From NCBI RefSeq assembly GCF_002300165.1, contig NZ_MLCE01000012.1, positions 248,001 through 312,000 of the forward strand: a stretch of DNA of 64,000 bases, read 5' to 3'. Position numbers and translations under genes: made by a program. Within the stretch, counting starts at the first letter, position 1. The number at the start of each line of letters is the position of its first letter. Source of the DNA: Streptomyces sp. Tue6028. GTDB lineage: Bacteria > Actinomycetota > Actinomycetes > Streptomycetales > Streptomycetaceae. Under the pieces are notes generated by a model that was given only the letters and a program-made list of their open reading frames with translations, made no database searches and was not told where the DNA came from. Shown here piece after piece: positions 1 to 64,000 of this stretch.

Positions 1-1662
1 CTCGTCCCGCACTTCACGGGCGGCACGCTGCGCGGCCGGGTCACGGTCGCCGGGCGGGACACCCGCACGCACAAGCCGCGCGAGCTCGCGGACGTGGTGG
101 GCACGGTGGGCCAGGACCCGTTGTCCCACTTCGTGACGGACACGGTGGAGGACGAACTCGCCTACGGCATGGAGTCGCTGGGGCTCGCCCCGGACGTGAT
201 GCGCCGCCGGGTGGAGGAGACCCTCGACCTGCTGTCCCTCGCGGATCTGCGCGATCGGCCGATCTCGACCCTGTCCGGCGGCCAGCAGCAACGCGTGGCC
301 ATCGGCTCGGTCCTCACCCCGCACCCGAGCGTCCTGGTCCTCGACGAACCCACGTCGGCGCTGGACCCGGCCGCCGCCGAGGAGGTCCTCGCGGTGCTCC
401 AGCGGCTGGTGCACGACCTCGGTACGACGGTGCTCATGGCCGAGCACCGGCTGGAGCGCGTCGTGCAGTACGCGGACCGGCTCGTCCTCCTTCCCTCCCC
501 GGGCGCGGCGCCGGTCCTCGGCACCCCCGCGGAGGTGATGGCGGTGTCCCCGGTGTGTCCGCCGGTGGTGGAGCTCGGCCGGCTGGCCGGCTGGTCCCCG
601 CTCCCGCTGACGGTCCGCGACGCCCGGCGCAGGGCGGGCGACCTGCGCGAACGGCTCGCGCAGGCACCGGGCGGCGCCGGTCCGGCACAGCTCCGCGTGC
701 CGGCACAGCGAGACGGGGCGGGGCGAGACGGGGCGGCACGGCGGGACGAGACCGGCCGGAAGGCCGCAGCGGAACGGCGGGACGAGACCGGCCGGAAGGC
801 CGCAGCGGAACGGCGGCGGGAAGCGGCGCCGCAGGGCGTGCGCCCCGTCTCCGCGCTGGCACGGCTGCTGCGCCGCGGCGCCCCGGATGCACCGACGGAG
901 TCCCCGGGGGATCGGCCGGCGGTCGTGGAGTCGCTGGCCGTGCGGCGCGGTCGCATCGAGGCGCTGCGTCGGGTCGGCCTGACCGCAGCGCCCGGCGAGA
1001 CGATCGCCCTGATGGGCCGCAACGGCGCGGGTAAGTCCACGCTGCTCGGGGCGCTGGTCGGGCTCGTCGCGCCGGCGGCCGGTTCGGTCCTGGTCGGCGG
1101 GGCGGTGCCGCACCGCACGGCGCCCCGTGACCTCGTACGGCGGGTGGGTCTCGTGCCGCAGGAGCCGAGGGACCTGCTGTACGCGGACACGGTGGCCGCC
1201 GAGTGCGCCGCGGCCGACGAGGACGCCGGGGCCGCGGCCGGGACCTGCCGGGCGCTGGTGTCGGAGCTGCTGCCCGGCATCGCGGACGACACGCATCCCC
1301 GGGACCTGTCGGAGGGGCAGCGGCTGGCGCTCGCGCTGGCCGTCGTCCTGACGGCGCGTCCCCCGCTGCTGCTGCTCGACGAGCCGACCCGCGGCCTGGA
1401 CTACGCGGCCAAGGCCCGGCTGGTGACGGTGCTGCGCGGCCTGGCGGCCGAGGGGCACGCCATCGTCCTGGCCACGCACGACGTGGAGCTGGCCGCGGAG
1501 CTCGCCCACCGTGTCGTCATCCTGGCGGACGGCGAGGTCGTCGCGGACGGCCCCACCGCGGAGGTCGTCGTGGCCTCGCCGTCGTTCGCGCCGCAGGTCG
1601 GCAAGGTGCTCGCCCCGCTGCCCTGGCTCACGGTCGCCCAGGTCCGGGAGGCCCTGTCATGA
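1..1662 (+). CDS. ECF/CbiO-type dual ATP-binding protein, 5' end outside window
   Basis: Energy-coupling (A) subunit of an ECF-type ABC importer at the inner face of the membrane; two ATPase domains are fused in one chain. The frame is open from base 1, so the N-terminus and the first Walker A are missing. Visible in domain one: signature LSGGQQQRVAIGS (about 274-312) and Walker B VLVLDEPTSALDP. In domain two: Walker A GRNGAGKST (about 1018-1044), signature LSEGQRLALALAV and Walker B LLLLDEPTRGLD. The linker is Ala/Arg-rich and contains an exact 36-bp tandem duplication (745-780, 781-816) encoding DETGRKAAAERR twice. The stop overlaps the next start as ATGA, so the two are translationally coupled. 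The membrane T subunit is probably just upstream. Family is sure; the substrate is not visible. Confidence 0.93.
   Translation, partial: LVPHFTGGTLRGRVTVAGRDTRTHKPRELADVVGTVGQDPLSHFVTDTVEDELAYGMESLGLAPDVMRRRVEETLDLLSLADLRDRPISTLSGGQQQRVAIGSVLTPHPSVLVLDEPTSALDPAAAEEVLAVLQRLVHDLGTTVLMAEHRLERVVQYADRLVLLPSPGAAPVLGTPAEVMAVSPVCPPVVELGRLAGWSPLPLTVRDARRRAGDLRERLAQAPGGAGPAQLRVPAQRDGAGRDGAARRDETGRKAAAERRDETGRKAAAERRREAAPQGVRPVSALARLLRRGAPDAPTESPGDRPAVVESLAVRRGRIEALRRVGLTAAPGETIALMGRNGAGKSTLLGALVGLVAPAAGSVLVGGAVPHRTAPRDLVRRVGLVPQEPRDLLYADTVAAECAAADEDAGAAAGTCRALVSELLPGIADDTHPRDLSEGQRLALALAVVLTARPPLLLLDEPTRGLDYAAKARLVTVLRGLAAEGHAIVLATHDVELAAELAHRVVILADGEVVADGPTAEVVVASPSFAPQVGKVLAPLPWLTVAQVREALS
745..816 (+). 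repeat. Exact 36-bp tandem duplication in the EcfA linker
   Basis: Two identical 36-bp units, 745-780 and 781-816, in frame within the linker between the two ATPase domains. They add 12 residues (DETGRKAAAERR) and do not touch catalytic motifs. Probably a recent slippage or unequal crossover event. Confidence 0.9.
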
Positions 1663-2504
1663 CCGGACCCGCCACTCCCCGTCCCGCCCCGATCCAGCGC
1701 CAGGCGCGGGCCGTGCGCCTCGGGCCCCGCTCGGTGGCCGCGCTCGTCCTGGTGAGCGCCACCGGTGCCGCCGGATTCCTCTGGCCGCTGATCGCCGGGC
1801 CCGGTTCGCAGGTCGGCGCGCACGCGCAGGACGCGCCCTGGCTGTTCGCGGGGCTGCTGGTGCTGCTGGTCGCCGTGGTGGCCGCGACGATCTCGGAGTC
1901 GGGGCTCGGCCCGAAGGCCGTGGCGATGCTGGGCGTGCTGGCGGCGACGGGTGCGGCCCTGCGTCCGGTCGGGGCGGGCACCGCGGGGATCGAGCCGATG
2001 TTCTTCCTGATGGTGCTGAGCGGGCGGGTGCTCGGGCCGGGGTTCGGGTTCGTGCTCGGCTCCGTGACGATGTTCGCGTCGGCGCTGCTCACGGGCGGGG
2101 TCGGGCCGTGGATGCCGTTCCAGATGCTGTCGATGGGCTGGTTCACGATGGGCGCGGGCCTGCTGCCGGGCCCCGACCGGCTGCGCGGGCGTGCGGAGCT
2201 GGCGATGCTCGCGGCGTACGGGTTCCTGGCCGCGTTCGCGTACGGCACGGTCATGAATCTGGCCGGGTGGCCCTTCATGGACGCGCTGGCCTCGGACATC
2301 GCGTACGACCCGGACCGCGGCCTGCCCGGGAACCTGGCCCGGTTCCTGGCGTACTGCGTGGCCACCTCCCTGGGCTGGGACCTGGGCCGGGCGGTCGTCA
2401 CGGTCGTCCTGACCCTCGCGCTGGGCGCGACGCTCCTCAGGGCGCTGCGCAGGGCCACGCGCCGGGCCGCGTTCGAGGCGCCGGTCACATTCGAACCCCG
2501 GTGA
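1659..2504 (+). CDS. ECF transporter S component (substrate-binding membrane protein)
   Basis: 281 aa, ATG overlapping the preceding ATPase stop (ATGA). The protein has a short polar N-terminus and then about six hydrophobic segments (for example around LVLVSATGAAGFLWPLIAG and LLVLLVAVVAATI), with the small-residue-rich helices and the MFFLMVLSGRVLGPGFGFVLG stretch common in ECF S components of actinobacteria. It would bind the vitamin or metal in the membrane and dock on the T/A energising module. The gene follows its ATPase directly, as is usual. The substrate (cobalamin, riboflavin, thiamine precursor or other) cannot be assigned, and no riboswitch is visible inside the window because the operon promoter lies upstream. 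Confidence 0.85.
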   Translation: MTGPATPRPAPIQRQARAVRLGPRSVAALVLVSATGAAGFLWPLIAGPGSQVGAHAQDAPWLFAGLLVLLVAVVAATISESGLGPKAVAMLGVLAATGAALRPVGAGTAGIEPMFFLMVLSGRVLGPGFGFVLGSVTMFASALLTGGVGPWMPFQMLSMGWFTMGAGLLPGPDRLRGRAELAMLAAYGFLAAFAYGTVMNLAGWPFMDALASDIAYDPDRGLPGNLARFLAYCVATSLGWDLGRAVVTVVLTLALGATLLRALRRATRRAAFEAPVTFEPR

Positions 2505-2880
2505 GGTGCGGCCCAGGTCACACCGCCCGGTGACGGGGTGCGGGCGGTCGCGCACCCTGTGCCAGTTCCGGGGTGAAGCACCCCACAGGGCCTAAGTCAC
2601 ATCCTAACGGAGTTAGTAGGATAAATCGGACGCCATGTCCACGTCATTACAGCCTCTGACCTGCGGTTTGAGAGCCAGATCACACGAGGGACTTTCTCCG
2701 TGGATGCGACCACCACTAGTAAAAGGGGTCATTGCGGACGGGCTTCGAGGCTGTTTCTCTGGAGTCGTCGCCAGGCGCCGACGAGCCCACCCGGGCCGCG
2801 GCGCCGACGTATGCCGGACCTGCGCACCGCGTGGCAACGGACAGCGTGCGATCCCATGTCCCCGAAGAAAAAGGTTCTCC
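2505..2880 (+). promoter_or_regulatory. Long leader/intergenic region before the secreted transglycosylase-like gene
   Basis: 376 bp without a convincing gene. It is less GC-rich than its surroundings near 2590-2640. A short dyad, CTAAC (2604-2608) and GTTAG (2612-2616), sits at its start and could be an operator or promoter element. The remaining 240 bases resemble an untranslated leader. Streptomyces cell-wall hydrolase genes often carry a ydaO (c-di-AMP) riboswitch here, but I could not find its conserved core, so no riboswitch is called. Confidence 0.35.
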
Positions 2881-3300
2881 GTGTCCGTCTCCTTCATCCG
2901 CCGTGCCGTTGCCTCCCCGAAGAAGGCCCTCGCCGGTGCCGCCGTGGCCGCCGCCACGACCGGCATGGTGCTGGCCGCGGCCCCCGCCCAGGCCGCCGCG
3001 CCCACCTCCGCCTCCTCCGCTCAGTCGATCGCGCACCAGATGATCCCGGACGCCGCGCAGTTCAACGCCTTCAGCAAGATCGTCGAGCACGAGAGCGGCT
3101 GGAACGCCAGCGCCACGAACGCGTCCTCCGGCGCGTACGGCCTGGTCCAGGCCCTGCCCGGCTCGAAGATGGCGTCCGCCGGCGCCGACTGGAAGACCAA
3201 CCCCAAGACCCAGATCAAGTGGGGTCTGGACTACATGAACTCCCGCTACGGCAGCCCCATGGGCGCCTGGAGCTTCTGGCAGGCCAACGGCTGGTACTGA
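2881..3300 (+). CDS. Small secreted transglycosylase/lysozyme-like protein
   Basis: 139 aa from a GTG start with an AAGG-type site just upstream; longer upstream reading frames lack support because the signal peptide begins here. N-terminal signal peptide: SFIRRAVASPKKA, then an Ala-rich hydrophobic stretch ending APAQAAA. The mature part has a single SLT/lysozyme-like fold with the typical start FNAFSKIVEHESGWN (catalytic Glu in HESGWN), followed by SGAYGLVQALPGSKMASAG and a GLDYMNSRYGSP...AWSFWQANGWY ending. This is the usual short 'transglycosylase SLT domain' protein of Streptomyces. It probably cleaves peptidoglycan outside the membrane during growth or spore germination. Monocistronic, followed by a strong terminator. 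Confidence 0.88.
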   Translation: MSVSFIRRAVASPKKALAGAAVAAATTGMVLAAAPAQAAAPTSASSAQSIAHQMIPDAAQFNAFSKIVEHESGWNASATNASSGAYGLVQALPGSKMASAGADWKTNPKTQIKWGLDYMNSRYGSPMGAWSFWQANGWY

Positions 3301-3323
3301 TCAGCCCGAGCCTCACCCCGTAC

Positions 3324-3366
3324 GCGAAGGCGGCGGCCCCCCGATCCCCGGGGCCGCCGCCTTCGC
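3324..3366. terminator. Bidirectional hairpin terminator
   Basis: Perfect 17-bp arms (GCGAAGGCGGCGGCCCC at 3324-3340 and its complement at 3350-3366) with a 9-base loop. It lies between the convergent transglycosylase-like and lipase genes. Confidence 0.85.
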
Positions 3367-3422
3367 CATGCCGTCACACCGTCCGGCGGCCCCGCGGACC
3401 CCGGCCGCCGACGGCAGCGGTC

Positions 3423-4682
3423 TCACTCACCGCTGACGGAGTCGAAGAACCGCACCACCTGCGGCGCCGACACCGCGAACGAGCCGAAGTGGTCCACGTC
3501 TCCCTGGTCGACGAGCTCCGCCCGCTTCCCGTGCCCGGCCAGCTGCCGGGCACAGCTGCGCGCGTTCGCGATCGGCACGTCGGTGTCGGCCGCCCCCGCG
3601 TACAGGCGCACCGGCACCCGCGGCTTCCAGTCGCAGGTGTGGTCCGCGCCACGGATCGCGTCCAGCAGCGCGCCGGCGGGATGCCGCATCCGCTCGGCGA
3701 AGGCCGGCGTCAGCATCTCCCCCACGGTCGGCGGCAGCGCGCCGAGGATGTCCTCCTCCTCGTGCGCCCCGTCGTACAGCCCCTCGACGCGGCTCGCGTA
3801 CGGCTCGCGGAATGCCTCGGCGGGGTCCTTGTAGATCGGGTGCAGCCGGTTCTGCGCGACCAGCCAGTACGAGGTGTAGAGGACACCGCTCGTGTCGTTG
3901 ACCCGCCCGTCGAACAGGGCCGGGATCTCCTCCCCCTCCAGGTCGTACGGTCCGCTGACCGGGGCGAGCGCCTTCAGCCGGAAGTGTCCGTCCGCGCCGT
4001 TCTGCAGGGCCCTTCCGAGGGCCATCGCGACCTGCCCGCCCTGGGAGAAGCCGGTCGCGTAGACGTCTGTGGTCAGCGGCCGGCCCAGCCGGTCCGCGGC
4101 GGCGCGGGCCGCGCGCAGCATGTCGACCGAGGCGGTCACCGAGGACCGGGTGTCCATGTAGGGGTGGCGGCCGGGGCCCTCGCCCAGGCCCAGGTAGTCG
4201 GGCGCGGCCACCGCGCGGCCGGCGCCGGCGTGCAGATAGGACGGGACGCGGCCGAAGTCCTCTCCGACGGAGGGCGCGTAGGCGCGGGCGACCATCGTGC
4301 CGTGCGTGTCGGAGACGAGGTCGAGCCGGTGCCTTCCCCCGGCGGGCAGGGTGAGCAGGCCGGTGGCGAGGGTCGGTGCGCCGTGCGGATCGACGGTCCG
4401 GTAGGTGAGGCGGTACGACCGCACGCCGTACCGCACGGGGTCCGTGGCCGTCTCCCGTTCGGCCAGGAACCTCCGCACCGCGTCGGCGTCGTGCGAGGCG
4501 ACCGGCACGACGGAGACGAGGGCGCCGCGCGCGGCCGGGCCCCGGCGGTCGGCCGCCACGGCCGCCGGTGCCGCGGCGAGTCCGGCGAGCAGTAGTGCCG
4601 CACCGGCGGCGATCGCCCGCCGGGTGCGCCGGTGGCGGCGTGTTCGTATGGATCCGACGTTCCTGCGCGTGTTATCGCTCAT
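3423..4682 (-). CDS. Secreted lipase / alpha-beta hydrolase (secretory lipase family)
   Basis: 419 aa from the ATG giving MSDNTRRNVGS; an upstream extension in the same frame lacks a signal sequence context. The N-terminus is Arg-rich (RTRRHRRTRRA) followed by a hydrophobic stretch ending PAAVAA, so it is exported. The nucleophile elbow is GFSQGGQVA (GxSxG type), with later acid in YAGAADTDVP and His in DVDHFGSF near the C-terminus, which completes the catalytic triad. The length fits secretory lipases (LIP family), which split triacylglycerols or other esters. Divergent from the DUF1275 gene across a perfect palindrome, suggesting a shared regulator. The exact substrate is unknown. Confidence 0.85.
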   Translation of the reverse strand: MSDNTRRNVGSIRTRRHRRTRRAIAAGAALLLAGLAAAPAAVAADRRGPAARGALVSVVPVASHDADAVRRFLAERETATDPVRYGVRSYRLTYRTVDPHGAPTLATGLLTLPAGGRHRLDLVSDTHGTMVARAYAPSVGEDFGRVPSYLHAGAGRAVAAPDYLGLGEGPGRHPYMDTRSSVTASVDMLRAARAAADRLGRPLTTDVYATGFSQGGQVAMALGRALQNGADGHFRLKALAPVSGPYDLEGEEIPALFDGRVNDTSGVLYTSYWLVAQNRLHPIYKDPAEAFREPYASRVEGLYDGAHEEEDILGALPPTVGEMLTPAFAERMRHPAGALLDAIRGADHTCDWKPRVPVRLYAGAADTDVPIANARSCARQLAGHGKRAELVDQGDVDHFGSFAVSAPQVVRFFDSVSGE

Positions 4683-4737
4683 GGGGTCGACGCTACGGAC
4701 GCGCGCCGGGCGTCGACATCCGACGATCCCCCGCGTC

Positions 4738-4761
4738 CGTGGTGGACCTGGGTCCACCACG
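4738..4761. promoter_or_regulatory. Perfect palindrome, probable operator in lipase/DUF1275 divergent region
   Basis: 11-bp arms CGTGGTGGACC and GGTCCACCACG around a 2-base centre. It lies 55 bp upstream of the lipase start and 25 bp upstream of the DUF1275 start, a position suited to a repressor acting on both promoters. No regulator gene is adjacent. Confidence 0.6.
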
Positions 4762-4785
4762 CCTGTCCCGCTGACCGGAGGCCCG

Positions 4786-5472
4786 ATGACCACGGAGACG
4801 GAGAAGCCGCACGACCGGGAGGAGCGCGGACTGCGGCTGGTGGGGGTGCTGCTGGGGCTCACGGTCGTCAGCGGGATCGTCGACGCGGTGAGCTATCTGG
4901 GGCTCGGGCACGTCTTCACCGCGAACATGACCGGCAATGTGGTGGTCCTCGGCTTCGCCGCCGCGGGTGCGCCGGGCTTCTCCACCACGCACTCGCTGGT
5001 GTCCCTGGGGTCGTTCCTGGTGGGGGCGGTGGGGGGCGGGCGCTCCGGACGGCGGTTGGGCACGGGCTCCCGCCGCACCTGGGTGCGGATCATCCTCTGC
5101 GCGGAGGCGCTCCTGGTCGGCGCGACGGCGCTGGTGGCCCACCTCGCGCCCGGCAGGACGGGCACCGTGTACACGCTGATCGCCGTGACGGCCTTCGCGA
5201 TGGGCCTGCGCAACGCGACCGTCCGCAAGCTGGGCGTGCCGGACCTGACGACCACCGTGCTGACGATGACGCTCACGGGCCTGGCCGCCGACTCTCGGCT
5301 GGGCGGCGGGCAGGGCAGCCGTTCCCCCCGCCGTACGGCCTCGGTCGTCGCGATGCTGGCGGGCGCGGTGCTCGGCGCGTGGCTGGTGCTGCACCACGGC
5401 CTGGGTCTGCCGCTGCTGGTCGCGGCGCTGCTGTCCGGGGTGCTGGCGGTGACGGCGTCGGGCCGCGAGTGA
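4786..5472 (+). CDS. DUF1275 (YoaK) family membrane protein
   Basis: 228 aa, ATG preceded by ACCGGAGGC. Typical DUF1275 features: an early LTVVSGIVDAVSYLGLGHVFTANMTGN region (VDA..YL..G.VF.ANMTGN is the family hallmark), then five to six hydrophobic helices, including the VTAFAMGLRNATVRKLGVPDLTTTVLT segment with its family-typical MG.RNA pattern. The function of the family is unknown; an integral membrane carrier is suspected. Its divergent arrangement with the secreted lipase might suggest co-regulation. Confidence 0.85.
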   Translation: MTTETEKPHDREERGLRLVGVLLGLTVVSGIVDAVSYLGLGHVFTANMTGNVVVLGFAAAGAPGFSTTHSLVSLGSFLVGAVGGGRSGRRLGTGSRRTWVRIILCAEALLVGATALVAHLAPGRTGTVYTLIAVTAFAMGLRNATVRKLGVPDLTTTVLTMTLTGLAADSRLGGGQGSRSPRRTASVVAMLAGAVLGAWLVLHHGLGLPLLVAALLSGVLAVTASGRE

Positions 5473-5501
5473 CGGCGGACGGGACACGCTCGCGTCGGCG
5501 C

Positions 5502-5553
5502 CCCGCGGGAGGCAGGGGCGGGGCGTAGGGGGGATGCCCCTGCCTCCCGCGGG
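5502..5553. terminator. Bidirectional hairpin terminator
   Basis: Perfect 18-bp arms at 5502-5519 and 5536-5553 (CCCGCGGGAGGCAGGGGC and complement), 16-base loop, between the convergent DUF1275 and P450 genes. Confidence 0.85.
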
Positions 5554-5604
5554 ACGGGCCGACGGCACCGGGAGTCCGTCGGCCCGAGCGTGTGACCGCG
5601 TCGC

Positions 5605-6840
5605 TCAGCGGTGGCTGACCTGGAGTTCCTTGACGCCGTTGATCCAGGCGGAGCGCAGCCGGCGCGGGTCGCCGGTGAGCCGGAGGTCGGGCATGGCGTC
5701 GGCGATGGCGTTGAAGATGAGGTCGATCTCCAGGACGGCCAGGGACTTGCCCAGGCAGTAGTGCGGGCCGCCTCCGCCGAAGCCGAGGTGCGGGTTGGGG
5801 TCGCGGGTGACGTCGAAGACCTCCGGGTGGTCGAAGACGTCGGGGTCGTGGTTGGCGGAGGAGTAGAAGATGCCGACGCGGTCGCCCTTCTTGATCTGCT
5901 TGCCGCCGAGTTCGGTGTCCTGGGTGGCGGTGCGCTGGAAGGAGACGACGGGGGTGGCCCAGCGGACGATCTCCTCGGCGGCCGTGGCCGGGCGCTCCCT
6001 CTTGTACAGCTCCCACTGCTCGGGGTGGGTGAGGAAGGCGTGCATGCCGTGGGTGATGGCGTTGCGGGTGGTCTCGTTCCCGGCGACGGAGAGCATCAGC
6101 ACGAAGAAGCCGAACTCGTCGGAGGCGAGGTTGCCCTCGTCCTCGGCGGCGACGAGCGTGGTGACGAGGTCCTTGGCCGGGCACTGCTTGCGGTCGGCGG
6201 CCATGTTCATGGCGTAGGCGATGAGTTCGGTGGCCGACTCGGCGCCGACCTCCTCGGTGATGGCGTACTCCGGGTCGTCGTACGCGATCATCTTGTTGGA
6301 CCAGTCGAAAATCTTGGCGCGGTCGTCCTGCGGGACACCGATCAGCTCGGCTATCGCCTGGAGGGGCAGTTCACAGGCGACCTGGGTGACGAAGTCGAAG
6401 GAACCGGAGTGGGCACGGGCGGTCTCGACGATCGCGCGGGCGCGAGTGCGCAGGGTGTCCTCCAGCGCGCGGATGGCGCGCGGGGTGAAGACGCGCTGCA
6501 CGATCTGCCGGACACGGGTGTGCTCGGGCGGGTCCATGTTGAGCAGGATGAGCCGCTGGGCGTCGATGGCGTCGCGCTCGATGTGCTCGTTGAACCGGAT
6601 GATGGCCGTGTTGACGGTGGAGGAGAAGATCTCCGGGTGGGTGGAGACGTACTTGACGTCCACGTGCCGGGTGACGGCCCAGTAGCCCTCGTCCTGGAAA
6701 CCGGCGAGATTGGACGGCTGAGCCACCCAGTGGACCGGTTCGACACGGCGCAGTTCGGCGAACTCCGGCAGGGGCACACGGTCGCGCAGCAGATCGGGGT
6801 CGGTGAAGTCGAACCCGTCGGGGAGCGCTGGACAGGGCAT
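5605..6840 (-). CDS. Cytochrome P450, CYP125-like steroid C26/C27 monooxygenase
   Basis: 411 aa from the ATG giving MPCPALPDGFDFTDPD, with GGAG about 13 bases upstream. The I-helix AGNETTRN, ExxR in EEIVRW and the heme loop FGGGGPHYCLG (Cys362) are intact. Many stretches match what I recall of mycobacterial CYP125A1: PPGFDFTDP-like start, LNMDPPEHTR, CELPLQAIAELIGVPQDDR, HPEQWELYKRERP, EEIVRWATPVVSFQRTA and a C-terminal RLRSAWINGVKE. CYP125 enzymes oxidise the terminal methyl of cholesterol or cholestenone in the cytosol and start side-chain degradation. It is divergent from a FadA5-like thiolase, which supports the role. Ferredoxin and reductase partners are not in view. Confidence 0.87.
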   Translation of the reverse strand: MPCPALPDGFDFTDPDLLRDRVPLPEFAELRRVEPVHWVAQPSNLAGFQDEGYWAVTRHVDVKYVSTHPEIFSSTVNTAIIRFNEHIERDAIDAQRLILLNMDPPEHTRVRQIVQRVFTPRAIRALEDTLRTRARAIVETARAHSGSFDFVTQVACELPLQAIAELIGVPQDDRAKIFDWSNKMIAYDDPEYAITEEVGAESATELIAYAMNMAADRKQCPAKDLVTTLVAAEDEGNLASDEFGFFVLMLSVAGNETTRNAITHGMHAFLTHPEQWELYKRERPATAAEEIVRWATPVVSFQRTATQDTELGGKQIKKGDRVGIFYSSANHDPDVFDHPEVFDVTRDPNPHLGFGGGGPHYCLGKSLAVLEIDLIFNAIADAMPDLRLTGDPRRLRSAWINGVKELQVSHR

Positions 6841-7016
6841 CGGCAACTCACTCCTGCCATCTGACGGTCCATCAGGAATTGCCGTGAAGGTAGTAACGGG
6901 TTCCACAACTCGCAAGAGGCGCGGCATCCCCAATTGCGTGCGGGATTCGTGCAGATCGCGACTTCCGAGGCTGCACGACCCTTGCGGTGGTGGACGCGAT
7001 GTCAGCAGACTGCACA

Positions 7017-8535
<1,519 letters not shown>

Positions 8536-9435
8536 AGCGTTCCTCCATCACGTGCCGGATCAGCATCGCCGAGTCCCTGAGGGAGAGCGCGGCGGCTTGA
8601 AGGTGATCGTAACGGAGCGAACAGTCCCTGACCGTGGCCGGGTTCGCAGTCGGATGGCCGCTCCCGTAACTCTCGGTGTAGACGATGGCGGGGTCGGTGG
8701 CGAAGCGATAGAGAGTGAACGAGCCGGTGAGCCCGGCGTGCGCACCGGCTTTGAAGGGCAGCACCTGAATGTTGACCCGGGGATCGTGCTCGAACGCCAA
8801 CAAGTGCGCCAGTTGGCCCCGCATGGTGCCCGGCCCACCGATCTCCTGGTAGAGAGCGGCTTCGCTCAGGACCATCCAGAAGACGGGCGGCTCACCCGCC
8901 TCGAAGATGCGCTGGCGCGCCAACCGTACGGCGGTGCGGTCGTCGAGGTCCCTGCGGTCGAGCGCACCGAGCGTGGCCCGCACATACGCGTCGGTCTGGA
9001 GCAGGCCGTGGACCATGCCCATCTGGAATGTGCAGATCTCCGTCGCCCGCACTTCCAACTCCGCAACCTGTTGGAACCAGGCGGGCACATGACTGCGCAA
9101 CACCAGCCCCACCAACCGCGACAACAACCCGCCCGTCCCTAGCGCCGCGTCCACCCGTTCGCTGAACTCGGGCGTGGGCAGTTTGCGGGCCGTCTCGATC
9201 TGGCCGACCAGCGAACCGGTGTAGTTGACGATGTCCCCGAGCTGCTTCTGCGTGAGCCCCGCGGCCTCGCGATGGCGGCGCAGTTCGAAGCCGTAGTAGT
9301 CGAGCGGCGAGGCACCCGGGTCGAGGGAGCTGATGTGGGTCACGCACGGCCCCTTCTCGTACGGCTCGGCCAACAGCGGTACCAGTTGCATCCGTTCGGT
9401 AGCCCAGAGTAGTCGCGCGAGGCCAGCCTCGACGT

Positions 9436-9855
9436 GTGAACGAATACTTTCCCCCCACGCTGCTGGGCCCCCGTCCCGCCCAGTACCGCATCCGTCTCAC
9501 GGCGGGTGAGCACTCGGCCCGGCACATCCGCCGGATCGCCCGCTCGTGCCTGGAGGAATGGGAACTGGCAGAGGCGGCGGACTCCGTGGAGCTGGCGCTC
9601 ACCGAGCTGCTCGCCAACGTCGTCCGCCATGTCCCCGACCGCCGTTGCGTGGTGGTGCTGCTGCGGCTGGCGGCGGGTGTGCGGGGGGAGGTCACCGACG
9701 GTCACCCGCAACTGCCCGCCGCCCGGACCGAGTTGCGGCCGGAGGCGGAGAACGGCCGCGGGCTCGTCCTGCTCGACGCGGTGGTCGACAAGTGGGGAGT
9801 GGATCCCGAACCGGGCGGCGGCAAGACCGTGTGGTTCGAGTGCTCCGCCCCCTGA
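9436..9855 (+). CDS. Anti-sigma-factor-like ATP-binding protein (HATPase_c_2)
   Basis: 139 aa from GTG. The single GHKL-type ATPase domain shows the N-box ELALTELLANVVRHV and the later NGRGLVLLDAVVDKWGV (G1 box) and GKTVWFE (end of fold). No receiver or sensor domain. Such SpoIIAB/RsbW-like proteins may bind a sigma factor or an anti-anti-sigma factor. It is divergent from the XRE gene in the three-gene arrangement typical of AbaA/WhiJ-type loci, so it probably acts in the same circuit; the partner sigma factor is not in view. Confidence 0.88.
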   Translation: MNEYFPPTLLGPRPAQYRIRLTAGEHSARHIRRIARSCLEEWELAEAADSVELALTELLANVVRHVPDRRCVVVLLRLAAGVRGEVTDGHPQLPAARTELRPEAENGRGLVLLDAVVDKWGVDPEPGGGKTVWFECSAP

Positions 9856-9932
9856 GCCGGGCACCCGGCCGCGGGGAACGGCTTCCTGTGCGGCCCCGAT
9901 GAACGCGTCCGGTCGGTTTCGCGTCTTCCCAC

Positions 9933-11618
9933 GTGGCACAGCACACCCACACCTTCGAAGACCTCGAACGGAAACGCCGAGCCGTGGTCCCTGCCGAACC
10001 GACCGCCCTGATCCCCGTCCGGCCGGACCGCGCGACCGCGCGCCGAGGGCGGCCCCTCCGGGCGTTCGGGCGCCGCCACCGGGTGGCGTTGCCGGCCACC
10101 CTGCCCACGCTCCCGCTGTACGCGGTGTGGTGGGTGTTCCTCGCCACCGGCGGCGGCGATCTGGCGGCCCAGGAGGCCTGGGCCGGATTCGCCGCCCGGC
10201 ACGGCGGATCGGCGTACAACCTGTTCTGGTACGGCGGGATGCACACCGCCGACTACAGCCTGATGTCCCCGTACTTGATGGCCGCGCTCGGTGTGCGCAC
10301 GGTGACCGTGGCCTCCGGACTGGCCGCGTCCTGGCTGGCCGCCGTGCTGATCGGACGCACGGGCGTCCGGCGTCCGGCGGGCCCGGCCCTGCTCGCCTCG
10401 CTCGCGCTGTGGTGCAACGTCGCCTCGGGGCGGACGACCTTCGCCCTCGGCGTCGCCTTCGGGCTCGCGGCCTGCGTGCTGCTGACCGGCGAGCGGCGCG
10501 GGCCGCTCGCGGCCGGGTACGCGGCTCTCGCGACGGCCGCGAGCCCGGTGGCCGGGCTCTTCCTGGCGGTGCTGGGAGCCGCGTACCTCGCGGAACGCGA
10601 CCGGGTGCGGGCCTGCGCCCTGCTGCTGCCGCCGTGCGTCGTGGTCGGGGCGACCACCGTGCTGTTCCCCTTCACCGGCGAGCAGTTGATGCCGCCGGCC
10701 CGCGTCTGGCCGCCCGTGCTCCTCGGGCTCGCGGTGGCCGCGCTGGCCCCGCGCGGCTGGCGGGTGGCCCGGTGGAGCGGGGTCGTCTACGCGGCCGGCA
10801 CCGTCCTCACGTACCTGGTCGCCTCGCCGGTCGGCACGAACGTCGAGCGGTTCGCGGAGCTGTTCGCGCCCGCCGTGCTGCTGGCCGCGCTGCTCACTGT
10901 CTCCCGGCTGAAGAGGCTGCGGCGCGGCGTGCTGGTCGTGGCGCTGGTGTTCTCCGTCGCCTGGGTCGGCAAGAAGACCGCCGACGACCTGGTGGTCTCG
11001 ACGGCCGTCCCCGCCTGGGCCGCCGACACACAGGGCGTGATCGGGGCGCTGGAACGGCTCGGCGCCGACCGCGGCCGGGTCGAAGCGGTCCCGGCCCGCA
11101 ACCACCGCGAGGCCACCGCGCTCGCCCCGCACGTGAACCTGGCGCGCGGCTGGAACCGCCAGCTGGACATGGAGCGCGGGCGGCTCTTCTACGACGGCAC
11201 CTTCTCCGAGGCCTCCTACCGGGCCTGGCTCGACCGGTGGGCGGTCGGCTACGTCGTGCTGTCCTCGGGCACGCCGGACGGGTACGCGCGGGACGAGGCG
11301 CGCCTGGTGCGCGAACGGCCCGCATGGCTGGAGCCGGTGTGGAGCGACGCGCACTGGCGGGTGTTCCGGGTGCGCGACGCGGTGCCTCTGGTGTCGGCCC
11401 CCGCATCGGTGCTGCGCAGCTCCGGCGCCGACGTCGAGGTGCGGATACCGAGGCCCGGCCCGGTCACCGTGCGGATCGCGTACTCGCCCTGGCTGCGCGC
11501 CGAGGGCGGCTGCCTTTCGCAGGAGGGCGAGTTCACGCGGCTGACGGTGTCCGAGCCGGGCGAGTACCGGATCAGTTCGGAGTACGGCCCGTCGCCAGGG
11601 CGGGCTCCTTCGTGCTGA
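9933..11618 (+). CDS. Multi-pass membrane protein, mannosyltransferase-like
   Basis: 561 aa, GTG start without a clear ribosome site. About nine to ten hydrophobic segments occupy residues 45-350, beginning LPATLPTLPLYAVWWVFLA. A periplasmic-facing motif follows the first helix (NLFWYGGMHTADYSLMSPYLM). The C-terminal 190 residues are soluble and include YDGTFSEASYRAWLDRWAVGYVVLS. This layout resembles GT-C fold glycosyltransferase-like proteins of actinobacteria, but no catalytic motif is certain. The last 47 bp overlap the convergent GT87/PAP2 gene. Specific function unknown. Confidence 0.75.
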   Translation: MAQHTHTFEDLERKRRAVVPAEPTALIPVRPDRATARRGRPLRAFGRRHRVALPATLPTLPLYAVWWVFLATGGGDLAAQEAWAGFAARHGGSAYNLFWYGGMHTADYSLMSPYLMAALGVRTVTVASGLAASWLAAVLIGRTGVRRPAGPALLASLALWCNVASGRTTFALGVAFGLAACVLLTGERRGPLAAGYAALATAASPVAGLFLAVLGAAYLAERDRVRACALLLPPCVVVGATTVLFPFTGEQLMPPARVWPPVLLGLAVAALAPRGWRVARWSGVVYAAGTVLTYLVASPVGTNVERFAELFAPAVLLAALLTVSRLKRLRRGVLVVALVFSVAWVGKKTADDLVVSTAVPAWAADTQGVIGALERLGADRGRVEAVPARNHREATALAPHVNLARGWNRQLDMERGRLFYDGTFSEASYRAWLDRWAVGYVVLSSGTPDGYARDEARLVRERPAWLEPVWSDAHWRVFRVRDAVPLVSAPASVLRSSGADVEVRIPRPGPVTVRIAYSPWLRAEGGCLSQEGEFTRLTVSEPGEYRISSEYGPSPGRAPSC

Positions 11619-13668
11619 CCTCCACGGGCCTGCCCGGCGTCCGCGGCCGCGGCCCCTGGAGCAGGTAGGTCAGGCCGAAGCCCGCCGCGACGACGGCCGC
11701 GCCGCCCACCGCGTCCAGCACCCAGTGGTTGCCGGTCGCCACGATCGCGGAGACCGTGAACAGCGGGTGCAGCAGACCCAGTGCCTTCATCCACCACTTG
11801 GGCGCCAGGATCGCGATCACGAGCCCGCACCACAGGGACCAGCCGAAGTGCAGCGACGGCATCGCCGCGTACTGGTTGGTGAGCGCGGTCAGCGTGCCGT
11901 AGTCCGGCTGGGAGAAGTCCTGCACGCCGTGCACCGTGTCGATGACGCCGAGGCCCGGCATCAGGCGCGGCGGTGCGAGCGGGTAGAGCCAGAAGCCGAC
12001 GAGGGCGAGCAGGGTGGCGAGGCCGAGCGCCGAGCGCGCCCAGCGGTAGTCGGCGGGCCGGCGGGCGTAGAGGACACCGAGGACGGTGAGCGGGACGACG
12101 AAGTGGAACGACTCGTAGTAGAAGTCGAAGAAGTCCCGCAGGAAGCCGACCTTGACCACCGCGTGGTTGGCCCAGTGCTCGATGTCGATGTGCAGGAACC
12201 GCTCGATGGCCAGTATCTGGTCACCGTGGTGCTCCGCGGTGGCCCGGCCGCCCGAGTTGGTGCCGCCGGTCGCGGCGAGCCGGACCTGCTGGTAGGCGGA
12301 GTAGCCGACGCGGATCAGGAGCAGTTCGAGGAGCAGGTTCGGGCGGGTCAGGACCCGGCCGGGGAACGGCAGCAGCGGCACCCGCCTGAAGCGGGTGGGC
12401 ACGGGTCGCGCGTAGTCGGTGGGGACCGGTGCCCGGTAGTGCTCCGAGGTGCGCGACAGGAACGGCACGACGGTGGCCGCGGCGAGCGCGGCGAGCAGCA
12501 CCACGTTGTCGCGCAGCGGGTACAGCGACGTCATGTTCGGCAGCATCATCGTCGCGGGCAGCGTCATGACGAGGACGACGGCGACGGGCCACATGTAGCG
12601 GTCCGAGGTCTTCCTGCCGACCCGGCCGACCACCGCCAGCAGCACCCACAGCAGCTGGTGCTGCCAGCTGGTGGGCGACACGGCGACGGCGACGCAGCCG
12701 GTGACCGCCACGGCGAGCAGCAGCTGGCCGTCCCGCGCGTAGCGCACGGCGCGGCGCAGTCCGAGGACGGCGACGGCCGCCCCGAAGAAGAGGAACAGTC
12801 CTATCTCCGGCGGGCCGGTCAGGCCGAGCCGCAGCAGCGCGCCGTGCAGGGACTGGTTGGCGAGGTCGTCCGCCTGGTCGCCGAGTCCCACGCCCGCGAA
12901 GTGGTGCACCCAGTAGGTGTTCGAGTCGTGCGGCAGCGCGGCCCAGGCGAGCAGGGTGAGGCCGCCGAAAGTGAACCCGGTGGACGCGGTGGCGCGGCGG
13001 CGGCCGGTGAACCAGAGCAGCGGCGCGAAGAGCAGGACCGTCGGCTGGAGGACCGCGGCGAGACCGATCAGGGCGCCGGCGGCGCGCTCCCCGCGGACGG
13101 CGAAGCAGCCGAGCAGGACGAGCAGCACCGGGATGATGCTGGTCTGGCCGAGGTAGAGGGCGTTGCGGACGGGCAGCGACAGCATCAGCAGGCTGATCGC
13201 GACCGGCGCGGCCAGCAGCGAGGTGCGGCGGCTCACCGGCTGCGGCAGGGCGCGGGCGGCGACCACGCCGAGCGCGACGACCAGCAGCAGTGTGCCGAAG
13301 GTCCAGCCCCAGCCGAGGGCCTGCTCGGCCGCGCGCGTGAGGGGTTTGAGGACGAGTCCGGCGAAGGGTGTGCCGGTGAACTGCGTCGAGTCGTACAAGG
13401 AGCCCTTCACGTGCAGGACGCCGTCGGGTCCGACCCAGGTCTCCAGGTCCGTCAGCCGGTCCGTGCTGGGGGTGCTGAGGACGGCGGCCATCTGCCGCAC
13501 CGCCAGGACCGTGGCGATCAGCCACAGCCCGACACGGGCGGCGCGCAGTCTCTCTCCCGTCGTCCCGACGACTCCCGCCCCGAGGGCATTACCTGCTCGT
13601 CCGCCGCGCTCCGCGTTCGCCACGCTCCGTCGGCCCTCCCGCCCCATCCGTCCCGCGTGTCCCTGCAT
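11572..13668 (-). CDS. Bifunctional GT87 glycosyltransferase / PAP2 phosphatase membrane protein
   Basis: 698 aa from the ATG giving MQGHAGRMGREG; a second ATG at 13647 is also possible. The N-terminal half (residues about 30-450) has ten or so membrane helices with the GT87 pattern, including an early acidic residue after the first helix (LTDLETWVGPDGVLHVKGSLYD split) and YWVHHFAGVG. The C-terminal half is a PAP2-like acid phosphatase or inositolphosphotransferase domain: LYPLAPPRLMPGLG, AAMPSLHFGWSLW (PSLH motif) and ATGNHWVLDAVGG (His...Asp motif). The fusion is common in Streptomyces and may use polyprenyl-phosphate sugars in lipoglycan synthesis. Convergent overlap with the preceding gene. 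Confidence 0.85.
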   Translation of the reverse strand: MQGHAGRMGREGRRSVANAERGGRAGNALGAGVVGTTGERLRAARVGLWLIATVLAVRQMAAVLSTPSTDRLTDLETWVGPDGVLHVKGSLYDSTQFTGTPFAGLVLKPLTRAAEQALGWGWTFGTLLLVVALGVVAARALPQPVSRRTSLLAAPVAISLLMLSLPVRNALYLGQTSIIPVLLVLLGCFAVRGERAAGALIGLAAVLQPTVLLFAPLLWFTGRRRATASTGFTFGGLTLLAWAALPHDSNTYWVHHFAGVGLGDQADDLANQSLHGALLRLGLTGPPEIGLFLFFGAAVAVLGLRRAVRYARDGQLLLAVAVTGCVAVAVSPTSWQHQLLWVLLAVVGRVGRKTSDRYMWPVAVVLVMTLPATMMLPNMTSLYPLRDNVVLLAALAAATVVPFLSRTSEHYRAPVPTDYARPVPTRFRRVPLLPFPGRVLTRPNLLLELLLIRVGYSAYQQVRLAATGGTNSGGRATAEHHGDQILAIERFLHIDIEHWANHAVVKVGFLRDFFDFYYESFHFVVPLTVLGVLYARRPADYRWARSALGLATLLALVGFWLYPLAPPRLMPGLGVIDTVHGVQDFSQPDYGTLTALTNQYAAMPSLHFGWSLWCGLVIAILAPKWWMKALGLLHPLFTVSAIVATGNHWVLDAVGGAAVVAAGFGLTYLLQGPRPRTPGRPVEVSTKEPALATGRTPN

Positions 13669-14132
13669 GTCCCGTACATCTGTCCCTTTCGGGACCCTAT
13701 GAGGCTCGCACTGCCCCCGTCGAGAGACGCAGGCAACCCCCTCTTCACCTGACGGCCTCCCTCCTTTTGTCCGGAAGACGACCGTGCGCGGGCGGTCCGG
13801 TTCCCTCCCCGGCCCGCGACAAAGATCACAGGTGACGGCCCCGGAAGCGCTGGTCGATCTCTTCGTCGCCCCTGCGTACGCGGCATTTATGTGCACTGCG
13901 CGGCAGGCCGGCCACGCCACGTAATGGCACCGAGTGCCCCTATGGTCGCTTTTCGGCCTGCTTCCGGGTGGGCCAGGTCCGCCCCCGGGTGGCCGAGCCC
14001 CGCCGCCCGGCGGGCCGCGGTCCGCCCCGTGCGGCCCGGGTCCGCCGGCGAGCGGGCCGAGGCCCGCCTCCGGGTGGGCCCGGGTCCGCCACCGCGCGAA
14101 CCGTGTCCCTGTCCCCGACGGAAGGAAGGCCC
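13669..14132. promoter_or_regulatory. Divergent intergenic region with GC-rich imperfect repeats
   Basis: 464 bp between the GT87/PAP2 gene (minus) and the ProP-like gene (plus); no gene is supported. From about 13966 to 14095 the sequence is a run of imperfect copies of CCGGGTGGGCC and GGTCCGCC. A strong Shine-Dalgarno run (GGAAGGAAGG, 14120-14129) precedes the TTG start of the carrier. Promoters for both genes must be here but no clear -35/-10 pair can be picked. Confidence 0.4.
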
Positions 14133-15530
14133 TTGCCGACCGCCACGCCCGTAGCCCCCACCATCCGCGCGCCGCGCGCCGCCGGCTCCGCGCCTGCCGC
14201 CGCTCCCCCGGAGATCACCGTCACCGACCCGGCGCTGGTCAAGCGCGCCGTGAAGGCGGCAGCGCTCGGCAACGCGATGGAGTGGTTCGACTTCGGTGTC
14301 TACAGCTACATCGCGGTGACCCTGGGCAAGGTCTTCTTCCCGTCCGGCAACCCGACCGCGCAGCTGCTGTCCACCTTCGGCGCCTTCGCCGCGGCCTTCC
14401 TCGTCCGCCCGCTCGGCGGCATGGTCTTCGGACCGCTCGGCGACCGCGTCGGCCGCCAGAAGGTCCTCGCGCTCACCATGATCATGATGGCGGCGGGCAC
14501 GTTCGCGATCGGCCTGATCCCCTCCTACGCGACGATCGGCGTCGGTGCGCCGATCCTGCTGCTCGCCGCCCGCCTCGTCCAGGGCTTCTCGACCGGCGGC
14601 GAGTACGCGGGCGCCTCGACGTTCATCGCCGAGTACGCGCCCGACAAGAAGCGCGGATTCTTCGGCAGCTGGCTGGAGTTCGGCACGCTCGCCGGCTACA
14701 TCGGTGGTGCGGGCCTGGTCACGCTGATGACCGCCCTGCTCTCCGACGACGCCCTGCTGTCCTGGGGCTGGCGTGTGCCGTTCCTGATCGCGGGCCCGAT
14801 GGGCATCATCGGCCTCTACCTGCGGATGCGCCTGGAGGAGACCCCGGCGTTCGCCGCCGAGGTCGAGAAGGCGGAGAAGTCCCGCCCCAAGGTGCCGCTG
14901 CGCGAGATGGTCGCCGGCCAGTGGCGTGCGCTGCTGCTGTGCATGGGCCTGGTCCTGGTCTTCAACGTCACCGACTACATGCTGCTGTCGTACATGCCGA
15001 GCTACCTCACCAGTGAGCTCAAGTACGACGAGACGCACGGCCTGCTCGTCGTCCTCGGTGTGATGGTGCTGATGATGGTCGTACAGCCCTTCGCGGGCGC
15101 GCTCACCGACCGGATCGGCCGCCGCCCGTTGATCTTCGCGGGCTGTGCCGGGTTCCTGGCCCTGTCGGTCCCCGCGCTGCTGCTGATCCGTCAGGGCAGC
15201 CTGTTCGCGGTCGCTCTCGGCATGGCCGCCCTCGGCCTGCTGCTGGTCTGCTTCACCGCGGCGATGCCCGCGGCGCTGCCCGCGCTCTTCCCGACGAAGG
15301 TCCGCTACGGCTCGCTGTCCATCGGCTTCAACATCTCCGTGTCGATGTTCGGCGGCACCACCCCGCTGGTGGTCACGGCGCTCATCGGGGCGACCGGCAA
15401 CATGATGATGCCCGCCTACTACATGATGGCCGCCGCCGTGATCGGAGGCGTCGCGGTCTGGTTCATGTCCGAGTCCGCCGGGCGTCCGCTGCCGGGTTCC
15501 GCGCCGTCCGTGGAACCCGCCGACCGCTGA
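14133..15530 (+). CDS. proP: ProP-like MHS-family osmolyte:H+ symporter
   Basis: 465 aa from TTG, chosen because GGAAGGAAGG ends four bases upstream; a GTG at 14103 would add ten residues. Twelve-helix major facilitator. The MHS/ProP hallmarks are strong: AAALGNAMEWFDFGVYSY, LVRPLGGMVFGPLGDRVGRQ, IGLIPSYATIGV, QGFSTGGEYAGASTFIAEY, WGWRVPFLIAGPMGIIGLYLR, LEETPAF and MMMPAYYMMAAAV. These match remembered E. coli ProP nearly motif for motif, but the C-terminal osmosensing coiled coil of ProP is absent. It should import glycine betaine, proline or related solutes at high osmolarity. Monocistronic. Confidence 0.88.
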   Translation: MPTATPVAPTIRAPRAAGSAPAAAPPEITVTDPALVKRAVKAAALGNAMEWFDFGVYSYIAVTLGKVFFPSGNPTAQLLSTFGAFAAAFLVRPLGGMVFGPLGDRVGRQKVLALTMIMMAAGTFAIGLIPSYATIGVGAPILLLAARLVQGFSTGGEYAGASTFIAEYAPDKKRGFFGSWLEFGTLAGYIGGAGLVTLMTALLSDDALLSWGWRVPFLIAGPMGIIGLYLRMRLEETPAFAAEVEKAEKSRPKVPLREMVAGQWRALLLCMGLVLVFNVTDYMLLSYMPSYLTSELKYDETHGLLVVLGVMVLMMVVQPFAGALTDRIGRRPLIFAGCAGFLALSVPALLLIRQGSLFAVALGMAALGLLLVCFTAAMPAALPALFPTKVRYGSLSIGFNISVSMFGGTTPLVVTALIGATGNMMMPAYYMMAAAVIGGVAVWFMSESAGRPLPGSAPSVEPADR

Positions 15531-15679
15531 CGCGGACGCGGAGCACGAACCGCCAGGCCGCCACGGGCGCCGGCGCCGGGTCACATCCCGGCACCGGCGC
15601 CCGTCGCCGTGGAACCACGGCCTCCGCGACGCCGTCTGAGTCCCTGTTCCGACGGCACGACGGAAGGACTACGGGGGAC

Positions 15680-16810
15680 ATGCGCGCGGGTCGGTCGAGT
15701 TTCGTACGGGGACGGCTGCTGATCGTCGTCCTGGCCCTGCTGGGGCTCCAGCTGGGATCGCTGGTGGCACCGGCGTACGCCTGCGGATGCGGCGCCATGG
15801 TGCCGGACGCGCAACGGCACGTCACGGTGAACCGCGAGACGTCCGTGGTCCGCTTCGACGGCCGTCAGGAGCAGATCGTGATGCGCCTGACGGTCACCGG
15901 TGACTCCCGCAAGGCCGCGTGGATCATGCCGGTCCCGCACCGGGCCACCGTGAAACTGGGCGACAGCGAGCTGTTCGGCCTGCTCGACGACGCCGTCGCG
16001 CCCGAGCACCGCACACGCCACCACTTCTGGCCGGACTCCGGTGACTGGCCCTTCGCCGATGACGGGGACACCGCCGACGCCCCGCGGGCCGGCGCGACGG
16101 CGCCCTCCGTGGACGTCGTCGGCCGCGAACGCCTGGGCCCCTTCGACGTGGCCCGCCTGACCGCCACCGACTCCGGCGCCCTCGGCGACTGGCTCTCCGA
16201 GAACGGCTTCTCGCTCCCCGCACGGCTCGACAAGGCACTGCAGCCCTACGTCGACCAGGGCTGGGAGTACGTGGCGATCCGCCTCGCCCCCCAGCAGGAC
16301 GACGCCCCGCTCGGCGGCACCCTGGACCCGCTCCACCTCACCTTCGCCAGCGACGAACTGGTGTACCCGATGCGGCTGTCCCGGCTCGCCCGGACACCGC
16401 AGTCTTTGGGCCTGTACGTCCTCGCCGAGCACCGCATGGAGCCGGGCTCGTCGATCGGCGGCGACGCGCCCCGGATCACGTACGCGGGCCGGATCTCCGC
16501 CCTTCCGGGCCCGCTGGCCGGGCTCACGGCCGACGGCACGGACTTCCTCACCGCCCTCGACCAGGAGTTCCCGCAGCCCTCGCGCATCTCCGGCGACCAC
16601 CGGCTGCGGCGCACGGCCACCGACGCGACGTACCGTCAGGTGATCTACAGCGACCGGCTGTTGATGGCGGGACCGGTCCCGGCCTGGCTGCTGACGGTCC
16701 TCGCGGTGCTCGCCGCCGCCCTGACGGTCCTCGCGCTGCGTGTACGGGCCCACCGGCGGCGCCCGGTGCTGCCGCCGCCCCCGGTGCACGCACCGCCGCC
16801 GATCGGCTGA
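15680..16810 (+). CDS. DUF2330 protein, membrane anchored and exported
   Basis: 376 aa. The N-terminal signal is RGRLLIVVLALLGLQLGSLVAPAYA, then the Cys-rich start CGCGAM typical of DUF2330. The body lies outside the membrane and includes RKAAWIMPVPHRATVKLGD and LTATDSGALGDWLSENGF, both typical of the family. A C-terminal helix (AWLLTVLAVLAAALTVLAL) and a basic tail RVRAHRRRP anchor it. Function of the family is unknown. Single gene with GGGGGAC before the ATG. Confidence 0.85.
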   Translation: MRAGRSSFVRGRLLIVVLALLGLQLGSLVAPAYACGCGAMVPDAQRHVTVNRETSVVRFDGRQEQIVMRLTVTGDSRKAAWIMPVPHRATVKLGDSELFGLLDDAVAPEHRTRHHFWPDSGDWPFADDGDTADAPRAGATAPSVDVVGRERLGPFDVARLTATDSGALGDWLSENGFSLPARLDKALQPYVDQGWEYVAIRLAPQQDDAPLGGTLDPLHLTFASDELVYPMRLSRLARTPQSLGLYVLAEHRMEPGSSIGGDAPRITYAGRISALPGPLAGLTADGTDFLTALDQEFPQPSRISGDHRLRRTATDATYRQVIYSDRLLMAGPVPAWLLTVLAVLAAALTVLALRVRAHRRRPVLPPPPVHAPPPIG

Positions 16811-16878
16811 CGTCCGACACGCCCCGCGGAAAACCGGCTGGCGAGCGCCCGGAGCCGCGACTACATTCACCACCATAA

Positions 16879-16899
16879 CTAGTTAGGGCATCTAACTAG
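16879..16899. promoter_or_regulatory. Inverted repeat upstream of O-methyltransferase, probable operator
   Basis: Arms CTAGTTAG (16879-16886) and CTAACTAG (16892-16899) with a 5-base spacer in an AT-rich patch 20 bp before the start codon. TAACTAG-type half-sites are common for MarR or TetR regulators. No regulator is adjacent. Confidence 0.55.
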
Positions 16900-16919
16900 G
16901 CATACGAAAGGCATGGTGC

Positions 16920-17591
16920 ATGAGCGAGTCGCAGCTCTGGAACGACGTCGACGACTATTTCGCCACCCTCCTCGCCCCCCACGACGACGCGCTCGCCGCA
17001 GCCCTGCGCGAGAGCGACGCAGCCGGCCTGCCCCGCATCAACGTCGCGCCGAACCAGGGCAAGCTGCTCCACCTCCTCGCCCAGCTCCAGGGCGCGCGCC
17101 GCGTCCTGGAGATCGGCACCCTCGGCGGCTACAGCACCATCTGGCTGGGCCGCGCCCTGCCCGCAGACGGCCGGCTGATCACCCTGGAGTACGACCCCGC
17201 GCACGCCGAGGTCGCCCGCCGCAACCTCGCCCGCGCCGGCCTCGACAAGATCGCCGAGGTGCGGGTGGGCCCCGCCCTGGAGTCCCTGCCGAAACTGGCC
17301 GACGAGCATCCGGAGCCGTTCGACCTCGTCTTCATCGACGCCGACAAGGTGAACAACCCGCACTACGTCGAGTGGGCCGTCATGCTCACCCGGCCCGGCA
17401 GCCTCATCGTCCTCGACAACGTCGTGCGCGGTGGCGCCGTCACGGACGCGGACAGCACCGACCCGAGCGTCCGCGGCACCCGTGCCGCACTCGAACTGTT
17501 CGCCAAGCACCCGAAGTTGAGCGGCACGGCGGTCCAGACGGTGGGCAGCAAGGGGTACGACGGATTCGCGCTGGCCCGCGTGGTGGCCTGA
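16920..17591 (+). CDS. SAM-dependent O-methyltransferase (class I, CCoAOMT-like)
   Basis: 223 aa, ATG with GAAAGG nine bases upstream. Methyltransfer from SAM to a catechol-like or other hydroxyl group in the cytosol. Visible: RVLEIGTLGGYSTIWLGRALP (SAM loop, split), ITLEYDPAHAEVARRNLARAG, FDLVFIDADKVNNPHYVEWA (metal-binding Asp region) and LIVLDNVVRGG (DN metal ligands). The length and order fit PF01596 bacterial O-methyltransferases. The inverted repeat overlapping its promoter suggests ligand-responsive repression. The substrate is unknown. Confidence 0.9.
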   Translation: MSESQLWNDVDDYFATLLAPHDDALAAALRESDAAGLPRINVAPNQGKLLHLLAQLQGARRVLEIGTLGGYSTIWLGRALPADGRLITLEYDPAHAEVARRNLARAGLDKIAEVRVGPALESLPKLADEHPEPFDLVFIDADKVNNPHYVEWAVMLTRPGSLIVLDNVVRGGAVTDADSTDPSVRGTRAALELFAKHPKLSGTAVQTVGSKGYDGFALARVVA

Positions 17592-17625
17592 CGGTCCCGG
17601 ACGGCGGGGCCGCCGCCCGGGACCG
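17592..17625. terminator. Hairpin terminator between convergent genes
   Basis: CGGTCCCGG-A-CGGCGG pairs with CGCCG-C-CCGGGACCG around a short loop; the sequence after it reads GAAAACCCC. It separates the O-methyltransferase and the FHA-like gene. Confidence 0.75.
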
Positions 17626-17633
17626 AAAACCCC

Positions 17634-18029
17634 TCAGGGCTCGTGGTAGAAGCCCACGTTCACCGTGCGCGGGCCGCTGCGGTCCTGGATGACGAGCTCC
17701 CCGGAACCGCCCACCGGCAGCTTCGCCGTCCCCCCGTACGGGAGGGCCTGCGCCTGCTGCCCGGCCAGCGTCAGCCGCACCTCGGAGGACGGCTCGGAGT
17801 GCGAGCCGCGCAGCCAGGTCACCTGCCAGGTGCCGTCCGGGCCGCACAGGAACTCCAGATGGACCCGGGAGACGAACAGCCAGTCGTCGGGGGTCGCGAG
17901 ACGGCACACGGCCCGGTCCCGGCCCACCCGCAACACGGCTCCGGGGTCGCTCGGCGCGTCGGCCATCAGCATCCCGGCCGTCGCACCCGCGTCCGCCCCG
18001 GACACCGAGGCCATGGTGAGTTCGAGCAC
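17634..18029 (-). CDS. Small FHA-like domain protein
   Basis: 131 aa from GTG (VLELTMASVSG), chosen because AAGGAGCG lies seven bases upstream. The FHA-like core is VLRVGRDRAVCRLATPDD, FVSRVHLEFLCGPDG (the SRVH pattern replaces the classic SxxH) and later beta-strands VRLTLAG and LVIQDRSGPRTV. FHA domains bind phosphothreonine peptides and often partner with Ser/Thr kinases; none is adjacent. Divergent from the DUF1992 gene. Call is by pattern and could be wrong in detail. Confidence 0.7.
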   Translation of the reverse strand: MLELTMASVSGADAGATAGMLMADAPSDPGAVLRVGRDRAVCRLATPDDWLFVSRVHLEFLCGPDGTWQVTWLRGSHSEPSSEVRLTLAGQQAQALPYGGTAKLPVGGSGELVIQDRSGPRTVNVGFYHEP

Positions 18030-18148
18030 GCGCGCTCCTTCGTGTTGTGCCGGTCCCGTCGTTCGGGCACGGAGCGCCGTCGGCGCGCCGCCGCCGCATG
18101 ATAATTCGACCGATCGCCCCGTGGTGGGGCCTCCGGCACAATGGACCC

Positions 18149-18553
18149 ATGACCGAGCGAAAGCCACCCGGTGTCAGCTTCGAGTCCTGGATAGACAAGC
18201 AGATCCGCGAGGCGCAGGCGCGCGGCGAGTTCGCGGAACTCCCGGGCGCCGGCAAGCCGCTGCCGCACGGGAACGACACGTCGTACGACGAGATGTGGTG
18301 GATCAAGCAGAAGATGGCCCGCGAGGGGCTGTCCGTGCTGCCGCCCACCCTCGCCCTGCGCAAGGAGGCGGAGGACGCGCTCGCCGCGGCCGCCGCGGCA
18401 CCCTCGGAACGCGTCGTGCGCCGCATCGTCGAGGACATCAACGTCAAGATCCGCGACGTCATGTTCAAGCCCCCGCCGGGACCGCCCCTCGGCCTCAAGC
18501 CGTACGACGTGGAAGCGGTCGTGCGCGAGTGGCGCGAAGCCCGGGGGGAATGA
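18149..18553 (+). CDS. DUF1992 (DnaJC28-like) protein
   Basis: 134 aa. The motif FESWIDKQIREAQARGEFAELPGAGKPL is the hallmark of DUF1992, which is also found in eukaryotic DNAJC28 and bacterial YhdN-type proteins (stretch spans residues about 10-37). It is soluble and of unknown function; a chaperone-related role has been proposed for the family. The start is the ATG after an ATGG-rich leader with no clear ribosome site, so leaderless translation is possible. It converges on two strong hairpins. Confidence 0.87.
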   Translation: MTERKPPGVSFESWIDKQIREAQARGEFAELPGAGKPLPHGNDTSYDEMWWIKQKMAREGLSVLPPTLALRKEAEDALAAAAAAPSERVVRRIVEDINVKIRDVMFKPPPGPPLGLKPYDVEAVVREWREARGE

Positions 18554-18617
18554 CCGGCCGCCCGGGTGTAACCCGGGCCGGCCCGGGCAACCGGGCTGCT
18601 GGGCTGCGGGAGTCCGA

Positions 18618-18661
18618 ACGGGGCCGCGGCCCCGGACCATGGTCCGGGGCCGCGGCCCCGT
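18618..18661. terminator. Perfect 44-bp palindrome
   Basis: Two 22-bp halves are exact complements with no loop, centred at 18639/18640 (centre GGACCATGGTCC, outer arms ACGGGGCCGCGG). It sits just after the DUF1992 stop. It could form a cruciform or a very strong transcript hairpin. Confidence 0.75.
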
Positions 18662-18692
18662 GGCACGGCCGGCCGTGGCCGACCGTGCGGAA

Positions 18693-18730
18693 CGTGTCCC
18701 GCACCGTTGCCGACGACGGTGCGGGACACG
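18693..18730. terminator. Hairpin terminator, 15-bp arms
   Basis: Arms CGTGTCCCGCACCGT (18693-18707) and its complement (18716-18730) with an 8-base loop, three bases after the stop of the minus-strand gene. Confidence 0.8.
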
Positions 18731-18733
18731 GGC

Positions 18734-19582
18734 TCACAGGTGCAGGAGCCGCTCGGTGATCTCGCGGTAGTCCCGCAGCGCGAGACGCAGCTGTTCGGTG
18801 TCCGCGCCCGCCTCCTTGCCCTCGCCCTGCTGGAGGACCGTGCGCAGGGTGCGCCGACGCCGGGTCACGGCCTCCGTGAACGTCCCGGCCAGCTCCTCCA
18901 GCACGTGGTCGGCCTCCTCCACGGAGTCCCTCGGCCCGTCCACGAATCCGCCGAGCGCGTGCCGCAGACGCAGCGCGAACGTGTCGCTCTCGTCCTTCGC
19001 CAGCAGCGGGGTGTCCGGCCGTCCGGTGTCCCGCGCGGGCCGGCCGCCGCCGTGCCCGTCGGCACGCCCGCTCCCCGTGCCGCCCTCGGCGGCACCCGTG
19101 GCACCGGTGGCGGTCCGGGCACGGTCGCCGAGACCCTCGCCGCGGCCGACGCGTTCGGCTCCCGCGGTGCGGTCACCGGACTTCCCCGTGCGGTCAGCGG
19201 ACTTCCCGTTGCCGTCGCGGCCGAGGCCGTCGCCCCCGCGGGCCGGGACGTCGGCACGCCCGCCGGCGCGGTCCTCGTCGGCGCGGGTACGGACGTCGTC
19301 GCCCCGGCCGCGTCCGTCCGTGCCCATGCGGCCCACGGCCGCAGGTCCGTCACCCTCGCGGGGTGTCCCGGCCGCGTCGGCCCGGCCCGGTCCCTCCTCG
19401 CGCACCGCGCCGCCGGCGGCACGCACGCCCTCTCGGGGCGCGGTGACGGAGCCTTCCGGCTCCCCGGCGCGTGCCGCCGCGGCCTCCTCCGCCGCCGCCC
19501 GGAACGCCGGGTCCACCGGGCCCCTCCCGGTCGTACGCGACGGTGTCCGCTCCGGATCCTGGTCCGGTGTCCTGTCGTTCAT
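18734..19582 (-). CDS. Hypothetical protein with low-complexity Gly/Arg/Asp-rich region
   Basis: 282 aa from ATG (MNDRTPDQDP); GGGAG lies nine bases upstream. Residues about 20-190 are a charged, Gly/Arg/Asp/Ala-rich region without predicted fold. The last 90 residues are helical: RLRHALGGFVDGPRDSVEEADHVLEELAGTF and so on. The segment VDGPRDSVEEADHVLEEL is similar to VDSPQEAVAEADRLLGEV in the neighbour encoded just upstream (five-base gap), so the two are related products of one operon. Function unknown. Confidence 0.8.
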   Translation of the reverse strand: MNDRTPDQDPERTPSRTTGRGPVDPAFRAAAEEAAAARAGEPEGSVTAPREGVRAAGGAVREEGPGRADAAGTPREGDGPAAVGRMGTDGRGRGDDVRTRADEDRAGGRADVPARGGDGLGRDGNGKSADRTGKSGDRTAGAERVGRGEGLGDRARTATGATGAAEGGTGSGRADGHGGGRPARDTGRPDTPLLAKDESDTFALRLRHALGGFVDGPRDSVEEADHVLEELAGTFTEAVTRRRRTLRTVLQQGEGKEAGADTEQLRLALRDYREITERLLHL

Positions 19583-19587
19583 CTTCG

Positions 19588-20265
19588 TCAACTCCCCTTC
19601 ACCTGACGGCGGGTGAACGCCCAGGGAAGCGGGGAACGGCTGCCGGAGACCGGCTTCCCGGAGTCGGCCTCCGGGGTCTGCGTCTCCTCCGTGCGATGCC
19701 GCGGATCGTCCTGCCGCGCCGGGGCCACCAGCTCCTCGAACAGGGCGCGGGCCTCGATCATGGCCTTGCGCATCTCCTCCGTGCCGGCGCCGTTCTCCGC
19801 CGCCCCGGCCTGCGCGACGCGGTGCACGCGCCGGTAGCCGTGGACGTGGTGCCCGTGGTGCACCGAGAGGGCGTCGACCTGCTCCTCGTACCGGCCGCCG
19901 TCGGGGAATCCGCGCTTGCCCGCCACCTCGCCGAGCAGCCGGTCGGCCTCGGCCACGGCCTCCTGCGGGGAGTCGACGAAGCGTTCCTGGGCGGCCGTCC
20001 AGCGGTTCGCGTACTCCTCGCGGGCCGCGGCCTCCAACGGCTGCCTGCGCAGGGCCCCGTGCCGCTTCACCCGCTCGGCCAGGTCACGTTCGGCGGCCCG
20101 GGTGTCGCCGTCGTGCCGGGCGACGGTCCTCTCGTACTCGGGTCCGAAGCGCCGCCGCATGCTGCGCCCGCCCTGCGGCCTTTGAGCAAGAAGGGTCAGG
20201 GTGGCCGCAACGACGACAACGGCCACCACGATCACGATCAGAGCGATGATCACGCCTGTGGACAT
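19588..20265 (-). CDS. Hypothetical membrane-anchored protein, related to its downstream neighbour
   Basis: 225 aa from ATG with GGAAGG six bases upstream. One N-terminal membrane helix (VIIALIVIVVAVVVVAATLTLLA) and a cytosolic domain: RRRFGPEYERTVARHDGDTRAAERDLAERVKRH, then FVDSPQEAVAEADRLLGEVAG, then a C-terminal region ending FTRRQVKGS. The 'SMRRRFGPEYERTV...D...AE..L..R..R' pattern recurs in hypothetical actinobacterial proteins. First gene of a two-gene operon. Function unknown. Confidence 0.82.
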   Translation of the reverse strand: MSTGVIIALIVIVVAVVVVAATLTLLAQRPQGGRSMRRRFGPEYERTVARHDGDTRAAERDLAERVKRHGALRRQPLEAAAREEYANRWTAAQERFVDSPQEAVAEADRLLGEVAGKRGFPDGGRYEEQVDALSVHHGHHVHGYRRVHRVAQAGAAENGAGTEEMRKAMIEARALFEELVAPARQDDPRHRTEETQTPEADSGKPVSGSRSPLPWAFTRRQVKGS

Positions 20266-20437
20266 GGATGCCTTCCCGGGTTCTCGACCCAACGGGCCGG
20301 TTCGGGAACCGGGTTGCCCGGAAAGCGCTCCCCAAACGGTCCCCGCACCGCGCACGCCCGCCGTCCGCCGCCCGCGCCGCGGTGTCCGCCGTAATCCGCT
20401 TGCGGGCGGGGTGCCCCACCTCCCCACAATGACCGGC

Positions 20438-20983
20438 ATGACCGACGCCCCCGCCGACAACGCCTCCCGTACGACGGCCTCCTGGACCGTCGCTCCCGAG
20501 CCCTTCGACTCCCCCGCGGCGGCGGCGCTGTGGCGGGCGTACTACACGGAGGTCAGCGACCGCTGGTACCTGCTGCACGAGGGACGCACGACGGACCCGG
20601 GTGAGCTGGAGCGTGAGATCGCCGCACACCAGGGCCACGAATTCACGCCGCCCACCGGGGTGTTGCTCGTCGCGCGGTACGACGGCGAGCCCGCGGGCAC
20701 GGCCGGTGTACGGATGCTCGACGCCGGCACGGGCGAACTGAGCCGCGTCTTCGTCCGCCCGGAACTGCGCGGCAGGGGCGGCGCTCCCGTCCTGCTCGCG
20801 GCCGTCGAGGAGGCGGCCCGCGGCCTCGGCGCCGAGCGGCTCGTCCTCGACACCCGCAGCGACCTCGTGGAGGCCCGCGCGCTGTACGCCCGGCACGGCT
20901 ACCGGGAGACCGCGGCGCACAACGACGACATCTACGCCGAGCACTGGTTCAGGAAGGAACTGACGGGCCGGCCGGCGGAGTAG
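20438..20983 (+). CDS. GNAT N-acetyltransferase
   Basis: 181 aa; ATG at 20438, with an in-frame ATG nine bases earlier equally possible (no ribosome site is visible for either). The GNAT fold shows LLVARYDGEPAGTAGVRML, ELSRVFVRPELRGRGGAPVLLAAVEEAA (acetyl-CoA loop R/Q-x-x-G-x-G/A as RGRGGA, preceded by V), then LVLDTRSDLVEARALYARHGYRE. It transfers acetyl groups to an amine of unknown identity in the cytosol. Single gene, converging with the DHA2 exporter. Confidence 0.85.
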   Translation: MTDAPADNASRTTASWTVAPEPFDSPAAAALWRAYYTEVSDRWYLLHEGRTTDPGELEREIAAHQGHEFTPPTGVLLVARYDGEPAGTAGVRMLDAGTGELSRVFVRPELRGRGGAPVLLAAVEEAARGLGAERLVLDTRSDLVEARALYARHGYRETAAHNDDIYAEHWFRKELTGRPAE

Positions 20984-20996
20984 GCCGGAGCCGCTC

Positions 20997-23165
20997 TCAC
21001 TTCTGCCTGGTGTGCGGGCCGGGCACCGAGCCGTCGTGCGGCCGTTCCGCGTCGGAGCCGCACATCTCCGCGTTCAGCTCCTCGACCAGCCGGGCCAGAT
21101 CGGTCGGCCGGTCCGGCCCCCACCAGTCGCCCAGCAGCTCGGCGAGCGACTCCTCGCGGGCCTTGGCCAGCCTGTCGGCGGCCTCCCGGCCCTCCTCGGT
21201 CAGCACCAGGTCCAGCCCCTCACGCAGGGCGAGCCGGCGCTCCTCCACCTGCCGGGCCGCGGCCAGCACGACGTGCAACGGCACGGAACTGCGCTCGGCG
21301 AGCTCCGCGGGCTCCGCCCACCCGTACTTCTTGATCCGCAGCAGCAGCCAGCTCGCCGCAGGCAGCAGGTCGTAGCCCGCCCGCGCGGTGATCTTCTCGT
21401 AGATCTCCCGCCGCCCCTCGCGGGTCCCGAGCACCGACAGCGCCCGGCACACCTCGTCGTACGACGACCGCTCCACCGGGTTGCTGGCGAGCGTCTCCGT
21501 GACGTCCGGCGCCGTCACCGAGCCGCGCAGCCTGTCCTCGCGCAGGAACCAGGCCAGCACGAAGCCGAGAAGGGCCACCGGGGCGGCGTAGAGGAACACG
21601 TCCGTGATGGACGACGCGAACGCGTGCAGGACGGGCTGGCGCAGTGCGGACGGCAGCTCCGCGATGCCCTTCGGGTCGGCCTTGAGCGCGTCGGGCGTGA
21701 GGCCCGGGGGGAGCTCCTGCCCGGAGAGCGCGACGACGAGGTTGTCGCCGAGACGGTTCGCGAAGACCGTGCCGAAGATGGCGACGCCGAACGAGGCGCC
21801 GATGGAACGGAAGAACGTCGCGCCGGACGTGGCGACACCGAGGTCCTCGTACGACACCGCGTTCTGCACGATCAGCACCAGGACCTGCATGACCAGGCCG
21901 AGCCCCAGGCCGAAGACGAAGAAGTACGCGCTCATCTCGCCGGTGCCGCTGTTCTCGTCCATCTGGTGGAGCAGCAGCAGGCCGATGGTGGTCACCCCCG
22001 TGCCCGCCACCGGGAACACCTTCCAGCGGCCGGTGCGGCTGACCACCTGCCCGGAGAAGGTGGAGGACAGCAGCAGCCCGAGCACCATCGGCAGCATGTG
22101 CACACCGGACCAGGTCGGCGAGACGCCCTGGACGACCTGGAGGAAGGTCGGCAGATAGGTCATCGCGCCGAACATCGCGAAGCCGACGATGAAGCTGATC
22201 ACGGCGGACAGCGTGAAGGTGCGGATGCCGAACAGCTTGAGAGGGAGGACGGGTTCGGCCGCCCGCCGCTCCACGGCGACGAACAGGAAGGCCAGCGCCA
22301 CCCCCAGCACCGCGAGCCCGATGATCTGTGGCGAGCTCCAGCTCCAGGTGGTGCCCCCGAGGGAGGCCACCAGTACCAGGCAGGTGGCGACCGCGGCGAT
22401 CAGGAACGTGCCGAGGTAGTCGATGACGTGCCGGGCCGTCTTCGCCGGGATGTGCAGGACGACCGCGATCACGACGAGGGCGACGACGCCCACGGGCAGA
22501 TTGACGTAGAAGACCCAGCGCCAGCTGAGGTGTTCGGTGAGCAGGCCGCCGAGCAGCGGTCCGAGCACGCTGGTCGCGCCGAAGACCGCGCCGAACAGCC
22601 CCTGGTACTTGCCGCGTTCACGCGGCGGCACGAGGTCGCCGACGATCGCCATCGACAGCACCATCAGGCCGCCGCCGCCGAGGCCCTGGAGGGCGCGGAA
22701 GCCGATCAGCTCGCCCATGTTCTGCGCCATGCCGCACAGCGCGGAGCCGATCAGGAAGATCACGATCGCCGTCTGGAACAGCTTCTTGCGGCCGTACTGG
22801 TCGCCGAGCTTGCCCCACAGCGGGGTCGCCGCGGTCGACGCGAGCAGATACGCGGTCACCACCCAGGACAGGTGCTCCAGGCCGCCGAGGTCGCTGACGA
22901 TGGTGGGCAGCGCCGTCGACACGATCGTCTGGTCCAGCGCGGCGAGCAGCATGCCGAGCAGCAGCGCGCCGATCGAGACGAACACGCTGCCGTGCACCTG
23001 GTCGCGTGCGTCGAGCGCGGCGGCGGTGCGGCGCCGCACGGCCGATTCGTTGACGGCCGTCACCCCGCCCGGTCCGGTCGCCCCGTCCGGCCCGGCGGGC
23101 GTGTCCGCGCCGCCCGGCGCGTCCGGCCCGCCCGGTATGTCCGCGCCGTGCGCATCCCCGGTCAT
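20997..23165 (-). CDS. DHA2-family MDR MFS exporter with C-terminal winged-helix-like domain
   Basis: 722 aa, ATG with GGGAGG six bases upstream. A 65-residue Gly/Pro/Asp-rich N-terminal tail precedes fourteen membrane helices; the first carries LLLGMLLAALDQTIVSTALPTI (DHA2 motif D1), followed by LWGKLGDQYGRKK (motif A) and VFGATSVLGPLLGGLLTE (motif C). Residues about 570-722 are soluble and resemble a winged-helix unit: YEKITARAGYDLLPAASWLLLRIKKYG, ERRLALREGLDLVLTEEGREAADRL. Such extended QacA/EmrB-like exporters are common in Streptomyces and expel drugs with proton exchange. The C-terminal domain may sense the substrate or DNA; this is inferred. Confidence 0.9.
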   Translation of the reverse strand: MTGDAHGADIPGGPDAPGGADTPAGPDGATGPGGVTAVNESAVRRRTAAALDARDQVHGSVFVSIGALLLGMLLAALDQTIVSTALPTIVSDLGGLEHLSWVVTAYLLASTAATPLWGKLGDQYGRKKLFQTAIVIFLIGSALCGMAQNMGELIGFRALQGLGGGGLMVLSMAIVGDLVPPRERGKYQGLFGAVFGATSVLGPLLGGLLTEHLSWRWVFYVNLPVGVVALVVIAVVLHIPAKTARHVIDYLGTFLIAAVATCLVLVASLGGTTWSWSSPQIIGLAVLGVALAFLFVAVERRAAEPVLPLKLFGIRTFTLSAVISFIVGFAMFGAMTYLPTFLQVVQGVSPTWSGVHMLPMVLGLLLSSTFSGQVVSRTGRWKVFPVAGTGVTTIGLLLLHQMDENSGTGEMSAYFFVFGLGLGLVMQVLVLIVQNAVSYEDLGVATSGATFFRSIGASFGVAIFGTVFANRLGDNLVVALSGQELPPGLTPDALKADPKGIAELPSALRQPVLHAFASSITDVFLYAAPVALLGFVLAWFLREDRLRGSVTAPDVTETLASNPVERSSYDEVCRALSVLGTREGRREIYEKITARAGYDLLPAASWLLLRIKKYGWAEPAELAERSSVPLHVVLAAARQVEERRLALREGLDLVLTEEGREAADRLAKAREESLAELLGDWWGPDRPTDLARLVEELNAEMCGSDAERPHDGSVPGPHTRQK

Positions 23166-23330
23166 TCGACCTCCCTGAGCCCCGAGGGTCCCGGTCAACC
23201 CCCATCCTGGTCGGTGTGACCCGTTATGGCCCGTCGAGTCATCCGGAAGCAGGTATTCCGGGGGGCTCCTTGGAGATTCCGTGAGGGACATCCGGATAAT
23301 CTCTGGAGCTTCAGGGGGAGGGACCCACGC

Positions 23331-24434
23331 GTGACTGATCCGAACGGGCATGTCTGCCCCGAGTGCGAGACGCCCAGGGCGCCGGACGGCACCCCGTCGT
23401 GCGCCTGCGCACGGCGGGCGTCCGACGCGCTCCGCGACGCCCGCACGGCCGAGGCCGCCGCGGCGGGGGACTTCGACCCCCTGCGCATACGTCCGTACGT
23501 GGAACTGGGCGCCGGGGGCGCTTCGGAGACTCCGGGTACTTCGGGGCCCGCGGCAGGTCCGTCCTCCGGCGAGGGCACGCCCTCCGGTGGCGCCGGCCCT
23601 GCCGCGACGGCCGGAGCGGCGGGCACCGACGGGGACCCGTCGGCCACCGTGCGGCTGAAGGCGGTGCCGCCGGACGCGACCATGCGGCTCGCGGCGCTGC
23701 CGTCCGAGCCGCGCGCCGCCGACGTACGCCTCTTCCGGGACCAGGAGCGAGGGACCGGGCAGGGCCGGGGACGGCACCGGGAGGCCGGCCGGCCGACCGC
23801 CTCGGACGGGCGGCCCGGGCGTCGTCGCCGTACCGCGGTCCTGGTCGCCGCCGCGGCCACCGTGACCGTGGCGGCAGCGGCGGGGTTCGCGAGCGGACTG
23901 TTCTCGTACGACACCCCCGCGCGGGACGCGGCGCTGCCGGAGGACGTGCGGGCGAGCGTGCCGGACTCGTCCTCCGAGGCGGCCTCGGAGTCCCCCTCGG
24001 CGAGCGCGTCGGCCGCGACGCGGGCACCGAGCGCGTCGGCCTCCACGTCGCCGAGCACGAGCCCGTCGTCCTCGGCGTCGGAGTCGGCGCCGGAGTCGAG
24101 CGCGTCGCCGAGCCCGTCCCGGTCGACGGCCGGCCCCACGCAGTCGTCGGGCACGGCGGGCACCACCGCGTCGGCGCAGCCGCCGAGCGACACGTCCGAG
24201 GGAATCGGCGCCACGACCCTGCGGCGCGGCGACCGGGGCCCCGAGGTCACCGAACTCCAGCTGCGCCTGCGTCAGCTCGGGCTCTACCAGGGCGGCCCGG
24301 ACGGCAGGTTCGGCAGGCACGTGGAGGACGCCGTACGCCGCTACCAGTGGGCGCGGGGCATCTCCGGCGACGAGATGGGCGTCTACGGGCGGTTCACCCG
24401 GGCGAGCCTGGAGTCGGAGACGACGGAACCGTGA
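23331..24434 (+). CDS. Membrane-anchored peptidoglycan-binding protein with zinc-ribbon-like N-terminus
   Basis: 367 aa from GTG with GGGGGAGGGA nine bases upstream. Residues 1-30 hold a possible metal cluster (CPEC...CAC). A disordered region is followed by one membrane helix (TAVLVAAAATVTVAAAAGF), then an extracytoplasmic Ser/Ala-rich stretch (SESPSASASAATRAPSASAS and more) and a C-terminal PG_binding_1 domain (LRRGDRGPEVTELQLRLRQLGLYQG, GRFGRHVEDAVRRYQ). Topology puts the zinc-like end in the cytosol and the wall-binding end outside. Similar proteins occur widely in Streptomyces; the role is unproven. Confidence 0.87.
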   Translation: MTDPNGHVCPECETPRAPDGTPSCACARRASDALRDARTAEAAAAGDFDPLRIRPYVELGAGGASETPGTSGPAAGPSSGEGTPSGGAGPAATAGAAGTDGDPSATVRLKAVPPDATMRLAALPSEPRAADVRLFRDQERGTGQGRGRHREAGRPTASDGRPGRRRRTAVLVAAAATVTVAAAAGFASGLFSYDTPARDAALPEDVRASVPDSSSEAASESPSASASAATRAPSASASTSPSTSPSSSASESAPESSASPSPSRSTAGPTQSSGTAGTTASAQPPSDTSEGIGATTLRRGDRGPEVTELQLRLRQLGLYQGGPDGRFGRHVEDAVRRYQWARGISGDEMGVYGRFTRASLESETTEP

Positions 24435-25095
24435 GCGCCCGCCGAGGCCGGCGCGGGGCCGGGACGCCCGGACGTGTCCCGCCTCCGGGGACGGCCCCTC
24501 AGGCGGGTCCTCGACCGAACTGATCCGGTCAAACCGGTCACTGAAGTCACCGATCCGGTCGCTGAACCGGTCACCGAACCGGTCGGGCTTCGGCCGAGGC
24601 GAAGGGACGACACCGCGACCTGAGGGGGAGCGGCCGGGCCGCGCCCGAGACAGGCTCGGGGCGAGGTCCGCCGTCGACCCGAGACGGGACGCGGGGCGAG
24701 GTCGGCCCTCGGCCCGAGGCAGGCCGCGGGGATCGGTCGGCCCTCGTCCCGAAGCGGGCGGTCGGGCGTCGGCCGCGGCGAACGCTCGGGCCTCGGCCCG
24801 GGACGAGCGGCCGGGGCCGGCAGAAGTGAAGGAGCGGGGGACTCAGCCCGCGTGGAGCGACGCCGACCCCGACCTCGCCCCAGGCCCGGCCCGGGCCGCG
24901 GCGAAAGGGGCGGGCAGCGCGCAGGCGGTGCGCTCAGGTCTCAGCCGGAGCGAAACAGCCGGGCTTCGGCGCCGGCCGGTCTCAGCCGAGGAGAAGGAGC
25001 CGGGCCTCGGCCCGGGAGGGGCGGCCCGGGAGGGGCGGCCCGGGCCGGCCTGAGCGATGGGGTCGGGGTTCGCGCAGGGTCGGGGTGGGCGGGGC
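24435..25095. other. 661-bp intergenic region of degenerate GC-rich repeats
   Basis: No gene is supported although several open frames exist. At 24520-24595 there are about five degenerate copies of a (A/T)CCGGTCA-type unit (GATCCGGTCA, AACCGGTCAC). From 24600 to 25050 the sequence is built from imperfect copies of GGCCTCGGCCCGAG and CCTCGGCCCGGG-like strings, giving dozens of short complementary segments. It could be a slippage-generated spacer or a transcript with heavy secondary structure. Strong strand compositional bias (G-rich on plus) is evident. Confidence 0.5.
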
Positions 25096-25758
25096 TCAGC
25101 CGAAGTGGAGGCGGAGGGTGCCGCCCTCCGCGGGCACGACGCGGACCTGCGTCAGGTCGGCGACGAGGACGTCCGGGCCGTGGAGTCCGGCCCGGGGGCC
25201 GATCCCCACCACCGTCATCCCGGCGGCCTTGCCCGCCTCGATCCCCGCCCCCGAGTCCTCGAAGACGACGCAGTCCTCGGGAGCGACACCCAGCTCCGCC
25301 GCCCCCTTGAGGAACCCCTCGGGATCGGGCTTGCTCGCCCCGACGGACTCGGCTGTGACCCGCACGTCGGGCAGTTCCAGCCCGGCGGCGGCCATCCGTG
25401 CGGTGGACAGCGCCACGTCCGCCGAGGTGACGAGCGCGTGCGGCAGCCCCGCGAGGGAGGCCAGGAAGTCGTGGGCGCCCGCGATCGCGACGACGCCGTC
25501 CATGTCGGCGGTCTCCTCGGCGAGCATGCGCGCGTTGTCCGTGTGGTTCTGCTCCATGGGCCGGTCGGGCAGCAGCATCGCCATCGAGGCGTAGCCCTGC
25601 CGGCCGTGGACGACCTTCATGACCTCGTCGCCGTCCAGGCCGTGACGGTCGGCCCAGCGGCGCCAGCAGCGTTCGACGACGGCGTCGGAGTTGACGAGGG
25701 TGCCGTCCATGTCGAGGAGGAGGGCGCGGGCGGTCAGAACGGTGGGGGCCGTCGTCAT
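25096..25758 (-). CDS. HAD-superfamily phosphatase (beta-phosphoglucomutase/GPP-like)
   Basis: 220 aa, ATG with GGAG nine bases upstream. Motif I LLLDMDGTLVNSDAVVERCW (nucleophile Asp), motif II VTSAD, motif III Lys in ASKPDPEGF and motif IV VFEDSGAGIEAGKAAGM are complete, and an alpha-helical cap lies between I and II. Subfamily resembles DOG/GPP or beta-PGM sugar-phosphate phosphatases of the cytosol. Single gene; an AT-rich imperfect dyad at 25855-25878 lies about 100 bp upstream and may be its promoter or operator. Confidence 0.87.
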   Translation of the reverse strand: MTTAPTVLTARALLLDMDGTLVNSDAVVERCWRRWADRHGLDGDEVMKVVHGRQGYASMAMLLPDRPMEQNHTDNARMLAEETADMDGVVAIAGAHDFLASLAGLPHALVTSADVALSTARMAAAGLELPDVRVTAESVGASKPDPEGFLKGAAELGVAPEDCVVFEDSGAGIEAGKAAGMTVVGIGPRAGLHGPDVLVADLTQVRVVPAEGGTLRLHFG

Positions 25759-25854
25759 CGGCAATGCTCCAAGGCGCGGGAAAGGGGCACGGGGGTGCCC
25801 CTGGGAACAAGGCGGCCCCGTCCGCCGGTCAGGGAGGAGCGGACGGGAGCCACT

Positions 25855-25878
25855 TTGTTCTTTTACGATACAAAACAA
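25855..25878. promoter_or_regulatory. AT-rich imperfect dyad upstream of HAD gene
   Basis: TTGTTCTTTT and ACAAAACAA flank ACGAT. The stretch stands out from the surrounding GC-rich DNA and lies in the gap upstream of the HAD phosphatase start, where a promoter or operator would be. Confidence 0.4.
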
Positions 25879-26005
25879 GAGGGGTGCCGCGCCACCGGGC
25901 CTGACCTGCGGCTCGTCGCCCCCGCGACGAGCGGCCACCCGGACGACACCGTCGGGACACCGATGCGACACCCTCCGGCCGCCCGGCCCGACGGGCGGCG
26001 GGACG

Positions 26006-26587
26006 TCAGCCCGTGACCGCCTCGTACAGGCTCCAGACACCCAGTCCGAGCATCAGCACGGCCGCCACCTTGGTGATCAGCTCCAGCGGCACCCGCTTCA
26101 TCAGGGCCTTGCCGCCGACGATGCCGAGGCCCGCGACCGCCCACAGGGCGAGGACGGCGCCGAGGCCGACGGAGAGCGGGTCGTCGTAGCGGGCGGCGAG
26201 GTTCGCCGTCATGATCTGGGTCAGGTCACCGAACTCGGCGACGAGGATGAGCATGAAACCCGCGCCGGAGACCTTCCAGAAGCTCTGGTTCTCGGGCTTG
26301 CGGATCTCCTCCTCGTCCTCGTCCTTCTTCATGAGCAGGACCGCGGCGCCACCGAGGAAGAGCACGCCGGTGAGCGCGTGCACGATCTGCTGCGGCAGCA
26401 GGGTCAGGACACTGCCCGCCGCGACGGCGAGCGCGACGTGCAGGGCGAACGCGGCGGCGACACCGGCGAAGACGTACGAGGCGCGGTAGCGGGTGCCGAG
26501 GACGAGCCCGGCGAGCGCGGTCTTGTCCGGCAGCTCGGCAAGGAAGACGACACCGAAGACGAGCGCCATCACGCTGATGCTGATCAA
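26006..26587 (-). CDS. GDT1/TMEM165/MneA-family Mn(2+)/Ca(2+) exporter
   Basis: 193 aa from TTG, preceded by GAGGAA. Six hydrophobic helices in two inverted halves, each starting with the UPF0016 motif: VFLAELPDKTALAGLVLG (ELPDKTA, a variant of E-x-G-D-K/R-T) and LILVAEFGDLTQIMTANL (EFGDLTQ). An acidic loop (KKDEDEEEIRKPE) joins the halves. Family members export Mn or Ca with proton exchange at the membrane. A yybP-ykoY manganese riboswitch lies about 140 bases upstream on the same strand, which strongly supports manganese efflux induced by excess Mn. Confidence 0.92.
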   Translation of the reverse strand: MISISVMALVFGVVFLAELPDKTALAGLVLGTRYRASYVFAGVAAAFALHVALAVAAGSVLTLLPQQIVHALTGVLFLGGAAVLLMKKDEDEEEIRKPENQSFWKVSGAGFMLILVAEFGDLTQIMTANLAARYDDPLSVGLGAVLALWAVAGLGIVGGKALMKRVPLELITKVAAVLMLGLGVWSLYEAVTG

Positions 26588-26724
26588 AATTCCTCAATCG
26601 GTCGGGCTGCCCCACCGAGAGTGCTGTTGCTGCGCTGCGACACCTCGGCACGGCAGCGCACGGCGGCGCCCACGCCGGGAGGCGCGGGCAGCACCCACGC
26701 CGAAGGTCACGGCACGGGCGGTGC
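26588..26724 (-). promoter_or_regulatory. Expression-platform region between Mn riboswitch and exporter
   Basis: 137 bases of leader with no gene. Several GC-rich complementary strings (GGGCGGTGC, GGCGTGGGTGCTGCC) could form alternative hairpins that control termination or ribosome access. The ribosome site GAGGAA lies at its end. Confidence 0.45.
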
Positions 26725-26845
26725 ACTGCTTGCCGAAGGTCTCGCTGGCCGGCCTCGTGGACGAGGCCTGCCTCCGGGCGCCGGCTCAGACGAGCTGAGC
26801 AGTATGTCGACGGTCCGGCGAAGAGCTACTCCCCTTCTGCGCCGT
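26725..26845 (-). ncRNA. yybP-ykoY manganese riboswitch
   Basis: On the minus strand the leader starts AGAAGGGGAGTAGCTCTTCG (box at about 26838-26819) and ends with GAGACCTTCGG (26743-26733). These are the two conserved loops of the Mn(2+)-sensing yybP-ykoY aptamer (GGGGAGUAGC and GCGAGACCUU.GC). Paired stems such as GCCTCGT...ACGAGGC lie between. It sits directly before a GDT1-type exporter, the commonest partner of this riboswitch. Ends are approximate; the expression platform (26588-26725) is not resolved. Confidence 0.85.
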
Positions 26846-27075
26846 CCATGCTACGCGACGCCGGCCCGGCCCCGACAGGGACTTTGGTCACATCGGGCGC
26901 AACGCGACAAAAGGGCCCGTCGGCGACGTGGGGACCTCGCGGAGATCCCGGCACAGACCTTGTCGTGTCATGTGCACGTCACTAGCTTCTAACCCGAGCC
27001 ACACCCTCCGGAAATGCGCCGCCGCAAGCATGTGCTCGCTCACCCCCAACGGCCCCCCACTCCAAGGGAGTTCGC

Positions 27076-27720
27076 ATGCCAAAGGTCTACGCGCGTCGAC
27101 GACTGAGCATACTCGCAGCCGTCACGGGCCTGATAGCCATGGCCGGGATTTTCAACGGCCCGACCGCCTCCGCCGCACTGCCGACCCCGGTCAGCGCCGC
27201 CACCGCCCGCACCTACCTCGCCTCGCTGAAGGTGGCGACGGAGAACCGCACGGGCTACAACCGTGACCTGTTCCCCACGTGGATCACCATCAGCGGCACC
27301 TGCAACACCCGTGAGTACATCCTCAAGCGCGACGGCACGAACGTCGTCACGGACTCCGCGTGCGCGGCCACCAGCGGCACCTGGCGCTCGGCCTACGACG
27401 GCGCCACCTGGACCGCCGCCTCCGACCTCGACATCGACCACCTCGTGCCGCTGGCCGAGGCCTGGGACTCCGGCGCCGGCGCCTGGACCACCGCACAGCG
27501 CCAGGCGTTCGCCAACGACGTGACCCGCCCCCAGCTCATCGCGGTCACCGACAACGTGAACCAGCAGAAGAGCGACCAGGACCCCGCCGAGTGGATGCCC
27601 CCGCTCAGCTCGTACGCCTGCACCTACGTCCGCGCCTGGGTCCAGGTGAAGTACTACTACAACCTCTCGGTCGACTCCGCCGAGAAGTCCAAGCTCAGCT
27701 CGGTGCTCAGCGGCTGCTGA
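27076..27720 (+). CDS. Secreted HNH endonuclease family protein
   Basis: 214 aa, ATG with AAGGGAG six bases upstream. Signal peptide: RRRLSILAAVTGLIAMAGIF...TASA. The mature part is the HNH/DUF1524-like (GmrSD C-terminal) nuclease fold: NTREYILKRDGT, LDIDHLVPLAEAWDSGA (DIDH catalytic His), FANDVTRPQLIAVTDNVNQQKSDQDPAEWMPP (Asn and metal-ligand His/Asp region, split). Such exported nucleases are common in Streptomyces and probably degrade extracellular DNA for nutrition. Monocistronic. Confidence 0.88.
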   Translation: MPKVYARRRLSILAAVTGLIAMAGIFNGPTASAALPTPVSAATARTYLASLKVATENRTGYNRDLFPTWITISGTCNTREYILKRDGTNVVTDSACAATSGTWRSAYDGATWTAASDLDIDHLVPLAEAWDSGAGAWTTAQRQAFANDVTRPQLIAVTDNVNQQKSDQDPAEWMPPLSSYACTYVRAWVQVKYYYNLSVDSAEKSKLSSVLSGC

Positions 27721-27832
27721 CCCGGCCGGTCCCGCCTCGTGCGCCGCTCCGCCGCAGCGCGCTGTTTCCGGAACCTCCCCACCGGCCTCCGTCGTTCCGT
27801 ACCGTACGGGGCGACGGAGGAGGGGTGATCAC

Positions 27833-29905
27833 ATGGCGGAGCTGCGCCTGGGACCGCTGCTGAGGTATGTCGACGGCTCGTCGGCGACCTTCTGGGTCGA
27901 GACGAGCCGTCCGTGCACCGCCGAGGTGCGGTGCGCCGACGGCGCCCGCGGCAGCGCCGAGACCTTCCAAGTCGACGGCCACCACTACGCGTTGGTGCCG
28001 GTCGACGGACTGACACCGGGCACCGTCCGCACGTACGAGGTCGTGCTCGACGGCACCACCGTGTGGCCGCTGCCCGACTCCCCCTTCCCGCCCTCGGTGG
28101 TCCGCACCCCCGAGCCGGACGCCCCGGTCCGCGTCACCTTCGGCTCCTGCCGCTGGGCCGCGCCGCCCGCGGACGAGAAGGACCCGGTCGGGCCCGACGC
28201 CCTGGACACCCTCGCGGCCCGCATCGCCGCCGACCCCGACGGCGAACGCCCGGACGTACTGCTGCTGTTGGGCGACCAGGTGTACGCGGACGAGGTCTCC
28301 AGGGCCACCAGGGAGTGGATCGCGGCGCGCCGGGGTCTCGCCGACCCCCCGGGCAACCAGGTCGCGGACTACGAGGAATACACCCGCCTCTACTACGAGT
28401 CCTGGCTCGACCCCGAGATCCGCTGGCTGCTGTCCACCGTGCCCAGTTGCATGATCTTCGACGACCACGACGTCATAGACGACTGGAACACCAGCGCCGC
28501 CTGGGTCGCCGACATGCGGGCCACCCCGTGGTGGCGCGAGCGGGTGCTGAGCGGCCTGATGTCGTACTGGGTCCACCAGCACCTCGGCAATCTCTCCCCG
28601 CGCGAGCTGTCCGAGGACCTGCTGTACGCCGCGGTGCGCGAGACACCCGACGGCACCGATGTGCTGCGCGCCTTCGCCGCCCAGGCCGACGCCGACCCGG
28701 CCTCGGTGCGCTGGAGCTACCGCCGCGACTTCGGCCGCACCCGGGTCCTGATGCTCGACACCCGGGCGGCCCGCGTCCTGGAGGAGTCGAACCGGTCGAT
28801 GCTGGACCCGGGCGAGGAGCGGTGGCTGCGGGAACAGGCACTGGACGCGCCCGGCTCGTACGACCACCTCCTCATCGGCACCTCGCTCCCCTGGCTTCTG
28901 CCACACCTGGTGCACGACGCCGAGACGTGGAACGCCGCGCTGTGCCGGGGCGAACGCGGCGCTCGGTGGGCGCGGTTCGGCGAGGGGCTGCGCAGGCGGG
29001 CGGATCTGGAGCACTGGGCCGCGTTCCCTTCGTCGTTCGAGTCGCTGACGGCTCTGATCGCGGAGGCGGGGTCGGGGACGCGCAGCCTGGAGGACGCGGC
29101 GGCGGCGACCCCGGCGGGAGCCGGGGCCGAGACGGCCGGGGCCGAGGCGGCCGGTGCGGAGGACGGGACCGGGGCCGGGACTGCGGCGGTGGGAGCCGGG
29201 GCCGAGACGTCCGTAGCCGAGGTGGCCGGGGCGGGGGCCGGGACTGCGGCGGTGGGAGCCGTGGCCGAGACGTCCGTAGCCGAGGTGGCCGGGGCGGGGG
29301 ACGGGACCGGGGCCGGGACTGCGGCGGTGGGAGCCGGTGCCGCAACCGAAGCAGGGGCCGGAGGCGGGACCGAGGCCGGAGCCAATGCCGGGGCTGGAGT
29401 CGGGGCCGGGGCTGGAGCCGGGACCGTGATCGGGGCTGGAGCCGGGACCGTGATCGGGGCTGGAGCCGGGACCGGGGCTCCCGCGACCGTGCTCGTGCTG
29501 TCCGGGGACGTCCATCACGCCTACGTCGCCGAGCCGTTCTGGCCGGGCCGCCGGCTCGAGGCCACGGTCCTCCAGCTGACCTGCTCACCGGTCCACAACC
29601 GGATCCCGCTCTCCATACGGCTCGGTTTCCGTTTCGGCTGGAGCCGTCTCGCCCGCACGCTCGGGCACCGGCTCGCCCGGCACGGCCGCTGCGCCCGGCC
29701 ACCCGTCGACTGGCGGAAGACCGGCGGCCCCTGGTTCGGCAATCAGCTGATGACGCTGACCCTGCGCGGGCGTTCGGCGACGCTGCGGCTCGAACAGGCG
29801 CTGGAGGTGCGCGGCGGCAGCGGACGGAGCGGCGACGCGACCGCCGGCCGGGTCCGTCTGACGACCGTGACGGAGTCCGTCCTCACCCCACTCACCCCGC
29901 AATAG
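27833..29905 (+). CDS. PhoD-like alkaline phosphatase D protein with Gly/Ala-rich insertion
   Basis: 690 aa, ATG with GGAGGAGGGG upstream. No signal peptide is visible. N-terminal beta domain (LRYVDGSSATFWVETS) then the metallophosphatase: VTFGSCRWAAPP, LLLGDQVYADE, MIFDDHDVIDDWN, LIGTSLPWLLPHL and, late, VLVLSGDVHHAY. These hold the metal ligands of PhoD enzymes. About 130 residues (29095-29483) made almost only of Gly, Ala, Glu, Thr and Val are inserted before SGDVHHAY; normal family members have a short loop there. It may still fold with the insertion as a flexible loop. Substrate is likely a phosphoester or phosphodiester. Confidence 0.85.
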   Translation: MAELRLGPLLRYVDGSSATFWVETSRPCTAEVRCADGARGSAETFQVDGHHYALVPVDGLTPGTVRTYEVVLDGTTVWPLPDSPFPPSVVRTPEPDAPVRVTFGSCRWAAPPADEKDPVGPDALDTLAARIAADPDGERPDVLLLLGDQVYADEVSRATREWIAARRGLADPPGNQVADYEEYTRLYYESWLDPEIRWLLSTVPSCMIFDDHDVIDDWNTSAAWVADMRATPWWRERVLSGLMSYWVHQHLGNLSPRELSEDLLYAAVRETPDGTDVLRAFAAQADADPASVRWSYRRDFGRTRVLMLDTRAARVLEESNRSMLDPGEERWLREQALDAPGSYDHLLIGTSLPWLLPHLVHDAETWNAALCRGERGARWARFGEGLRRRADLEHWAAFPSSFESLTALIAEAGSGTRSLEDAAAATPAGAGAETAGAEAAGAEDGTGAGTAAVGAGAETSVAEVAGAGAGTAAVGAVAETSVAEVAGAGDGTGAGTAAVGAGAATEAGAGGGTEAGANAGAGVGAGAGAGTVIGAGAGTVIGAGAGTGAPATVLVLSGDVHHAYVAEPFWPGRRLEATVLQLTCSPVHNRIPLSIRLGFRFGWSRLARTLGHRLARHGRCARPPVDWRKTGGPWFGNQLMTLTLRGRSATLRLEQALEVRGGSGRSGDATAGRVRLTTVTESVLTPLTPQ
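29095..29483 (+). repeat. Degenerate coding repeat (Gly/Ala/Thr/Glu) within PhoD-like gene
   Basis: About 390 bp of GGGGCCGG(G)A-like units, with two longer repeats encoding AETSVAEVAGAG and GTAAVGAGA several times and a third GTVIGAGA twice. Reading frame is kept throughout, consistent with in-frame expansion of a loop. Confidence 0.85.
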
Positions 29906-30056
29906 GCCCCTTCCGCACGGTTGTTGGGCACGTTGTCCGTGATGCCCGTGACCCGTCCCACACCCGGCGCGGATCATCCGCACCAGGGCTCGGTTCCCGT
30001 ACCGTACGGCGGCATGATGAGGCGGACCGTCCGCTTCCAGCGGGCGGTCTGCTGCC

Positions 30057-32069
30057 ATGCGCCCCACACGCCCGGGAGTCACACCTTTGTCTGCAGCACC
30101 CCCACCCGAGTCCTCGGCTGCGCCCGAACAGGGAGACCCCCCACCACCGGCCGGGACCGCCGGCGTCTCCGTCGCCCTCGTCGGAGCCGGCCCGCGCGGC
30201 ACGAGCGTCCTGGAACGGCTGTGCGCGTCCGCGCCGGAACTCCTCCCGCCCGGCACCCCGCTGACCGTCCACGTCGTCGATCCGGACCCGCCGGGACCCG
30301 GCCGCGTCTGGCGCACCGCGCAGTCGCCGCACCTCCTGATGAACACCGTGGCGTCACAGGTGACCCTGTTCACCGACGAGAGCGTGGACTGCTCGGGACC
30401 GATCCGTCCGGGACCCAGCCTGCACGCGTGGGCGCGCGGCGAGCTGGGGCCCGACGACTATCCGACCCGCGCCCGCTACGGCCGCTACCTGGAATGGGTC
30501 TTCGGCGAGGTGGTGCGCGGGGCGCCGCCCGCGGTGCGGGTGGAGGTGCACGCGGCGCGGGCGACCCGGCTCGACGACGCTCCCGACGGCCGGCAGGACC
30601 TCGTCCTGTCCACCGGCCGCACCCTGTCCGGCCTGGCCGCCGTCGTCCTCGCCCAGGGCCATCTCCCGGCCCTCGCGGATCCCGCGGAGCGGCACCTGTC
30701 CGCGCACGCGGGGCGGCACGGACTGCGCCACGTCCCGCCCGCCAACCCGGCCGACGTCGACCTCTCCTGTCTCGCTCCCGGCGAACCGGTCCTGCTGCGC
30801 GGGCTCGGCCTCAACTTCTTCGACCACATGGCGCTGCTGACCGCGGGCCGCGGCGGCCGTTTCACACGCACGGACGCGGGCCTGCGCTACCGGCCCTCGG
30901 GGAAGGAGCCGCGGCTGTACGCCGGCTCCCGGCGCGGTGTCCCGTACCAGGCGCGCGGCGACAACGCCAAGGGCCCGTACGGCCGTCACACCCCGCTCGT
31001 CCTCAGCGACGAGGTGATATCGGGCTTCCGCAAACGCGCCGACTCCGGTGACGCACCCGACTTCCTGGGCGAGATATGGCCGTTGGTCGCCAAGGAGGTG
31101 GAAACGGTCTACTACGAGGGGCTGTTGAGCAGGATCGGCGGTCCCGCTCTCGCCGGCCGCCTTCCCGGCGACTTCAGGGACCGCTTCCTCGGCGTACCGC
31201 ACCGCGACACCCAGGAGGCGCGTCTGCTCGACGAGTTCGGCATCGCGCCCGCCGAACGCTGGTCCTGGGAACGACTCTCGCGCCCGTACGCCGGACGGGC
31301 CTTCGCCGGCCCCGGCGCCTGGCGCGACTGGCTGCTCGGCCATCTGCGCCAGGACGCCGAGCAGGCCGCGCTCGGCAATGTGGAAGGACCCCTGAAGGCC
31401 GCCCTCGACGTGCTGCGCGACCTGCGCAACGAACTCCGGCAGATCGTGGACCACCGCGGCCTGTCCGGCGACTCGCGACGGGCGCACCTGGACCGCTGGT
31501 ACACACCGCTCAACGCCTTCCTCTCCATCGGCCCGCCCCGGCGGCGCATCGAGGAGATGTACGCGCTGATCGAGGCGGGCGTGCTGAGCGTCCTCGGCCC
31601 CCGGCTGGAGGTGCGGGCCGAGGACGGCACGTGGGTCGCGCACTCCCCCGACGTCCCGGGGTCCGCCGTACGCGCCACGACGCTCGTGGAGGCGCGGCTA
31701 CCGGAACCGGATGTGCGCAGGACGGCCGACGAGCTCCTCGGCCGGCTGCTGAGGACGGGACAGTGCCGCCCGCACACCGTCGACGGCTACGAGACCGGCG
31801 GACTGGACGTCACACCGCGCCCCTATTTCCTGATCGACCGTCAAGGGCGTTCGCATCCACGGCGGTTCGCGTTCGGGGTGCCCACGGAGGGCGTGCACTG
31901 GGTGACCGCGGCCGGGGCCCGGCCCGGCGTGGACTCGGTCACGCTGTCGGACGCCGACGCGGTGGCGCGGGCCGTGCTGCGCTCGGCGTCGGCCGGGACG
32001 GAACGGGAAACGGAACCGGAAGCGGAAGCCCACGCATGGCCGAATGTTGAACTTGCAAGCATTGATTAG
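30057..32069 (+). CDS. FAD/NAD(P)-binding protein (PF13454-type)
   Basis: 670 aa; ATG start with only weak ribosome site, and the first 35 residues are Pro/Ala-rich. Rossmann motif VALVGAGPRGTSVLERL (GxGxxG, residues about 40-55), then HLLMNTVASQVTLFTD, ARYGRYLEWVF and a second region LLRGLGLNFFDHMALLT. This layout is that of large actinobacterial FAD-NAD(P)-binding proteins of unknown substrate, sometimes linked to siderophore or amino-acid hydroxylation. Cytosolic. The stop lies inside the following iron box, so control of the downstream gene begins at its end. Confidence 0.85.
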   Translation: MRPTRPGVTPLSAAPPPESSAAPEQGDPPPPAGTAGVSVALVGAGPRGTSVLERLCASAPELLPPGTPLTVHVVDPDPPGPGRVWRTAQSPHLLMNTVASQVTLFTDESVDCSGPIRPGPSLHAWARGELGPDDYPTRARYGRYLEWVFGEVVRGAPPAVRVEVHAARATRLDDAPDGRQDLVLSTGRTLSGLAAVVLAQGHLPALADPAERHLSAHAGRHGLRHVPPANPADVDLSCLAPGEPVLLRGLGLNFFDHMALLTAGRGGRFTRTDAGLRYRPSGKEPRLYAGSRRGVPYQARGDNAKGPYGRHTPLVLSDEVISGFRKRADSGDAPDFLGEIWPLVAKEVETVYYEGLLSRIGGPALAGRLPGDFRDRFLGVPHRDTQEARLLDEFGIAPAERWSWERLSRPYAGRAFAGPGAWRDWLLGHLRQDAEQAALGNVEGPLKAALDVLRDLRNELRQIVDHRGLSGDSRRAHLDRWYTPLNAFLSIGPPRRRIEEMYALIEAGVLSVLGPRLEVRAEDGTWVAHSPDVPGSAVRATTLVEARLPEPDVRRTADELLGRLLRTGQCRPHTVDGYETGGLDVTPRPYFLIDRQGRSHPRRFAFGVPTEGVHWVTAAGARPGVDSVTLSDADAVARAVLRSASAGTERETEPEAEAHAWPNVELASID

Positions 32070-32079
32070 GCTCACCTAA
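32061..32079. promoter_or_regulatory. DtxR/IdeR (DmdR1)-type iron box
   Basis: ATTGATTAGGCTCACCTAA matches the Streptomyces iron box consensus (TTAGGTTAGGCTCACCTAA) at 16 of 19 positions. It lies 78 bp before the DoxX start and overlaps the stop of the FAD-binding gene. Confidence 0.82.
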
Positions 32080-32156
32080 CGTTGGTGACTCACTCGGTTC
32101 CGTCCCCCACGTTCCGGTCCCCCCACGGGCCGGACCAGACCGAAGGAGTCCCCCAC

Positions 32157-32609
32157 ATGACCGGACGCCTCGACAGCGCCCAGCCCTACGCCGTCGGCCT
32201 GTTCCGCATGGTCGTCGGCCTGCTCTTCGCCGCGCACGGCGCCGCCTCGCTCTTCGGCGTGCTCGGCGGCGCCGGCGGCACGGGCGGCACCATCGGCGCC
32301 GGTACCTGGCCCGGCTGGTACGCGGCCGTGATCCAGCTCGTCGGCGGCGTCCTCGTGCTGCTCGGCCTCGGTACCCGCGCCGCCGCGTTCCTCTCGTCCG
32401 GCTCGATGGCGTACGCCTACTTCGACGTGCACCAGTCGGCCGCGCTGTGGCCGATCCAGAACGGCGGCGAGCTCTCCGCGCTGTTCTGCTGGGCGATGCT
32501 CCTGCTCGTCTTCACCGGGTCTGGCGCACTCGGCCTCGACCGCCTCTTCACCGGCCGTACCTCACCCGCCGCCGAGGAGAAGCGGGCCTCGGAGCCCGTC
32601 GCGGCCTGA
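32157..32609 (+). CDS. DoxX family membrane protein, iron-regulated
   Basis: 150 aa, ATG with GAAGGAG 8-9 bases upstream. Four hydrophobic segments: AVGLFRMVVGLLFAAHGAASL, IQLVGGVLVLLGLGTRAAA, MAYAYFDVH region and LFCWAMLLLVFTGSGALGLDRL. It fits DoxX family proteins, small quinone-linked or thiosulfate-related oxidoreductase subunits of the membrane whose role in Streptomyces is unclear. The iron box upstream predicts repression by DmdR1 in iron-rich conditions. Followed by a strong terminator. Confidence 0.85.
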   Translation: MTGRLDSAQPYAVGLFRMVVGLLFAAHGAASLFGVLGGAGGTGGTIGAGTWPGWYAAVIQLVGGVLVLLGLGTRAAAFLSSGSMAYAYFDVHQSAALWPIQNGGELSALFCWAMLLLVFTGSGALGLDRLFTGRTSPAAEEKRASEPVAA

Positions 32610-32628
32610 CCCCCGCACCGCGCGCAGG

Positions 32629-32673
32629 ACGGCGCCCGGTCCCGGTACGAGCGGTGCGGGGACCGGGCGCCGT
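32629..32673. terminator. Hairpin terminator after doxX
   Basis: 15-bp arms ACGGCGCCCGGTCCC (32629-32643) and its complement (32659-32673) with a 15-base loop, 20 bp after the stop. Confidence 0.82.
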
Positions 32674-32847
32674 CGTACCCGACACGGGTGACGCGGCGTG
32701 AACGTGATGTGACTGACACATGAGCCCCCCGTGGATCTCCTGTCACACCCGCGGCGTACGCTGTATGGCTGTTACAGGCCGCCCTGCCGCTCCCCGCGAC
32801 GTCGCGGCGTGGTCGTGCCTACGGGGGATTTCAGGGGGAGTGTTGCA

Positions 32848-33471
32848 GTGCTGGAAAGTATGGGGTCGCTGACGGGCAGCCCATGGATCTACGTGGCCGT
32901 CGCCCTGTCCGTCCTGCTCGACGTGTTCCTGCCGATACTGCCGAGCGGCGTCCTCGTCATCACGGCCGCCACGGCCGCGGCGGGCTCCGCCGCCGGCGCC
33001 GTCCCGCACGCCGTGCCCGACATGCTGGTGCTCACCCTGTGCGCGGCCACCGCCTCCGTACTGGGTGATCTGGTCGCGTACCGGCTGGCCTGGCGCGGCG
33101 GCGAGCGCCTGGACCGGGCGATCGCCCGGTCCCGCCGCCTGACCAGGGCGCAGGAACGTCTCGGCGTGGCCCTCGCGCGCGGCGGCGGAGTTCTGGTCGT
33201 CATCGCCCGCTTCGCCCCGGCCGGCCGCTCGGTCGTCTCGCTCGGCGCGGGCGCGGCCCACCGCAGGGTGCGCGAGTTCCTGCCCTGGTCCATCCTCGCG
33301 GGCCTGAGCTGGGCCGGGTACAGCGTGGCCCTCGGCTACTTCGGCGGCCAGTGGCTGGGCGCGACCTGGCTGGCCACGGGGGTCTCCTTCGCGGCGCTGC
33401 TCGTCGCGGGCGCGGGCGCGGCGTACCTCATGCGGCGTCCGGTGGTCGAGGGGACCGGCACCCGCGCCTGA
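32848..33471 (+). CDS. DedA-family membrane protein
   Basis: 207 aa from GTG with GGGGGAG seven bases upstream. DedA/SNARE-associated pattern: first helix with LSVLLDVFLPILPSGVLVITAATAAAG (the E/D-x-x-x-P-x-x-P-(G/S) motif as DVFLPILPSG), then GDLVAYRLAWRGGERLD and VVIARFAPAGRSVVSLGAG (the F-x-x-x-x-R-x-x-x-x-x-x-G motif). Several transmembrane helices. DedA proteins are proposed lipid flippases or scramblases that recycle undecaprenyl or phosphatidylethanolamine carriers. Single gene. Confidence 0.87.
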   Translation: MLESMGSLTGSPWIYVAVALSVLLDVFLPILPSGVLVITAATAAAGSAAGAVPHAVPDMLVLTLCAATASVLGDLVAYRLAWRGGERLDRAIARSRRLTRAQERLGVALARGGGVLVVIARFAPAGRSVVSLGAGAAHRRVREFLPWSILAGLSWAGYSVALGYFGGQWLGATWLATGVSFAALLVAGAGAAYLMRRPVVEGTGTRA

Positions 33472-33561
33472 CACCGGGCCCACGGGGTCGACGCCCCGGC
33501 CCCGGCGCACGCGAGCCGCCGTGTTCTCGCGCAGGCCCGCGGCCGTGGCGCGGGCGGGCCG

Positions 33562-33735
33562 GGGGCTAGGGGGTTTCGTTCGGATCGGCTCGGATCAGGC
33601 CGCGGCGTCCGGTGCGGTGCATCGCAAGGCGGAGGATCACCTGCGTACTGGGTGTACTCGGGTGGTCCGACAACGCGGCGAGGTGCCGTGCCGGGCACCG
33701 CGGACCCGAGCTGATCCGAACGAAACCCCCTAGCC
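33562..33735. repeat. Palindromic element with about 30-bp terminal inverted repeats (MITE-like or structured RNA)
   Basis: The left end GGCTAGGGGGTTTCGTTCGG (about 33564-33583, continuing to 33593) is repeated as its inverse complement at about 33706-33735, with one mismatch over about 30 bp. The roughly 110-bp interior has further dyads (GGTGCCGTGCCGGGCACC, GTACTGGGTGTAC) and is not coding. The right end contributes the TAG stop of the DUF2277 gene. No duplicated target site is obvious. I recall similar AACGAAACCCCCTAG ends between Streptomyces genes, but that is memory, not a search. Confidence 0.7.
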
Positions 33736-33957
33736 GGCGCGCTGCGCCGCCCCGCGCACCTCCAGTCCGCCGAGCAGTTCGGCGGTGGCCGCCGCGACGG
33801 CCTCGACCGCCCGGTCGAAGACCTCACGGTTGTGGGCGGCGGGGGCGCGGAACCCGGACACCTTGCGGACGTACTGAAGGGCGGCGGCCCGGATCTCCTC
33901 CTCGGTCGCCTCTTCGGGGAGCACGGGCGGACGGAGCGTCTTGATGCTGCGGCACAT
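33730..33957 (-). CDS. DUF2277 family small protein
   Basis: 75 aa from ATG (MCRSIKTLR), the invariant beginning of DUF2277 proteins. The rest, PPVLPEEATEEEIRAAALQYVRKVSGFRAP split, then NREVFDRAVEAVAAATAELL, fits the family. Function unknown; soluble and cytosolic. Its TAG stop is formed by the end of the adjacent palindromic element, so the C-terminus (LEVRGAAQRAG) may have been altered by insertion of that element. Confidence 0.85.
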   Translation of the reverse strand: MCRSIKTLRPPVLPEEATEEEIRAAALQYVRKVSGFRAPAAHNREVFDRAVEAVAAATAELLGGLEVRGAAQRAG

Positions 33958-34125
33958 GCGCCCAGTCTCGCGCGTACGCCCCCGTCCCGGGAACCCGCGC
34001 ACGGAACGCCGTGCGGCACCATGTACGGAACACCGCGCGGCACCGCGCACGGAACGTCGCGCGCGAGCCGCGGCCGTGCGGCGGAGTCCGGGAATAGCGC
34101 CGCTCCACGCCCCCTTGTGCTGGGC

Positions 34126-34899
34126 ATGACCACAGTGGAGATCCTGTACGTCGGCGGCCCGACCTCGGTCGTCGAGATCGGCGGCGTACGGCTGCTGACC
34201 GACCCGACGTTCGACGCCCCCGGCGAGTACCCCATCGGCTCACGGAAGCTGGTGAAGACGGCGGGGCCCGCGCTCCCGGCCGCCGAGATCGGCCCGGTCG
34301 ACGCCGTCCTGCTCTCGCACGACCAGCACCCCGACAACCTCGACACGTCCGGGCGCACCTTCCTCCGAGGCGCCCCCGTGACCCTGTCCACGGCATCGGC
34401 GTACGACCGTATCGGCGCGCCCGTGCGGGCCCTGCCCTCCTGGGAGCACGTCGAACTGCCGCGCCCCGGCGGCGGGACCCTGCGGGTGACCGCGGTGCCC
34501 GCGCAGCACGGCCCCGACGGCTCGGAGCCCGTCGTGGGCGAGGTGACCGGCTTCGTGCTGTCCGGGGACGGTCTGCCCAAGGTGTACATCAGCGGTGACA
34601 ACGCGTCCCTGGACGTCGTCCGCGCGATCGCCGGACGCGAGGGGCCCTTCGACGTGGCCGTGCTGTTCGCGGGCGCCGCCCGTACTCCGCTGGTGCCCGA
34701 CGCCCCGCTGACCCTGACGAGCGAGGACGCGGCACGGGCCGCCGACATCCTGGGCGCCCGCCATGTCGTACCGCTGCACTTCGAGCACTGGGGCCACTTC
34801 ACCCAGGACGGTGGCACGCTCACCAAGGCATTCGCGGAGGCGGGTCTCACGGACCGGCTGCACCTCCTGGAGCCGGGCGCCTCCGTGCGCCTGCCGTAG
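34126..34899 (+). CDS. UlaG-like metallo-beta-lactamase-fold hydrolase
   Basis: 257 aa, ATG after GGGC with no strong site. It starts TTVEILYVGGPTSVVEIGGVRLLTDPTFD (family-typical first strands, split), followed by LSHDQHPDNLDT (HxxHPD metal motif, a variant of HxHxDH), VTAVPAQHGPDG, VYISGDNASLD and HVVPLHFEHWGHFTQ. These give the metal-binding loops of MBL-fold enzymes, closest to UlaG/L-ascorbate-6-phosphate lactonase-like proteins. Cytosolic, substrate unknown. Single gene. Confidence 0.85.
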   Translation: MTTVEILYVGGPTSVVEIGGVRLLTDPTFDAPGEYPIGSRKLVKTAGPALPAAEIGPVDAVLLSHDQHPDNLDTSGRTFLRGAPVTLSTASAYDRIGAPVRALPSWEHVELPRPGGGTLRVTAVPAQHGPDGSEPVVGEVTGFVLSGDGLPKVYISGDNASLDVVRAIAGREGPFDVAVLFAGAARTPLVPDAPLTLTSEDAARAADILGARHVVPLHFEHWGHFTQDGGTLTKAFAEAGLTDRLHLLEPGASVRLP

Positions 34900-35029
34900 A
34901 CGACGGCGCAACACCCAAGCAAAACCTTGAACTTGGGCAAGCCTCTCCGAGGATTGACTCGGATGTCCGGGGCTTGTGATCATCGCCGGGGCTCTCGTCC
35001 GGGGGCCGCGGCCAAAGGATCGAGGAACC

Positions 35030-35938
35030 ATGGCGAATGACCGGCTGACGGTGGCGGTACTGGGTCCGGGCGGGGTCGGCGGTCTGCTCGCCGCGCTCCT
35101 CTCCCGCACCGGCCACCGGGTGATCTGTCTGGCCGGCGAGGAGACCGCGCGGGTGCTGGGCACGGACGGCATCGAGGTCCGCAGCGGCCACTTCGGCGAC
35201 TTCACGGCGCGCGTGGAGGCGGACACGGTACTGCGCGAGCCCGTCGACGCGTGCTTCGTCGCCGTCAAGGCCACGGCACTCGACGCCGCCCTCGAACGCG
35301 TCCCGGCGAAGGCCCTGGGGGACGCCGGCCTCGTCGTGCCGTTCCTGAACGGTGTCGAGCACCCGGCGGCCCTGCGGAAGCTCTACCGCTCCGAGCAGGT
35401 GGCGCCCGCGGTGATCCGCGTCGAGTCGACCCGCGTCTCGCCGGGGGTGATCGAGCACGGCAGCCCGTTCGCCGAGGTCGACCTCACCGGCGACACGGCA
35501 CCCCGCGAGCGGGTCGACGCGCTCGCCGGAGCGCTGGAGCGGGCCGGTGTGCGCGTCCGGGTCCAGGAGGACGAGGCGGCGGTGCTGTGGGCGAAGATGT
35601 CGTTCCTCGCCCCCTTCGCCCTGCTGACCACCCGGTACGGGGTGCCGCTCGGTGACGTACGCACCCGGCACCGCGCGGAGTTGGTGGCCCTGACGGAGGA
35701 GGTCGCGGCGGTGAGCCACGCGAGCGGGGCGCCCGTCGACCCGGCCGCCGCCCTCGCCCGCTACGACGCGTTCCCGCCCGGCACCAAGTCCTCCATGCAG
35801 CGCGACGCGGAAGCGGGCCGCACGCTGGAACTGGACGCGATCGGCGGCGCGTTGCTGCGCGCCGCCACCCGGTTCGGGGTTCCGGTGCCGGTGGCGAGCG
35901 GCCTGGTACGGGAGTTGGCGGGTCCGGACGGATCCTGA
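35030..35938 (+). CDS. 2-dehydropantoate 2-reductase family protein (PanE/ApbA)
   Basis: 302 aa, ATG with GAGGAA upstream. NADPH Rossmann motif VAVLGPGGVGGLLAALL, then the middle LNGVEHPAALRKLY and catalytic Lys in WAKMSFLAPFALLTT, and C-terminal helical domain with FPPGTKSSMQRDAEAGRTLELDAIGGAL (the family-type S-M-x-x-D region). In the pantothenate pathway it would reduce ketopantoate to pantoate; paralogues reduce other 2-oxo acids. Cytosolic. Convergent with a LysR gene across a tandem palindromic array. Confidence 0.85.
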   Translation: MANDRLTVAVLGPGGVGGLLAALLSRTGHRVICLAGEETARVLGTDGIEVRSGHFGDFTARVEADTVLREPVDACFVAVKATALDAALERVPAKALGDAGLVVPFLNGVEHPAALRKLYRSEQVAPAVIRVESTRVSPGVIEHGSPFAEVDLTGDTAPRERVDALAGALERAGVRVRVQEDEAAVLWAKMSFLAPFALLTTRYGVPLGDVRTRHRAELVALTEEVAAVSHASGAPVDPAAALARYDAFPPGTKSSMQRDAEAGRTLELDAIGGALLRAATRFGVPVPVASGLVRELAGPDGS

Positions 35939-35945
35939 TCCGGGC

Positions 35946-36225
35946 CGTGGCGCGTCACGGTCCCGAGGGACGACGGTGACGCGTCACCGTGCCGAAGGCG
36001 ATGGTGGCGCGTCACGGTGCCGAGGGACGACGGTGACGCGTCACGGTGCCGAAGGCGATGGTGACGCGTCACGGTGCCGAGGGCCGGCAGTGGCGCGTCG
36101 TGGTCCCGAAGGACGACGGCGACGCGTCACGGTGCCGAGGGCCGGCAGTGGCGCGTCGTGGTCCCGAAGGACGACGGTGACGCGTCAGGGTTCCGAGGGG
36201 CGGCAGTGGTGCGTCACCGTGTCCG
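35946..36225. repeat. Tandem array, about ten 28-29-bp units each carrying a palindrome
   Basis: Units are related to GGTGACGCGTCACGGTGCCG plus a purine-rich tail (AAGGCGATG, AGGGACGAC or AGGGCCGGC), spaced 28-29 bp. The core GTGACGCGTCAC is a perfect 12-bp palindrome in several units; unit two extends it to CGGTGACGCGTCACCG. Units differ by two to five bases, and one alternates between GTGGCGCGTCGTGG and GTGACGCGTCACGG forms. The last one and a half units lie inside the LysR gene and encode its C-terminal TVTHHCRPSEP. This is not a CRISPR, as there are no unique spacers. Confidence 0.85.
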
Positions 36226-37081
36226 CGAAGGCGCGCGCCGCCGGTGACAGGGCGTCCCACTGGCGGACGGCCCAGCCGACGGGCAGCGGCGGGAGCGCCG
36301 GGACCGGGACGAAGCGGAGGCCGTCGCGGCCGGGTCCCCATCCGGGCAGCGCGGGCACGACGGCATGGCCGAGGCCGAGTCCGGCGAGCAGGACGGCGGT
36401 GTCCCAGTCGGCGACACTGGTGTCCGAGGCGCCGGACGGCACCCCCAACTCCCGGTAGGAGGCGTCGAGATGGGCGCGTGAGGTGGAGTTCTCCGGCAGT
36501 CCGATCAGCCGCATCCCGGCCAGTTCCTCCCCCTCGATGCGCTCCCGCTCCGCGAGTTCGTCGTCGGCGCGCACGGCGAGCACCCAGGGCAGTGACACGA
36601 CGGTCCGCTGTTCGACCCCGCGCTCGGGCGGCCCGAGGGTGACCCAGGCGAGGTCGAGCCCGTGGTCGCCGAGCGCCTCGAAGCAGCTCCGGCTGGAGTT
36701 CTCGGTCTGGAACTCCAGGCTCACCCGCGGATACCGCTGCCGGAACTCGACTACGGCGTCGGCCATGAAGTGCCGCACGGTCGCGCCGCCGGTGGCGATC
36801 CGCACCGCTCCGCCGCCTCCGCGCACCATCTCGTCCAGCCGTTGCAGCGCGAGGTCGAGCCCGGATATCCCTTCGGCGGCGGCCCGTTCCAGCAGCCGCC
36901 CGGCCCGTGTCGGGACGACGCCCCGCGCCTGCCGCTCCACGAGCCCGACGCCGACCTCGCGCTCCAGACGCCGTACGTGCTGGCTCACCGCCGACTGGGT
37001 GCAGCCCAGCTCGCGGGCCACGGCGCTGAGGCTCCCGGCCCGGCAGACGGCGACGAAGACACGCAGATCATCCAGGGTCAC
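36185..37081 (-). CDS. LysR-family transcriptional regulator
   Basis: 298 aa from GTG (VTLDDLRVFVAVC). N-terminal winged helix: RVFVAVCRAGSLSAVARELGCTQSAVSQHVRRLE and so on (residues 4-60, split here by design), typical of LTTR. The ligand-binding domain follows: RIATGGATVRHFMADAVVEF, LIGLPENSTSR, WDTAVLLAGLGLGHAVVPALPG. The tail after AFADTV is encoded by repeat units and is unlike normal LysR ends. It converges with panE; divergent partner is none (the isochorismatase gene is co-directional 88 bp upstream), so its target could be the array or distant. Confidence 0.88.
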   Translation of the reverse strand: MTLDDLRVFVAVCRAGSLSAVARELGCTQSAVSQHVRRLEREVGVGLVERQARGVVPTRAGRLLERAAAEGISGLDLALQRLDEMVRGGGGAVRIATGGATVRHFMADAVVEFRQRYPRVSLEFQTENSSRSCFEALGDHGLDLAWVTLGPPERGVEQRTVVSLPWVLAVRADDELAERERIEGEELAGMRLIGLPENSTSRAHLDASYRELGVPSGASDTSVADWDTAVLLAGLGLGHAVVPALPGWGPGRDGLRFVPVPALPPLPVGWAVRQWDALSPAARAFADTVTHHCRPSEP

Positions 37082-37169
37082 GAGGCACCAAGTTAGCGGT
37101 GCCGCGCCGGGTCGCCTCCGGCGCGTCCTGCCGGGCACGGAGTCCCCGCCAGGAGCGCCGCGCCCCGGG

Positions 37170-37757
37170 TCACACCCGCGACTTGGCCAGCAGCTCGACG
37201 ATCTCGGCGGTGGTGCCCGTCTCACCGAGCCGGGGGAAGATGCGCTCGACGCTGTTGCGGTGACTGTCGGCGTTCATGTCGGCCATGGCGTCGGTGGCCA
37301 GGGTGACGTGGTAGCCGTGCTCGTGGGCGGCGCGGGCGGTGGACTCCACACCGATGCTGGTGGCGATGCCGGTCAGCACGATCTGGGTGACGCCGCGGCG
37401 GCGGAGCTGGAGGTCGAGGTCGGTGCCGTAGAAGGCGCCCCAGTTCCGCTTGGTCACGACGATGTCCCCGGGGTGGCCGGTGAGTTCGTCGACGACGACG
37501 TCCCAGCCCTCCGGCCAGGTGCGGGACGTGCTGCCGCCGTCGATGCGGCCGGGCGCGGCGTCCGAACCGTCCGCGGCGGCCGTCACGCGCACGAGGACCA
37601 CGGGCAGGCCCTGCTCGCGGAAGGTGTCGGCGAGTTCGACGGAGCGGGCCACGACGTCGGCGGGGCTGTTGGGGGTGAGGTTCGGGGCGCCGACGATGCC
37701 GCGCTGGAGATCGATGACGACGAGCGCGGTACGGGGGTCGAGCGTGGTGACAGCCAT
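37170..37757 (-). CDS. Isochorismatase-like hydrolase lacking the nucleophilic Cys
   Basis: 195 aa, ATG with GAAAGG seven bases upstream. Fold and first triad residue: RTALVVIDLQRGI (Asp), Lys in VTKRNWGAFYGT, and the cis-peptide loop LTGIATSIGVESTARAA. In cysteine hydrolases (nicotinamidase, N-carbamoylsarcosinase) this loop reads T-x-x-C-V; here the Cys position is Gly. That matches a subset of isochorismatase-like proteins that act without a thiol (vinyl ether hydrolysis) or have other roles. Last gene of the MarR–MFS operon, two bases after the MFS stop. Confidence 0.85.
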   Translation of the reverse strand: MAVTTLDPRTALVVIDLQRGIVGAPNLTPNSPADVVARSVELADTFREQGLPVVLVRVTAAADGSDAAPGRIDGGSTSRTWPEGWDVVVDELTGHPGDIVVTKRNWGAFYGTDLDLQLRRRGVTQIVLTGIATSIGVESTARAAHEHGYHVTLATDAMADMNADSHRNSVERIFPRLGETGTTAEIVELLAKSRV

Positions 37758-37759
37758 GG

Positions 37760-39175
37760 TCAGGCCTTTCCTGGAACGGGGGTGGGGGTGGTGGTGCGGA
37801 GGGATCGGTCGAGGAGGGTCGTCACCAGCAGCAGCGCGCTGCAGGCGAGCATGAAGAGGGCCAGGTGGTGCAGGCCGCCGGTGTGGGCGCCGTGCGGGAA
37901 GAAGGCGGCGTCGGCGGCTGAGGCGGCCATCGCGCCGAGGTACATGAACGTGCGCAGCAGTCCGGCCGCGGAGCCCATGCGGGCGGGGTCGGCCTGGCGG
38001 TAGAGCGCGGTCTGGTTGGCGAGGCCGTTGAGGCCCTGCGGTACGCCCATGACGACGCCGAGCGCGACGAGCAGCCAGACCGTGCTGCCGGCGTCCGCCA
38101 GCAGCAGGCCGGTACAGCCGGCGGCCTGGACGAGGGCGCCGGCGACGAGCTTGCCGCGGACCGCCTCGCGCCGCCCCGTCACGCCGGAGACGACGAGCGC
38201 GCTCAGCGACAGCGGCAGCAGGACGAGGCCCGCGGTGGCGGCGTGCAGTCCGCGGCCCTCCTCCAGCCACTGCGTGTATCCGTACAGGACCCCGTACGCC
38301 GTGGTGTAGGCGAGGAGTTGGCGTACGAAGGTGGCGAGGAGGGGGATGTTGCCGCCGAGCACGCGCAGGTCGACGAAGGGTTCCGGGACGCGCAGCTCCC
38401 GCAGGGCGAAGGCGGCTCCCGCGAAGCCGGCGAGCACGGGCAGGTACCAGAGGCCGGCCCCGGGCTCCATCAGGAACAGCATCAGCGCGACGAGCAGGGC
38501 GGCGAAGAACGCCATCCCGGGCAGGTCGAAGCTCTTCTTGGTGCGCCGCGCGGCGGGGCCGGACGGCAGGCGCCGGGCGCCGAGGACGAGGCAGGCCAGC
38601 GACAGCGGCACGTTGACGAGGAAGACGGTGCGCCAGCCGCCCAGGCCGATGAGCACTCCGCCGAGGGTGGGTCCGACGACGGCGACGGTCTGGCTCCCGA
38701 TCGCGAGCGCGGTCAGGACGCCGGCCGGGCTGTCGTGTCCGGTGCGTTCCGCCTCGCTGCGGGTCAGGTGCATGGCGGCCGGGTACGCGGCCGAGGTGCC
38801 GAAGCCGAGCAGCACACGGGCGGCGACCAGGGCGCCGAGGCTCGGGGCGAGGGCGCCGAGGAGACCCGCGGCCCCCACGAGCGCCGTACCGATGAGGTAG
38901 AGGCGGCGGGGTCCGTACATGTCGACGAGCCGGCCGATCACGGGCTGGCCCACGGCGGTGGCGAGGTAGAGACCCGACACGAGCCACGCGGTCTGCGCGG
39001 GAGGTGCGCCGAGCGCGGCGCCGATCGGCACCAACGCCACCGCGATCATCGAGGAGTTGACCGGGTTCAGCACCGAACCCAGGACCATCGGGGCGATCAG
39101 GCGCCGGTCGAAGCCGTCGGCGGGCGGCCGGCGCCGGGTCGCGGGGAAGCGCTGCTCTTTGCGGAGCGTGGCCAT
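37760..39175 (-). CDS. MFS transporter
   Basis: 471 aa, ATG whose first base is shared with the stop of the MarR gene (TGATG). About fourteen hydrophobic helices: MVLGSVLNPVNSSMIAVALVPI (DHA2-like D1 motif: N..NSSMIAVAL), GQPVIGRLVDMYGPRRLYLIG (motif A), LAIGSQTVAVVGPTLGGVLIGL (motif C). It is a drug/H+ antiporter-2-like exporter. The operon with a MarR repressor upstream and an isochorismatase-like enzyme downstream suggests export or handling of a small acid or antibiotic. Confidence 0.87.
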   Translation of the reverse strand: MATLRKEQRFPATRRRPPADGFDRRLIAPMVLGSVLNPVNSSMIAVALVPIGAALGAPPAQTAWLVSGLYLATAVGQPVIGRLVDMYGPRRLYLIGTALVGAAGLLGALAPSLGALVAARVLLGFGTSAAYPAAMHLTRSEAERTGHDSPAGVLTALAIGSQTVAVVGPTLGGVLIGLGGWRTVFLVNVPLSLACLVLGARRLPSGPAARRTKKSFDLPGMAFFAALLVALMLFLMEPGAGLWYLPVLAGFAGAAFALRELRVPEPFVDLRVLGGNIPLLATFVRQLLAYTTAYGVLYGYTQWLEEGRGLHAATAGLVLLPLSLSALVVSGVTGRREAVRGKLVAGALVQAAGCTGLLLADAGSTVWLLVALGVVMGVPQGLNGLANQTALYRQADPARMGSAAGLLRTFMYLGAMAASAADAAFFPHGAHTGGLHHLALFMLACSALLLVTTLLDRSLRTTTPTPVPGKA

Positions 39176-39645
39176 CACGGCCGGGTGAGCCGGTCCAGCA
39201 GGGCCATCGCCTCGATGACGGTCTGCCGCTCGGCCTCGGTGCAGTGGTCCTGGAAGGCCCGGGCCAGCCATTCCTCGCGCGCCTGCCGGGTGCCCTCGAC
39301 GCGGTCGCGTCCGGCGTCGGTGAGGGTGATCACCTGCCGCCTGCCGTCCCCGGGGTCCGGGTTCCGCGCGATCAGCCCACGCTCGTCGAGCACGGCGAGG
39401 GTGGCGGCGATGGACTGCGGCCGGACGCCCTCGGCGGCGGCGAGCCCGCTGGCCGCCGCGGCCCCGCTCTTGCTGAGCAGGGTGAGCGCCGAGAACTGGG
39501 AGGGCGTGAGGTCGTACGTCTCGGCGACCTCACGTATCCGTCGCCGCAGCCGGCTGAACGCCACGCGCAGATCACCGGCGGCGCGGGCGGCCGACTCGGA
39601 GATCCCGTCGGCACTCCCGCCCCGGGCGTCGGGGTTCTGGTCCAT
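39175..39645 (-). CDS. MarR-family transcriptional regulator
   Basis: 156 aa. Winged helix: YDLTPSQFSALTLLSKSG, VRPQSIAATLAVLDERGLIARNPDPGDGRRQVITLTDAGR split here; the DGRR wing and 'TLTDAG' are typical. It probably represses its own operon (MFS and isochorismatase-like genes) and is released by a small ligand. A perfect inverted repeat lies 28 bp upstream of the start. The promoter region is AT-rich (ATAATTTCTTCAGTT). Confidence 0.9.
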   Translation of the reverse strand: MDQNPDARGGSADGISESAARAAGDLRVAFSRLRRRIREVAETYDLTPSQFSALTLLSKSGAAAASGLAAAEGVRPQSIAATLAVLDERGLIARNPDPGDGRRQVITLTDAGRDRVEGTRQAREEWLARAFQDHCTEAERQTVIEAMALLDRLTRP

Positions 39646-39672
39646 GCCGTCACGATAATTTCTTCAGTTCAA

Positions 39673-39696
39673 ACTGTCCAGTTCAGCCTGGACAGT
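39673..39696. promoter_or_regulatory. Inverted repeat, probable MarR operator
   Basis: ACTGTCCAG (39673-39681) and CTGGACAGT (39688-39696), spacer TTCAGC. A partial direct repeat CAGTTCA also occurs (39665 and 39680). Position just upstream of the MarR start fits autorepression. Confidence 0.7.
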
Positions 39697-39849
39697 CTTG
39701 CCTGACCAACAGCTCACCGATCCACCAGCAAGGCGCTGACCTGCCCAAACAACACCCTCGACGGCAACGGAAAGCCGTCCGGACACCCGTTCGCGTGAAG
39801 TCCCCCAATGAACTCGCATCCCAAAATCGAACAGGCGTAGCATTGCGGC

Positions 39850-40194
39850 GTGGCTGCGACCTATGACTTTCCGAGTGACCTCCTCGCCGGTCAGGAGGAG
39901 CTGCATCAGGTCCGGGCCGAACTGCTGGCCCTGCTGAAACGACTCCCCTGGTCCGTGGAACCGCTGGACGGCTTCAGCGACACGGGCGGCTGGCGCAAGG
40001 TGGAACGCCCCGCCTCCCCCGGCTGGACCTCCGACGAGCAGGCCGAGGTCGAAAAGCTCCGGCAACGGGAGCGCGAGCTCGCCGTGTTCGTGTCCGGCCA
40101 CCGGTTCTGGTCAGAGGTCGCCCCTCCGGAGACGGTCGACGCCCGCATGAGGCTCAAGCACGCCCACGAGGCGCCGGGTCCGGACCCGGCGTGA
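39850..40194 (+). CDS. Hypothetical protein with coiled-coil tendency
   Basis: 114 aa from GTG; next in-frame start is further in. Sequence: AATYDFPSDLLAGQEELHQVR at the start, central LPWSVEPLDGFSDTGGWRKVERPASPGWTSDEQAEVEKLRQRERELAVFV split over two helices. No known domain. Acidic and soluble. Similar short unknown proteins are common in Streptomyces. Could be an uncharacterised protein of a phage or mobile origin, but GC use matches the genome. Confidence 0.65.
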   Translation: MAATYDFPSDLLAGQEELHQVRAELLALLKRLPWSVEPLDGFSDTGGWRKVERPASPGWTSDEQAEVEKLRQRERELAVFVSGHRFWSEVAPPETVDARMRLKHAHEAPGPDPA

Positions 40195-40332
40195 CCGCCG
40201 GGGCGGGAAGCGCACGCCTGCACCGGGGCGCCGGAGTCCTCCTGCCGGCCTGCCCCTCGCCTCCGTCTTGAGCCGGCGCCCGTCGGCGACTGATGCCGTG
40301 TTCCTCACGCAGGGCAGGGGAAGGCGGCGCAC

Positions 40333-40388
40333 CGCACGCCGCACGCCGCACGGCAGACGGCAGACGGCAGACGGCAGACGGCAGACGG
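40333..40388. repeat. Heptanucleotide tandem repeat (CGGCAGA)n
   Basis: Five copies of CGGCAGA at 40351-40385, preceded by CCGCACG-like heptamers (40333-40350). Simple slippage repeat just downstream of the beta-helix gene's stop. Confidence 0.85.
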
Positions 40389-40433
40389 TGATCTAGAGCC
40401 AGCGCGTGATCAGCGGTCGACGGGATGTGGAGG

Positions 40434-41459
40434 TCAGCCGGTGCAGCCGGGGACGGGATCGGGCCCGCCGCAGTTGTCCGGGCGGTTGTCGCGCACCGGG
40501 GAGCCGATCAGCGGCACCGTGCCGGCGGAGTTGTAGACGCCGCCACCGTCGAGTCCCGCCGTGTTGTCCTCCACCGGGGAGCCGGTCAGCGACACCGTGC
40601 CGGTGGAGTTGTAGACGCCACCACCCTTGATCGCCGCCGTGTTGTTCTTCACCGTGGAGCCGGACAGCCTCAACGTGCTCTTGATGTCGTTCCAAATGCC
40701 GCCGCCGTCACCGCGGTCGGCCGTGTTGTGCTCCACCGTGGAGCCGGTGAGCGTCACCGTACTGCTGAAGATGTTGAAGATGCCGCCGCCAGATCGTGCC
40801 GCCGTGTTGTGCTCCACCGTGGAACTGACCAGCGTCACCCTGCTGTTGAAGTTGTTGTAGATGCCGCCACCGTCGATCGTCGACGTGTTGCGCTCCACCC
40901 TGGAGCCGGACAGCGTCACCGTGCCGAAGTTGATGACGGCGCCGCCGGAGTGGGCGATGTTGTCGCGCACCGTGGAACCGACCAGCGTCACCGTGCCGTT
41001 GACGTTGTTGTAGATGCCGCCGCCGTCGCCCGCCCTGTTGCGCTCCACCGTGGAACCGGTGAGGCTCACCGTGCCACCGTTGTTGTGGATACCGCCTCCG
41101 GTGCCGGTGCCGTTGGCGATGGTCAGGTCGGCCAGCCGTACCCGGACGCCTGGGTCGACCGTCACGGCGGAGCCCGCGCTGTTGCCGTCGAGGACCGCGT
41201 CCTCCAGGCCGATCAGGGCCAGGTCCTTGTCGATGGTGACGGGGCCGACGCAGGTCCCCTTCACCAACAGCGTCGCCCCTGGAGCGGCGCTGTCGATCGC
41301 GGACCGCAGAGCTCGCGGATCGTCCTTGCAGTTCGCCACGGGGCGTTCGGTCGCCGCGGCCGTGGCCGCAGCGACCAGACCGACCGCGCCCGCCGTCACC
41401 GCCGCCGTGGCCGTCGGCGCCCACCGGCGCAACACCGCTCGGGCTGCTCGCTCAAGCAT
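40434..41459 (-). CDS. Secreted right-handed beta-helix repeat protein
   Basis: 341 aa from ATG with GGGAG before it. N-terminal signal (ERAARAVLRRWAPTATAAVTAGAVGLVAA split), then a mature domain built from about nine repeats of 20-25 residues with the pattern GGG(I/V)YNN...GTVTLxGSTVExNTA. The last repeats replace T with P in GSPVEDN. Such repeats form a parallel beta-helix (PbH1/polymorphic outer-membrane style) and commonly bind or cut polysaccharides, or act as adhesins. No catalytic motif is visible. Ends at VPGCTG, with an odd Cys pair (NCGGPDPVPGC). Confidence 0.85.
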   Translation of the reverse strand: MLERAARAVLRRWAPTATAAVTAGAVGLVAAATAAATERPVANCKDDPRALRSAIDSAAPGATLLVKGTCVGPVTIDKDLALIGLEDAVLDGNSAGSAVTVDPGVRVRLADLTIANGTGTGGGIHNNGGTVSLTGSTVERNRAGDGGGIYNNVNGTVTLVGSTVRDNIAHSGGAVINFGTVTLSGSRVERNTSTIDGGGIYNNFNSRVTLVSSTVEHNTAARSGGGIFNIFSSTVTLTGSTVEHNTADRGDGGGIWNDIKSTLRLSGSTVKNNTAAIKGGGVYNSTGTVSLTGSPVEDNTAGLDGGGVYNSAGTVPLIGSPVRDNRPDNCGGPDPVPGCTG

Positions 41460-41777
41460 CCATCGTCTCCCGCCTCGGGTGGGGGCGTGCCCGACGGCCC
41501 AGCCCCGGCGTGCTCCTCCGACGCGGGCGGCCTGGGCGCCCACGCTCGGAAGAGAGGGATGCCCCGGCCGGGCGGCAGGACCGTCGGGCGGCGCGTGCGC
41601 GTCATCCGAACGGCGCGGGAAATGACCGGTGTGGCCCGCGGACGGCGGCCTGCGGGCCGAGCGGGTGGCATCGCGGGGGTCGGCATCCTTGCCCTACCGC
41701 AGCCGCGCCACCGCTGACACCGGAACCGGAACCGGAACCGGCACCGGCACCGGCACCGGCACCGGCAAGGTCGTGCC
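41460..41777. other. Intergenic region, hexanucleotide repeat, no gene
   Basis: 318 bp between the beta-helix gene and the MDR reductase gene (both on minus). Eight hexamers ACCGGA (three) and ACCGGC (five) occupy 41719-41766. Otherwise GC-rich with no supported gene; the promoter of the beta-helix gene is expected here. Confidence 0.5.
41719..41766. repeat. Hexanucleotide tandem repeat ACCGGA/ACCGGC
   Basis: Three ACCGGA units then five ACCGGC units, 11 bp downstream of the MDR gene's stop (minus). Simple slippage tract. Confidence 0.9.
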
Positions 41778-42848
41778 CTACCTGTCGTCGCCGTCCCGGC
41801 CGTCTCCGAAGACGAAGAGCGGCTTGGCACCACGTGCGGGTGTTTCGGCGAGCGCGATGGCTTCGGTGAAGCGTTCGAGCGGGAACGGGCGGCCCGCGGG
41901 GATGCTCAGCACACCGTCGGCGACGAGCGCGCGGACCTCGGACAGCGCGTCCAGCGCGCCCCCGGGTGAGGCGGTGCCGAACCAGCGGTTCAGCCAGAAG
42001 CCCCGAACTGTTTTCGTCTCGTAGATGACCGAGCGTGCCTGCAGCGGGATCGTCAGCGCCGCCGGGTCGGTCTGCCGATGGGTGGAGAGCGCACCGTAGA
42101 CCACGACTTCTCCTCCCGGAGCCAATGCCTGGGACACCTGGGCACCCACGGGTCCCGCGACACAGTCGACGGCCTTGTGCACGCCGGCCGCTCCCGCGAT
42201 CTCAGCCACACGCTGCGACAGGTCCTCGTCCGCCGTACAGATGACCTCGTCTCCGCCCAGCGCCCTGATCTCCTCGACGGCATCGCGCCGCCGCACGACA
42301 TTGATCGTGGGAATGCCCAGATGCCTGGCCAGCTGGATGACGAGCCGGCCGACGGTGGAGCCCGCGGCCGTCTGCAGCAACCATTCCCCCGGCTGTACGT
42401 CGAGTTCGCGTGTCACCAGGAGCAGCGCGGTCAACGGGTTGACGGCGAGCTGGCAGGCGTCGGAGTCGCTCAGACGACCAGGGACCGGCAGGAGCCTTCG
42501 CACGTCGGCAACAAGGTATTCCTGCCAAGTGCCGGCCACGTGTGGCCCGGGCACCGCCGGGACGGCAGCGTTCACCACACGGTCGCCGATCTTCAGCCCC
42601 TCGGTGTCCGGGCCCAGGGCCTCGACACGGCCGACGCATTCCATATTGCCCCCGACAGCGGGGAATCGAGGGGAGAAACCGTAGCGGCCACGCAGCACGT
42701 GCAGGTCGCTGGCGTGAATCGGGGTCGCCTTCACACGGATCAACGCCTGACCGGCTTCCGGCGTGGGCACCGGCCGGGTTTCCAGCCGCAGAACCTCGGC
42801 CGGCTCGCCGACCTCTCCGGCTACGAGCGCGCGCATGGTGTGCGGCAT
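41778..42848 (-). CDS. Zinc-independent MDR oxidoreductase, enoyl-thioester-reductase-like
   Basis: 356 aa, ATG (MPHTMRALVAG) with GAAAGG six bases upstream. Medium-chain dehydrogenase/reductase: RVKATPIHASDLHVLRGRYG, FPAVGGNMECVGRVEALG, then NAD(P) loop LLQTAAGSTVGRLVIQLARH and LGIPTINVVRRRDAVEEI. The A-G-S-x-V-G and TINVVRRR strings resemble Etr1/MECR 2-enoyl thioester reductases; no structural zinc cluster is seen. Cytosolic NADPH-dependent reduction of an enoyl or quinone substrate is likely. C-terminus ends FVFGDGRDGDDR. Confidence 0.85.
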   Translation of the reverse strand: MPHTMRALVAGEVGEPAEVLRLETRPVPTPEAGQALIRVKATPIHASDLHVLRGRYGFSPRFPAVGGNMECVGRVEALGPDTEGLKIGDRVVNAAVPAVPGPHVAGTWQEYLVADVRRLLPVPGRLSDSDACQLAVNPLTALLLVTRELDVQPGEWLLQTAAGSTVGRLVIQLARHLGIPTINVVRRRDAVEEIRALGGDEVICTADEDLSQRVAEIAGAAGVHKAVDCVAGPVGAQVSQALAPGGEVVVYGALSTHRQTDPAALTIPLQARSVIYETKTVRGFWLNRWFGTASPGGALDALSEVRALVADGVLSIPAGRPFPLERFTEAIALAETPARGAKPLFVFGDGRDGDDR

Positions 42849-43166
42849 GGGCGGCCTTTCGTCTCTCGACGCCCGATGACCCCTGCGCCGCGGCGGGCGA
42901 TCACCTCGACGGGCTGGACCCCGGGCGCATACCCGTGCCAGGTCCACCGCACGCACCGCACCCGGGAGCCTGCACCCGGGAGCCTCTGGAGTCCCGACAT
43001 CACGCTAAGCGCCACCGACTGACTCTGCAATCGGCCGTGAACGGGAACGAGAGCGACCAGGTCACCCGGGCTACGGCGGCAGCTCAGGTCAACGGCTTCT
43101 CGCGCCTCCCCCGCACCGAGCAGGCATGGCTCTCCCCGTCGCTGGACCGAGTCGACTCGGTCGGCG
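42849..43166. other. Intergenic, no gene seen
   Basis: 318 bp between two minus-strand genes. No supported reading frame, and no strong dyad; promoter of the MDR gene is expected within the first 150 bp. Confidence 0.4.
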
Positions 43167-43883
43167 TCACAGTGCGGACTCCTCGATCGGTTCCGTCGGT
43201 GGCACGGCCGGCAGTTGGTCCTCCGGGCCGCAACCCAGCTCCTCGCTGAGCTTCAGGGCCATGGAATGGACCACGGTGACCATGTCCGCGGCCTGCCGGC
43301 GGGCATCGCCGCGGAAAGGCCAGTGGACCGTGAGCGCCATCCGCACCGACTCCCCCTCCATGCCCCGACAGTGAAAGTCGAGCCATGCGCGACGCCCGAA
43401 CGCGCCGTGGGCCCCCGCCCCCGCGACAGCGAAGGTTTCGGTGGTCTCTCCCATACGGAAATACAGGTAGCCGTCCTCCCTCGATTCCTTCGTCATGGGG
43501 TACGGAGCTATGCCGACCTCGACGTCGACGGCCATCCGCAACTCTGCCGGAGCCAGCGGCGGCGGCGTGTACAGAGCGCAGAGGCCGATATCGCTGAGAG
43601 TCCAACTCCTTACACCCTCAGCAACCTTGGCGAGCGAGGCGTGGCGCATCCCCGGGTACTCCCGTATGTGCCTGCGCCCGGTCAGGCGTACCAGAGCTTC
43701 AGCGGCAGGTTCGTTCAACGACGAGTCGCAGAGCCGAGCCCATCCCGGCGGCTTGGGACCTTGCGCGGCGCTCGTCGCCGGCACAGAGCCGGTCATGGCC
43801 AGACTCAGGCTCAGGACAAGGCCGCCGCCCACCGGCACCCGACGGCGCAAGCGGCCGGCGCGGCTCCACGCATCACGGTTCAT
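43167..43883 (-). CDS. Secreted protein of unknown function
   Basis: 238 aa from the second ATG (MNRDAWSRAG), chosen because GGGAGG lies ten bases before it; the first ATG at 43901 is possible. Signal peptide RLRRRVPVGGGLVLSLSLAMTGSV...ATSAAQ. The mature part starts PGWARLCDSSLNEPAAEALVRLTG and is one alpha/beta domain without known motif; residues SEELGCGPEDQLPAVPPTEP form its end. Two Cys pairs may form disulfides. No neighbour suggests a job. Confidence 0.68.
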   Translation of the reverse strand: MNRDAWSRAGRLRRRVPVGGGLVLSLSLAMTGSVPATSAAQGPKPPGWARLCDSSLNEPAAEALVRLTGRRHIREYPGMRHASLAKVAEGVRSWTLSDIGLCALYTPPPLAPAELRMAVDVEVGIAPYPMTKESREDGYLYFRMGETTETFAVAGAGAHGAFGRRAWLDFHCRGMEGESVRMALTVHWPFRGDARRQAADMVTVVHSMALKLSEELGCGPEDQLPAVPPTEPIEESAL

Positions 43884-44057
43884 GGCACGGAACCCTCCCA
43901 TGGCGGTGGCCGTGGATCACCGTCCCCGACGCGTCAGGCGGCGGCCGTGTCATGGATCAGCGCAGCGACTGAACCAACCGAGATTCACCGATGAGTTCCG
44001 CCGGCTGCGCCGGTCTACCAGGACGTACGCCATCGAGCCACCGACTGGAGCCCCACC

Positions 44058-44528
44058 ATGACCAACCCCGCACACCCCGGCCGCATGCTGTTCGTGAACA
44101 TCCCCGTAGCGGACCTCGAGCGCAGCAAGGCGTTCTTCGCCAAGCTCGGGTTCAGCTTCAACCCGAAGTTCACCGACGAGACCGCCACCTGCATGCTGGT
44201 CGGCGAGCACGCCTTCGTCATGCTGCTCACCCGCGAGAAGTTCGCGGAGTTCGCGAAACTGCCGATGGCCGATCCCACCACGCACACGCTGGCGCTGTAC
44301 TGCTTCAGCGTGTCGTCGCGCGACGAAGTCGACGCGGTCAGCGCCGCTGCGCTCGCAGCGGGCGGCACCGAGGTCGACGACGCCGAGGACTACGGCTTCA
44401 TGTACTCACGCAGCTTCTACGACCTCGACGGCCACGGCTGGCAGGTCATGTGGATGGACCCGGCGGCGGCGGAACAGGGCCCCGAGGCGTTCGCGGCCTC
44501 CGCTCAGGACGCCGACGCCCCGGCCTGA
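44058..44528 (+). CDS. VOC-family (glyoxalase/extradiol dioxygenase-like) protein
   Basis: 156 aa, ATG. Strand pattern RMLFVNIPVADLERSKAFFAKLGF, then ATCMLVGEHAFVMLL and FYDLDGHGWQVMWMDP, fits a single-chain VOC dimer. The usual metal residues appear only in part (Glu/His positions are not all conserved), as in the 'PhnB/bleomycin-resistance-like' subgroup seen in many actinobacteria. The function might be antibiotic binding or a small isomerase; unknown. Single gene with GGAG about 9 bases upstream (GACTGGAGCCCCACC). Confidence 0.85.
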   Translation: MTNPAHPGRMLFVNIPVADLERSKAFFAKLGFSFNPKFTDETATCMLVGEHAFVMLLTREKFAEFAKLPMADPTTHTLALYCFSVSSRDEVDAVSAAALAAGGTEVDDAEDYGFMYSRSFYDLDGHGWQVMWMDPAAAEQGPEAFAASAQDADAPA

Positions 44529-44591
44529 CCCACCGCGTTCCGGACCCCCGGGGGGTGTTGCAGCCGTCTGTGACCGGACAGTTCCGGCTCT

Positions 44592-44640
<49 letters not shown>

Positions 44641-44737
44641 ACCGGATGATCAAGCAGCGTGTGCAGCCCAGTCGGCAACGCCCCTCAGCCGGGGCGACTC
44701 GCTCACAACTCCTGACAGCTGACCATCCCGCTACACC

Positions 44738-44800
44738 CTATTGCCGTATTTATATGAGTATTTAAGAGCAATGAGAAATTGATTGGTATTTCATAACAGC
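44738..44800. promoter_or_regulatory. AT-rich promoter-like patch
   Basis: Clearly below 35% GC against a genome near 72%. Contains TATATGAGTATTTAAG and TTGATTGGTATTTCATAAC. Possible foreign or strongly regulated promoter for the small secreted protein at 44914. Confidence 0.5.
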
Positions 44801-44913
44801 CGGTGTTCTGTGGCGATTTGGCCGTGTCGGAGGGCAAGGATCAGGGCGTGCCTGGCCGAACGGTTCGGGCAGTGACGGGGCGCCAGCCCCGGTTCGTACG
44901 GAAAGGTCTGAAC

Positions 44914-45174
44914 ATGATCAACCGGTTGAAGAGGGCTGCGGCCCTGGGGGCGGCGACGGTGGCTCTGGCCACGGGCGCGGTCGTCGGCATGGTCGGCACC
45001 GCGTCGGCCGCGCCGCAGGACCACCGGCCGCCGGCGGCGTCGCACCACTGCCAGGACGAGCGGGGCCAATGGGCGCGCCACTGGCAGCCGGCATTCCGGG
45101 ACCGGCACCACCGCTGGCACCCCGGCCAGTGGACCCGCGTCTGGCGCCCCGTCCACCGCGATTGCCACCGCTGA
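44914..45174 (+). CDS. Small secreted His/Trp-rich protein
   Basis: 86 aa, ATG with GAAAGG eight bases upstream; a longer frame from 44803 lacks a signal. Signal peptide: NRLKRAAALGAATVALATGAVVGMVGTASA. The mature 55 residues are rich in His, Trp, Arg and Gln: HHCQDERGQWARHWQPAF, HPGQWTRVWRPVHRDCHR, with one Cys pair likely forming a disulfide. No known family; similar small exported proteins occur in Streptomyces. Followed by a strong terminator. Possible metal or peptide binding by His clusters is only inference. Confidence 0.75.
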   Translation: MINRLKRAAALGAATVALATGAVVGMVGTASAAPQDHRPPAASHHCQDERGQWARHWQPAFRDRHHRWHPGQWTRVWRPVHRDCHR

Positions 45175-45221
45175 CCCGGTAGCTGACGCCGGCACCGGCC
45201 CGTAGGAGGGGCCGGCGATCC

Positions 45222-45265
45222 GAACCGGCCCCGGCACCCCCGAAAGGGCGCGCCGGGGCCGGTTC
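45222..45265. terminator. Hairpin terminator
   Basis: 14-bp arms GAACCGGCCCCGGC and its complement (45252-45265), 16-base loop. Confidence 0.8.
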
Positions 45266-45607
45266 ATTGCGTCGCACCTGCTCTGTTTGGCCTGTGCGGG
45301 CCGGAAACCACGCCCAGCCGGCCTCCTGCGTTACGTGGAGAAGCGGCTAGTGGTGTGACCACCTAGGTCCGGGTTGGGGTCCCTACAGGTAGCGCCCCGA
45401 CGGTTGCCGCCCAGCTCTGCCGAACCGCGTCCGCCTTCGGCACTTCGGGGCCCGCGGGCCATCTGTACTCATCCATGGACAGAGCATGACTGCACTGGCA
45501 GGCTCCTCGACCGCCGCCTTACAAGCCTGGTGGTCAGGGTCATCGAGGGTGCGCGGGTCATAGCGGCTTTGGAGAGTGGTCAGCTGAGCCGGTCATCGCG
45601 ACCGCGG

Positions 45608-45650
45608 CGACCCGTCGTTGACCGTGGCTGACCGCCCGATGTGGCACGCG
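45608..45650 (+). repeat. Island repeat copy A (degenerate)
   Basis: CGACCCGTCGTTGACCGTGG and onwards to TGTGGCACGCG match parts of repeat copies at 46211-46298 and 48849-48936 (see those). Likely a scar left by an old integration. Confidence 0.6.
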
Positions 45651-45758
45651 CGGGCGCGTGTCGGCACCTGGCCCTCAGGCCTGTGAGGGTGATACCTGAT
45701 CTCTGGTGCGGCTCCGAAGACCTTGCGGCGTCGGCTGGGCAGTGAGAAAGGAGGCGCG

Positions 45759-46148
45759 TTGGTACGGCATCTCACGCCTGTGTTCGCGCTGGGAGCGTTG
45801 CGTCGCGGCAAGGAGATCGAGCAGTTCCTCGGCCCGGTGGAGCGGGGCGGCCGGCGTGGCGTTCGTTGGATCGCGCTCAGCCCTGGCCGTGCTGGCGTCG
45901 GGGTCTACCTGCAGGAGGTGGAGGACATCCCCTCCGACACCTTCCGTGACATCACCGACCAGCTGCCGCTCGATCCGGACGACGAGACATGGGGCAAGAA
46001 GATCACCACCGTGGCGACTCCGGAGGAAGCCATCAGCCTGGCCGAGCGGGAGTTCGGCGCGATCGCTGACCGCTGGGTCAATCTCGGTTTCGTCGGCGAC
46101 GAATACTACGACTACGTGACCTCCGGCCGTCCGGATCACACGGGCTGA
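45759..46148 (+). CDS. Hypothetical accessory protein
   Basis: 129 aa from TTG; AAAGGAGG ends four bases before. Sequence: VRHLTPVFALGALRRGKEIEQFLG, SPGRAGVGVYLQEVEDIPSDTF, WGKKITTVATPEEAISLAEREFGA, then WVNLGFVGDEYYDYVTSGRP. The alternation and acidic C-terminus recall small immunity-type proteins, but no family is recognised. Codon use is a little less GC-biased than neighbours. It lies between repeat copies A and B of the tRNA-Val region, so it is probably cargo. Confidence 0.55.
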   Translation: MVRHLTPVFALGALRRGKEIEQFLGPVERGGRRGVRWIALSPGRAGVGVYLQEVEDIPSDTFRDITDQLPLDPDDETWGKKITTVATPEEAISLAEREFGAIADRWVNLGFVGDEYYDYVTSGRPDHTG

Positions 46149-46149
46149 C

Positions 46150-46298
46150 ACGTGCCTTGTAAGGGTGGGGTACGGGGTGGCCCTGGCGCCCAGGTCAAAC
46201 GGGCTCTGTCTACAACCCAGGTCAACGGCGCATCTCGACTGCGATGAACCGTTGTTGACCGTGCCTGACCGCTCGACGCGGCACGGCTGTGGCACGCG
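46150..46298 (+). repeat. Island repeat copy B with weak tRNA-Val att scar
   Basis: GTGCCTTGTAAGGGTGGGG at 46152-46170 resembles the anticodon-stem part of the tRNA-Val gene. It is followed at 46211-46298 by a sequence matching copy C (48849-48936), with GCATCTCGACTGCGA and GTGGCACGCG conserved. The order tRNA-piece then repeat is the same in both. Seen as an older, more decayed att junction. Confidence 0.65.
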
Positions 46299-46327
46299 CC
46301 GCCACCCTGGACACACGACTGACCGAC

Positions 46328-46600
46328 TTACCAGTCACGCCACCGTTCGGTCAGTCCTCCCATGCCCTGGCGGATGAGTAGCCCCGAGACGTCAACGCCT
46401 TGCTCGGTGAGGACGTCATCGATGTACTCGCAGAGGTCCTCGCGCTCGATGGTGCAGTACGCCCCATATTCCTTATCAATGACGTTCAGCTGCCGCACGA
46501 CGCGCTCGACGGCGGCTAGTACGGGCTCGTCGGATGCGCTGCCGAGAACATGCGCCTCTTGTTCAAACGCGGCCAGCGCGACCTCGGTGGCCTGCAGCAT
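46328..46600 (-). CDS. Small acidic hypothetical protein
   Basis: 90 aa, ATG, no clear ribosome site (nearest GGAG is 18 bases up). Sequence LQATEVALAAFEQEAHVLG, DEPVLAAVERVVRQLNVIDKE, TIEREDLCEYIDDVLTEQGVD, ending GLTERWRDW. The length, acidity and location in a mobile region fit an immunity-like or antitoxin-like protein, but nothing specific is recognised. Cytosolic. Confidence 0.5.
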   Translation of the reverse strand: MLQATEVALAAFEQEAHVLGSASDEPVLAAVERVVRQLNVIDKEYGAYCTIEREDLCEYIDDVLTEQGVDVSGLLIRQGMGGLTERWRDW

Positions 46601-47002
46601 CCCCGGGGCGTAGAGCTCCGTGGAATCGGCGTTTCGCGCGGCCTCGTCGCGCCAAGTCGTGGACGGTCTGATTGCCCTGCGCGGAGGCTACATCTGGCCT
46701 CCGACAGCGCAGCGCACGCCCTCCAGGCCCGCTGGTCCTCGCCGGCGGCTTGGGACTACCCGCCTCGCCCGTACGGTGGCCCTCTCCTGCCGAATACTGG
46801 TGTTCCCCGTGACTGCCCGCCTGATCCGAGACGTACGTGTTTCCGGTGTGATCGGGCTCCACATTGCGTGATGCTGTAACATGCCACTTTTGGCGTAATA
46901 GAGGGTTATTGACTGTTTAAGCCGTCATGCTGTGCCTATTGATCAAGGCTCGTCGAGAGGATCCGGCGGGCCCCTCCACAATGTGGCTGGGATGGCGAAT
47001 AC
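46601..47002. other. Intergenic, no gene seen
   Basis: 402 bp. Lower GC than average from 46860 to 46950, with TTGACT (about 46908) as a possible -35 for the following DUF1259 gene, but no good -10. Open frames here lack coding signs. Confidence 0.4.
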
Positions 47003-48100
47003 ATGGCTACTGAAGCGAGGCCGGTACCGGCCGGAACAGGTGCAGGGACATCACGACGCCGCGTCCTGACCACGGCTGCGCTGGGATCGGCATTCGCGGC
47101 ACTGCCGGGACGGGCTGTCGGTGCCGAGCCGGGCGCCTCGCGCGAAGGGGCGCACGGCGGCCCGGATCACAACTGCGGCGGTGAGCGCGCAGGCGCTGAC
47201 GGCAGGGCCAGCCGGGATGCCGGCGCGTTGGTGCGTCCGGCCGAGAGCACGGCGAAGGACTGGGCTCACGTTGCGGCGGAACTGGGCCGCGAGGGAAGCA
47301 TGCTGGGCAGGCTGATCTACCGGACAGCTTTCCCCCGCACCGACCTGCGTGTCGTCTCCCACGGCGTCACTGTGTCGCCGGAACTCGCCGTCGGCTCGCA
47401 CGTGTCCTTCATCCGCTATGCCGACAACACCATCCTGAGCATGGGAGAACTGGCCGTCGCCGAGACGGAGCTGCACCGTGTGACCGGCGCACTGCAGTCA
47501 CACGGCATCGAGCAGACGGCTATTCACAACCACCTGCTCGCTCACACTCCCCGTATCGTGTGGATCCATACGCACGGGCACGGTCCGGATGCCCTGACCC
47601 TGGCCCGCGGCCTGCGCGCCGCGTTCGACTGCACAGGCACGCCGCCCGCCAAGTCCTCGACGACTTCTACTCCTGCAAAGAAGCTGAAGCTGGACACAGC
47701 GGGCATCGACGCCGCCCTGGGCACCGCAGGTACCGTCTATGGCAACGTCTACAAGTCCGTCTTCCGGCGCCGCGAGACGATCACCGACGGCAGCTACGTC
47801 CTGCCGATTGGTTCCGGGGCGACCACGGCCCTCAGCTTCCAGCCGGTCGGGGGAGGCTGTGCCGCGGTCAGCGGGGATTTCGCCGTGCTGGCCGGGGAGG
47901 CGCAGGACGTGCTGGCCGCGCTCCAGCGCGGCGGAATCGAGATCGTCGAGTTGCACAACCATGGCCTGGTCGACACGCCCCGCATGTTCTTCATCCACGT
48001 CTGGGCCGTTGGCAACGCCGTGAAGATTGCGCGGGCCCTGCGCCGTGCGGTGGCCGCCACCAACGCCACACCCGCCGGTGGGGCAGAAGGGGGCGAGTAG
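47003..48100 (+). CDS. Tat-exported DUF1259 protein (two repeats)
   Basis: 365 aa. The N-terminus carries a twin-arginine signal: SRRRVLTTAALGSAFAAL. Two DUF1259 (LppY/LpqO) domains in tandem: HGVTVSPELAVGSHVSFIRY, TAIHNHLLAHTPRIVWIHTHGHG; and later FQPVGGGCAAVSGDFAVLAG, IVELHNHGLVDTPRMFFIHVWA. Each repeat has the H-N-H-x-L plus P-R-(I/M) signature. Family function is unknown; it is exported or periplasmic. Codon use is slightly less GC-biased than core genes, fitting cargo status in the tRNA-Val region. Confidence 0.85.
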   Translation: MATEARPVPAGTGAGTSRRRVLTTAALGSAFAALPGRAVGAEPGASREGAHGGPDHNCGGERAGADGRASRDAGALVRPAESTAKDWAHVAAELGREGSMLGRLIYRTAFPRTDLRVVSHGVTVSPELAVGSHVSFIRYADNTILSMGELAVAETELHRVTGALQSHGIEQTAIHNHLLAHTPRIVWIHTHGHGPDALTLARGLRAAFDCTGTPPAKSSTTSTPAKKLKLDTAGIDAALGTAGTVYGNVYKSVFRRRETITDGSYVLPIGSGATTALSFQPVGGGCAAVSGDFAVLAGEAQDVLAALQRGGIEIVELHNHGLVDTPRMFFIHVWAVGNAVKIARALRRAVAATNATPAGGAEGGE

Positions 48101-48200
48101 CGGTTGGCCGAAAGCCCACGTACATCCACTACGAGGACTTCCGGCCGACACGCCGAGAGCACGCAACGGACCCCGCCGACACGAAACACCCCCGCCGGCC

Positions 48201-48236
48201 ACCTCAGTTCCCCGTGGTTCCCCGCCGGATCTGGCA
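48201..48236 (+). repeat. Repeat F, copy 1
   Basis: 36 bp starting ACCTCAGTTCCCCGTG and ending ATCTGGCA; a second copy at 52383-52418 differs by only a few bases. It precedes a GCTGTAC motif in both places. Confidence 0.75.
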
Positions 48237-48340
48237 CGGGGAACTTCTGATCCGTAGCTCTGTGTGGATCGGTCATCGACGGTCATTCCGGCTGCGAATC
48301 GGCCCCTTGCGGGTGCCATCGCGCGGGAAGGATCGCTGAG

Positions 48341-48363
48341 GTTGCTGTACTTCCCAGCTGTAC
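48341..48363 (+). promoter_or_regulatory. GCTGTAC-N6-GCTGTAC motif, copy 1 of 3
   Basis: GTTGCTGTACTTCCCAGCTG then TAC: two direct GCTGTAC half-sites with a 6-base spacer (13-bp period). Identical architecture at 50683 and 52550. Possibly operator sites of one regulator of the island. Confidence 0.65.
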
Positions 48364-48367
48364 CGCC

Positions 48368-48688
48368 ATGGAGACCTTGTCAGCCGCCTGTCGGATGCAG
48401 GACCGTACGGCCATGCCCGAGGCCTCTGAGCCCCGTAACGTCTATCGCTCGTTCACCCGGGTCGCCGGGAACGCGGGCCTGCGGGTCATCCGGCTGCACG
48501 ACGCCCGGCACGGCTGCGCGACCCTGCTCACCGCGGCCGGCGTGGCTCCCCGCGTCGTGATGGAGACCCTCGGGCACAGCCAGATCGCCGTGACCATGAA
48601 CGTCTACGCCCACGTCGTCCAGGGCACCCAGCGCGAGGCCGTCAGCCACATGGACCGGCTGCTCACGCGGCGCCTGCAGCGCGAGTAG
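48368..48688 (+). pseudogene. Tyrosine recombinase (integrase) C-terminal remnant 1
   Basis: About 106 residues are open. The catalytic end survives: VIRLHDARHGCATLL (HxxR-type box), VAPRVVMETLGHSQIAVTMN (GHS) and the Tyr in VYAHV. The N-terminal arm-binding domain and the first catalytic Arg region are missing, so this is a fragment. The remains resemble pSAM2-like integrases of actinobacterial integrative elements. A terminator and a tRNA-Val att copy follow at once, the same order as at remnant 2 (54784-55413). Confidence 0.85.
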
Positions 48689-48717
48689 TCCTGGCACTGA
48701 TGTCAGATCTGGATGCC

Positions 48718-48751
48718 AAAGGCCCCCAGCCATGATCGGCTGGGGGCCTTT
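48718..48751. terminator. Hairpin terminator between integrase remnant 1 and att copy
   Basis: AAAGGCCCCCAGCC and its complement (48738-48751) with loop ATGATC; T-rich on the plus strand end (CCTTT). Confidence 0.88.
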
Positions 48752-48754
48752 GTC

Positions 48755-48805
48755 CTGGTGGGCGCGGACGGTTTCGAACCGCCGGCATCCGCCTTGTAAG
48801 GGCGG
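48755..48805 (+). repeat. attL-like 51-bp copy of tRNA-Val 3' half
   Basis: 51 bp identical, except one base, to 55505-55555 within the intact tRNA-Val gene. It covers CCA/acceptor, T-arm and anticodon stem-loop (CCGCCTTGTAAGGGCGG) but not the D-arm. Typical boundary of an integrative element at a tRNA 3' end. Confidence 0.9.
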
Positions 48806-48848
48806 ACGTGGTCGTCGGCATAGTTCCCCAGGTCGCATCGGCTGTAGC

Positions 48849-48936
48849 GACGACCCAGATGAACCGTGCATCTCGACTGCGACGAGCCGTCGTTGACCGT
48901 GGCTGACCGCACGATGTGGCACGGCTGTGGCACGCG
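48849..48936 (+). repeat. Island repeat copy C
   Basis: 88 bp, starting CGACCCAGATGAACC and ending ACGGCTGTGGCACGCG; matches copy B (46211-46298) in most positions and copy A in part. In copies B and C it follows a tRNA-Val fragment by about 45 bp. Confidence 0.75.
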
Positions 48937-49098
48937 ACCGCTTCGCCATGAAGCAAATGCAGGCGGGCTTGCCGCTACGGGCTGGATTCACGTGAGAGAG
49001 TCGGGCATCCGCGTCATTGCTCGCGCTGGCCTCACCCGGTAAAGTGTCGATCTTCGGTCGGCGGAAGCCGTACGGAGTTCTCGAAGGCCGGGCACATC

Positions 49099-49866
49099 AT
49101 GCATCTCGCCGACCACCCCGCGCGCCGCCGCCTCAATACCGCGCTGGACAATCTCGCCGTCACGTTCCGCGATGCGACCGCGCATTCGGACGAGCACAAC
49201 TGCGAGTGCCACTGGGGAAGCGCGGAAGAACTCTCCCTTCTGAAGGCGCCGAACGTGGAGCTGGAGCCGGATCTTCTGCGCCGGACCTGGCAGGCCTGGG
49301 GCTGGACCGATCACGCAGCCGTGCTGCGCCGCATACTGCCGCAGTTCGCCACAGCACTGGTCGCCGGTTACGCGGAGCCCCTGTTCGGCCTGGAAGAGGC
49401 CGGGTATTGCTTCGCCCTCGGCCGCTGGCAGCAGTGGCCCGACGATCAAGCCGGTCCGGTACGCGAGTTCTTGCATGCCTGGTGGGTGCAGAGCCTCACC
49501 GACCCGGATGCGATCGTCCCAGCGCATGAGGTCTTCGCGATGTGCGCCGAGGCTTCCGGAACGCTCGGGCCCTGGCTCGCCGAATGGGAGGAGCAGACCG
49601 GTCACCTCAGCGACCGCCGTCTCGCCGAGGCGGCGGCGGAATGGGAGTACAAGCTCCTGGGAGACAGCCTGCCGTGGCGGGTGAGCTGGTACGAGCATGA
49701 CGAAGAGGAGATGCGCGCCGACCTGGTCACGTGGCTCCTCGGACACGCCGCGGCACGGCTCCGCGAGTCGGGCGCTTCGACGGATCTGCAGCACCGGATA
49801 CGGCTGCTCGGTCTCACCGAGCTGGACCGCTGGACCGATCCGCACTGGCCCGGTCACAGCTACTGA
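49099..49866 (+). CDS. Hypothetical accessory protein with HxxCxCH motif
   Basis: 255 aa, ATG with GAAGG. All-helical appearance: RRLNTALDNLAVTFRDATA, then HSDEHNCECHWGSAEEL (HNCECH could bind metal), PDLLRRTWQAWGWTDHAAVL, LPQFATALVAGYAEPLFG, WYEHDEEEMRADLVTWLLGH and LTELDRWTDPHWPGHSY. No family is recognised, but similar unknown proteins of about 250 residues occur in Streptomyces. First cargo gene to the right of attL and repeat C. Function unknown. Confidence 0.7.
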   Translation: MHLADHPARRRLNTALDNLAVTFRDATAHSDEHNCECHWGSAEELSLLKAPNVELEPDLLRRTWQAWGWTDHAAVLRRILPQFATALVAGYAEPLFGLEEAGYCFALGRWQQWPDDQAGPVREFLHAWWVQSLTDPDAIVPAHEVFAMCAEASGTLGPWLAEWEEQTGHLSDRRLAEAAAEWEYKLLGDSLPWRVSWYEHDEEEMRADLVTWLLGHAAARLRESGASTDLQHRIRLLGLTELDRWTDPHWPGHSY

Positions 49867-49919
49867 CAACCAACCGACGCGACCACTTCGCCGCGAAGCG
49901 TCGGTCGTAGGGATCCGAT

Positions 49920-50050
49920 CAGTAGCCGAAGAAGTGCAGGGCCGGGTCTCCAACCTGCACCCCTGCAACCGATCAACGCTGCTACCTGCGACTTAGCCGT
50001 CGACGGTTGTCAGCGTTGGTCGTCGTCGAGCACCCTCGGACGGCCCAGGG
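49920..50050 (+). repeat. Repeat D (pairs with repeat E)
   Basis: 131 bp starting CAGTAGCCGAAGAAGTGCAG and ending CGGCCCAGGG; 52634-52764 is a direct copy of equal length with most positions conserved. In both, GATCAACGCTGC and CGACTTAGC lie in the middle. Confidence 0.8.
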
Positions 50051-50157
50051 ACGGCCCGGCGGGTGCTCAACACGATGGCGGATGAAGCGCCTCGACGCCA
50101 GAGCCCCACTGAGAGATTTACATCGCTCCGGTGCGCTTGCTGCACGCCGCGTCAGGG

Positions 50158-50712
50158 CTAGCAGAACTGCGGCGGACCGATGACGGTCTGGCCCACTTGC
50201 TCGGCCAGCCAGGACGCGTGGCGCTCCTCGTATCCGTCGCCGTTTCTGCGGCGGACGTGCACGAGGACAGTGTGCCCGTCGATACGCTCGTCCAGGTCGC
50301 GTGTGGCGGCGTTGAACAGCACGGATACCTCGGCGTGCTTGAAGTCCGCGTACAGGCCGGCTTCCGGAACCTTCGGCCATTCCAGAAGGTCCCAGTGGAT
50401 CTCTGCCACATGCCGAGCTGCCGCAGCCGTGAACCTGTCCTCGATACTTCTTCCCACCGGCTGAGCGTCCACCGATGCCCAGAGCGGAAGATGCGCCGAC
50501 AGGAAAGCGGGATCGGTGGAGAGCTCGGGCGCGTGGATTGTGCCGCGCAGAGGCATTGGGGCGTTTGGATCACGGTCCCAGTCCTCAAAGTCCTCCCTCC
50601 TGAACCCGGCATCAGGCAGAGCCTTCCTGGCGCGGAGTACGGACGTTGCGAGGATCACCAATGGTCGATGCCGGTCGTCACGGTTGCTGTACTTCTCTGC
50701 TGTACGGCTCAC
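50158..50712 (-). CDS. Hypothetical accessory protein
   Basis: 184 aa from GTG at 50712 (VSRTAEKYSNRDDRH); later GTG at 50658 is possible. It begins 38 bases after the lipoprotein stop, so both probably share a transcript. Sequence: LVILATSVLRARKALPDAG, FLSAHLPLWASVDAQPVG, DFKHAEVSVLFNAATRDLDE, HTVLVHVRRRNGDGYEERHASWLAEQVGQTVIG (split). No family recognised; cytosolic. The GCTGTAC motif copy 2 lies inside its first codons, which suggests either an operator inside the gene or a later true start. Confidence 0.55.
   Translation of the reverse strand: MSRTAEKYSNRDDRHRPLVILATSVLRARKALPDAGFRREDFEDWDRDPNAPMPLRGTIHAPELSTDPAFLSAHLPLWASVDAQPVGRSIEDRFTAAAARHVAEIHWDLLEWPKVPEAGLYADFKHAEVSVLFNAATRDLDERIDGHTVLVHVRRRNGDGYEERHASWLAEQVGQTVIGPPQFC
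50683..50705 (+). promoter_or_regulatory. GCTGTAC-N6-GCTGTAC motif, copy 2 of 3
   Basis: GTTGCTGTACTTCTCTGCTG then TAC; lies near the 5' end of the minus-strand hypothetical gene. Confidence 0.6.
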
Positions 50713-50749
50713 AGTTCGGCCGCGGCTGGACAGGCCCAGAATCGTCAGA

Positions 50750-51427
50750 TCAGTACTGAGGCAGCGTTGCCGTGACTTTCTTCCCGGCCTGGACCTGTGC
50801 GATCCGCTGGGCGAACATCGTTGCACCCTGTGTCAGCATCGGTTCGCTCTCACCGCCCTCCACGAAGGTGGTGGCGACCACCGTACCGACGCGCATGGTG
50901 ATGTACTCGCCCGTCAACCCTCCGCCTTCCTTGGTGTAGGCCTGGCTCTCATTCCCGAAGGTGGGCTTCGACAGAGTCGGATTGTCACCGACCTCGACCT
51001 TCAGCCCGTCCTTGGCGTCCTGCCTGCTGGTGTAGGTGGTGATCTCGAAATTGACGTAGTACGTATCGCCAGACAAAGCGAACTTGTCGTGGCCGTACCA
51101 CTTGCCTTTGCACTCCTGCGGACTCGGACAATCGAGGTGCCCGTCCGCGGTGTTGACGTCACCACTCACGCCCTCAAGGCCACCCACTGCCCCGAGGTCC
51201 GGAAGCGCGTTCTTGACCTGGTCCTTCTGACTCAACACGGCATCGGAATCTGGTACGGCGGACGACCGCTCCGGCGCGGGGCTGCTGGTCGCACCGGCAC
51301 GCCCGCCACCTTGCCCAGAGTCGTCGACATCCCCGCCGCTGCATGCCGTAAGAGCGGCGCACAGCACACTGGCCACGACGGCCGCCGACAGCGTGAGACG
51401 TCGCGTCGTCTGGTTCGGTCCTGTCAC
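50750..51427 (-). CDS. Accessory lipoprotein of unknown function
   Basis: 225 aa from GTG (MTGPNQTTRRLTLSA). Lipobox LTAC with downstream SGG: signal ASVLCAALTAC; the Cys would be lipidated and the protein held outside the membrane. A Gly/Ser/Pro linker is followed by a domain with ECKGKWYGHDKFALSG, NFEITTYTSRQDAKDGLKVEV and a repeated 'T-x-G' C-terminus (QGATMFAQRIAQVQAGKKVTA). Several Streptomyces lipoproteins look alike; function unknown. First gene of a two-gene unit. Confidence 0.8.
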   Translation of the reverse strand: MTGPNQTTRRLTLSAAVVASVLCAALTACSGGDVDDSGQGGGRAGATSSPAPERSSAVPDSDAVLSQKDQVKNALPDLGAVGGLEGVSGDVNTADGHLDCPSPQECKGKWYGHDKFALSGDTYYVNFEITTYTSRQDAKDGLKVEVGDNPTLSKPTFGNESQAYTKEGGGLTGEYITMRVGTVVATTFVEGGESEPMLTQGATMFAQRIAQVQAGKKVTATLPQY

Positions 51428-51789
51428 GGCCAGTCTCCCCTGTAGCGATCAACTCGTTGGGAAGATCATAGAGTTAGGGCGGATCTAGATCATTAGACGT
51501 TGCGACGCGCACCGTATCGCGCGGTTGACAGAACGGCTTTGGCCGGGAGTCTGAATGACCCAGTCAAGTGGGTCACCGGAAGGTCAATGCCCTAGTTTGG
51601 AAGATCGCGTATCCGGATGCGGCGTGACCTGGTGAGACGCTGACCTCGGCGTTCCCGGGTCATGAGCCGACGTTCCCCGTTGGTTCCCGCCCGTTGCCGT
51701 TCGATCGGGCATGCAGGGGGCACGTGTGGGTTTCTCCGGCCCTTGCGAGCTGGGAGCTCCAACGGGGACCTAACGAGCCTAGTCGGCGG
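51428..51789. other. Intergenic, no gene supported
   Basis: 362 bp upstream of the lipoprotein and downstream of the small membrane gene. AT-rich at 51455-51500 (GGCGGATCTAGATCATTAG). Expected promoter of the lipoprotein unit. An 82-codon open frame at 51662 lacks support. Confidence 0.4.
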
Positions 51790-51990
51790 TCACCCAGCCG
51801 CCTGGGATCGCCTCGCTGACGCCACGCTCACCGCCGAGCCGGAGGCCATGGCCGCTGACATCGCGATCAAGTTGGTCAGAACGCCCTGGAGCTGTGCGTG
51901 CGGGACGTAGATGACCACGATGACGACGAGTACGACGACCCAGTCTCGCGGGTCAGCGATTGACAGCCTGTTGCTTGGGGTCACACTCAT
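51790..51990 (-). CDS. Small single-pass membrane protein
   Basis: 66 aa, ATG with AGGAGGT seven bases upstream. One helix: PRDWVVVLVVIVVIYVPHA, followed by LQGVLTNLIAMSAAMASGSAVSVASA. No family recognised. The good ribosome site distinguishes it from surrounding noise frames. Confidence 0.6.
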   Translation of the reverse strand: MSVTPSNRLSIADPRDWVVVLVVIVVIYVPHAQLQGVLTNLIAMSAAMASGSAVSVASARRSQAAG

Positions 51991-52382
51991 AGCAGTACCT
52001 CCTAGTAGGTGCTGGCCCACCTATTGCTGCTCTCGCCGGGAAGCCTGCGCGGCAATGGGTGGGCGTTTGCGTTATGCCACTGTGGGCTGAGTATTGGCCG
52101 AGCGCAACGTACGGTAAGCGTGACCTAACCAACGGCTATGGAGCACGGGGGGCGCACGGGTGCACGGTTGTGCGAGGTGGGCGGTTCCGCGAGCGTGTTC
52201 CGACGAGGTCGGCGGAGTCTCAATGCCCCAGTCAGGCGCCGCTGCCCAAGTCCTGCCGAGCCGGCACGCGAAGTGCACGGGGCTTGTCGCTGACCACCGC
52301 TTTAGGAGCGAGGTGGGGTGAGAGTAGGCGTGACCTGCGGATTCTCCGGCCTGATTGGATCCCGGTGGAAGTACCCGACTGA

Positions 52383-52418
52383 ACCTCAGTTCCCCGTGAG
52401 TCCCCGCCCGATCTGGCA
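52383..52418 (+). repeat. Repeat F, copy 2
   Basis: 36 bp, ACCTCAGTTCCCCGTGAG to ATCTGGCA; see copy 1 at 48201. Confidence 0.75.
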
Positions 52419-52549
52419 TGACAGTGGCACGGCCCCGGCGACTGTGCCACGGCCCCTCGATGCGAACTATGGGCGTGGCGGTCGCCGAGGTCTCCTGGGC
52501 TGGTACGGCGGACGGCTCGGGGCGCCGACGGTTGGCATCGGTCGGTGAG

Positions 52550-52572
52550 GTTGCTGTACTTCGCTGCTGTAC
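52550..52572 (+). promoter_or_regulatory. GCTGTAC-N6-GCTGTAC motif, copy 3 of 3
   Basis: GTTGCTGTACTTCGCTGCTG then TAC. Confidence 0.62.
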
Positions 52573-52633
52573 TGCGACGGTCCAGGGGCGCTGGCCGAGC
52601 AGCCTAGGGGTGGACCTTGGGCAGCGGCTCCCT

Positions 52634-52764
52634 CAGTAGCCGAAGAAGTGAAGGGCCGGGTTTCTGGCCTGCGGCCGCGTAATCGATCAACGCTGCGACC
52701 TGCGACTTAGCTGTCGGTGGTTGTCAGCGTTGGACGTCGTTGAGCACCCTCCGACGGCCCAGGG
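52634..52764 (+). repeat. Repeat E (copy of repeat D)
   Basis: 131 bp matching 49920-50050: begins CAGTAGCCGAAGAAGTGAAG, ends ACGGCCCAGGG. Confidence 0.8.
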
Positions 52765-52869
52765 TAGGTCTCAGCGTGCCCGACGGGTCGGCACAGTCCC
52801 TGCGCCTCTCCCGGCTGCGCTCGCGCGGGAGCGCCCCGCGGCGCGTGGCTGCGGGGCGCTTTGTGGGGT

Positions 52870-53082
52870 TCAGTCGATGGTGTAGCCGTCGTACGTACCG
52901 CCCCAGCATTTGACGGTGTTGTGCAGATAGGGCTCTCCGCCGCCCTCCCTGCACTTAGCAGCGGTGGTGTAGTTGAAGTGAGGGCTGGGTGTGTCGGCGG
53001 TGGCTGTGGCGGCGCCTGTGAGGCCGAGCCCGGCGAGGGCTGCCGTGGCGATGACGGCGGCGAGGATTCGTCGACTGCGCAT
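52870..53082 (-). CDS. Small secreted protein
   Basis: 70 aa, ATG with GAAAGGGG eight bases upstream. Signal peptide RSRRILAAVIATAALAGLGLTGAATATA; mature 40 residues: DTPSPHFNYTTAAKCREGGG, CWGGTYDGYTID, with one Cys pair. No family recognised; similar tiny exported proteins are seen in Streptomyces islands and cores. Function unknown. Confidence 0.7.
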   Translation of the reverse strand: MRSRRILAAVIATAALAGLGLTGAATATADTPSPHFNYTTAAKCREGGGEPYLHNTVKCWGGTYDGYTID

Positions 53083-53686
53083 TGGGTTCCCCTTTCACGG
53101 ATTGCCTCGGTTGGGCCACTAGCCAGCTTGATCCTCGCCCAAGTGGGTGGCACGTCACGTTGCGCCATTCGGGTGACGACGCTGGCGGCGGGGTCGGTAA
53201 CGCGACCCGTCGGACAGGCCCTGGATGTATTGACCTGAAGCGTTGCTCACGCGGTCGGCGTAGCGGCTTTGGGGTGGCGCTGCTTTGGCGCGAGTGATCA
53301 TGGCCCCGTAAGCTTCCGGCGCGTCGGGCAGTCTGTGGACCGGCACTGGTCCTGCCCGCGTTAGTGCCCGATGGGCCCCCTGTTCTTCGTGGCTCGCGCC
53401 GAAGTGGCTCCGTAAAGCCGTGGAGCCGACCGCCTCAGCCACGACGTGTTCTGACCTCATGCCCTGTGTGCCTGCCTCTTGGGCGGGAGCGGGCGGCCGG
53501 CGGTGCCGAGTGGGGCGGAGACATGAGCGCGGGCGCCGCCCGCCGCCCGCTCCCGCCCGGAGGAGCGAAGCGACGACGGGTGCTTGATGTAGTAGGGAAA
53601 GTTTGGCCGCATGGCGCCCTTGTACAGGGGCATCGTCGGCTGCTGCCATGAGTGCTGGGGCAAAGGTGCACTTGGGGGCGGAGCCG
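53083..53686. other. Intergenic, strong hairpin, no gene
   Basis: 604 bp before the NERD gene. Contains a 23-bp-arm inverted repeat (53481-53558, listed separately). Open frames are overlapping and lack coding signs; a distinctive AT-richer string GATGTAGTAGGGAAAGTTTGG (53587) could be promoter DNA. Confidence 0.45.
53481..53558. repeat. Inverted repeat, 23-bp arms
   Basis: GGGCGGGAGCGGGCGGCCGG then CGG (53481-53503) pairs with 53536-53558 with one mismatch; 32-base loop. May act as terminator or as a structured DNA site near the NERD gene. Confidence 0.75.
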
Positions 53687-54652
53687 ATGTCAGACCTCAC
53701 GGTGAATCCGTGGAAGCGGCACGGCAAGGACAGGCTCTACGTGAACCTGCCGGACGGCACGCCCGTTGCGTGGGCGGACCGGGGTTCCAAGGTCATCACC
53801 GTCAAGGTTGCTGAGCATCGGCATGAGGCTGTTGCCTTACTCCGCCAACAGCTTGGTGATCCGGTGACAGTGCGCACCGATCGCCCGGCCTCATCGCCCC
53901 CTCGTCGGCCTCGGCCGGCCGAGCCGCCTCAGCAGTCGTCACCCCCGGCGAAGCCCCGACGTGATCGACGCCCTTTGTCGCTGCCCGAACTCACCGTTGC
54001 CGATGATCTGGCGAAGAACCCTCCCGGTGCAGCAATTCTCAGCGACATGGCCGTCCGTGGACCGTCGGTTGTCGCGCGGGCTTGGTCCAAGCTGTTGAAG
54101 CGCCCCTCGGGCTGGGAGTCGTGGCTCGATGGCCTTGAAGGGGAAAAGAGGGTGGGCCGTGAGCTGGAACGTCTCACCGCTCATGGCTGGCGAGTCCTGC
54201 ACGGCATCCCCAAGGCCAATGGCGGGGACATCGATCACCTGCTGATCGGTCCCGGCGGGGTGTTCGTCTTCAACACGAAGCGGCACCCTGGCGCTTCGGT
54301 CTGGGTCGGTGACGAGGTAGCCAAGGTCAACGGTTCCCCGCACCCGTACCCTGCGGTGAGCAAGGCCGAAGCCGCCTATGTGCGACGGGTGTTGGAACGC
54401 TACGCCGGCTTCACACCTGATGTAGTGCCCGTCCTCGCCTTCGTCGATGTCGCCTCGGTGGTCCGCGCACCGACGCAGAACACCGTGCGGACCTACCAGG
54501 AACGAGAGGTCTCCGCTCTGGCGCCGGTGACCGGCCGGCTCACGCGCGAACAGGTCGAGTCGCTGTTCGCCGTGGCCCGGCACAGACGCGCCTGGCTCCG
54601 CACGGACCCGTCTTCGGTACCTCGTCAGGCCTCGGGTGCTGGGGAGACGTAA
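53687..54652 (+). CDS. NERD-domain (nuclease-related) protein
   Basis: 321 aa from the ATG giving MSDLTVNPWKRHGKDRLYVN; two upstream ATG codons are possible but this one gives the usual start of such proteins. N-terminal 60 residues form a small domain, then a Pro/Arg-rich linker and a NERD domain at about 148-260: LEGEKRVGRELERL, GDIDHLLIGPGGVFVFNTKR (residues 180-199, acidic and Lys catalytic-like positions). NERD folds resemble PD-(D/E)XK nucleases and occur in mobile and defence-related loci. The GDIDH...NTK triad is intact. Cytosolic. Ends 28 bp into the convergent GNAT remnant. Confidence 0.85.
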   Translation: MSDLTVNPWKRHGKDRLYVNLPDGTPVAWADRGSKVITVKVAEHRHEAVALLRQQLGDPVTVRTDRPASSPPRRPRPAEPPQQSSPPAKPRRDRRPLSLPELTVADDLAKNPPGAAILSDMAVRGPSVVARAWSKLLKRPSGWESWLDGLEGEKRVGRELERLTAHGWRVLHGIPKANGGDIDHLLIGPGGVFVFNTKRHPGASVWVGDEVAKVNGSPHPYPAVSKAEAAYVRRVLERYAGFTPDVVPVLAFVDVASVVRAPTQNTVRTYQEREVSALAPVTGRLTREQVESLFAVARHRRAWLRTDPSSVPRQASGAGET

Positions 54653-54775
54653 CAGACAGCGTCGATCTCCTGTCCCTCTCCTAACGCGTGCCTTGCCGTG
54701 CCGAGGCGCTGCATCCCCCACCGTTCGTAGAGCCGGATGGCTGCCTTGTCCTTGGTCATCACGTCGAGAACGACC
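54625..54775 (-). pseudogene. GNAT acetyltransferase C-terminal remnant
   Basis: The only open part reads VVLDVMTKDKAAIRLYERWG, then MQRLGTARHALGEGQEI and YVSPAPEA-stop, a classic GNAT end. The upstream half is replaced by the integrase remnant starting near 54784, so the gene is truncated by recombination. It overlaps the NERD gene end by 28 bp. Confidence 0.75.
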
Positions 54776-54783
54776 CCCACCCA

Positions 54784-55413
54784 CACCGAGCGGCCTTTCC
54801 TCTCCGTGCCCGAGGTGTACCGGCTCGCCGACGCGGTCCCGCCGCACTGCCGCGGCTTGGTGCTCCTGGCCGCGTTCGCCGCGCTCCGCTTCGGTGAGCT
54901 GGCCGCGCTCCAGCGCCGGGACATCGACCTGGAGGCCCGTACCGTCTCCGTCCGCCGCTCGTACTCCGAGACCCGGACGGACGGCCTCAAGGTCAAAGCG
55001 CCCAAGAGAGCGCTGCGGGTGTGCGCACCGTGGCGTTCCCGGCCTCGCTCGTGCCCGAGCCGGCGCACCACCTGGCCGAGCACGCGGAGGCCGGCCGCAC
55101 CGGGCTCGTCTTCGCCGGGGCCCGCAGTGGAGTCCTGCGGCGGAACAACTTCCGGCGGATCTGGCTCCGCGCTCTCACCACGACCGGTCTCGGTGACGTC
55201 CACTTCCACGACCTCCGGCACACCGGCAACACCCTCGCCGCGACCGGCGGCGCCACCACCCGTGAGCTGATGCACCGCATGGGCCACTCGTCGGTGCGGG
55301 CCGCGCTGGTCTATCAGCACCTCGTCAACGGGCGCGATCACCAGATCGCCGACTACGTGGACGGTCAGATCAAGAAGGTGAAGCGGCCTCCGCGCGGCCC
55401 ATCTGGCACGTAA
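54784..55413 (+). pseudogene. Tyrosine recombinase (integrase) remnant 2, frameshifted
   Basis: The N-terminal part is missing; homology starts at about RPFLSVPEVYRLADAV. First frame contains the Arg box AAFAALRFGELAALQRRDID and SVRRSYSETRTDGLKVKAPK. A frameshift at about 55005-55010 (AGAGAG; removal of one AG restores KSAAGVRTVAFPASLVPEP) moves the reading frame, after which VHFHDLRHTGNTLAATGG (HxxR), MHRMGHSSVRAALVYQH (GHxS and Tyr) follow. So the catalytic domain is complete but broken. It lies directly before a terminator and tRNA-Val, as an integrase next to its att site should. Confidence 0.87.
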
Positions 55414-55447
55414 GTGGCACGACGGCTCCGAGCGGCCGAGAATGATC

Positions 55448-55489
55448 AAGGCCCAGGCTCACGGACTCCCACCCGCGGACCTGGGCCTT
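55448..55489. terminator. Hairpin terminator upstream of attR/tRNA
   Basis: AAGGCCCAGG (55448-55457) and CCTGGGCCTT (55480-55489), 22-base loop, followed by TCTCG. Serves the integrase remnant on plus and the tRNA on minus. Confidence 0.75.
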
Positions 55490-55504
55490 TCTCGTGTCCT
55501 GGAA

Positions 55505-55555
55505 CTGGTGGGCGCGGACGGTTTCGAACCGCCGACATCCGCCTTGTAAGGGCGG
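55505..55555 (+). repeat. attR: 51-bp att core within tRNA-Val
   Basis: Same 51 bp as 48755-48805 with one mismatch. It covers CCA, acceptor 3' strand, T-arm, variable loop and anticodon stem-loop. Confidence 0.9.
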
Positions 55556-55580
55556 CGCTCTACCGCTGAGCTACGCGCCC
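55506..55580 (-). tRNA. tRNA-Val (anticodon UAC)
   Basis: 75 bases on minus including encoded CCA. Acceptor GGGCGCG (55580-55574) pairs with CGCGCCC; D-arm GCTC/GAGC; anticodon stem CCGCC/GGCGG with loop CTTACAA, giving anticodon TAC (valine codons GUA); T-arm GGCGG/CCGTC with loop TTCGAAA. Intact, and the anchor of the accessory region. Confidence 0.95.
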
Positions 55581-55799
55581 AGGACGAGTCGACAGCCTAC
55601 ATTGCCGGAGGGCGTGCCCCGCAAACCCGTATCGGGGCGGCGCCGGAGGCGCAAGGCGGGCGGGGGGTTATCCCCACCTCGGATTCGGGAGCCGTCCGGA
55701 TGCCCCCGGGACGGGCCCGGTCCGTACGGTCGAAGGGCGTCGGAGATACGTCCCGAGAGGCCCGGCGCGTGTCGCCGTTCTTCTCAGGGGGAGATCACC

Positions 55800-56576
55800 A
55801 TGGCCCGATCCGTCGCCGTCCGCGTGGCCGCCGTCACCGGGGTCGTGGCGGCCCTCGTCGCGACCGCCACCGCCTGTGGCGCGTCCGCCGGGGACGACAA
55901 GGAGCCCGAGCACCGCGCGTTCGACCTGCACGGCCGGACCCTGACCGTCGACTCGGACGACTCCGCGCTCGACCTCGTGGTCTCGGACTCCGCGGAGGCC
56001 GGCCGGGTCGAGGTCACCCGGTGGTTCCAGGGTCACGTCGTCGTCGGCGGCGACCCCGAGGTCACCTGGGCGATGAAGGACGACGACCGGCTGGTGCTGC
56101 GGATGAAGTGCTCGGGCGTGGTCGCCGACTGCTCGGCCCGGCACCGGATCGTGGTGCCGCGCGGCGTCGCGGTCACCGTCGACGACGGGGACGGGCGGGT
56201 GACGGCGCGCGGCTTCGAGGAGCCGCTGACCATTCGTACGTCGGACGGTTCGGTCCAGGTGTCCGACTCCTCGGGGCCGCTGGACCTGCGCAGCGCCGAC
56301 GGCTCGATCCACGCGCTCGGCGTCGGCTCGCGGCAGGTGCGGGCCCGCACCCAGGACGGCTCGGTGCGGCTCGAACTCGCCGCCGTACCGGACCTGGTGG
56401 AGTCCCGCAGCCAGGACGGCTCCGTCTCGATCGCGCTGCCCAGGGCGACGTACCGGGTGAACACCGGGAGCGGCGACGGATCGGTACGGGTGTCCGTGCC
56501 CCGTGCCGACAGCAGCTCCCACGTCGTCACCGCCCACACCGGCGACGGAAAGATCACGGTGCGAACCGCGAACTGA
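55800..56576 (+). CDS. DUF4097 lipoprotein
   Basis: 258 aa, ATG after AGGGGGAGATC. Lipobox TATAC: signal VAALVATATAC followed by GAS. The body is a DUF4097 beta-helix-like repeat: DDGDGRVTARGFEEPLTIRT, then three times the unit (S/T)(Q/A)DGS(V/I) with RTSDGSVQVSD, RSADGSIHALG, RTQDGSVRLEL, RSQDGSVSIAL, GSGDGSVRVSV. Exported and membrane attached through the lipid. Family function unknown; often near envelope stress genes. First gene right of the tRNA. Confidence 0.88.
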   Translation: MARSVAVRVAAVTGVVAALVATATACGASAGDDKEPEHRAFDLHGRTLTVDSDDSALDLVVSDSAEAGRVEVTRWFQGHVVVGGDPEVTWAMKDDDRLVLRMKCSGVVADCSARHRIVVPRGVAVTVDDGDGRVTARGFEEPLTIRTSDGSVQVSDSSGPLDLRSADGSIHALGVGSRQVRARTQDGSVRLELAAVPDLVESRSQDGSVSIALPRATYRVNTGSGDGSVRVSVPRADSSSHVVTAHTGDGKITVRTAN

Positions 56577-56651
56577 CCGGCCCGTGTGTTCGTCTTCAAC
56601 CGGTGGGAGAATGACAGCCGGGCAAGGCGGATGACAGCACGGGAGAGGGAT

Positions 56652-58061
56652 GTGACGGCGACACCTGCGCAGCCGTACTCGCCGTTCGAGCCATGCTCAC
56701 GGTCGGCACACCGCCCACCGGCGCCGGCCCGGACCCGTCGTCGGCCCGCCCACGACACCCTCGCCCTGATCGCCCTTCCTCTGCTGGCCGTTCTCGCGCT
56801 GCCCGCCGCCTTCGCGGGCGGCGGTACCCGGCGGTGGTTCGGCGGACGTGCCGAGAGCCAGCGGGCCGAGGCGCAGGCCGCCAAGGACGCCGCCGCCGCC
56901 GCGTTCTACGAACTCGACACCGCCCAGCGCGATCTGCGCATCTCCATCGAGACCATCACGGCCGTCGACGACTCCCCCGCCGCGCGCCGCGCGGTCGACG
57001 ACTTCGAGGCGCTGGGCCGGCGGATCGACGAGGCCAGCCACCGCTACATCACCGCCGTGGACGCCCACGACCTCGACCGGGACGACCTGGAGGCCTCGGC
57101 CGCCGTACGGGCCCGCACGGAGCTGACCGCCGCCAAGGACGAGCTGGGCCGGGTCAAGTCCGACCTGGAGCGCTTCGAGCAGGGGCTCGGTCCGCTGCTC
57201 GGCAAGGCCGAGACCCAGCTCGCCCGGCTGGCCCCGGCCGTCGAGCGGGCCCGGCAGGCCCTGCTCGCCGCGTCGAACGCGCTGGACGGTGTACGGGGCT
57301 CGGGGCTCCGGGCCGACGACCTCGCCGCCCGGCTCGCCGCTCTCGGACCCGAACTGACCAAGCTCAACCAGGGGGCCGGACGGCACGGCGTGCCCGAGAC
57401 GCTGGAGCGGGCCGAACGGGTCTCGCGGGAGGCGGGGGCGGTACGCGCGGAGGCGGAGCGGCTGCCCGAGCGGGCCGCCGAGATCGACCACCGACTCGTC
57501 TCGCTGCGGACCCGCGCGCAGGCGCTGACCACGCGGTCCGGGCAGGTGGAGCCGGTGCTGAGCGAGCTCAGGCGCCGCTTCTCGGCCGCCTGCTGGCAGG
57601 ACCTCCAGCACGTACCGGAGCAGGCCGCGGAGAGCGTGCGGCAGGCGGAGCTCAAGCTGAAGGAGGCGCGGGCCGCGCGGGACGAGCAGCGCTGGCCGGA
57701 CGCCACCTCGCTGCTGTCCACGGTGCGTGCGCTGCTGAACAACACGGACGAGGCCGTGTCCGCGGCCGGTGACCGGCTGCAACGGCTGAACGCGGTCGCC
57801 AAGGACCCGCAGCAGGAGATCGACCGCACGCGCTTCGCCATCCGTGACGCCCAGCGGCTCGCCATGGCGGGCCGCAGCACGCCCGATCCGAGGCACGCCC
57901 GCCCGCTCGACGACTCGGTCGCCCGGCTGGACCGTGCCGTCGCCACGCTGGAGGGCCGCCACCCCGACTACTGGCACTTCCTGACGGAGACGGAGGCCGT
58001 GCGGCAGACGGTGGCGCGGGTGGTCTCCCAGATCCGCGAGGAACGCGGCGCGGGCGCCTGA
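56652..58061 (+). CDS. Membrane protein with long coiled coil
   Basis: 469 aa from GTG (MTATPAQPYS) with GGGAGAGGGA upstream. Short cytosolic Pro/Arg-rich segment, one membrane helix (TLALIALPLLAVLALPAAFA) and a 380-residue helical region, Ala/Glu/Arg-rich with heptad tendency, such as ELTAAKDELGRVKSDLERFE. The topology and coiled coil resemble EzrA or TPM-type proteins, but this is only structural analogy. No catalytic motif. The last 22 codons and 80 bp of downstream DNA are tandemly duplicated (57993-58294). Confidence 0.8.
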   Translation: MTATPAQPYSPFEPCSRSAHRPPAPARTRRRPAHDTLALIALPLLAVLALPAAFAGGGTRRWFGGRAESQRAEAQAAKDAAAAAFYELDTAQRDLRISIETITAVDDSPAARRAVDDFEALGRRIDEASHRYITAVDAHDLDRDDLEASAAVRARTELTAAKDELGRVKSDLERFEQGLGPLLGKAETQLARLAPAVERARQALLAASNALDGVRGSGLRADDLAARLAALGPELTKLNQGAGRHGVPETLERAERVSREAGAVRAEAERLPERAAEIDHRLVSLRTRAQALTTRSGQVEPVLSELRRRFSAACWQDLQHVPEQAAESVRQAELKLKEARAARDEQRWPDATSLLSTVRALLNNTDEAVSAAGDRLQRLNAVAKDPQQEIDRTRFAIRDAQRLAMAGRSTPDPRHARPLDDSVARLDRAVATLEGRHPDYWHFLTETEAVRQTVARVVSQIREERGAGA

Positions 58062-58294
58062 TCGACGGGGTCCCGGCCTGGTGCGCCGTGCCCCGGCCGG
58101 GGGCGGCGGTGCCCCGGAGGGGTCGGCAGTGCCCTGGCGGTGTGAGGCCGTGCGGCAGACGGTGGCGCGGGTGGTCTCCCAGATCCGCGAGGAACGCGGC
58201 GCGGGCGCCTGATCGACGGGGTCCCGGCCTGGTGCGCCATGCCCCGGCCGGGGTCGGCGGTGCCCCGGAGGGGGCGGCAGTCCCCTGGCGGCGT
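57993..58294 (+). repeat. 151-bp tandem duplication covering the gene's 3' end
   Basis: 57993-58143 and 58144-58294 are near identical (a handful of substitutions). The first copy contains the last 22 codons and stop of the coiled-coil gene; the second repeats them out of use, followed by the same GCCCCGGCCGGG-like spacer. A recent unequal duplication. Confidence 0.88.
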
Positions 58295-58556
58295 GTGTGG
58301 GGCGGGGGGTGCCCCGGCCGGTGTCGGCAGCCCCTCCACAGGTGGGTCATCCCTCCACAGCGGCACAGGTCGGCCGACCCCCGGCGGGTGCCGGTGTGTG
58401 CCCTCCGCCGCGGGGCGGAGGCCGTGAGGTACCTGCGGCCGGCTCCCCCCGGCGCTGCCGCCCGGCCGCAGCGCCGCTCTCACGAGGTGAACCGATCCGC
58501 GACGGTGCGGGCGCAGAGACTCCGCGCGCCCGCCCGTCCCGGGCTAACCTGTGCGC
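58062..58556. other. Intergenic region with duplicated 3' end and GC-rich repeats
   Basis: 495 bp. The 151-bp duplicate (58144-58294) is the main feature; further imperfect TGCCCCGGCCGG(T/G)GTCGGC units fill 58235-58330. No gene. Confidence 0.6.
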
Positions 58557-58778
58557 ATGCCTCGCTACGAGTACCGCTGCCGGACCTGCGGCGACACCTT
58601 CGAACTCAGCCGCCCGATGGCGGAGTCCTCCGCCCCCGCGGCCTGCCCCGCCGGGCACGACGACACGGTGAAGCTCCTGTCGACGGTCGCCGTCGCCACG
58701 GGCGGGTCGTCGTCCGCACCGGCCCCTGCGCCGCGCGGCGGCGGCGGCGGTTGCTGCGGCGGGGGCTGCTGCGGCTGA
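58557..58778 (+). CDS. FmdB-like zinc ribbon protein
   Basis: 73 aa, ATG. Begins PRYEYRCRTCGDTFELSRPM: the first half of the FmdB_reg zinc ribbon (CxxC), closed by CPAGHDDTVKLL (C...H). The C-terminus is unusual: SSSAPAPAPRGGGGGCCGGGCCG, with two adjacent Cys-Cys pairs. Many Streptomyces homologues share a Cys/Gly-rich tail. Cytosolic putative regulatory or metal-binding protein; function unknown. Confidence 0.87.
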   Translation: MPRYEYRCRTCGDTFELSRPMAESSAPAACPAGHDDTVKLLSTVAVATGGSSSAPAPAPRGGGGGCCGGGCCG

Positions 58779-58883
58779 CCCACCGGTCCGAGGGGTTTCC
58801 CGGGGACCGGCGGTACGCGACGGCTGCGCTCCCGGGACCGCGCACAGCGAGCCGCGCGCCGCCCCGGTGAGCGAAACGAGAGG

Positions 58884-59711
58884 TCAGCCCCGCCCGCCGC
58901 CGTCGCTGGCGCGTAGGAACTCCCGCAGGATGCGCTCCCCCGCCAGTACTCCCCGTTCCGGGAGTGCGGTGATCGCGGCCGCCGTCCAGTCCGCGTCGGC
59001 GAGTTCGCCGTGGCCGGGGCGCCAGCCGCGGTCGGCGGCGAGCAGGAGGTCGGCGTCGAGGAGGGAGTCCCCGGCGGCGAGGGTGAGCTCGGCGCCGGTG
59101 CGGCGGGCGATCTCCCGCACGGCGGCGCTCTTGGTGAGCGGCTTCGGCACCGCGTAGATCTTGCGGCCCTGCAACGACACCGTCCAGCCGCGGCCCTCCG
59201 CCCACACGGCGAGGTCCTTCACCCATTCCTCGGGAAGCAGTTCGCGCTCCACCACGAGATAGACGAACAGGTCCTCGGCGACCCGGTGCTTGCGCACCCA
59301 GGCGGGGTCCGCGGTGGCCTCCAGGTGTGCGCGCACCTCGGCCAGCGGCGCGCACTCCGAGGCGAGCCGCGCCGTCACCTGCGCGTGCCAGTCAGGGTCC
59401 GACACCCCGTCGACGAGCAGGTGCCCGCCGTTGGCACAGATCGCGTACGTCGGCGCGGGCCCCGGCAGGTTGATGCGCTGGTACTGCTTGCGGGTGCGGG
59501 TCGTGGTGGGCACGAAGTGCGCCGTGTCGCCGAGCCCGGTGAGCAGTCCGGCCGCCGCCTCCGTCATGTACGACAGGGGCTTGCTCTCGTGCACCTCGAC
59601 GCAGAGCAGCCGGGGCGCCCGCGCGTCGGGCATGGTGAGCGCGAGGGCCGCGGAGGAGTAGATCAGCGTGCGGTCGAGGTCGCTGGCGACGAGCACCTTG
59701 GGCGCGGACAT
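58884..59711 (-). CDS. HAD-family phosphatase of the Ter-associated module
   Basis: 275 aa, ATG whose start overlaps the stop of the upstream gene (TGATG). HAD motif I ASDLDRTLIYSS, motif III region TVSLQGRKIYAVPKPLTKSAA (Lys), motif IV ITLAAGDSLLDADLLLAADR-like (LAAGDSLLDADLL). A type C2-like cap (residues about 85-180) fits Cof/sucrose-phosphatase-like phosphatases. In the bacterial Ter-linked operons this HAD is proposed to act on a nucleotide-like metabolite together with the phosphoribosyltransferase encoded just upstream. Confidence 0.85.
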   Translation of the reverse strand: MSAPKVLVASDLDRTLIYSSAALALTMPDARAPRLLCVEVHESKPLSYMTEAAAGLLTGLGDTAHFVPTTTRTRKQYQRINLPGPAPTYAICANGGHLLVDGVSDPDWHAQVTARLASECAPLAEVRAHLEATADPAWVRKHRVAEDLFVYLVVERELLPEEWVKDLAVWAEGRGWTVSLQGRKIYAVPKPLTKSAAVREIARRTGAELTLAAGDSLLDADLLLAADRGWRPGHGELADADWTAAAITALPERGVLAGERILREFLRASDGGGRG

Positions 59712-62161
59712 CAGGCGGTCACCGCCTTGCCGTCGGCGCCCGTCGCGCCCCTGGTGTACTGCGGGTGGATCAACCCCACGCAGGTGTAGGGGAGTTCGTC
59801 GACCTCCTCGACGGGCACGCCGCGCTGCTCGGCGAGCAGGCGTACGTGGTCGAGGTCGGCGCCCGCTCCGGTCCGGGCGAGGATCTTCCAGGGGACGCGT
59901 CGCAGCAGGACGCGGGTGGTCTCGCCGACGCCCGGCTTGACCAGGTTCACGTCGTGGATGCCGTACTCCTCGCTGATCCGCTCGACCGCCGCCCAGCCCT
60001 CCCAGGTGGGGGTGCGGTCGGCGGCGAGGAGTTCCTTGGCCTGGGCGCAGGCCGCGTCGGCGACGTCGTCGAAGCGGGCCGCGACGGCGTCCAGGAAGTC
60101 GGCGGAGACGTCGGAGCCGGCGAGCTCGCGGTAGAACTTCGCGCCGTGGAAGTCGTGTTCGCCGACCAGGTCGGAGCGGAGCACGGTGCGCGAGATCAGG
60201 CCCGAGACGGTCGAGTTGAGGCAGGCGGAGGGGATGAGGAAGTCCTCGCGGGTGCCGTACGTGCGGACGCAGGAGCCGGGGTCGGCGAGGACCGCGATCT
60301 CCGGGTCGAAGCCGGTGATGCCGTCGGAGGCCTCGAACTCCTCGATGGCGTCGGCGAGTTCGCGGGTGATGGCACCCTTGCCGGTCCAGCCGTCGACGAA
60401 GACGACGTCGGCCGGGTCGTGGTGGGCGGCCAGCCAGCGCAGCGCGTTGGCGTCGATGCCGCGTCCGCGGACGATCGATACGGCGTAGTGCGGCAGGTCG
60501 AGGTCGTGGCGGTGTTCCGCCCAGCGGCGCATCAGGACGCCGACGGGCGTGCCGGCGCGGGCCAGGGACACCAGCACCGGTCGCGGGGACCGTTCGGCGA
60601 GGACGATCTCGGTGACGGCGCCGACGGCCTGGGCGAGGCGGGCGGCGGAGTCGGCGAGGGCCGTGTGGAACAGCTCCTGGTACTGGGCGTTCGGCTGGTA
60701 CTCGACCGGCAGCGACTCCGCGTAGTGGGCGCCGCCGCTCTGGATCGCCTCCTCGCGCTCCTCGGTCGGCGCCTCCAGGCCGACGTCCGAGAGGTCCTGG
60801 AGCAGCCAGCCGACCTCGTCCGGCGCGTACGAGGAGAAGGCGGGGCCGCGGAGGGGCTCGGGGAGCATGGAGGGCCTTTCGGTCGGCGTCCGAGCGGGGA
60901 CGTACGAGGGGACGACGGCGAGCAGGACGCTCGGTGTGTGCTCCGCGAGCCGGGCCAGCAGGCCGTCGGGGGCGTGCAGCTCCGGGGTGTCGGCGACGGA
61001 GTCGACGACGGCGACGACGGCGTCGAAGCCGGCGCCCGCGACGTTGTAGGCGTAGCGCTCGCCGGGGCCGTCGTCGGGGTCGTCGTGGGCGGGGAAGACG
61101 ATGCGGCTGCGGATGGCGTAGCCGGGGTCGTCGAGGGCGAGGACCGGGGACCGGGTGGTCGTGGAGTACCGCACCTCGGCGGTCACGGCCTGTTCCAGCT
61201 CGCGTGCCAGTCTGAGCGGCGCGTACATCAGCTCCTCGAAGCCGAGCACGAGCACCCGGCGCGCGCCGTCGGGGAGGGCGTCGGCGAGCCGCGCGGCCAT
61301 GGCGGGCAGGGCGCCCTCCAGGCGTATTCGCTGGCCGGGCGTGAATCCGTGCCGTCCGCCGTCGGGGACGCCGCGGGGCCAGCCCAGCTCGACCCGGACA
61401 GCCTTCGCGGTGCCGCCGTGCGCGGCCGGGGCGGGTGGCGCCGGCTCGTGGGCGGCGACGAGGGCCTGGCCCTTCTCCAGGACGCCCTCGGGGAGCCGTA
61501 CGGTGCCCGAGGCCGCGGACACCAGGTCGACGCGCGCCCCGATCTCCGCGGCGAGCTCCTCCAGGCGGCCCAGGTCGGCGGCGGAGCGCATGTCGACGAG
61601 GGCCACGACGACGTACCGCTCGCGGGGGTAGCGCTCGTGCAGGGCGCGGACGGTGTTGAGGACGGTGTTGCCCGTGGAGAACTCGTCGTCGACGAGGACC
61701 AGGGGGCCGCTGCCGGCCAGCAGGGCGGGGTCCTCGGGCAGGAGGAGGTGCGAGGTGGCGTGCGAGTGGGACTCCTCGAAACCGCCCGCCGTGGCGACGC
61801 CCGCGACGGGGCGGCGGGTGGAGTGCAGGTAGGGCGCGAGGCCCAGGCCGTCCGCGACGGAGTGGCCGAGCCCGGTGGCCGTCTCCGCGTATCCGACGAC
61901 GACGGCGGCGCGGGCGTCCTCGGCGCCCAGCAGGTCGCGGACCCGGCGGCCGAGCGCGAACCCGTGGCCATACACCACGGACGGCGACTGCGGTACGTGC
62001 TTGCCGAGGACGTTGGACACGAGGAGGTGGGCGCGCTTGGGGTTGCGGCGCAGGGCCAGCCCCAGCAGCTCGCCGAGCCGCTCGTCCCCGACGAGTTCGA
62101 CGCCGAGTCGCTCGGCGACCCACGTACCCGTCCACACGACGTCGTTCACAGCGCTGTTCAT
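59711..62161 (-). CDS. Fused phosphoribosyltransferase / TRSP / StiP-like / PELOTA-like protein
   Basis: 816 aa, ATG with AAGGA five bases upstream. N-terminal PRTase-like domain: RNPKRAHLLVSNVLGKHVPQ, VVGYAETATGLGHSVADGL, LVLVDDEFSTGNTVLNT (PRPP loop). Middle: RVLVLGFEELMYAPLRLA and YAYNVAGAGFDAV (TRSP region). C-terminal half is StiP/cysteine-protease-like: SGGAHYAESLPVEYQP, VLVSLARAGTPVGVLMRR, VVFVDGWTGKGAITREL (GWTGKG), then LARTGAGADLDHVRLLAEQRGVPVEEV (PELOTA-like RNA-binding). In many bacteria these are two genes; here they are one chain. Proposed in Ter systems to synthesise or process a nucleotide-derived stress metabolite. Confidence 0.85.
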   Translation of the reverse strand: MNSAVNDVVWTGTWVAERLGVELVGDERLGELLGLALRRNPKRAHLLVSNVLGKHVPQSPSVVYGHGFALGRRVRDLLGAEDARAAVVVGYAETATGLGHSVADGLGLAPYLHSTRRPVAGVATAGGFEESHSHATSHLLLPEDPALLAGSGPLVLVDDEFSTGNTVLNTVRALHERYPRERYVVVALVDMRSAADLGRLEELAAEIGARVDLVSAASGTVRLPEGVLEKGQALVAAHEPAPPAPAAHGGTAKAVRVELGWPRGVPDGGRHGFTPGQRIRLEGALPAMAARLADALPDGARRVLVLGFEELMYAPLRLARELEQAVTAEVRYSTTTRSPVLALDDPGYAIRSRIVFPAHDDPDDGPGERYAYNVAGAGFDAVVAVVDSVADTPELHAPDGLLARLAEHTPSVLLAVVPSYVPARTPTERPSMLPEPLRGPAFSSYAPDEVGWLLQDLSDVGLEAPTEEREEAIQSGGAHYAESLPVEYQPNAQYQELFHTALADSAARLAQAVGAVTEIVLAERSPRPVLVSLARAGTPVGVLMRRWAEHRHDLDLPHYAVSIVRGRGIDANALRWLAAHHDPADVVFVDGWTGKGAITRELADAIEEFEASDGITGFDPEIAVLADPGSCVRTYGTREDFLIPSACLNSTVSGLISRTVLRSDLVGEHDFHGAKFYRELAGSDVSADFLDAVAARFDDVADAACAQAKELLAADRTPTWEGWAAVERISEEYGIHDVNLVKPGVGETTRVLLRRVPWKILARTGAGADLDHVRLLAEQRGVPVEEVDELPYTCVGLIHPQYTRGATGADGKAVTA

Positions 62162-62205
62162 CGATTCCTTGTCGATCGTGTTCCGCGGGGCCCGGCCGGG
62201 CCGGC

Positions 62206-63375
62206 TCACTCGGGGAGTCCGGCGGCGAGCAGCTCCACGAAGCCGATGTCCTCGTTCGCGACGCCGAAGACCTCGGCGCGCAGCAGCGTGCGCTCCGCCC
62301 AGGCGCGGTGCGGCTTCACTTCATTCATCTTGTTCGTGTACGCCGACCGAAGTACACCCCCGCCGCCTCGCTCGGGCCTGAGGATGTCCTGGGCGTCGCT
62401 GAACTCCTCGTGACTGACTACGGACAGTGCGTGCACGGGCAGGACGTGCGAGGGGTGGATGCAGGTCTTGCCCTGCAGGCCGTTGGCCTGGTCGAGGGCG
62501 ATCTCGCGGAGGAGTCCGTCCATGGCGTGCTCGATCAGTGCCTCGCGCAGTTCCTCCGCCTGGCCCTCCAGGAAGGGGCTGCGGCGCAGCTGCGGCTTGA
62601 ACATGCGCTCCTGGACGCGGAAGTACTCCCAGACCGGTCCGGTCACCGTGAAGCCGGTGCCGTCGGCCCGTCCCAGCATGTTCACCACGTCGGCGATCAC
62701 GGAGGCGACGACCTGCACGTCGTAGGCCGTCATGTCGGGGGCGCGGCGAAGCCCGTACGAGGAGCAGAAGTCGGTCACGCCGAGGCGCAGGGCGAGCACG
62801 CGGTCGCGGTACTTGTCGACGGCGCGGGATATGCCCTCCAGGGTCTCCACGCGCGATTCCCGGTAGAGCAGCTCGGGCGATTCCAGCACGGGCATGGCGA
62901 ACAGCCGGCGTCCGCTCGCGGTCTCGGCGCCGGTGAGGGCCTCCAGGAAGGGCATGCCGCGTTCCTCGGTGAACTTGGGCATGACGAACCCGGACAGCAG
63001 CCGGACGGAGGGGCCGAGGCGCCGGACGAGGTCGGGGATCTGCTCGGGGAAGCGGACCCGGACGAAGAGCAGCGGGAGCTCGCCCGCATCGGCGCGGCCT
63101 GCGAGGTCGGCGAACTGCCTGACGAGGTTCTCCTCGGCGCCGGCGACCTCCGCGTCGTCGATGGAGTCCTCCAGGCACAGCACCATGGAGACCACACCGC
63201 GTTCGGCCTGCTTGACGATGTCGTCGGCCAGCCGGGGCCTGGTCGCCGGGCTGTACAGCGTGGCTCCGAGGGCCGTGGCCAGGACGCGGGCCGGGGAGTC
63301 GGCGGTGAAGACGCTCGGCTCCTGGTGGAAGAGGCGTTGCCGCTCTTCCGGGGCGATGTGACCGAAATGACGCAT
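62206..63375 (-). CDS. HpcH/HpaI (CitE-like) aldolase/lyase of the Ter-associated module
   Basis: 389 aa, ATG. TIM-barrel aldolase: SMVLCLEDSIDDAEV (E-D motif binding Mg), LLFVRVRFPEQIPDLVRRLG, FVMPKFTEERGMPF, LRLGVTDFCSSYGLRR, and GKTCIHPSHVLPVHAL (catalytic-region H-P). Length and order match the CitE-like protein of Ter gene clusters. Upstream of and co-directional with the PRTase/HAD pair (44-bp gap to the fused gene), so the three form an operon, divergent from terD. Confidence 0.87.
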   Translation of the reverse strand: MRHFGHIAPEERQRLFHQEPSVFTADSPARVLATALGATLYSPATRPRLADDIVKQAERGVVSMVLCLEDSIDDAEVAGAEENLVRQFADLAGRADAGELPLLFVRVRFPEQIPDLVRRLGPSVRLLSGFVMPKFTEERGMPFLEALTGAETASGRRLFAMPVLESPELLYRESRVETLEGISRAVDKYRDRVLALRLGVTDFCSSYGLRRAPDMTAYDVQVVASVIADVVNMLGRADGTGFTVTGPVWEYFRVQERMFKPQLRRSPFLEGQAEELREALIEHAMDGLLREIALDQANGLQGKTCIHPSHVLPVHALSVVSHEEFSDAQDILRPERGGGGVLRSAYTNKMNEVKPHRAWAERTLLRAEVFGVANEDIGFVELLAAGLPE

Positions 63376-63431
63376 GAAACTCCCCCGTGGCGACTAGGCG
63401 GCCCTACGTGATCTGGCCGGTAATAGTACGT

Positions 63432-63441
63432 ATGGATCCAT
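63432..63441. promoter_or_regulatory. ATGGATCCAT palindrome in the Ter divergent promoter region
   Basis: A 10-bp perfect palindrome 57 bp before the CitE-like start, in a 180-bp divergent gap that also contains GTACTATTAC on the minus strand (a -10-like TACTAT). Confidence 0.35.
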
Positions 63442-63555
63442 GTCAGAGGTTCCCACCGAGCATGAAGTTCAGGTAACCCGGCCGTGTCCGGCACCCACCG
63501 GTTCCGGGGAGACCCCACGTTGTCGTGACCAGGACCGAGAGGGCAGGATGACCGC

Positions 63556-64000
63556 ATGACGCACGCGATGCTGAAGGGGTCGAACGTCCCGCTGGACGCC
63601 ACAGCGGTGCGCGCCGTGCTCCGCTGGACGCCCGGGCAGGACGTACCCGATGTGGATGCCTCGGCGCTGCTCCTCGGCCCCGACGGTCGTGTGCGATCCG
63701 ACGAGGACTTCGTCTTCTACAACCAGCCCCGCCATCCCTCCGGCAAGGTGTGGCGGCTCGGCAAGAAACGCGTCACCGAGGGCCTGACCGACACGATCCA
63801 GACGGATCTGGCGGGTGTCGAGTCCGGTGTCGGACAGATTCTGCTGGTCGCGTCGGCGGACGACGTCACCTTCGACCGCGTACGTGATCTGCGCATCGTG
63901 CTGTACGACGCCACCGTCGCGGACGGTGAACCGCTGGCGTACTTCGACATCAAGCCGGAGACCGGTGCGGAGACCGCGCTGATCTGCGGTGAGCTGTACC
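63556..64000 (+). CDS. terD: TerD-family calcium-binding stress protein, 3' end outside window
   Basis: Open to the window edge (148 codons). Begins [20 protein letters not shown], the usual TerD start, then [20 protein letters not shown] and [20 protein letters not shown] (N-Q-P-x-H-x-S/G motif), [13 protein letters not shown] and [20 protein letters not shown]. These are TerD/TerZ-family hallmarks, including the Ca-binding acidic sites. Tellurium-resistance and envelope-stress protein of the cytosol or membrane face. Divergent from the HpcH–PRTase–HAD operon, the usual Ter arrangement. Confidence 0.93.

What the first reader, a model, noticed from the sequence alone, without database searches (positions are those of the whole stretch)
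45600..55580. Serial tandem integrations at one tRNA-Val gene, each with decayed integrase and matching terminator
A 51-bp copy of the tRNA-Val 3' half lies at 48755-48805, one mismatch from the intact gene (55505-55555). Each copy is preceded in the same order by a tyrosine recombinase remnant and a hairpin terminator. The two integrase remnants belong to different subfamilies. A more decayed tRNA-like string (46152-46170) is followed by the same 88-bp repeat that follows the 48.8-kb copy, and a third partial repeat lies at 45608. The simplest history is two to three integrative elements inserted one after the other, the newest next to the tRNA, all now crippled.
Basis: partly seen in the sequence, partly recalled or inferred. 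Interest (0 to 1): 0.72.

Follow-up and report, generated by a model that had tools for sequence, protein, structure and literature searches.

The report
Decayed integration array holding gene cassette
A 15-kb stretch beside one tRNA gene in what is evidently a Streptomyces genome is a pile-up of broken integrating elements, a known kind of locus, but one 638-base slice of it is a one-gene unit that also sits, cut at the same bases, in another species between different neighbours, as if single genes were being shuffled like integron cassettes.

Summary
A 51-bp copy of the tRNA-Val(UAC) 3' half lies at 48755-48805 (50/51); it and the tRNA each follow a truncated tyrosine-integrase remnant (two subfamilies, about 30% identical), arm sites and a hairpin, and two decayed repeats lie at 46.15 and 45.51 kb. 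Serial insertion (AICE accretion, already described in Streptomyces) is right in outline, but details change. Relatives with an empty site show an island of about 15.3 kb (40.2-55.5 kb), not 10 kb. It holds at least four left-end junctions, one of tRNA-Arg type at 52.30 kb. Three of the four lack the tRNA 3' half: they keep only an anticodon stem-loop core plus integrase arm sites, after an unrelated left flank. The interval 45516-46153 is a one-gene unit, 93% identical to one in Streptomyces aureus; similarity stops at the 7-bp overlap on both sides and the neighbours differ. In selected loci of 32 genomes, 15 of 15 site pairs (8 lineages) with a shared left body have unrelated right bodies. 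The new part is this cassette-like reassortment of small units, probably by AICE integrases in trans (inferred). Against: only 18 of 38 neighbouring site pairs have matching overlaps.

The parts
39783..40194 (+). conserved chromosomal gene (3' part) that abuts tRNA-Val in relatives with an empty site; left flank of the island
   Evidence: within 120 bp of the tRNA in 8 of 18 relatives; stop position read by eye
40195..45507 (.). left part of the island (zinc-type dehydrogenase 41781-42956 -, glyoxalase/Ble-like 44058-44528 +, others); no clear att site found, a weak partial arm match at 43032-43101
   Evidence: segment 41741-42887 also at the same locus in G040 (88%)
45508..45662 (+). site S1: minimal Val-type core (GCCTTACAAG, decayed overlap) plus TGG-type arm region
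45723..46148 (+). 141-aa ORF, cargo of the 638-bp unit 45516-46153; its stop codon is 5 bp before the next core
   Evidence: no Pfam or NCBIfam match at E 0.01
46146..46300 (+). site S2: minimal Val-type core plus TGG-type arm region
46328..46600 (-). 90-aa ORF next to S2; a longer relative follows a TGG arm in G212 (L185)
   Evidence: similarity seen by eye only
47003..48100 (+). DUF1259-family protein (365 aa)
   Evidence: PF07485
48368..48688 (+). int2: C-terminal remnant of a tyrosine integrase
   Evidence: 85-97% to pieces in relatives; full-length relative in G021
48696..48719 (+). int2-side arm sites (GATGTCAG-type direct repeat)
48718..48753 (+). hairpin, probable terminator, before the core
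   Evidence: by eye
48755..48805 (+). copy of the tRNA-Val 3' half (att core), 50/51
48788..48948 (+). site S3: crossover and TGG-type arm region; arm type matches int1 at the tRNA end
49099..49866 (+). 255-aa ORF, cargo, no family match
52295..52435 (+). site S4: minimal tRNA-Arg-type core (CGCTTTAGGAG) plus B-type arm region, inside the 48.8-55.5 kb segment
   Evidence: (84.2 bits; the profile includes this site)
53603..54652 (+). NERD-domain protein, cargo (start uncertain)
   Evidence: PF08378
54773..55410 (+). int1: N-terminally truncated, frameshifted integrase remnant
55404..55421 (+). int1-side arm sites (TGGCACG direct repeat)
   Evidence: by eye
55449..55492 (+). hairpin, probable terminator, before the tRNA-side core
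   Evidence: by eye
55506..55580 (-). intact tRNA-Val(UAC), integration target

Best explanation
The island is a decayed accretion array at tRNA-Val(UAC), built by site-specific recombination at the anticodon-loop crossover by pSAM2/AICE-type tyrosine integrases. Shown: four left-end scars of two arm families (TGG, B) and two tRNA specificities (Val, Arg) stand in one direction, with integrase ends of the TGG and of a third (GATG) family; both integrase genes here are broken; other species carry different arrays at the same spot. Shown by comparison: several homologous blocks in different species end at the crossover. Inferred: besides whole AICEs, short non-autonomous units (one small gene, arm sites at the left end, a minimal core at the right end, no integrase, no tRNA 3' half) were inserted and exchanged by integrases supplied in trans, which is why the ORF at 45723-46148 sits between different neighbours in two species. 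Deletions then removed most integrase ends.
For: Empty and filled sites in relatives. Two or more core copies (the tRNA included) in 10 of 246 genus genomes. Arm types pair with integrases: the int1 3' end carries TGGCACG repeats as TGG-type left ends do, the int2 3' end GATGTCAG repeats as GATG-type left ends do (by eye). Of 96 sites in 32 genomes, 62 lack the tRNA 3' half by a motif test (loci taken because they had hits, not a random sample). Unit 45516-46153 against G095 (L111): 93.1% over 650 bp, block from 0 of the first crossover to +9 of the second, left neighbours unrelated, right neighbour TGG-type here and GATG-type there. Of 15 cross-genome site pairs with homologous left bodies (8 lineages; 6 pairs come from one group of four loci), 15 have right bodies without a BLAST match at 1e-5, and 5 have a different arm type. 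Of 12 junctions that I picked for a closer look, 10 blocks end within -7..+9 of the crossover. A full-length int1 relative (93%) plus RepSA stands beside the same tRNA in G208.
Against: Of 38 neighbouring site pairs no more than 2.5 kb apart (27, 11 new), 18 have the same overlap type and 20 differ, so many intervals could not circularise as one unit and are mosaics or deletion products. Only one interval (45516-46153) is shared with both ends exact and a different arm type at its right end; two others are exact at the left end but have the same arm type at the right. Two of the 12 junctions do not end at the crossover. The 12 were chosen after seeing block ends. No circle or movement was observed. 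How a site with arms on one side only would be recombined is unexplained.
Confidence: 0.6

Rival explanations
1. Plain AICE accretion and decay: whole elements inserted one after another at the tRNA and then lost their right ends by random deletion; the minimal cores are what was left.
For: AICE accretion at tRNA-Arg, AICE decay and a tRNA-Val AICE with 46-nt repeats are published (PMC9513070, passages); core copies in relatives and on contig C10 here also share 46 nt with the window's copy. Tandem AICEs with integrases of different subfamilies are published (PMC3218068, passages). Broken integrases here. Overlaps of neighbouring sites often differ.
Against: 62 of 96 sites have no tRNA 3' half yet keep a core half-site in the same register, and blocks shared between species switch neighbours at the crossover with a different, non-homologous arm type. 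Random deletion does not predict this.
Confidence: 0.27
2. Secondary-site insertion: elements used non-tRNA targets that resemble the core, so left flanks are simply target DNA.
For: Left flanks are diverse; in 8 of 11 stretches fetched around off-locus sites (9-20 kb each) no tRNA gene was found; only a short half-site is conserved.
Against: The same left flanks recur in different species directly before the core and before different arm types, so the flank travels as a unit ending in the core. I saw no right end made of a full core plus target DNA, but did not search for one systematically.
Confidence: 0.1
3. Exchange by homologous recombination between arm regions, not by integrases.
For: Arm regions of one type are alike (roughly 70-90%) and could serve as homology.
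Against: In 5 of 15 left-homologous pairs the arm types differ; four of these five blocks end at +2..+9 of the crossover, the fifth 16-25 bp before it.
Confidence: 0.03

Closest known systems
AICE accretion at tRNA genes in Streptomyces (PMC9513070, PMC3218068; passages)
   Same: serial insertion at one tRNA, direct repeats of the tRNA 3' half (46 nt at tRNA-Val there), integrases of different subfamilies, decay; a RepSA gene and a full-length int1 relative at the same tRNA in G208
   Different: single-gene units without integrase, rep, tra or tRNA 3' half, bounded by a minimal core; several tRNA specificities mixed in one array
CIMEs and tandem accretion of ICEs/IMEs (Pavlovic et al. 2004 as cited in PMC5704250; ssrA islands of Dehalococcoides, PMC3146451; passages)
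   Same: non-autonomous units in tandem that keep recombination sites and could be moved by a neighbour's integrase
   Different: here the shared units are 0.4-0.8 kb with one gene, and keep arms on one side and a bare core on the other
Integron gene cassettes (recalled)
   Same: one-gene units, exchange at a site next to the gene, tyrosine recombinase
   Different: integrase of AICE type (integron-integrase models far below cut-off), genes in either orientation, no attC-like element found or tested, sites resemble tRNA anticodon loops
pdif modules (Acinetobacter, XerCD)
   Same: small modules exchanged at short recombinase sites, recombinase not encoded by the module
   Different: recombinase, host and site sequence differ; recalled, and seen in a search listing only

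Membership tests
AICE (actinomycete integrative and conjugative element) | intact integrase gene | tested here: not met
   int1 and int2 are truncated; int1 also frameshifted
AICE (actinomycete integrative and conjugative element) | replication initiator (RepSA or other) and TraB-type translocase | tested here: inconclusive
   none among the window ORFs scanned by Pfam (10 proteins, 3); not every ORF of the island was scanned
AICE accretion site | successive elements flanked by repeats of one tRNA 3' end, with different content in different strains or species | tested here: met
   only remnants here, so 'AICE' rests on the integrase family
CIME | no integration or transfer genes but both attL and attR kept | tested here: inconclusive
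   the 638-bp unit has a core at both ends but no integrase-side arms; mobility not testable here
integron | IntI-family integrase | tested here: not met
   the int1 relative of G208 scores 31.4 bits against a cut-off of 265 for the integron integrase model TIGR02249
integron | attC sites folding as single strands | not tested
   no fold was computed; Rfam at gathering threshold finds only the tRNA in 40-56 kb

The most novel reading that the evidence does not exclude
Streptomyces species share a pool of integron-like one-gene cassettes. Each carries AICE-type integrase arm sites and a short core matching a tRNA anticodon stem-loop, circularises and reinserts with integrases supplied by AICEs, and lines up into arrays at tRNA genes and elsewhere. 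The 638-bp unit at 45516-46153 is one such cassette.
Probability: 0.42. Interest if true: 0.8.

Novelty: new variant of a known kind. Interest (0 to 1): 0.56.

Why it matters
AICE accretion is known, but the mobile unit is thought of as a whole element or its remnant. If units as short as 432-765 bp with one gene and no recombinase move at AICE sites, actinomycetes have a gene-capture route comparable to integrons, which could explain patchy small genes (DUF7660, DUF6959, GIY-YIG and unknown families) in their islands. The claim is testable: sites are defined to the base, full-length integrase relatives are identified, and strain collections exist.

Tried and rejected
Arm types were first assigned to the wrong integrases (note); the repeats at the 3' ends of int1 and int2 corrected this. 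Reading every interval between sites as an excisable cassette was dropped because overlaps of neighbouring sites differ in 20 of 38. An 'empty against filled' reading for L088/L189 and L116/L181 was dropped because the right-hand arm region is similar among TGG sites in general. A script fault: after the alignments were stored, the window variable pointed to an alignment row, so the window's own sites were missing there; one search found this and one search repeated the pair analysis; one search stopped with an error after printing the comparisons cited. Rows dropped before counts: L092, L122, L123, L147 (duplicates) and L093 (no hits); L142 (same site as in L185); sites whose model match began after position 9 or scored under 25 bits. 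Searches of plasmids and phages with an int1 relative gave only matches under 60% identity (137 and 605 records). The weak matches were not inspected. Ageing the elements by att divergence was not done: sites belong to different lineages. Papers: PMC9513070, PMC3218068, PMC3146451 and PMC5704250 were seen as passages; the others as listings. That cassette exchange at AICE sites is not in print rests on searches of an open library only.

Full report
What is there. The window's tRNA-Val(UAC) lies at 55506-55580 on the minus strand. A 51-bp copy of its 3' half lies at 48755-48805 with one mismatch, and two weaker repeats lie at 45514 and 46151 in register with the sequence after the 48.8-kb copy. 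Before each full core stands the C-terminal part of a tyrosine integrase, then arm-like direct repeats, then a hairpin. int1 (54773-55410) lacks its N-terminal part and is frameshifted; int2 (48368-48688) is a C-terminal piece.

How wide it is. The right flank (tRNA and 1.8 kb beyond) has a match at E <= 0.001 in 150 of 150 genus genomes, many of them partial. The DNA just left of the finding (43.0-45.5 kb) gave its best matches elsewhere: in G024, G040, G063, G101, G107, G013 and G146 they lie on other contigs or more than a megabase from the right-flank match. In 18 relatives fetched around the tRNA, the gene at window 39783-40177 ends within 120 bp of the tRNA in 8, 0.6-1.0 kb in 4, 1.7-14 kb in 5, and had no match in the stretch of 1. 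The island therefore runs from about 40.2 to 55.5 kb. The two nearest relatives, G040 and G024, have arrays of their own with 3 and 4 core copies at this place, the tRNA included; G024 has a fifth copy on another contig. In 246 genus genomes, 124 have at least one match to the core pattern and 10 have two or more. A genome without a match may have a variant tRNA; I did not check these.

Which end belongs to which integrase. Three kinds of arm region follow the cores. The TGG kind (TTGACCG and TGGCACG repeats) matches the TGGCACG repeat at the 3' end of int1 (55404-55421). The GATG kind matches the GATGTCAG repeat at the 3' end of int2 (48696-48719). A B kind goes with tRNA-Arg and tRNA-Gly type cores. 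So 48755 (TGG) and 55505 (int1) are matching ends. int2 has no GATG end to its left in the window; instead two TGG ends stand at 46.15 and 45.51 kb, whose int1 ends are gone. A tRNA-Arg-type site with B arms lies at 52298 inside the 'newest' segment. At least four left ends are present, besides the tRNA-side right end.

Minimal cores. The sites at 45516, 46154 and 52298 have no tRNA 3' half on their left. The same holds, by a motif test, for 62 of 96 sites from 32 genomes; these loci were taken because a search hit them, so the share is not an estimate for the genus. A sequence-only covariance model of the TGG site finds at least one match at E <= 1e-3 in 151 of 392 genus genomes; the weak matches were not inspected. 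In the own genome a second array, on contig C10, ends about 3 kb from a tRNA-Arg(CCU) gene (C10:107672-107745); it holds two Arg-type cores with a tRNA 3' half and a Val core with an int1 end.

The cassette. The interval 45516-46153 holds one 141-aa ORF. Left neighbours are unrelated; the right neighbour has TGG arms here and GATG arms there. Homologues of the ORF are in 22 of 295 genus genomes; of the 25 loci given, two (this one and G095) are in Val-type units and four lie next to Gly-type cores with B arms. Other units: a 432-bp one with a DUF6959 gene in G208 and G370, and a 752-765-bp one with a GIY-YIG gene in G041 and G212 (families from one copy of each); both are exact at the left end, and at the right end both copies have TGG arms and diverge after them. 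A DUF7660 gene stands before three different right neighbours.

Test. Of 15 cross-genome pairs of sites without tRNA half whose left bodies are homologous over at least 100 bp, 15 have right bodies without a BLAST match at 1e-5; 5 have a different arm type directly after the crossover, from 4 independent left bodies. The 15 pairs come from 8 lineages; 6 are one group of four loci. Of 9 pairs with homologous right bodies over at least 200 bp, 7 have unrelated left sides; the 2 others both have a full tRNA core. Of 12 junctions looked at closely, chosen after seeing block ends, 10 end within -7..+9 of the crossover; the 2 exceptions are DUF7660 comparisons with an Arg-type overlap. Against: of 38 neighbouring site pairs within 2.5 kb, only 18 have the same overlap type (27, 11 new), so the arrays are mosaics, and only one unit has both ends exact with a changed arm type.

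Mechanism. A full-length relative of int1 (93%) lies about 0.1 kb from the same tRNA in G208, with a RepSA gene (NF041486, 868 bits) behind it, so the integrase family is of pSAM2/AICE type. A full-length int2 relative is in G021. I infer that such integrases, in trans, inserted and exchanged short units that keep a core and arms. Nothing here shows movement.

Known or new. Accretion of AICEs at tRNA genes, their decay, and a 46-nt repeat at tRNA-Val are published (PMC9513070, passages); tandem AICEs with integrases of different subfamilies too (PMC3218068, passages). The finding as first read is thus a new member of a known kind. The one-gene units bounded by minimal cores are a variant that I did not find described in searches; the library holds open papers only.

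Noticed in passing
window 40480-41100: Tandem array of imperfect repeats (about 80-bp period, 72-80% alike) at the left edge of the island.
   Followed up: no
window 49919-50050 and 52633-52764: 132-bp direct repeat, 86%, with partial relatives in L005, L066 and L067; contains TTGTCAGCGTTGG and may be the arm region of a further element family.
   Followed up: partly
window 48338, 50680, 52547: Repeated motif GGTTGCTGTACTTCnCTGCTGTAC (direct repeat of GCTGTAC), seen also in several relatives' arrays; role unknown.
   Followed up: partly
L067 9698, L182 6218, L079 15223: GATG-type arm regions after a core reading CCTTATCAGG or close to it, perhaps a tRNA-Ile(GAU) anticodon-loop specificity (recalled); weak scores, 20-34 bits.
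   Followed up: no
tRNA-Val of relatives: The anticodon stem of this tRNA varies in the genus (for instance CCTGC/GCAGG against CCGCC/GGCGG); all 10 genomes with two or more core copies have a stem ending in GCC.
   Followed up: partly
window 54625-54775: The truncated start of int1 abuts a fragment that reads like the C-terminal part of a GNAT acetyltransferase on the minus strand (by eye, family name recalled).
   Followed up: no
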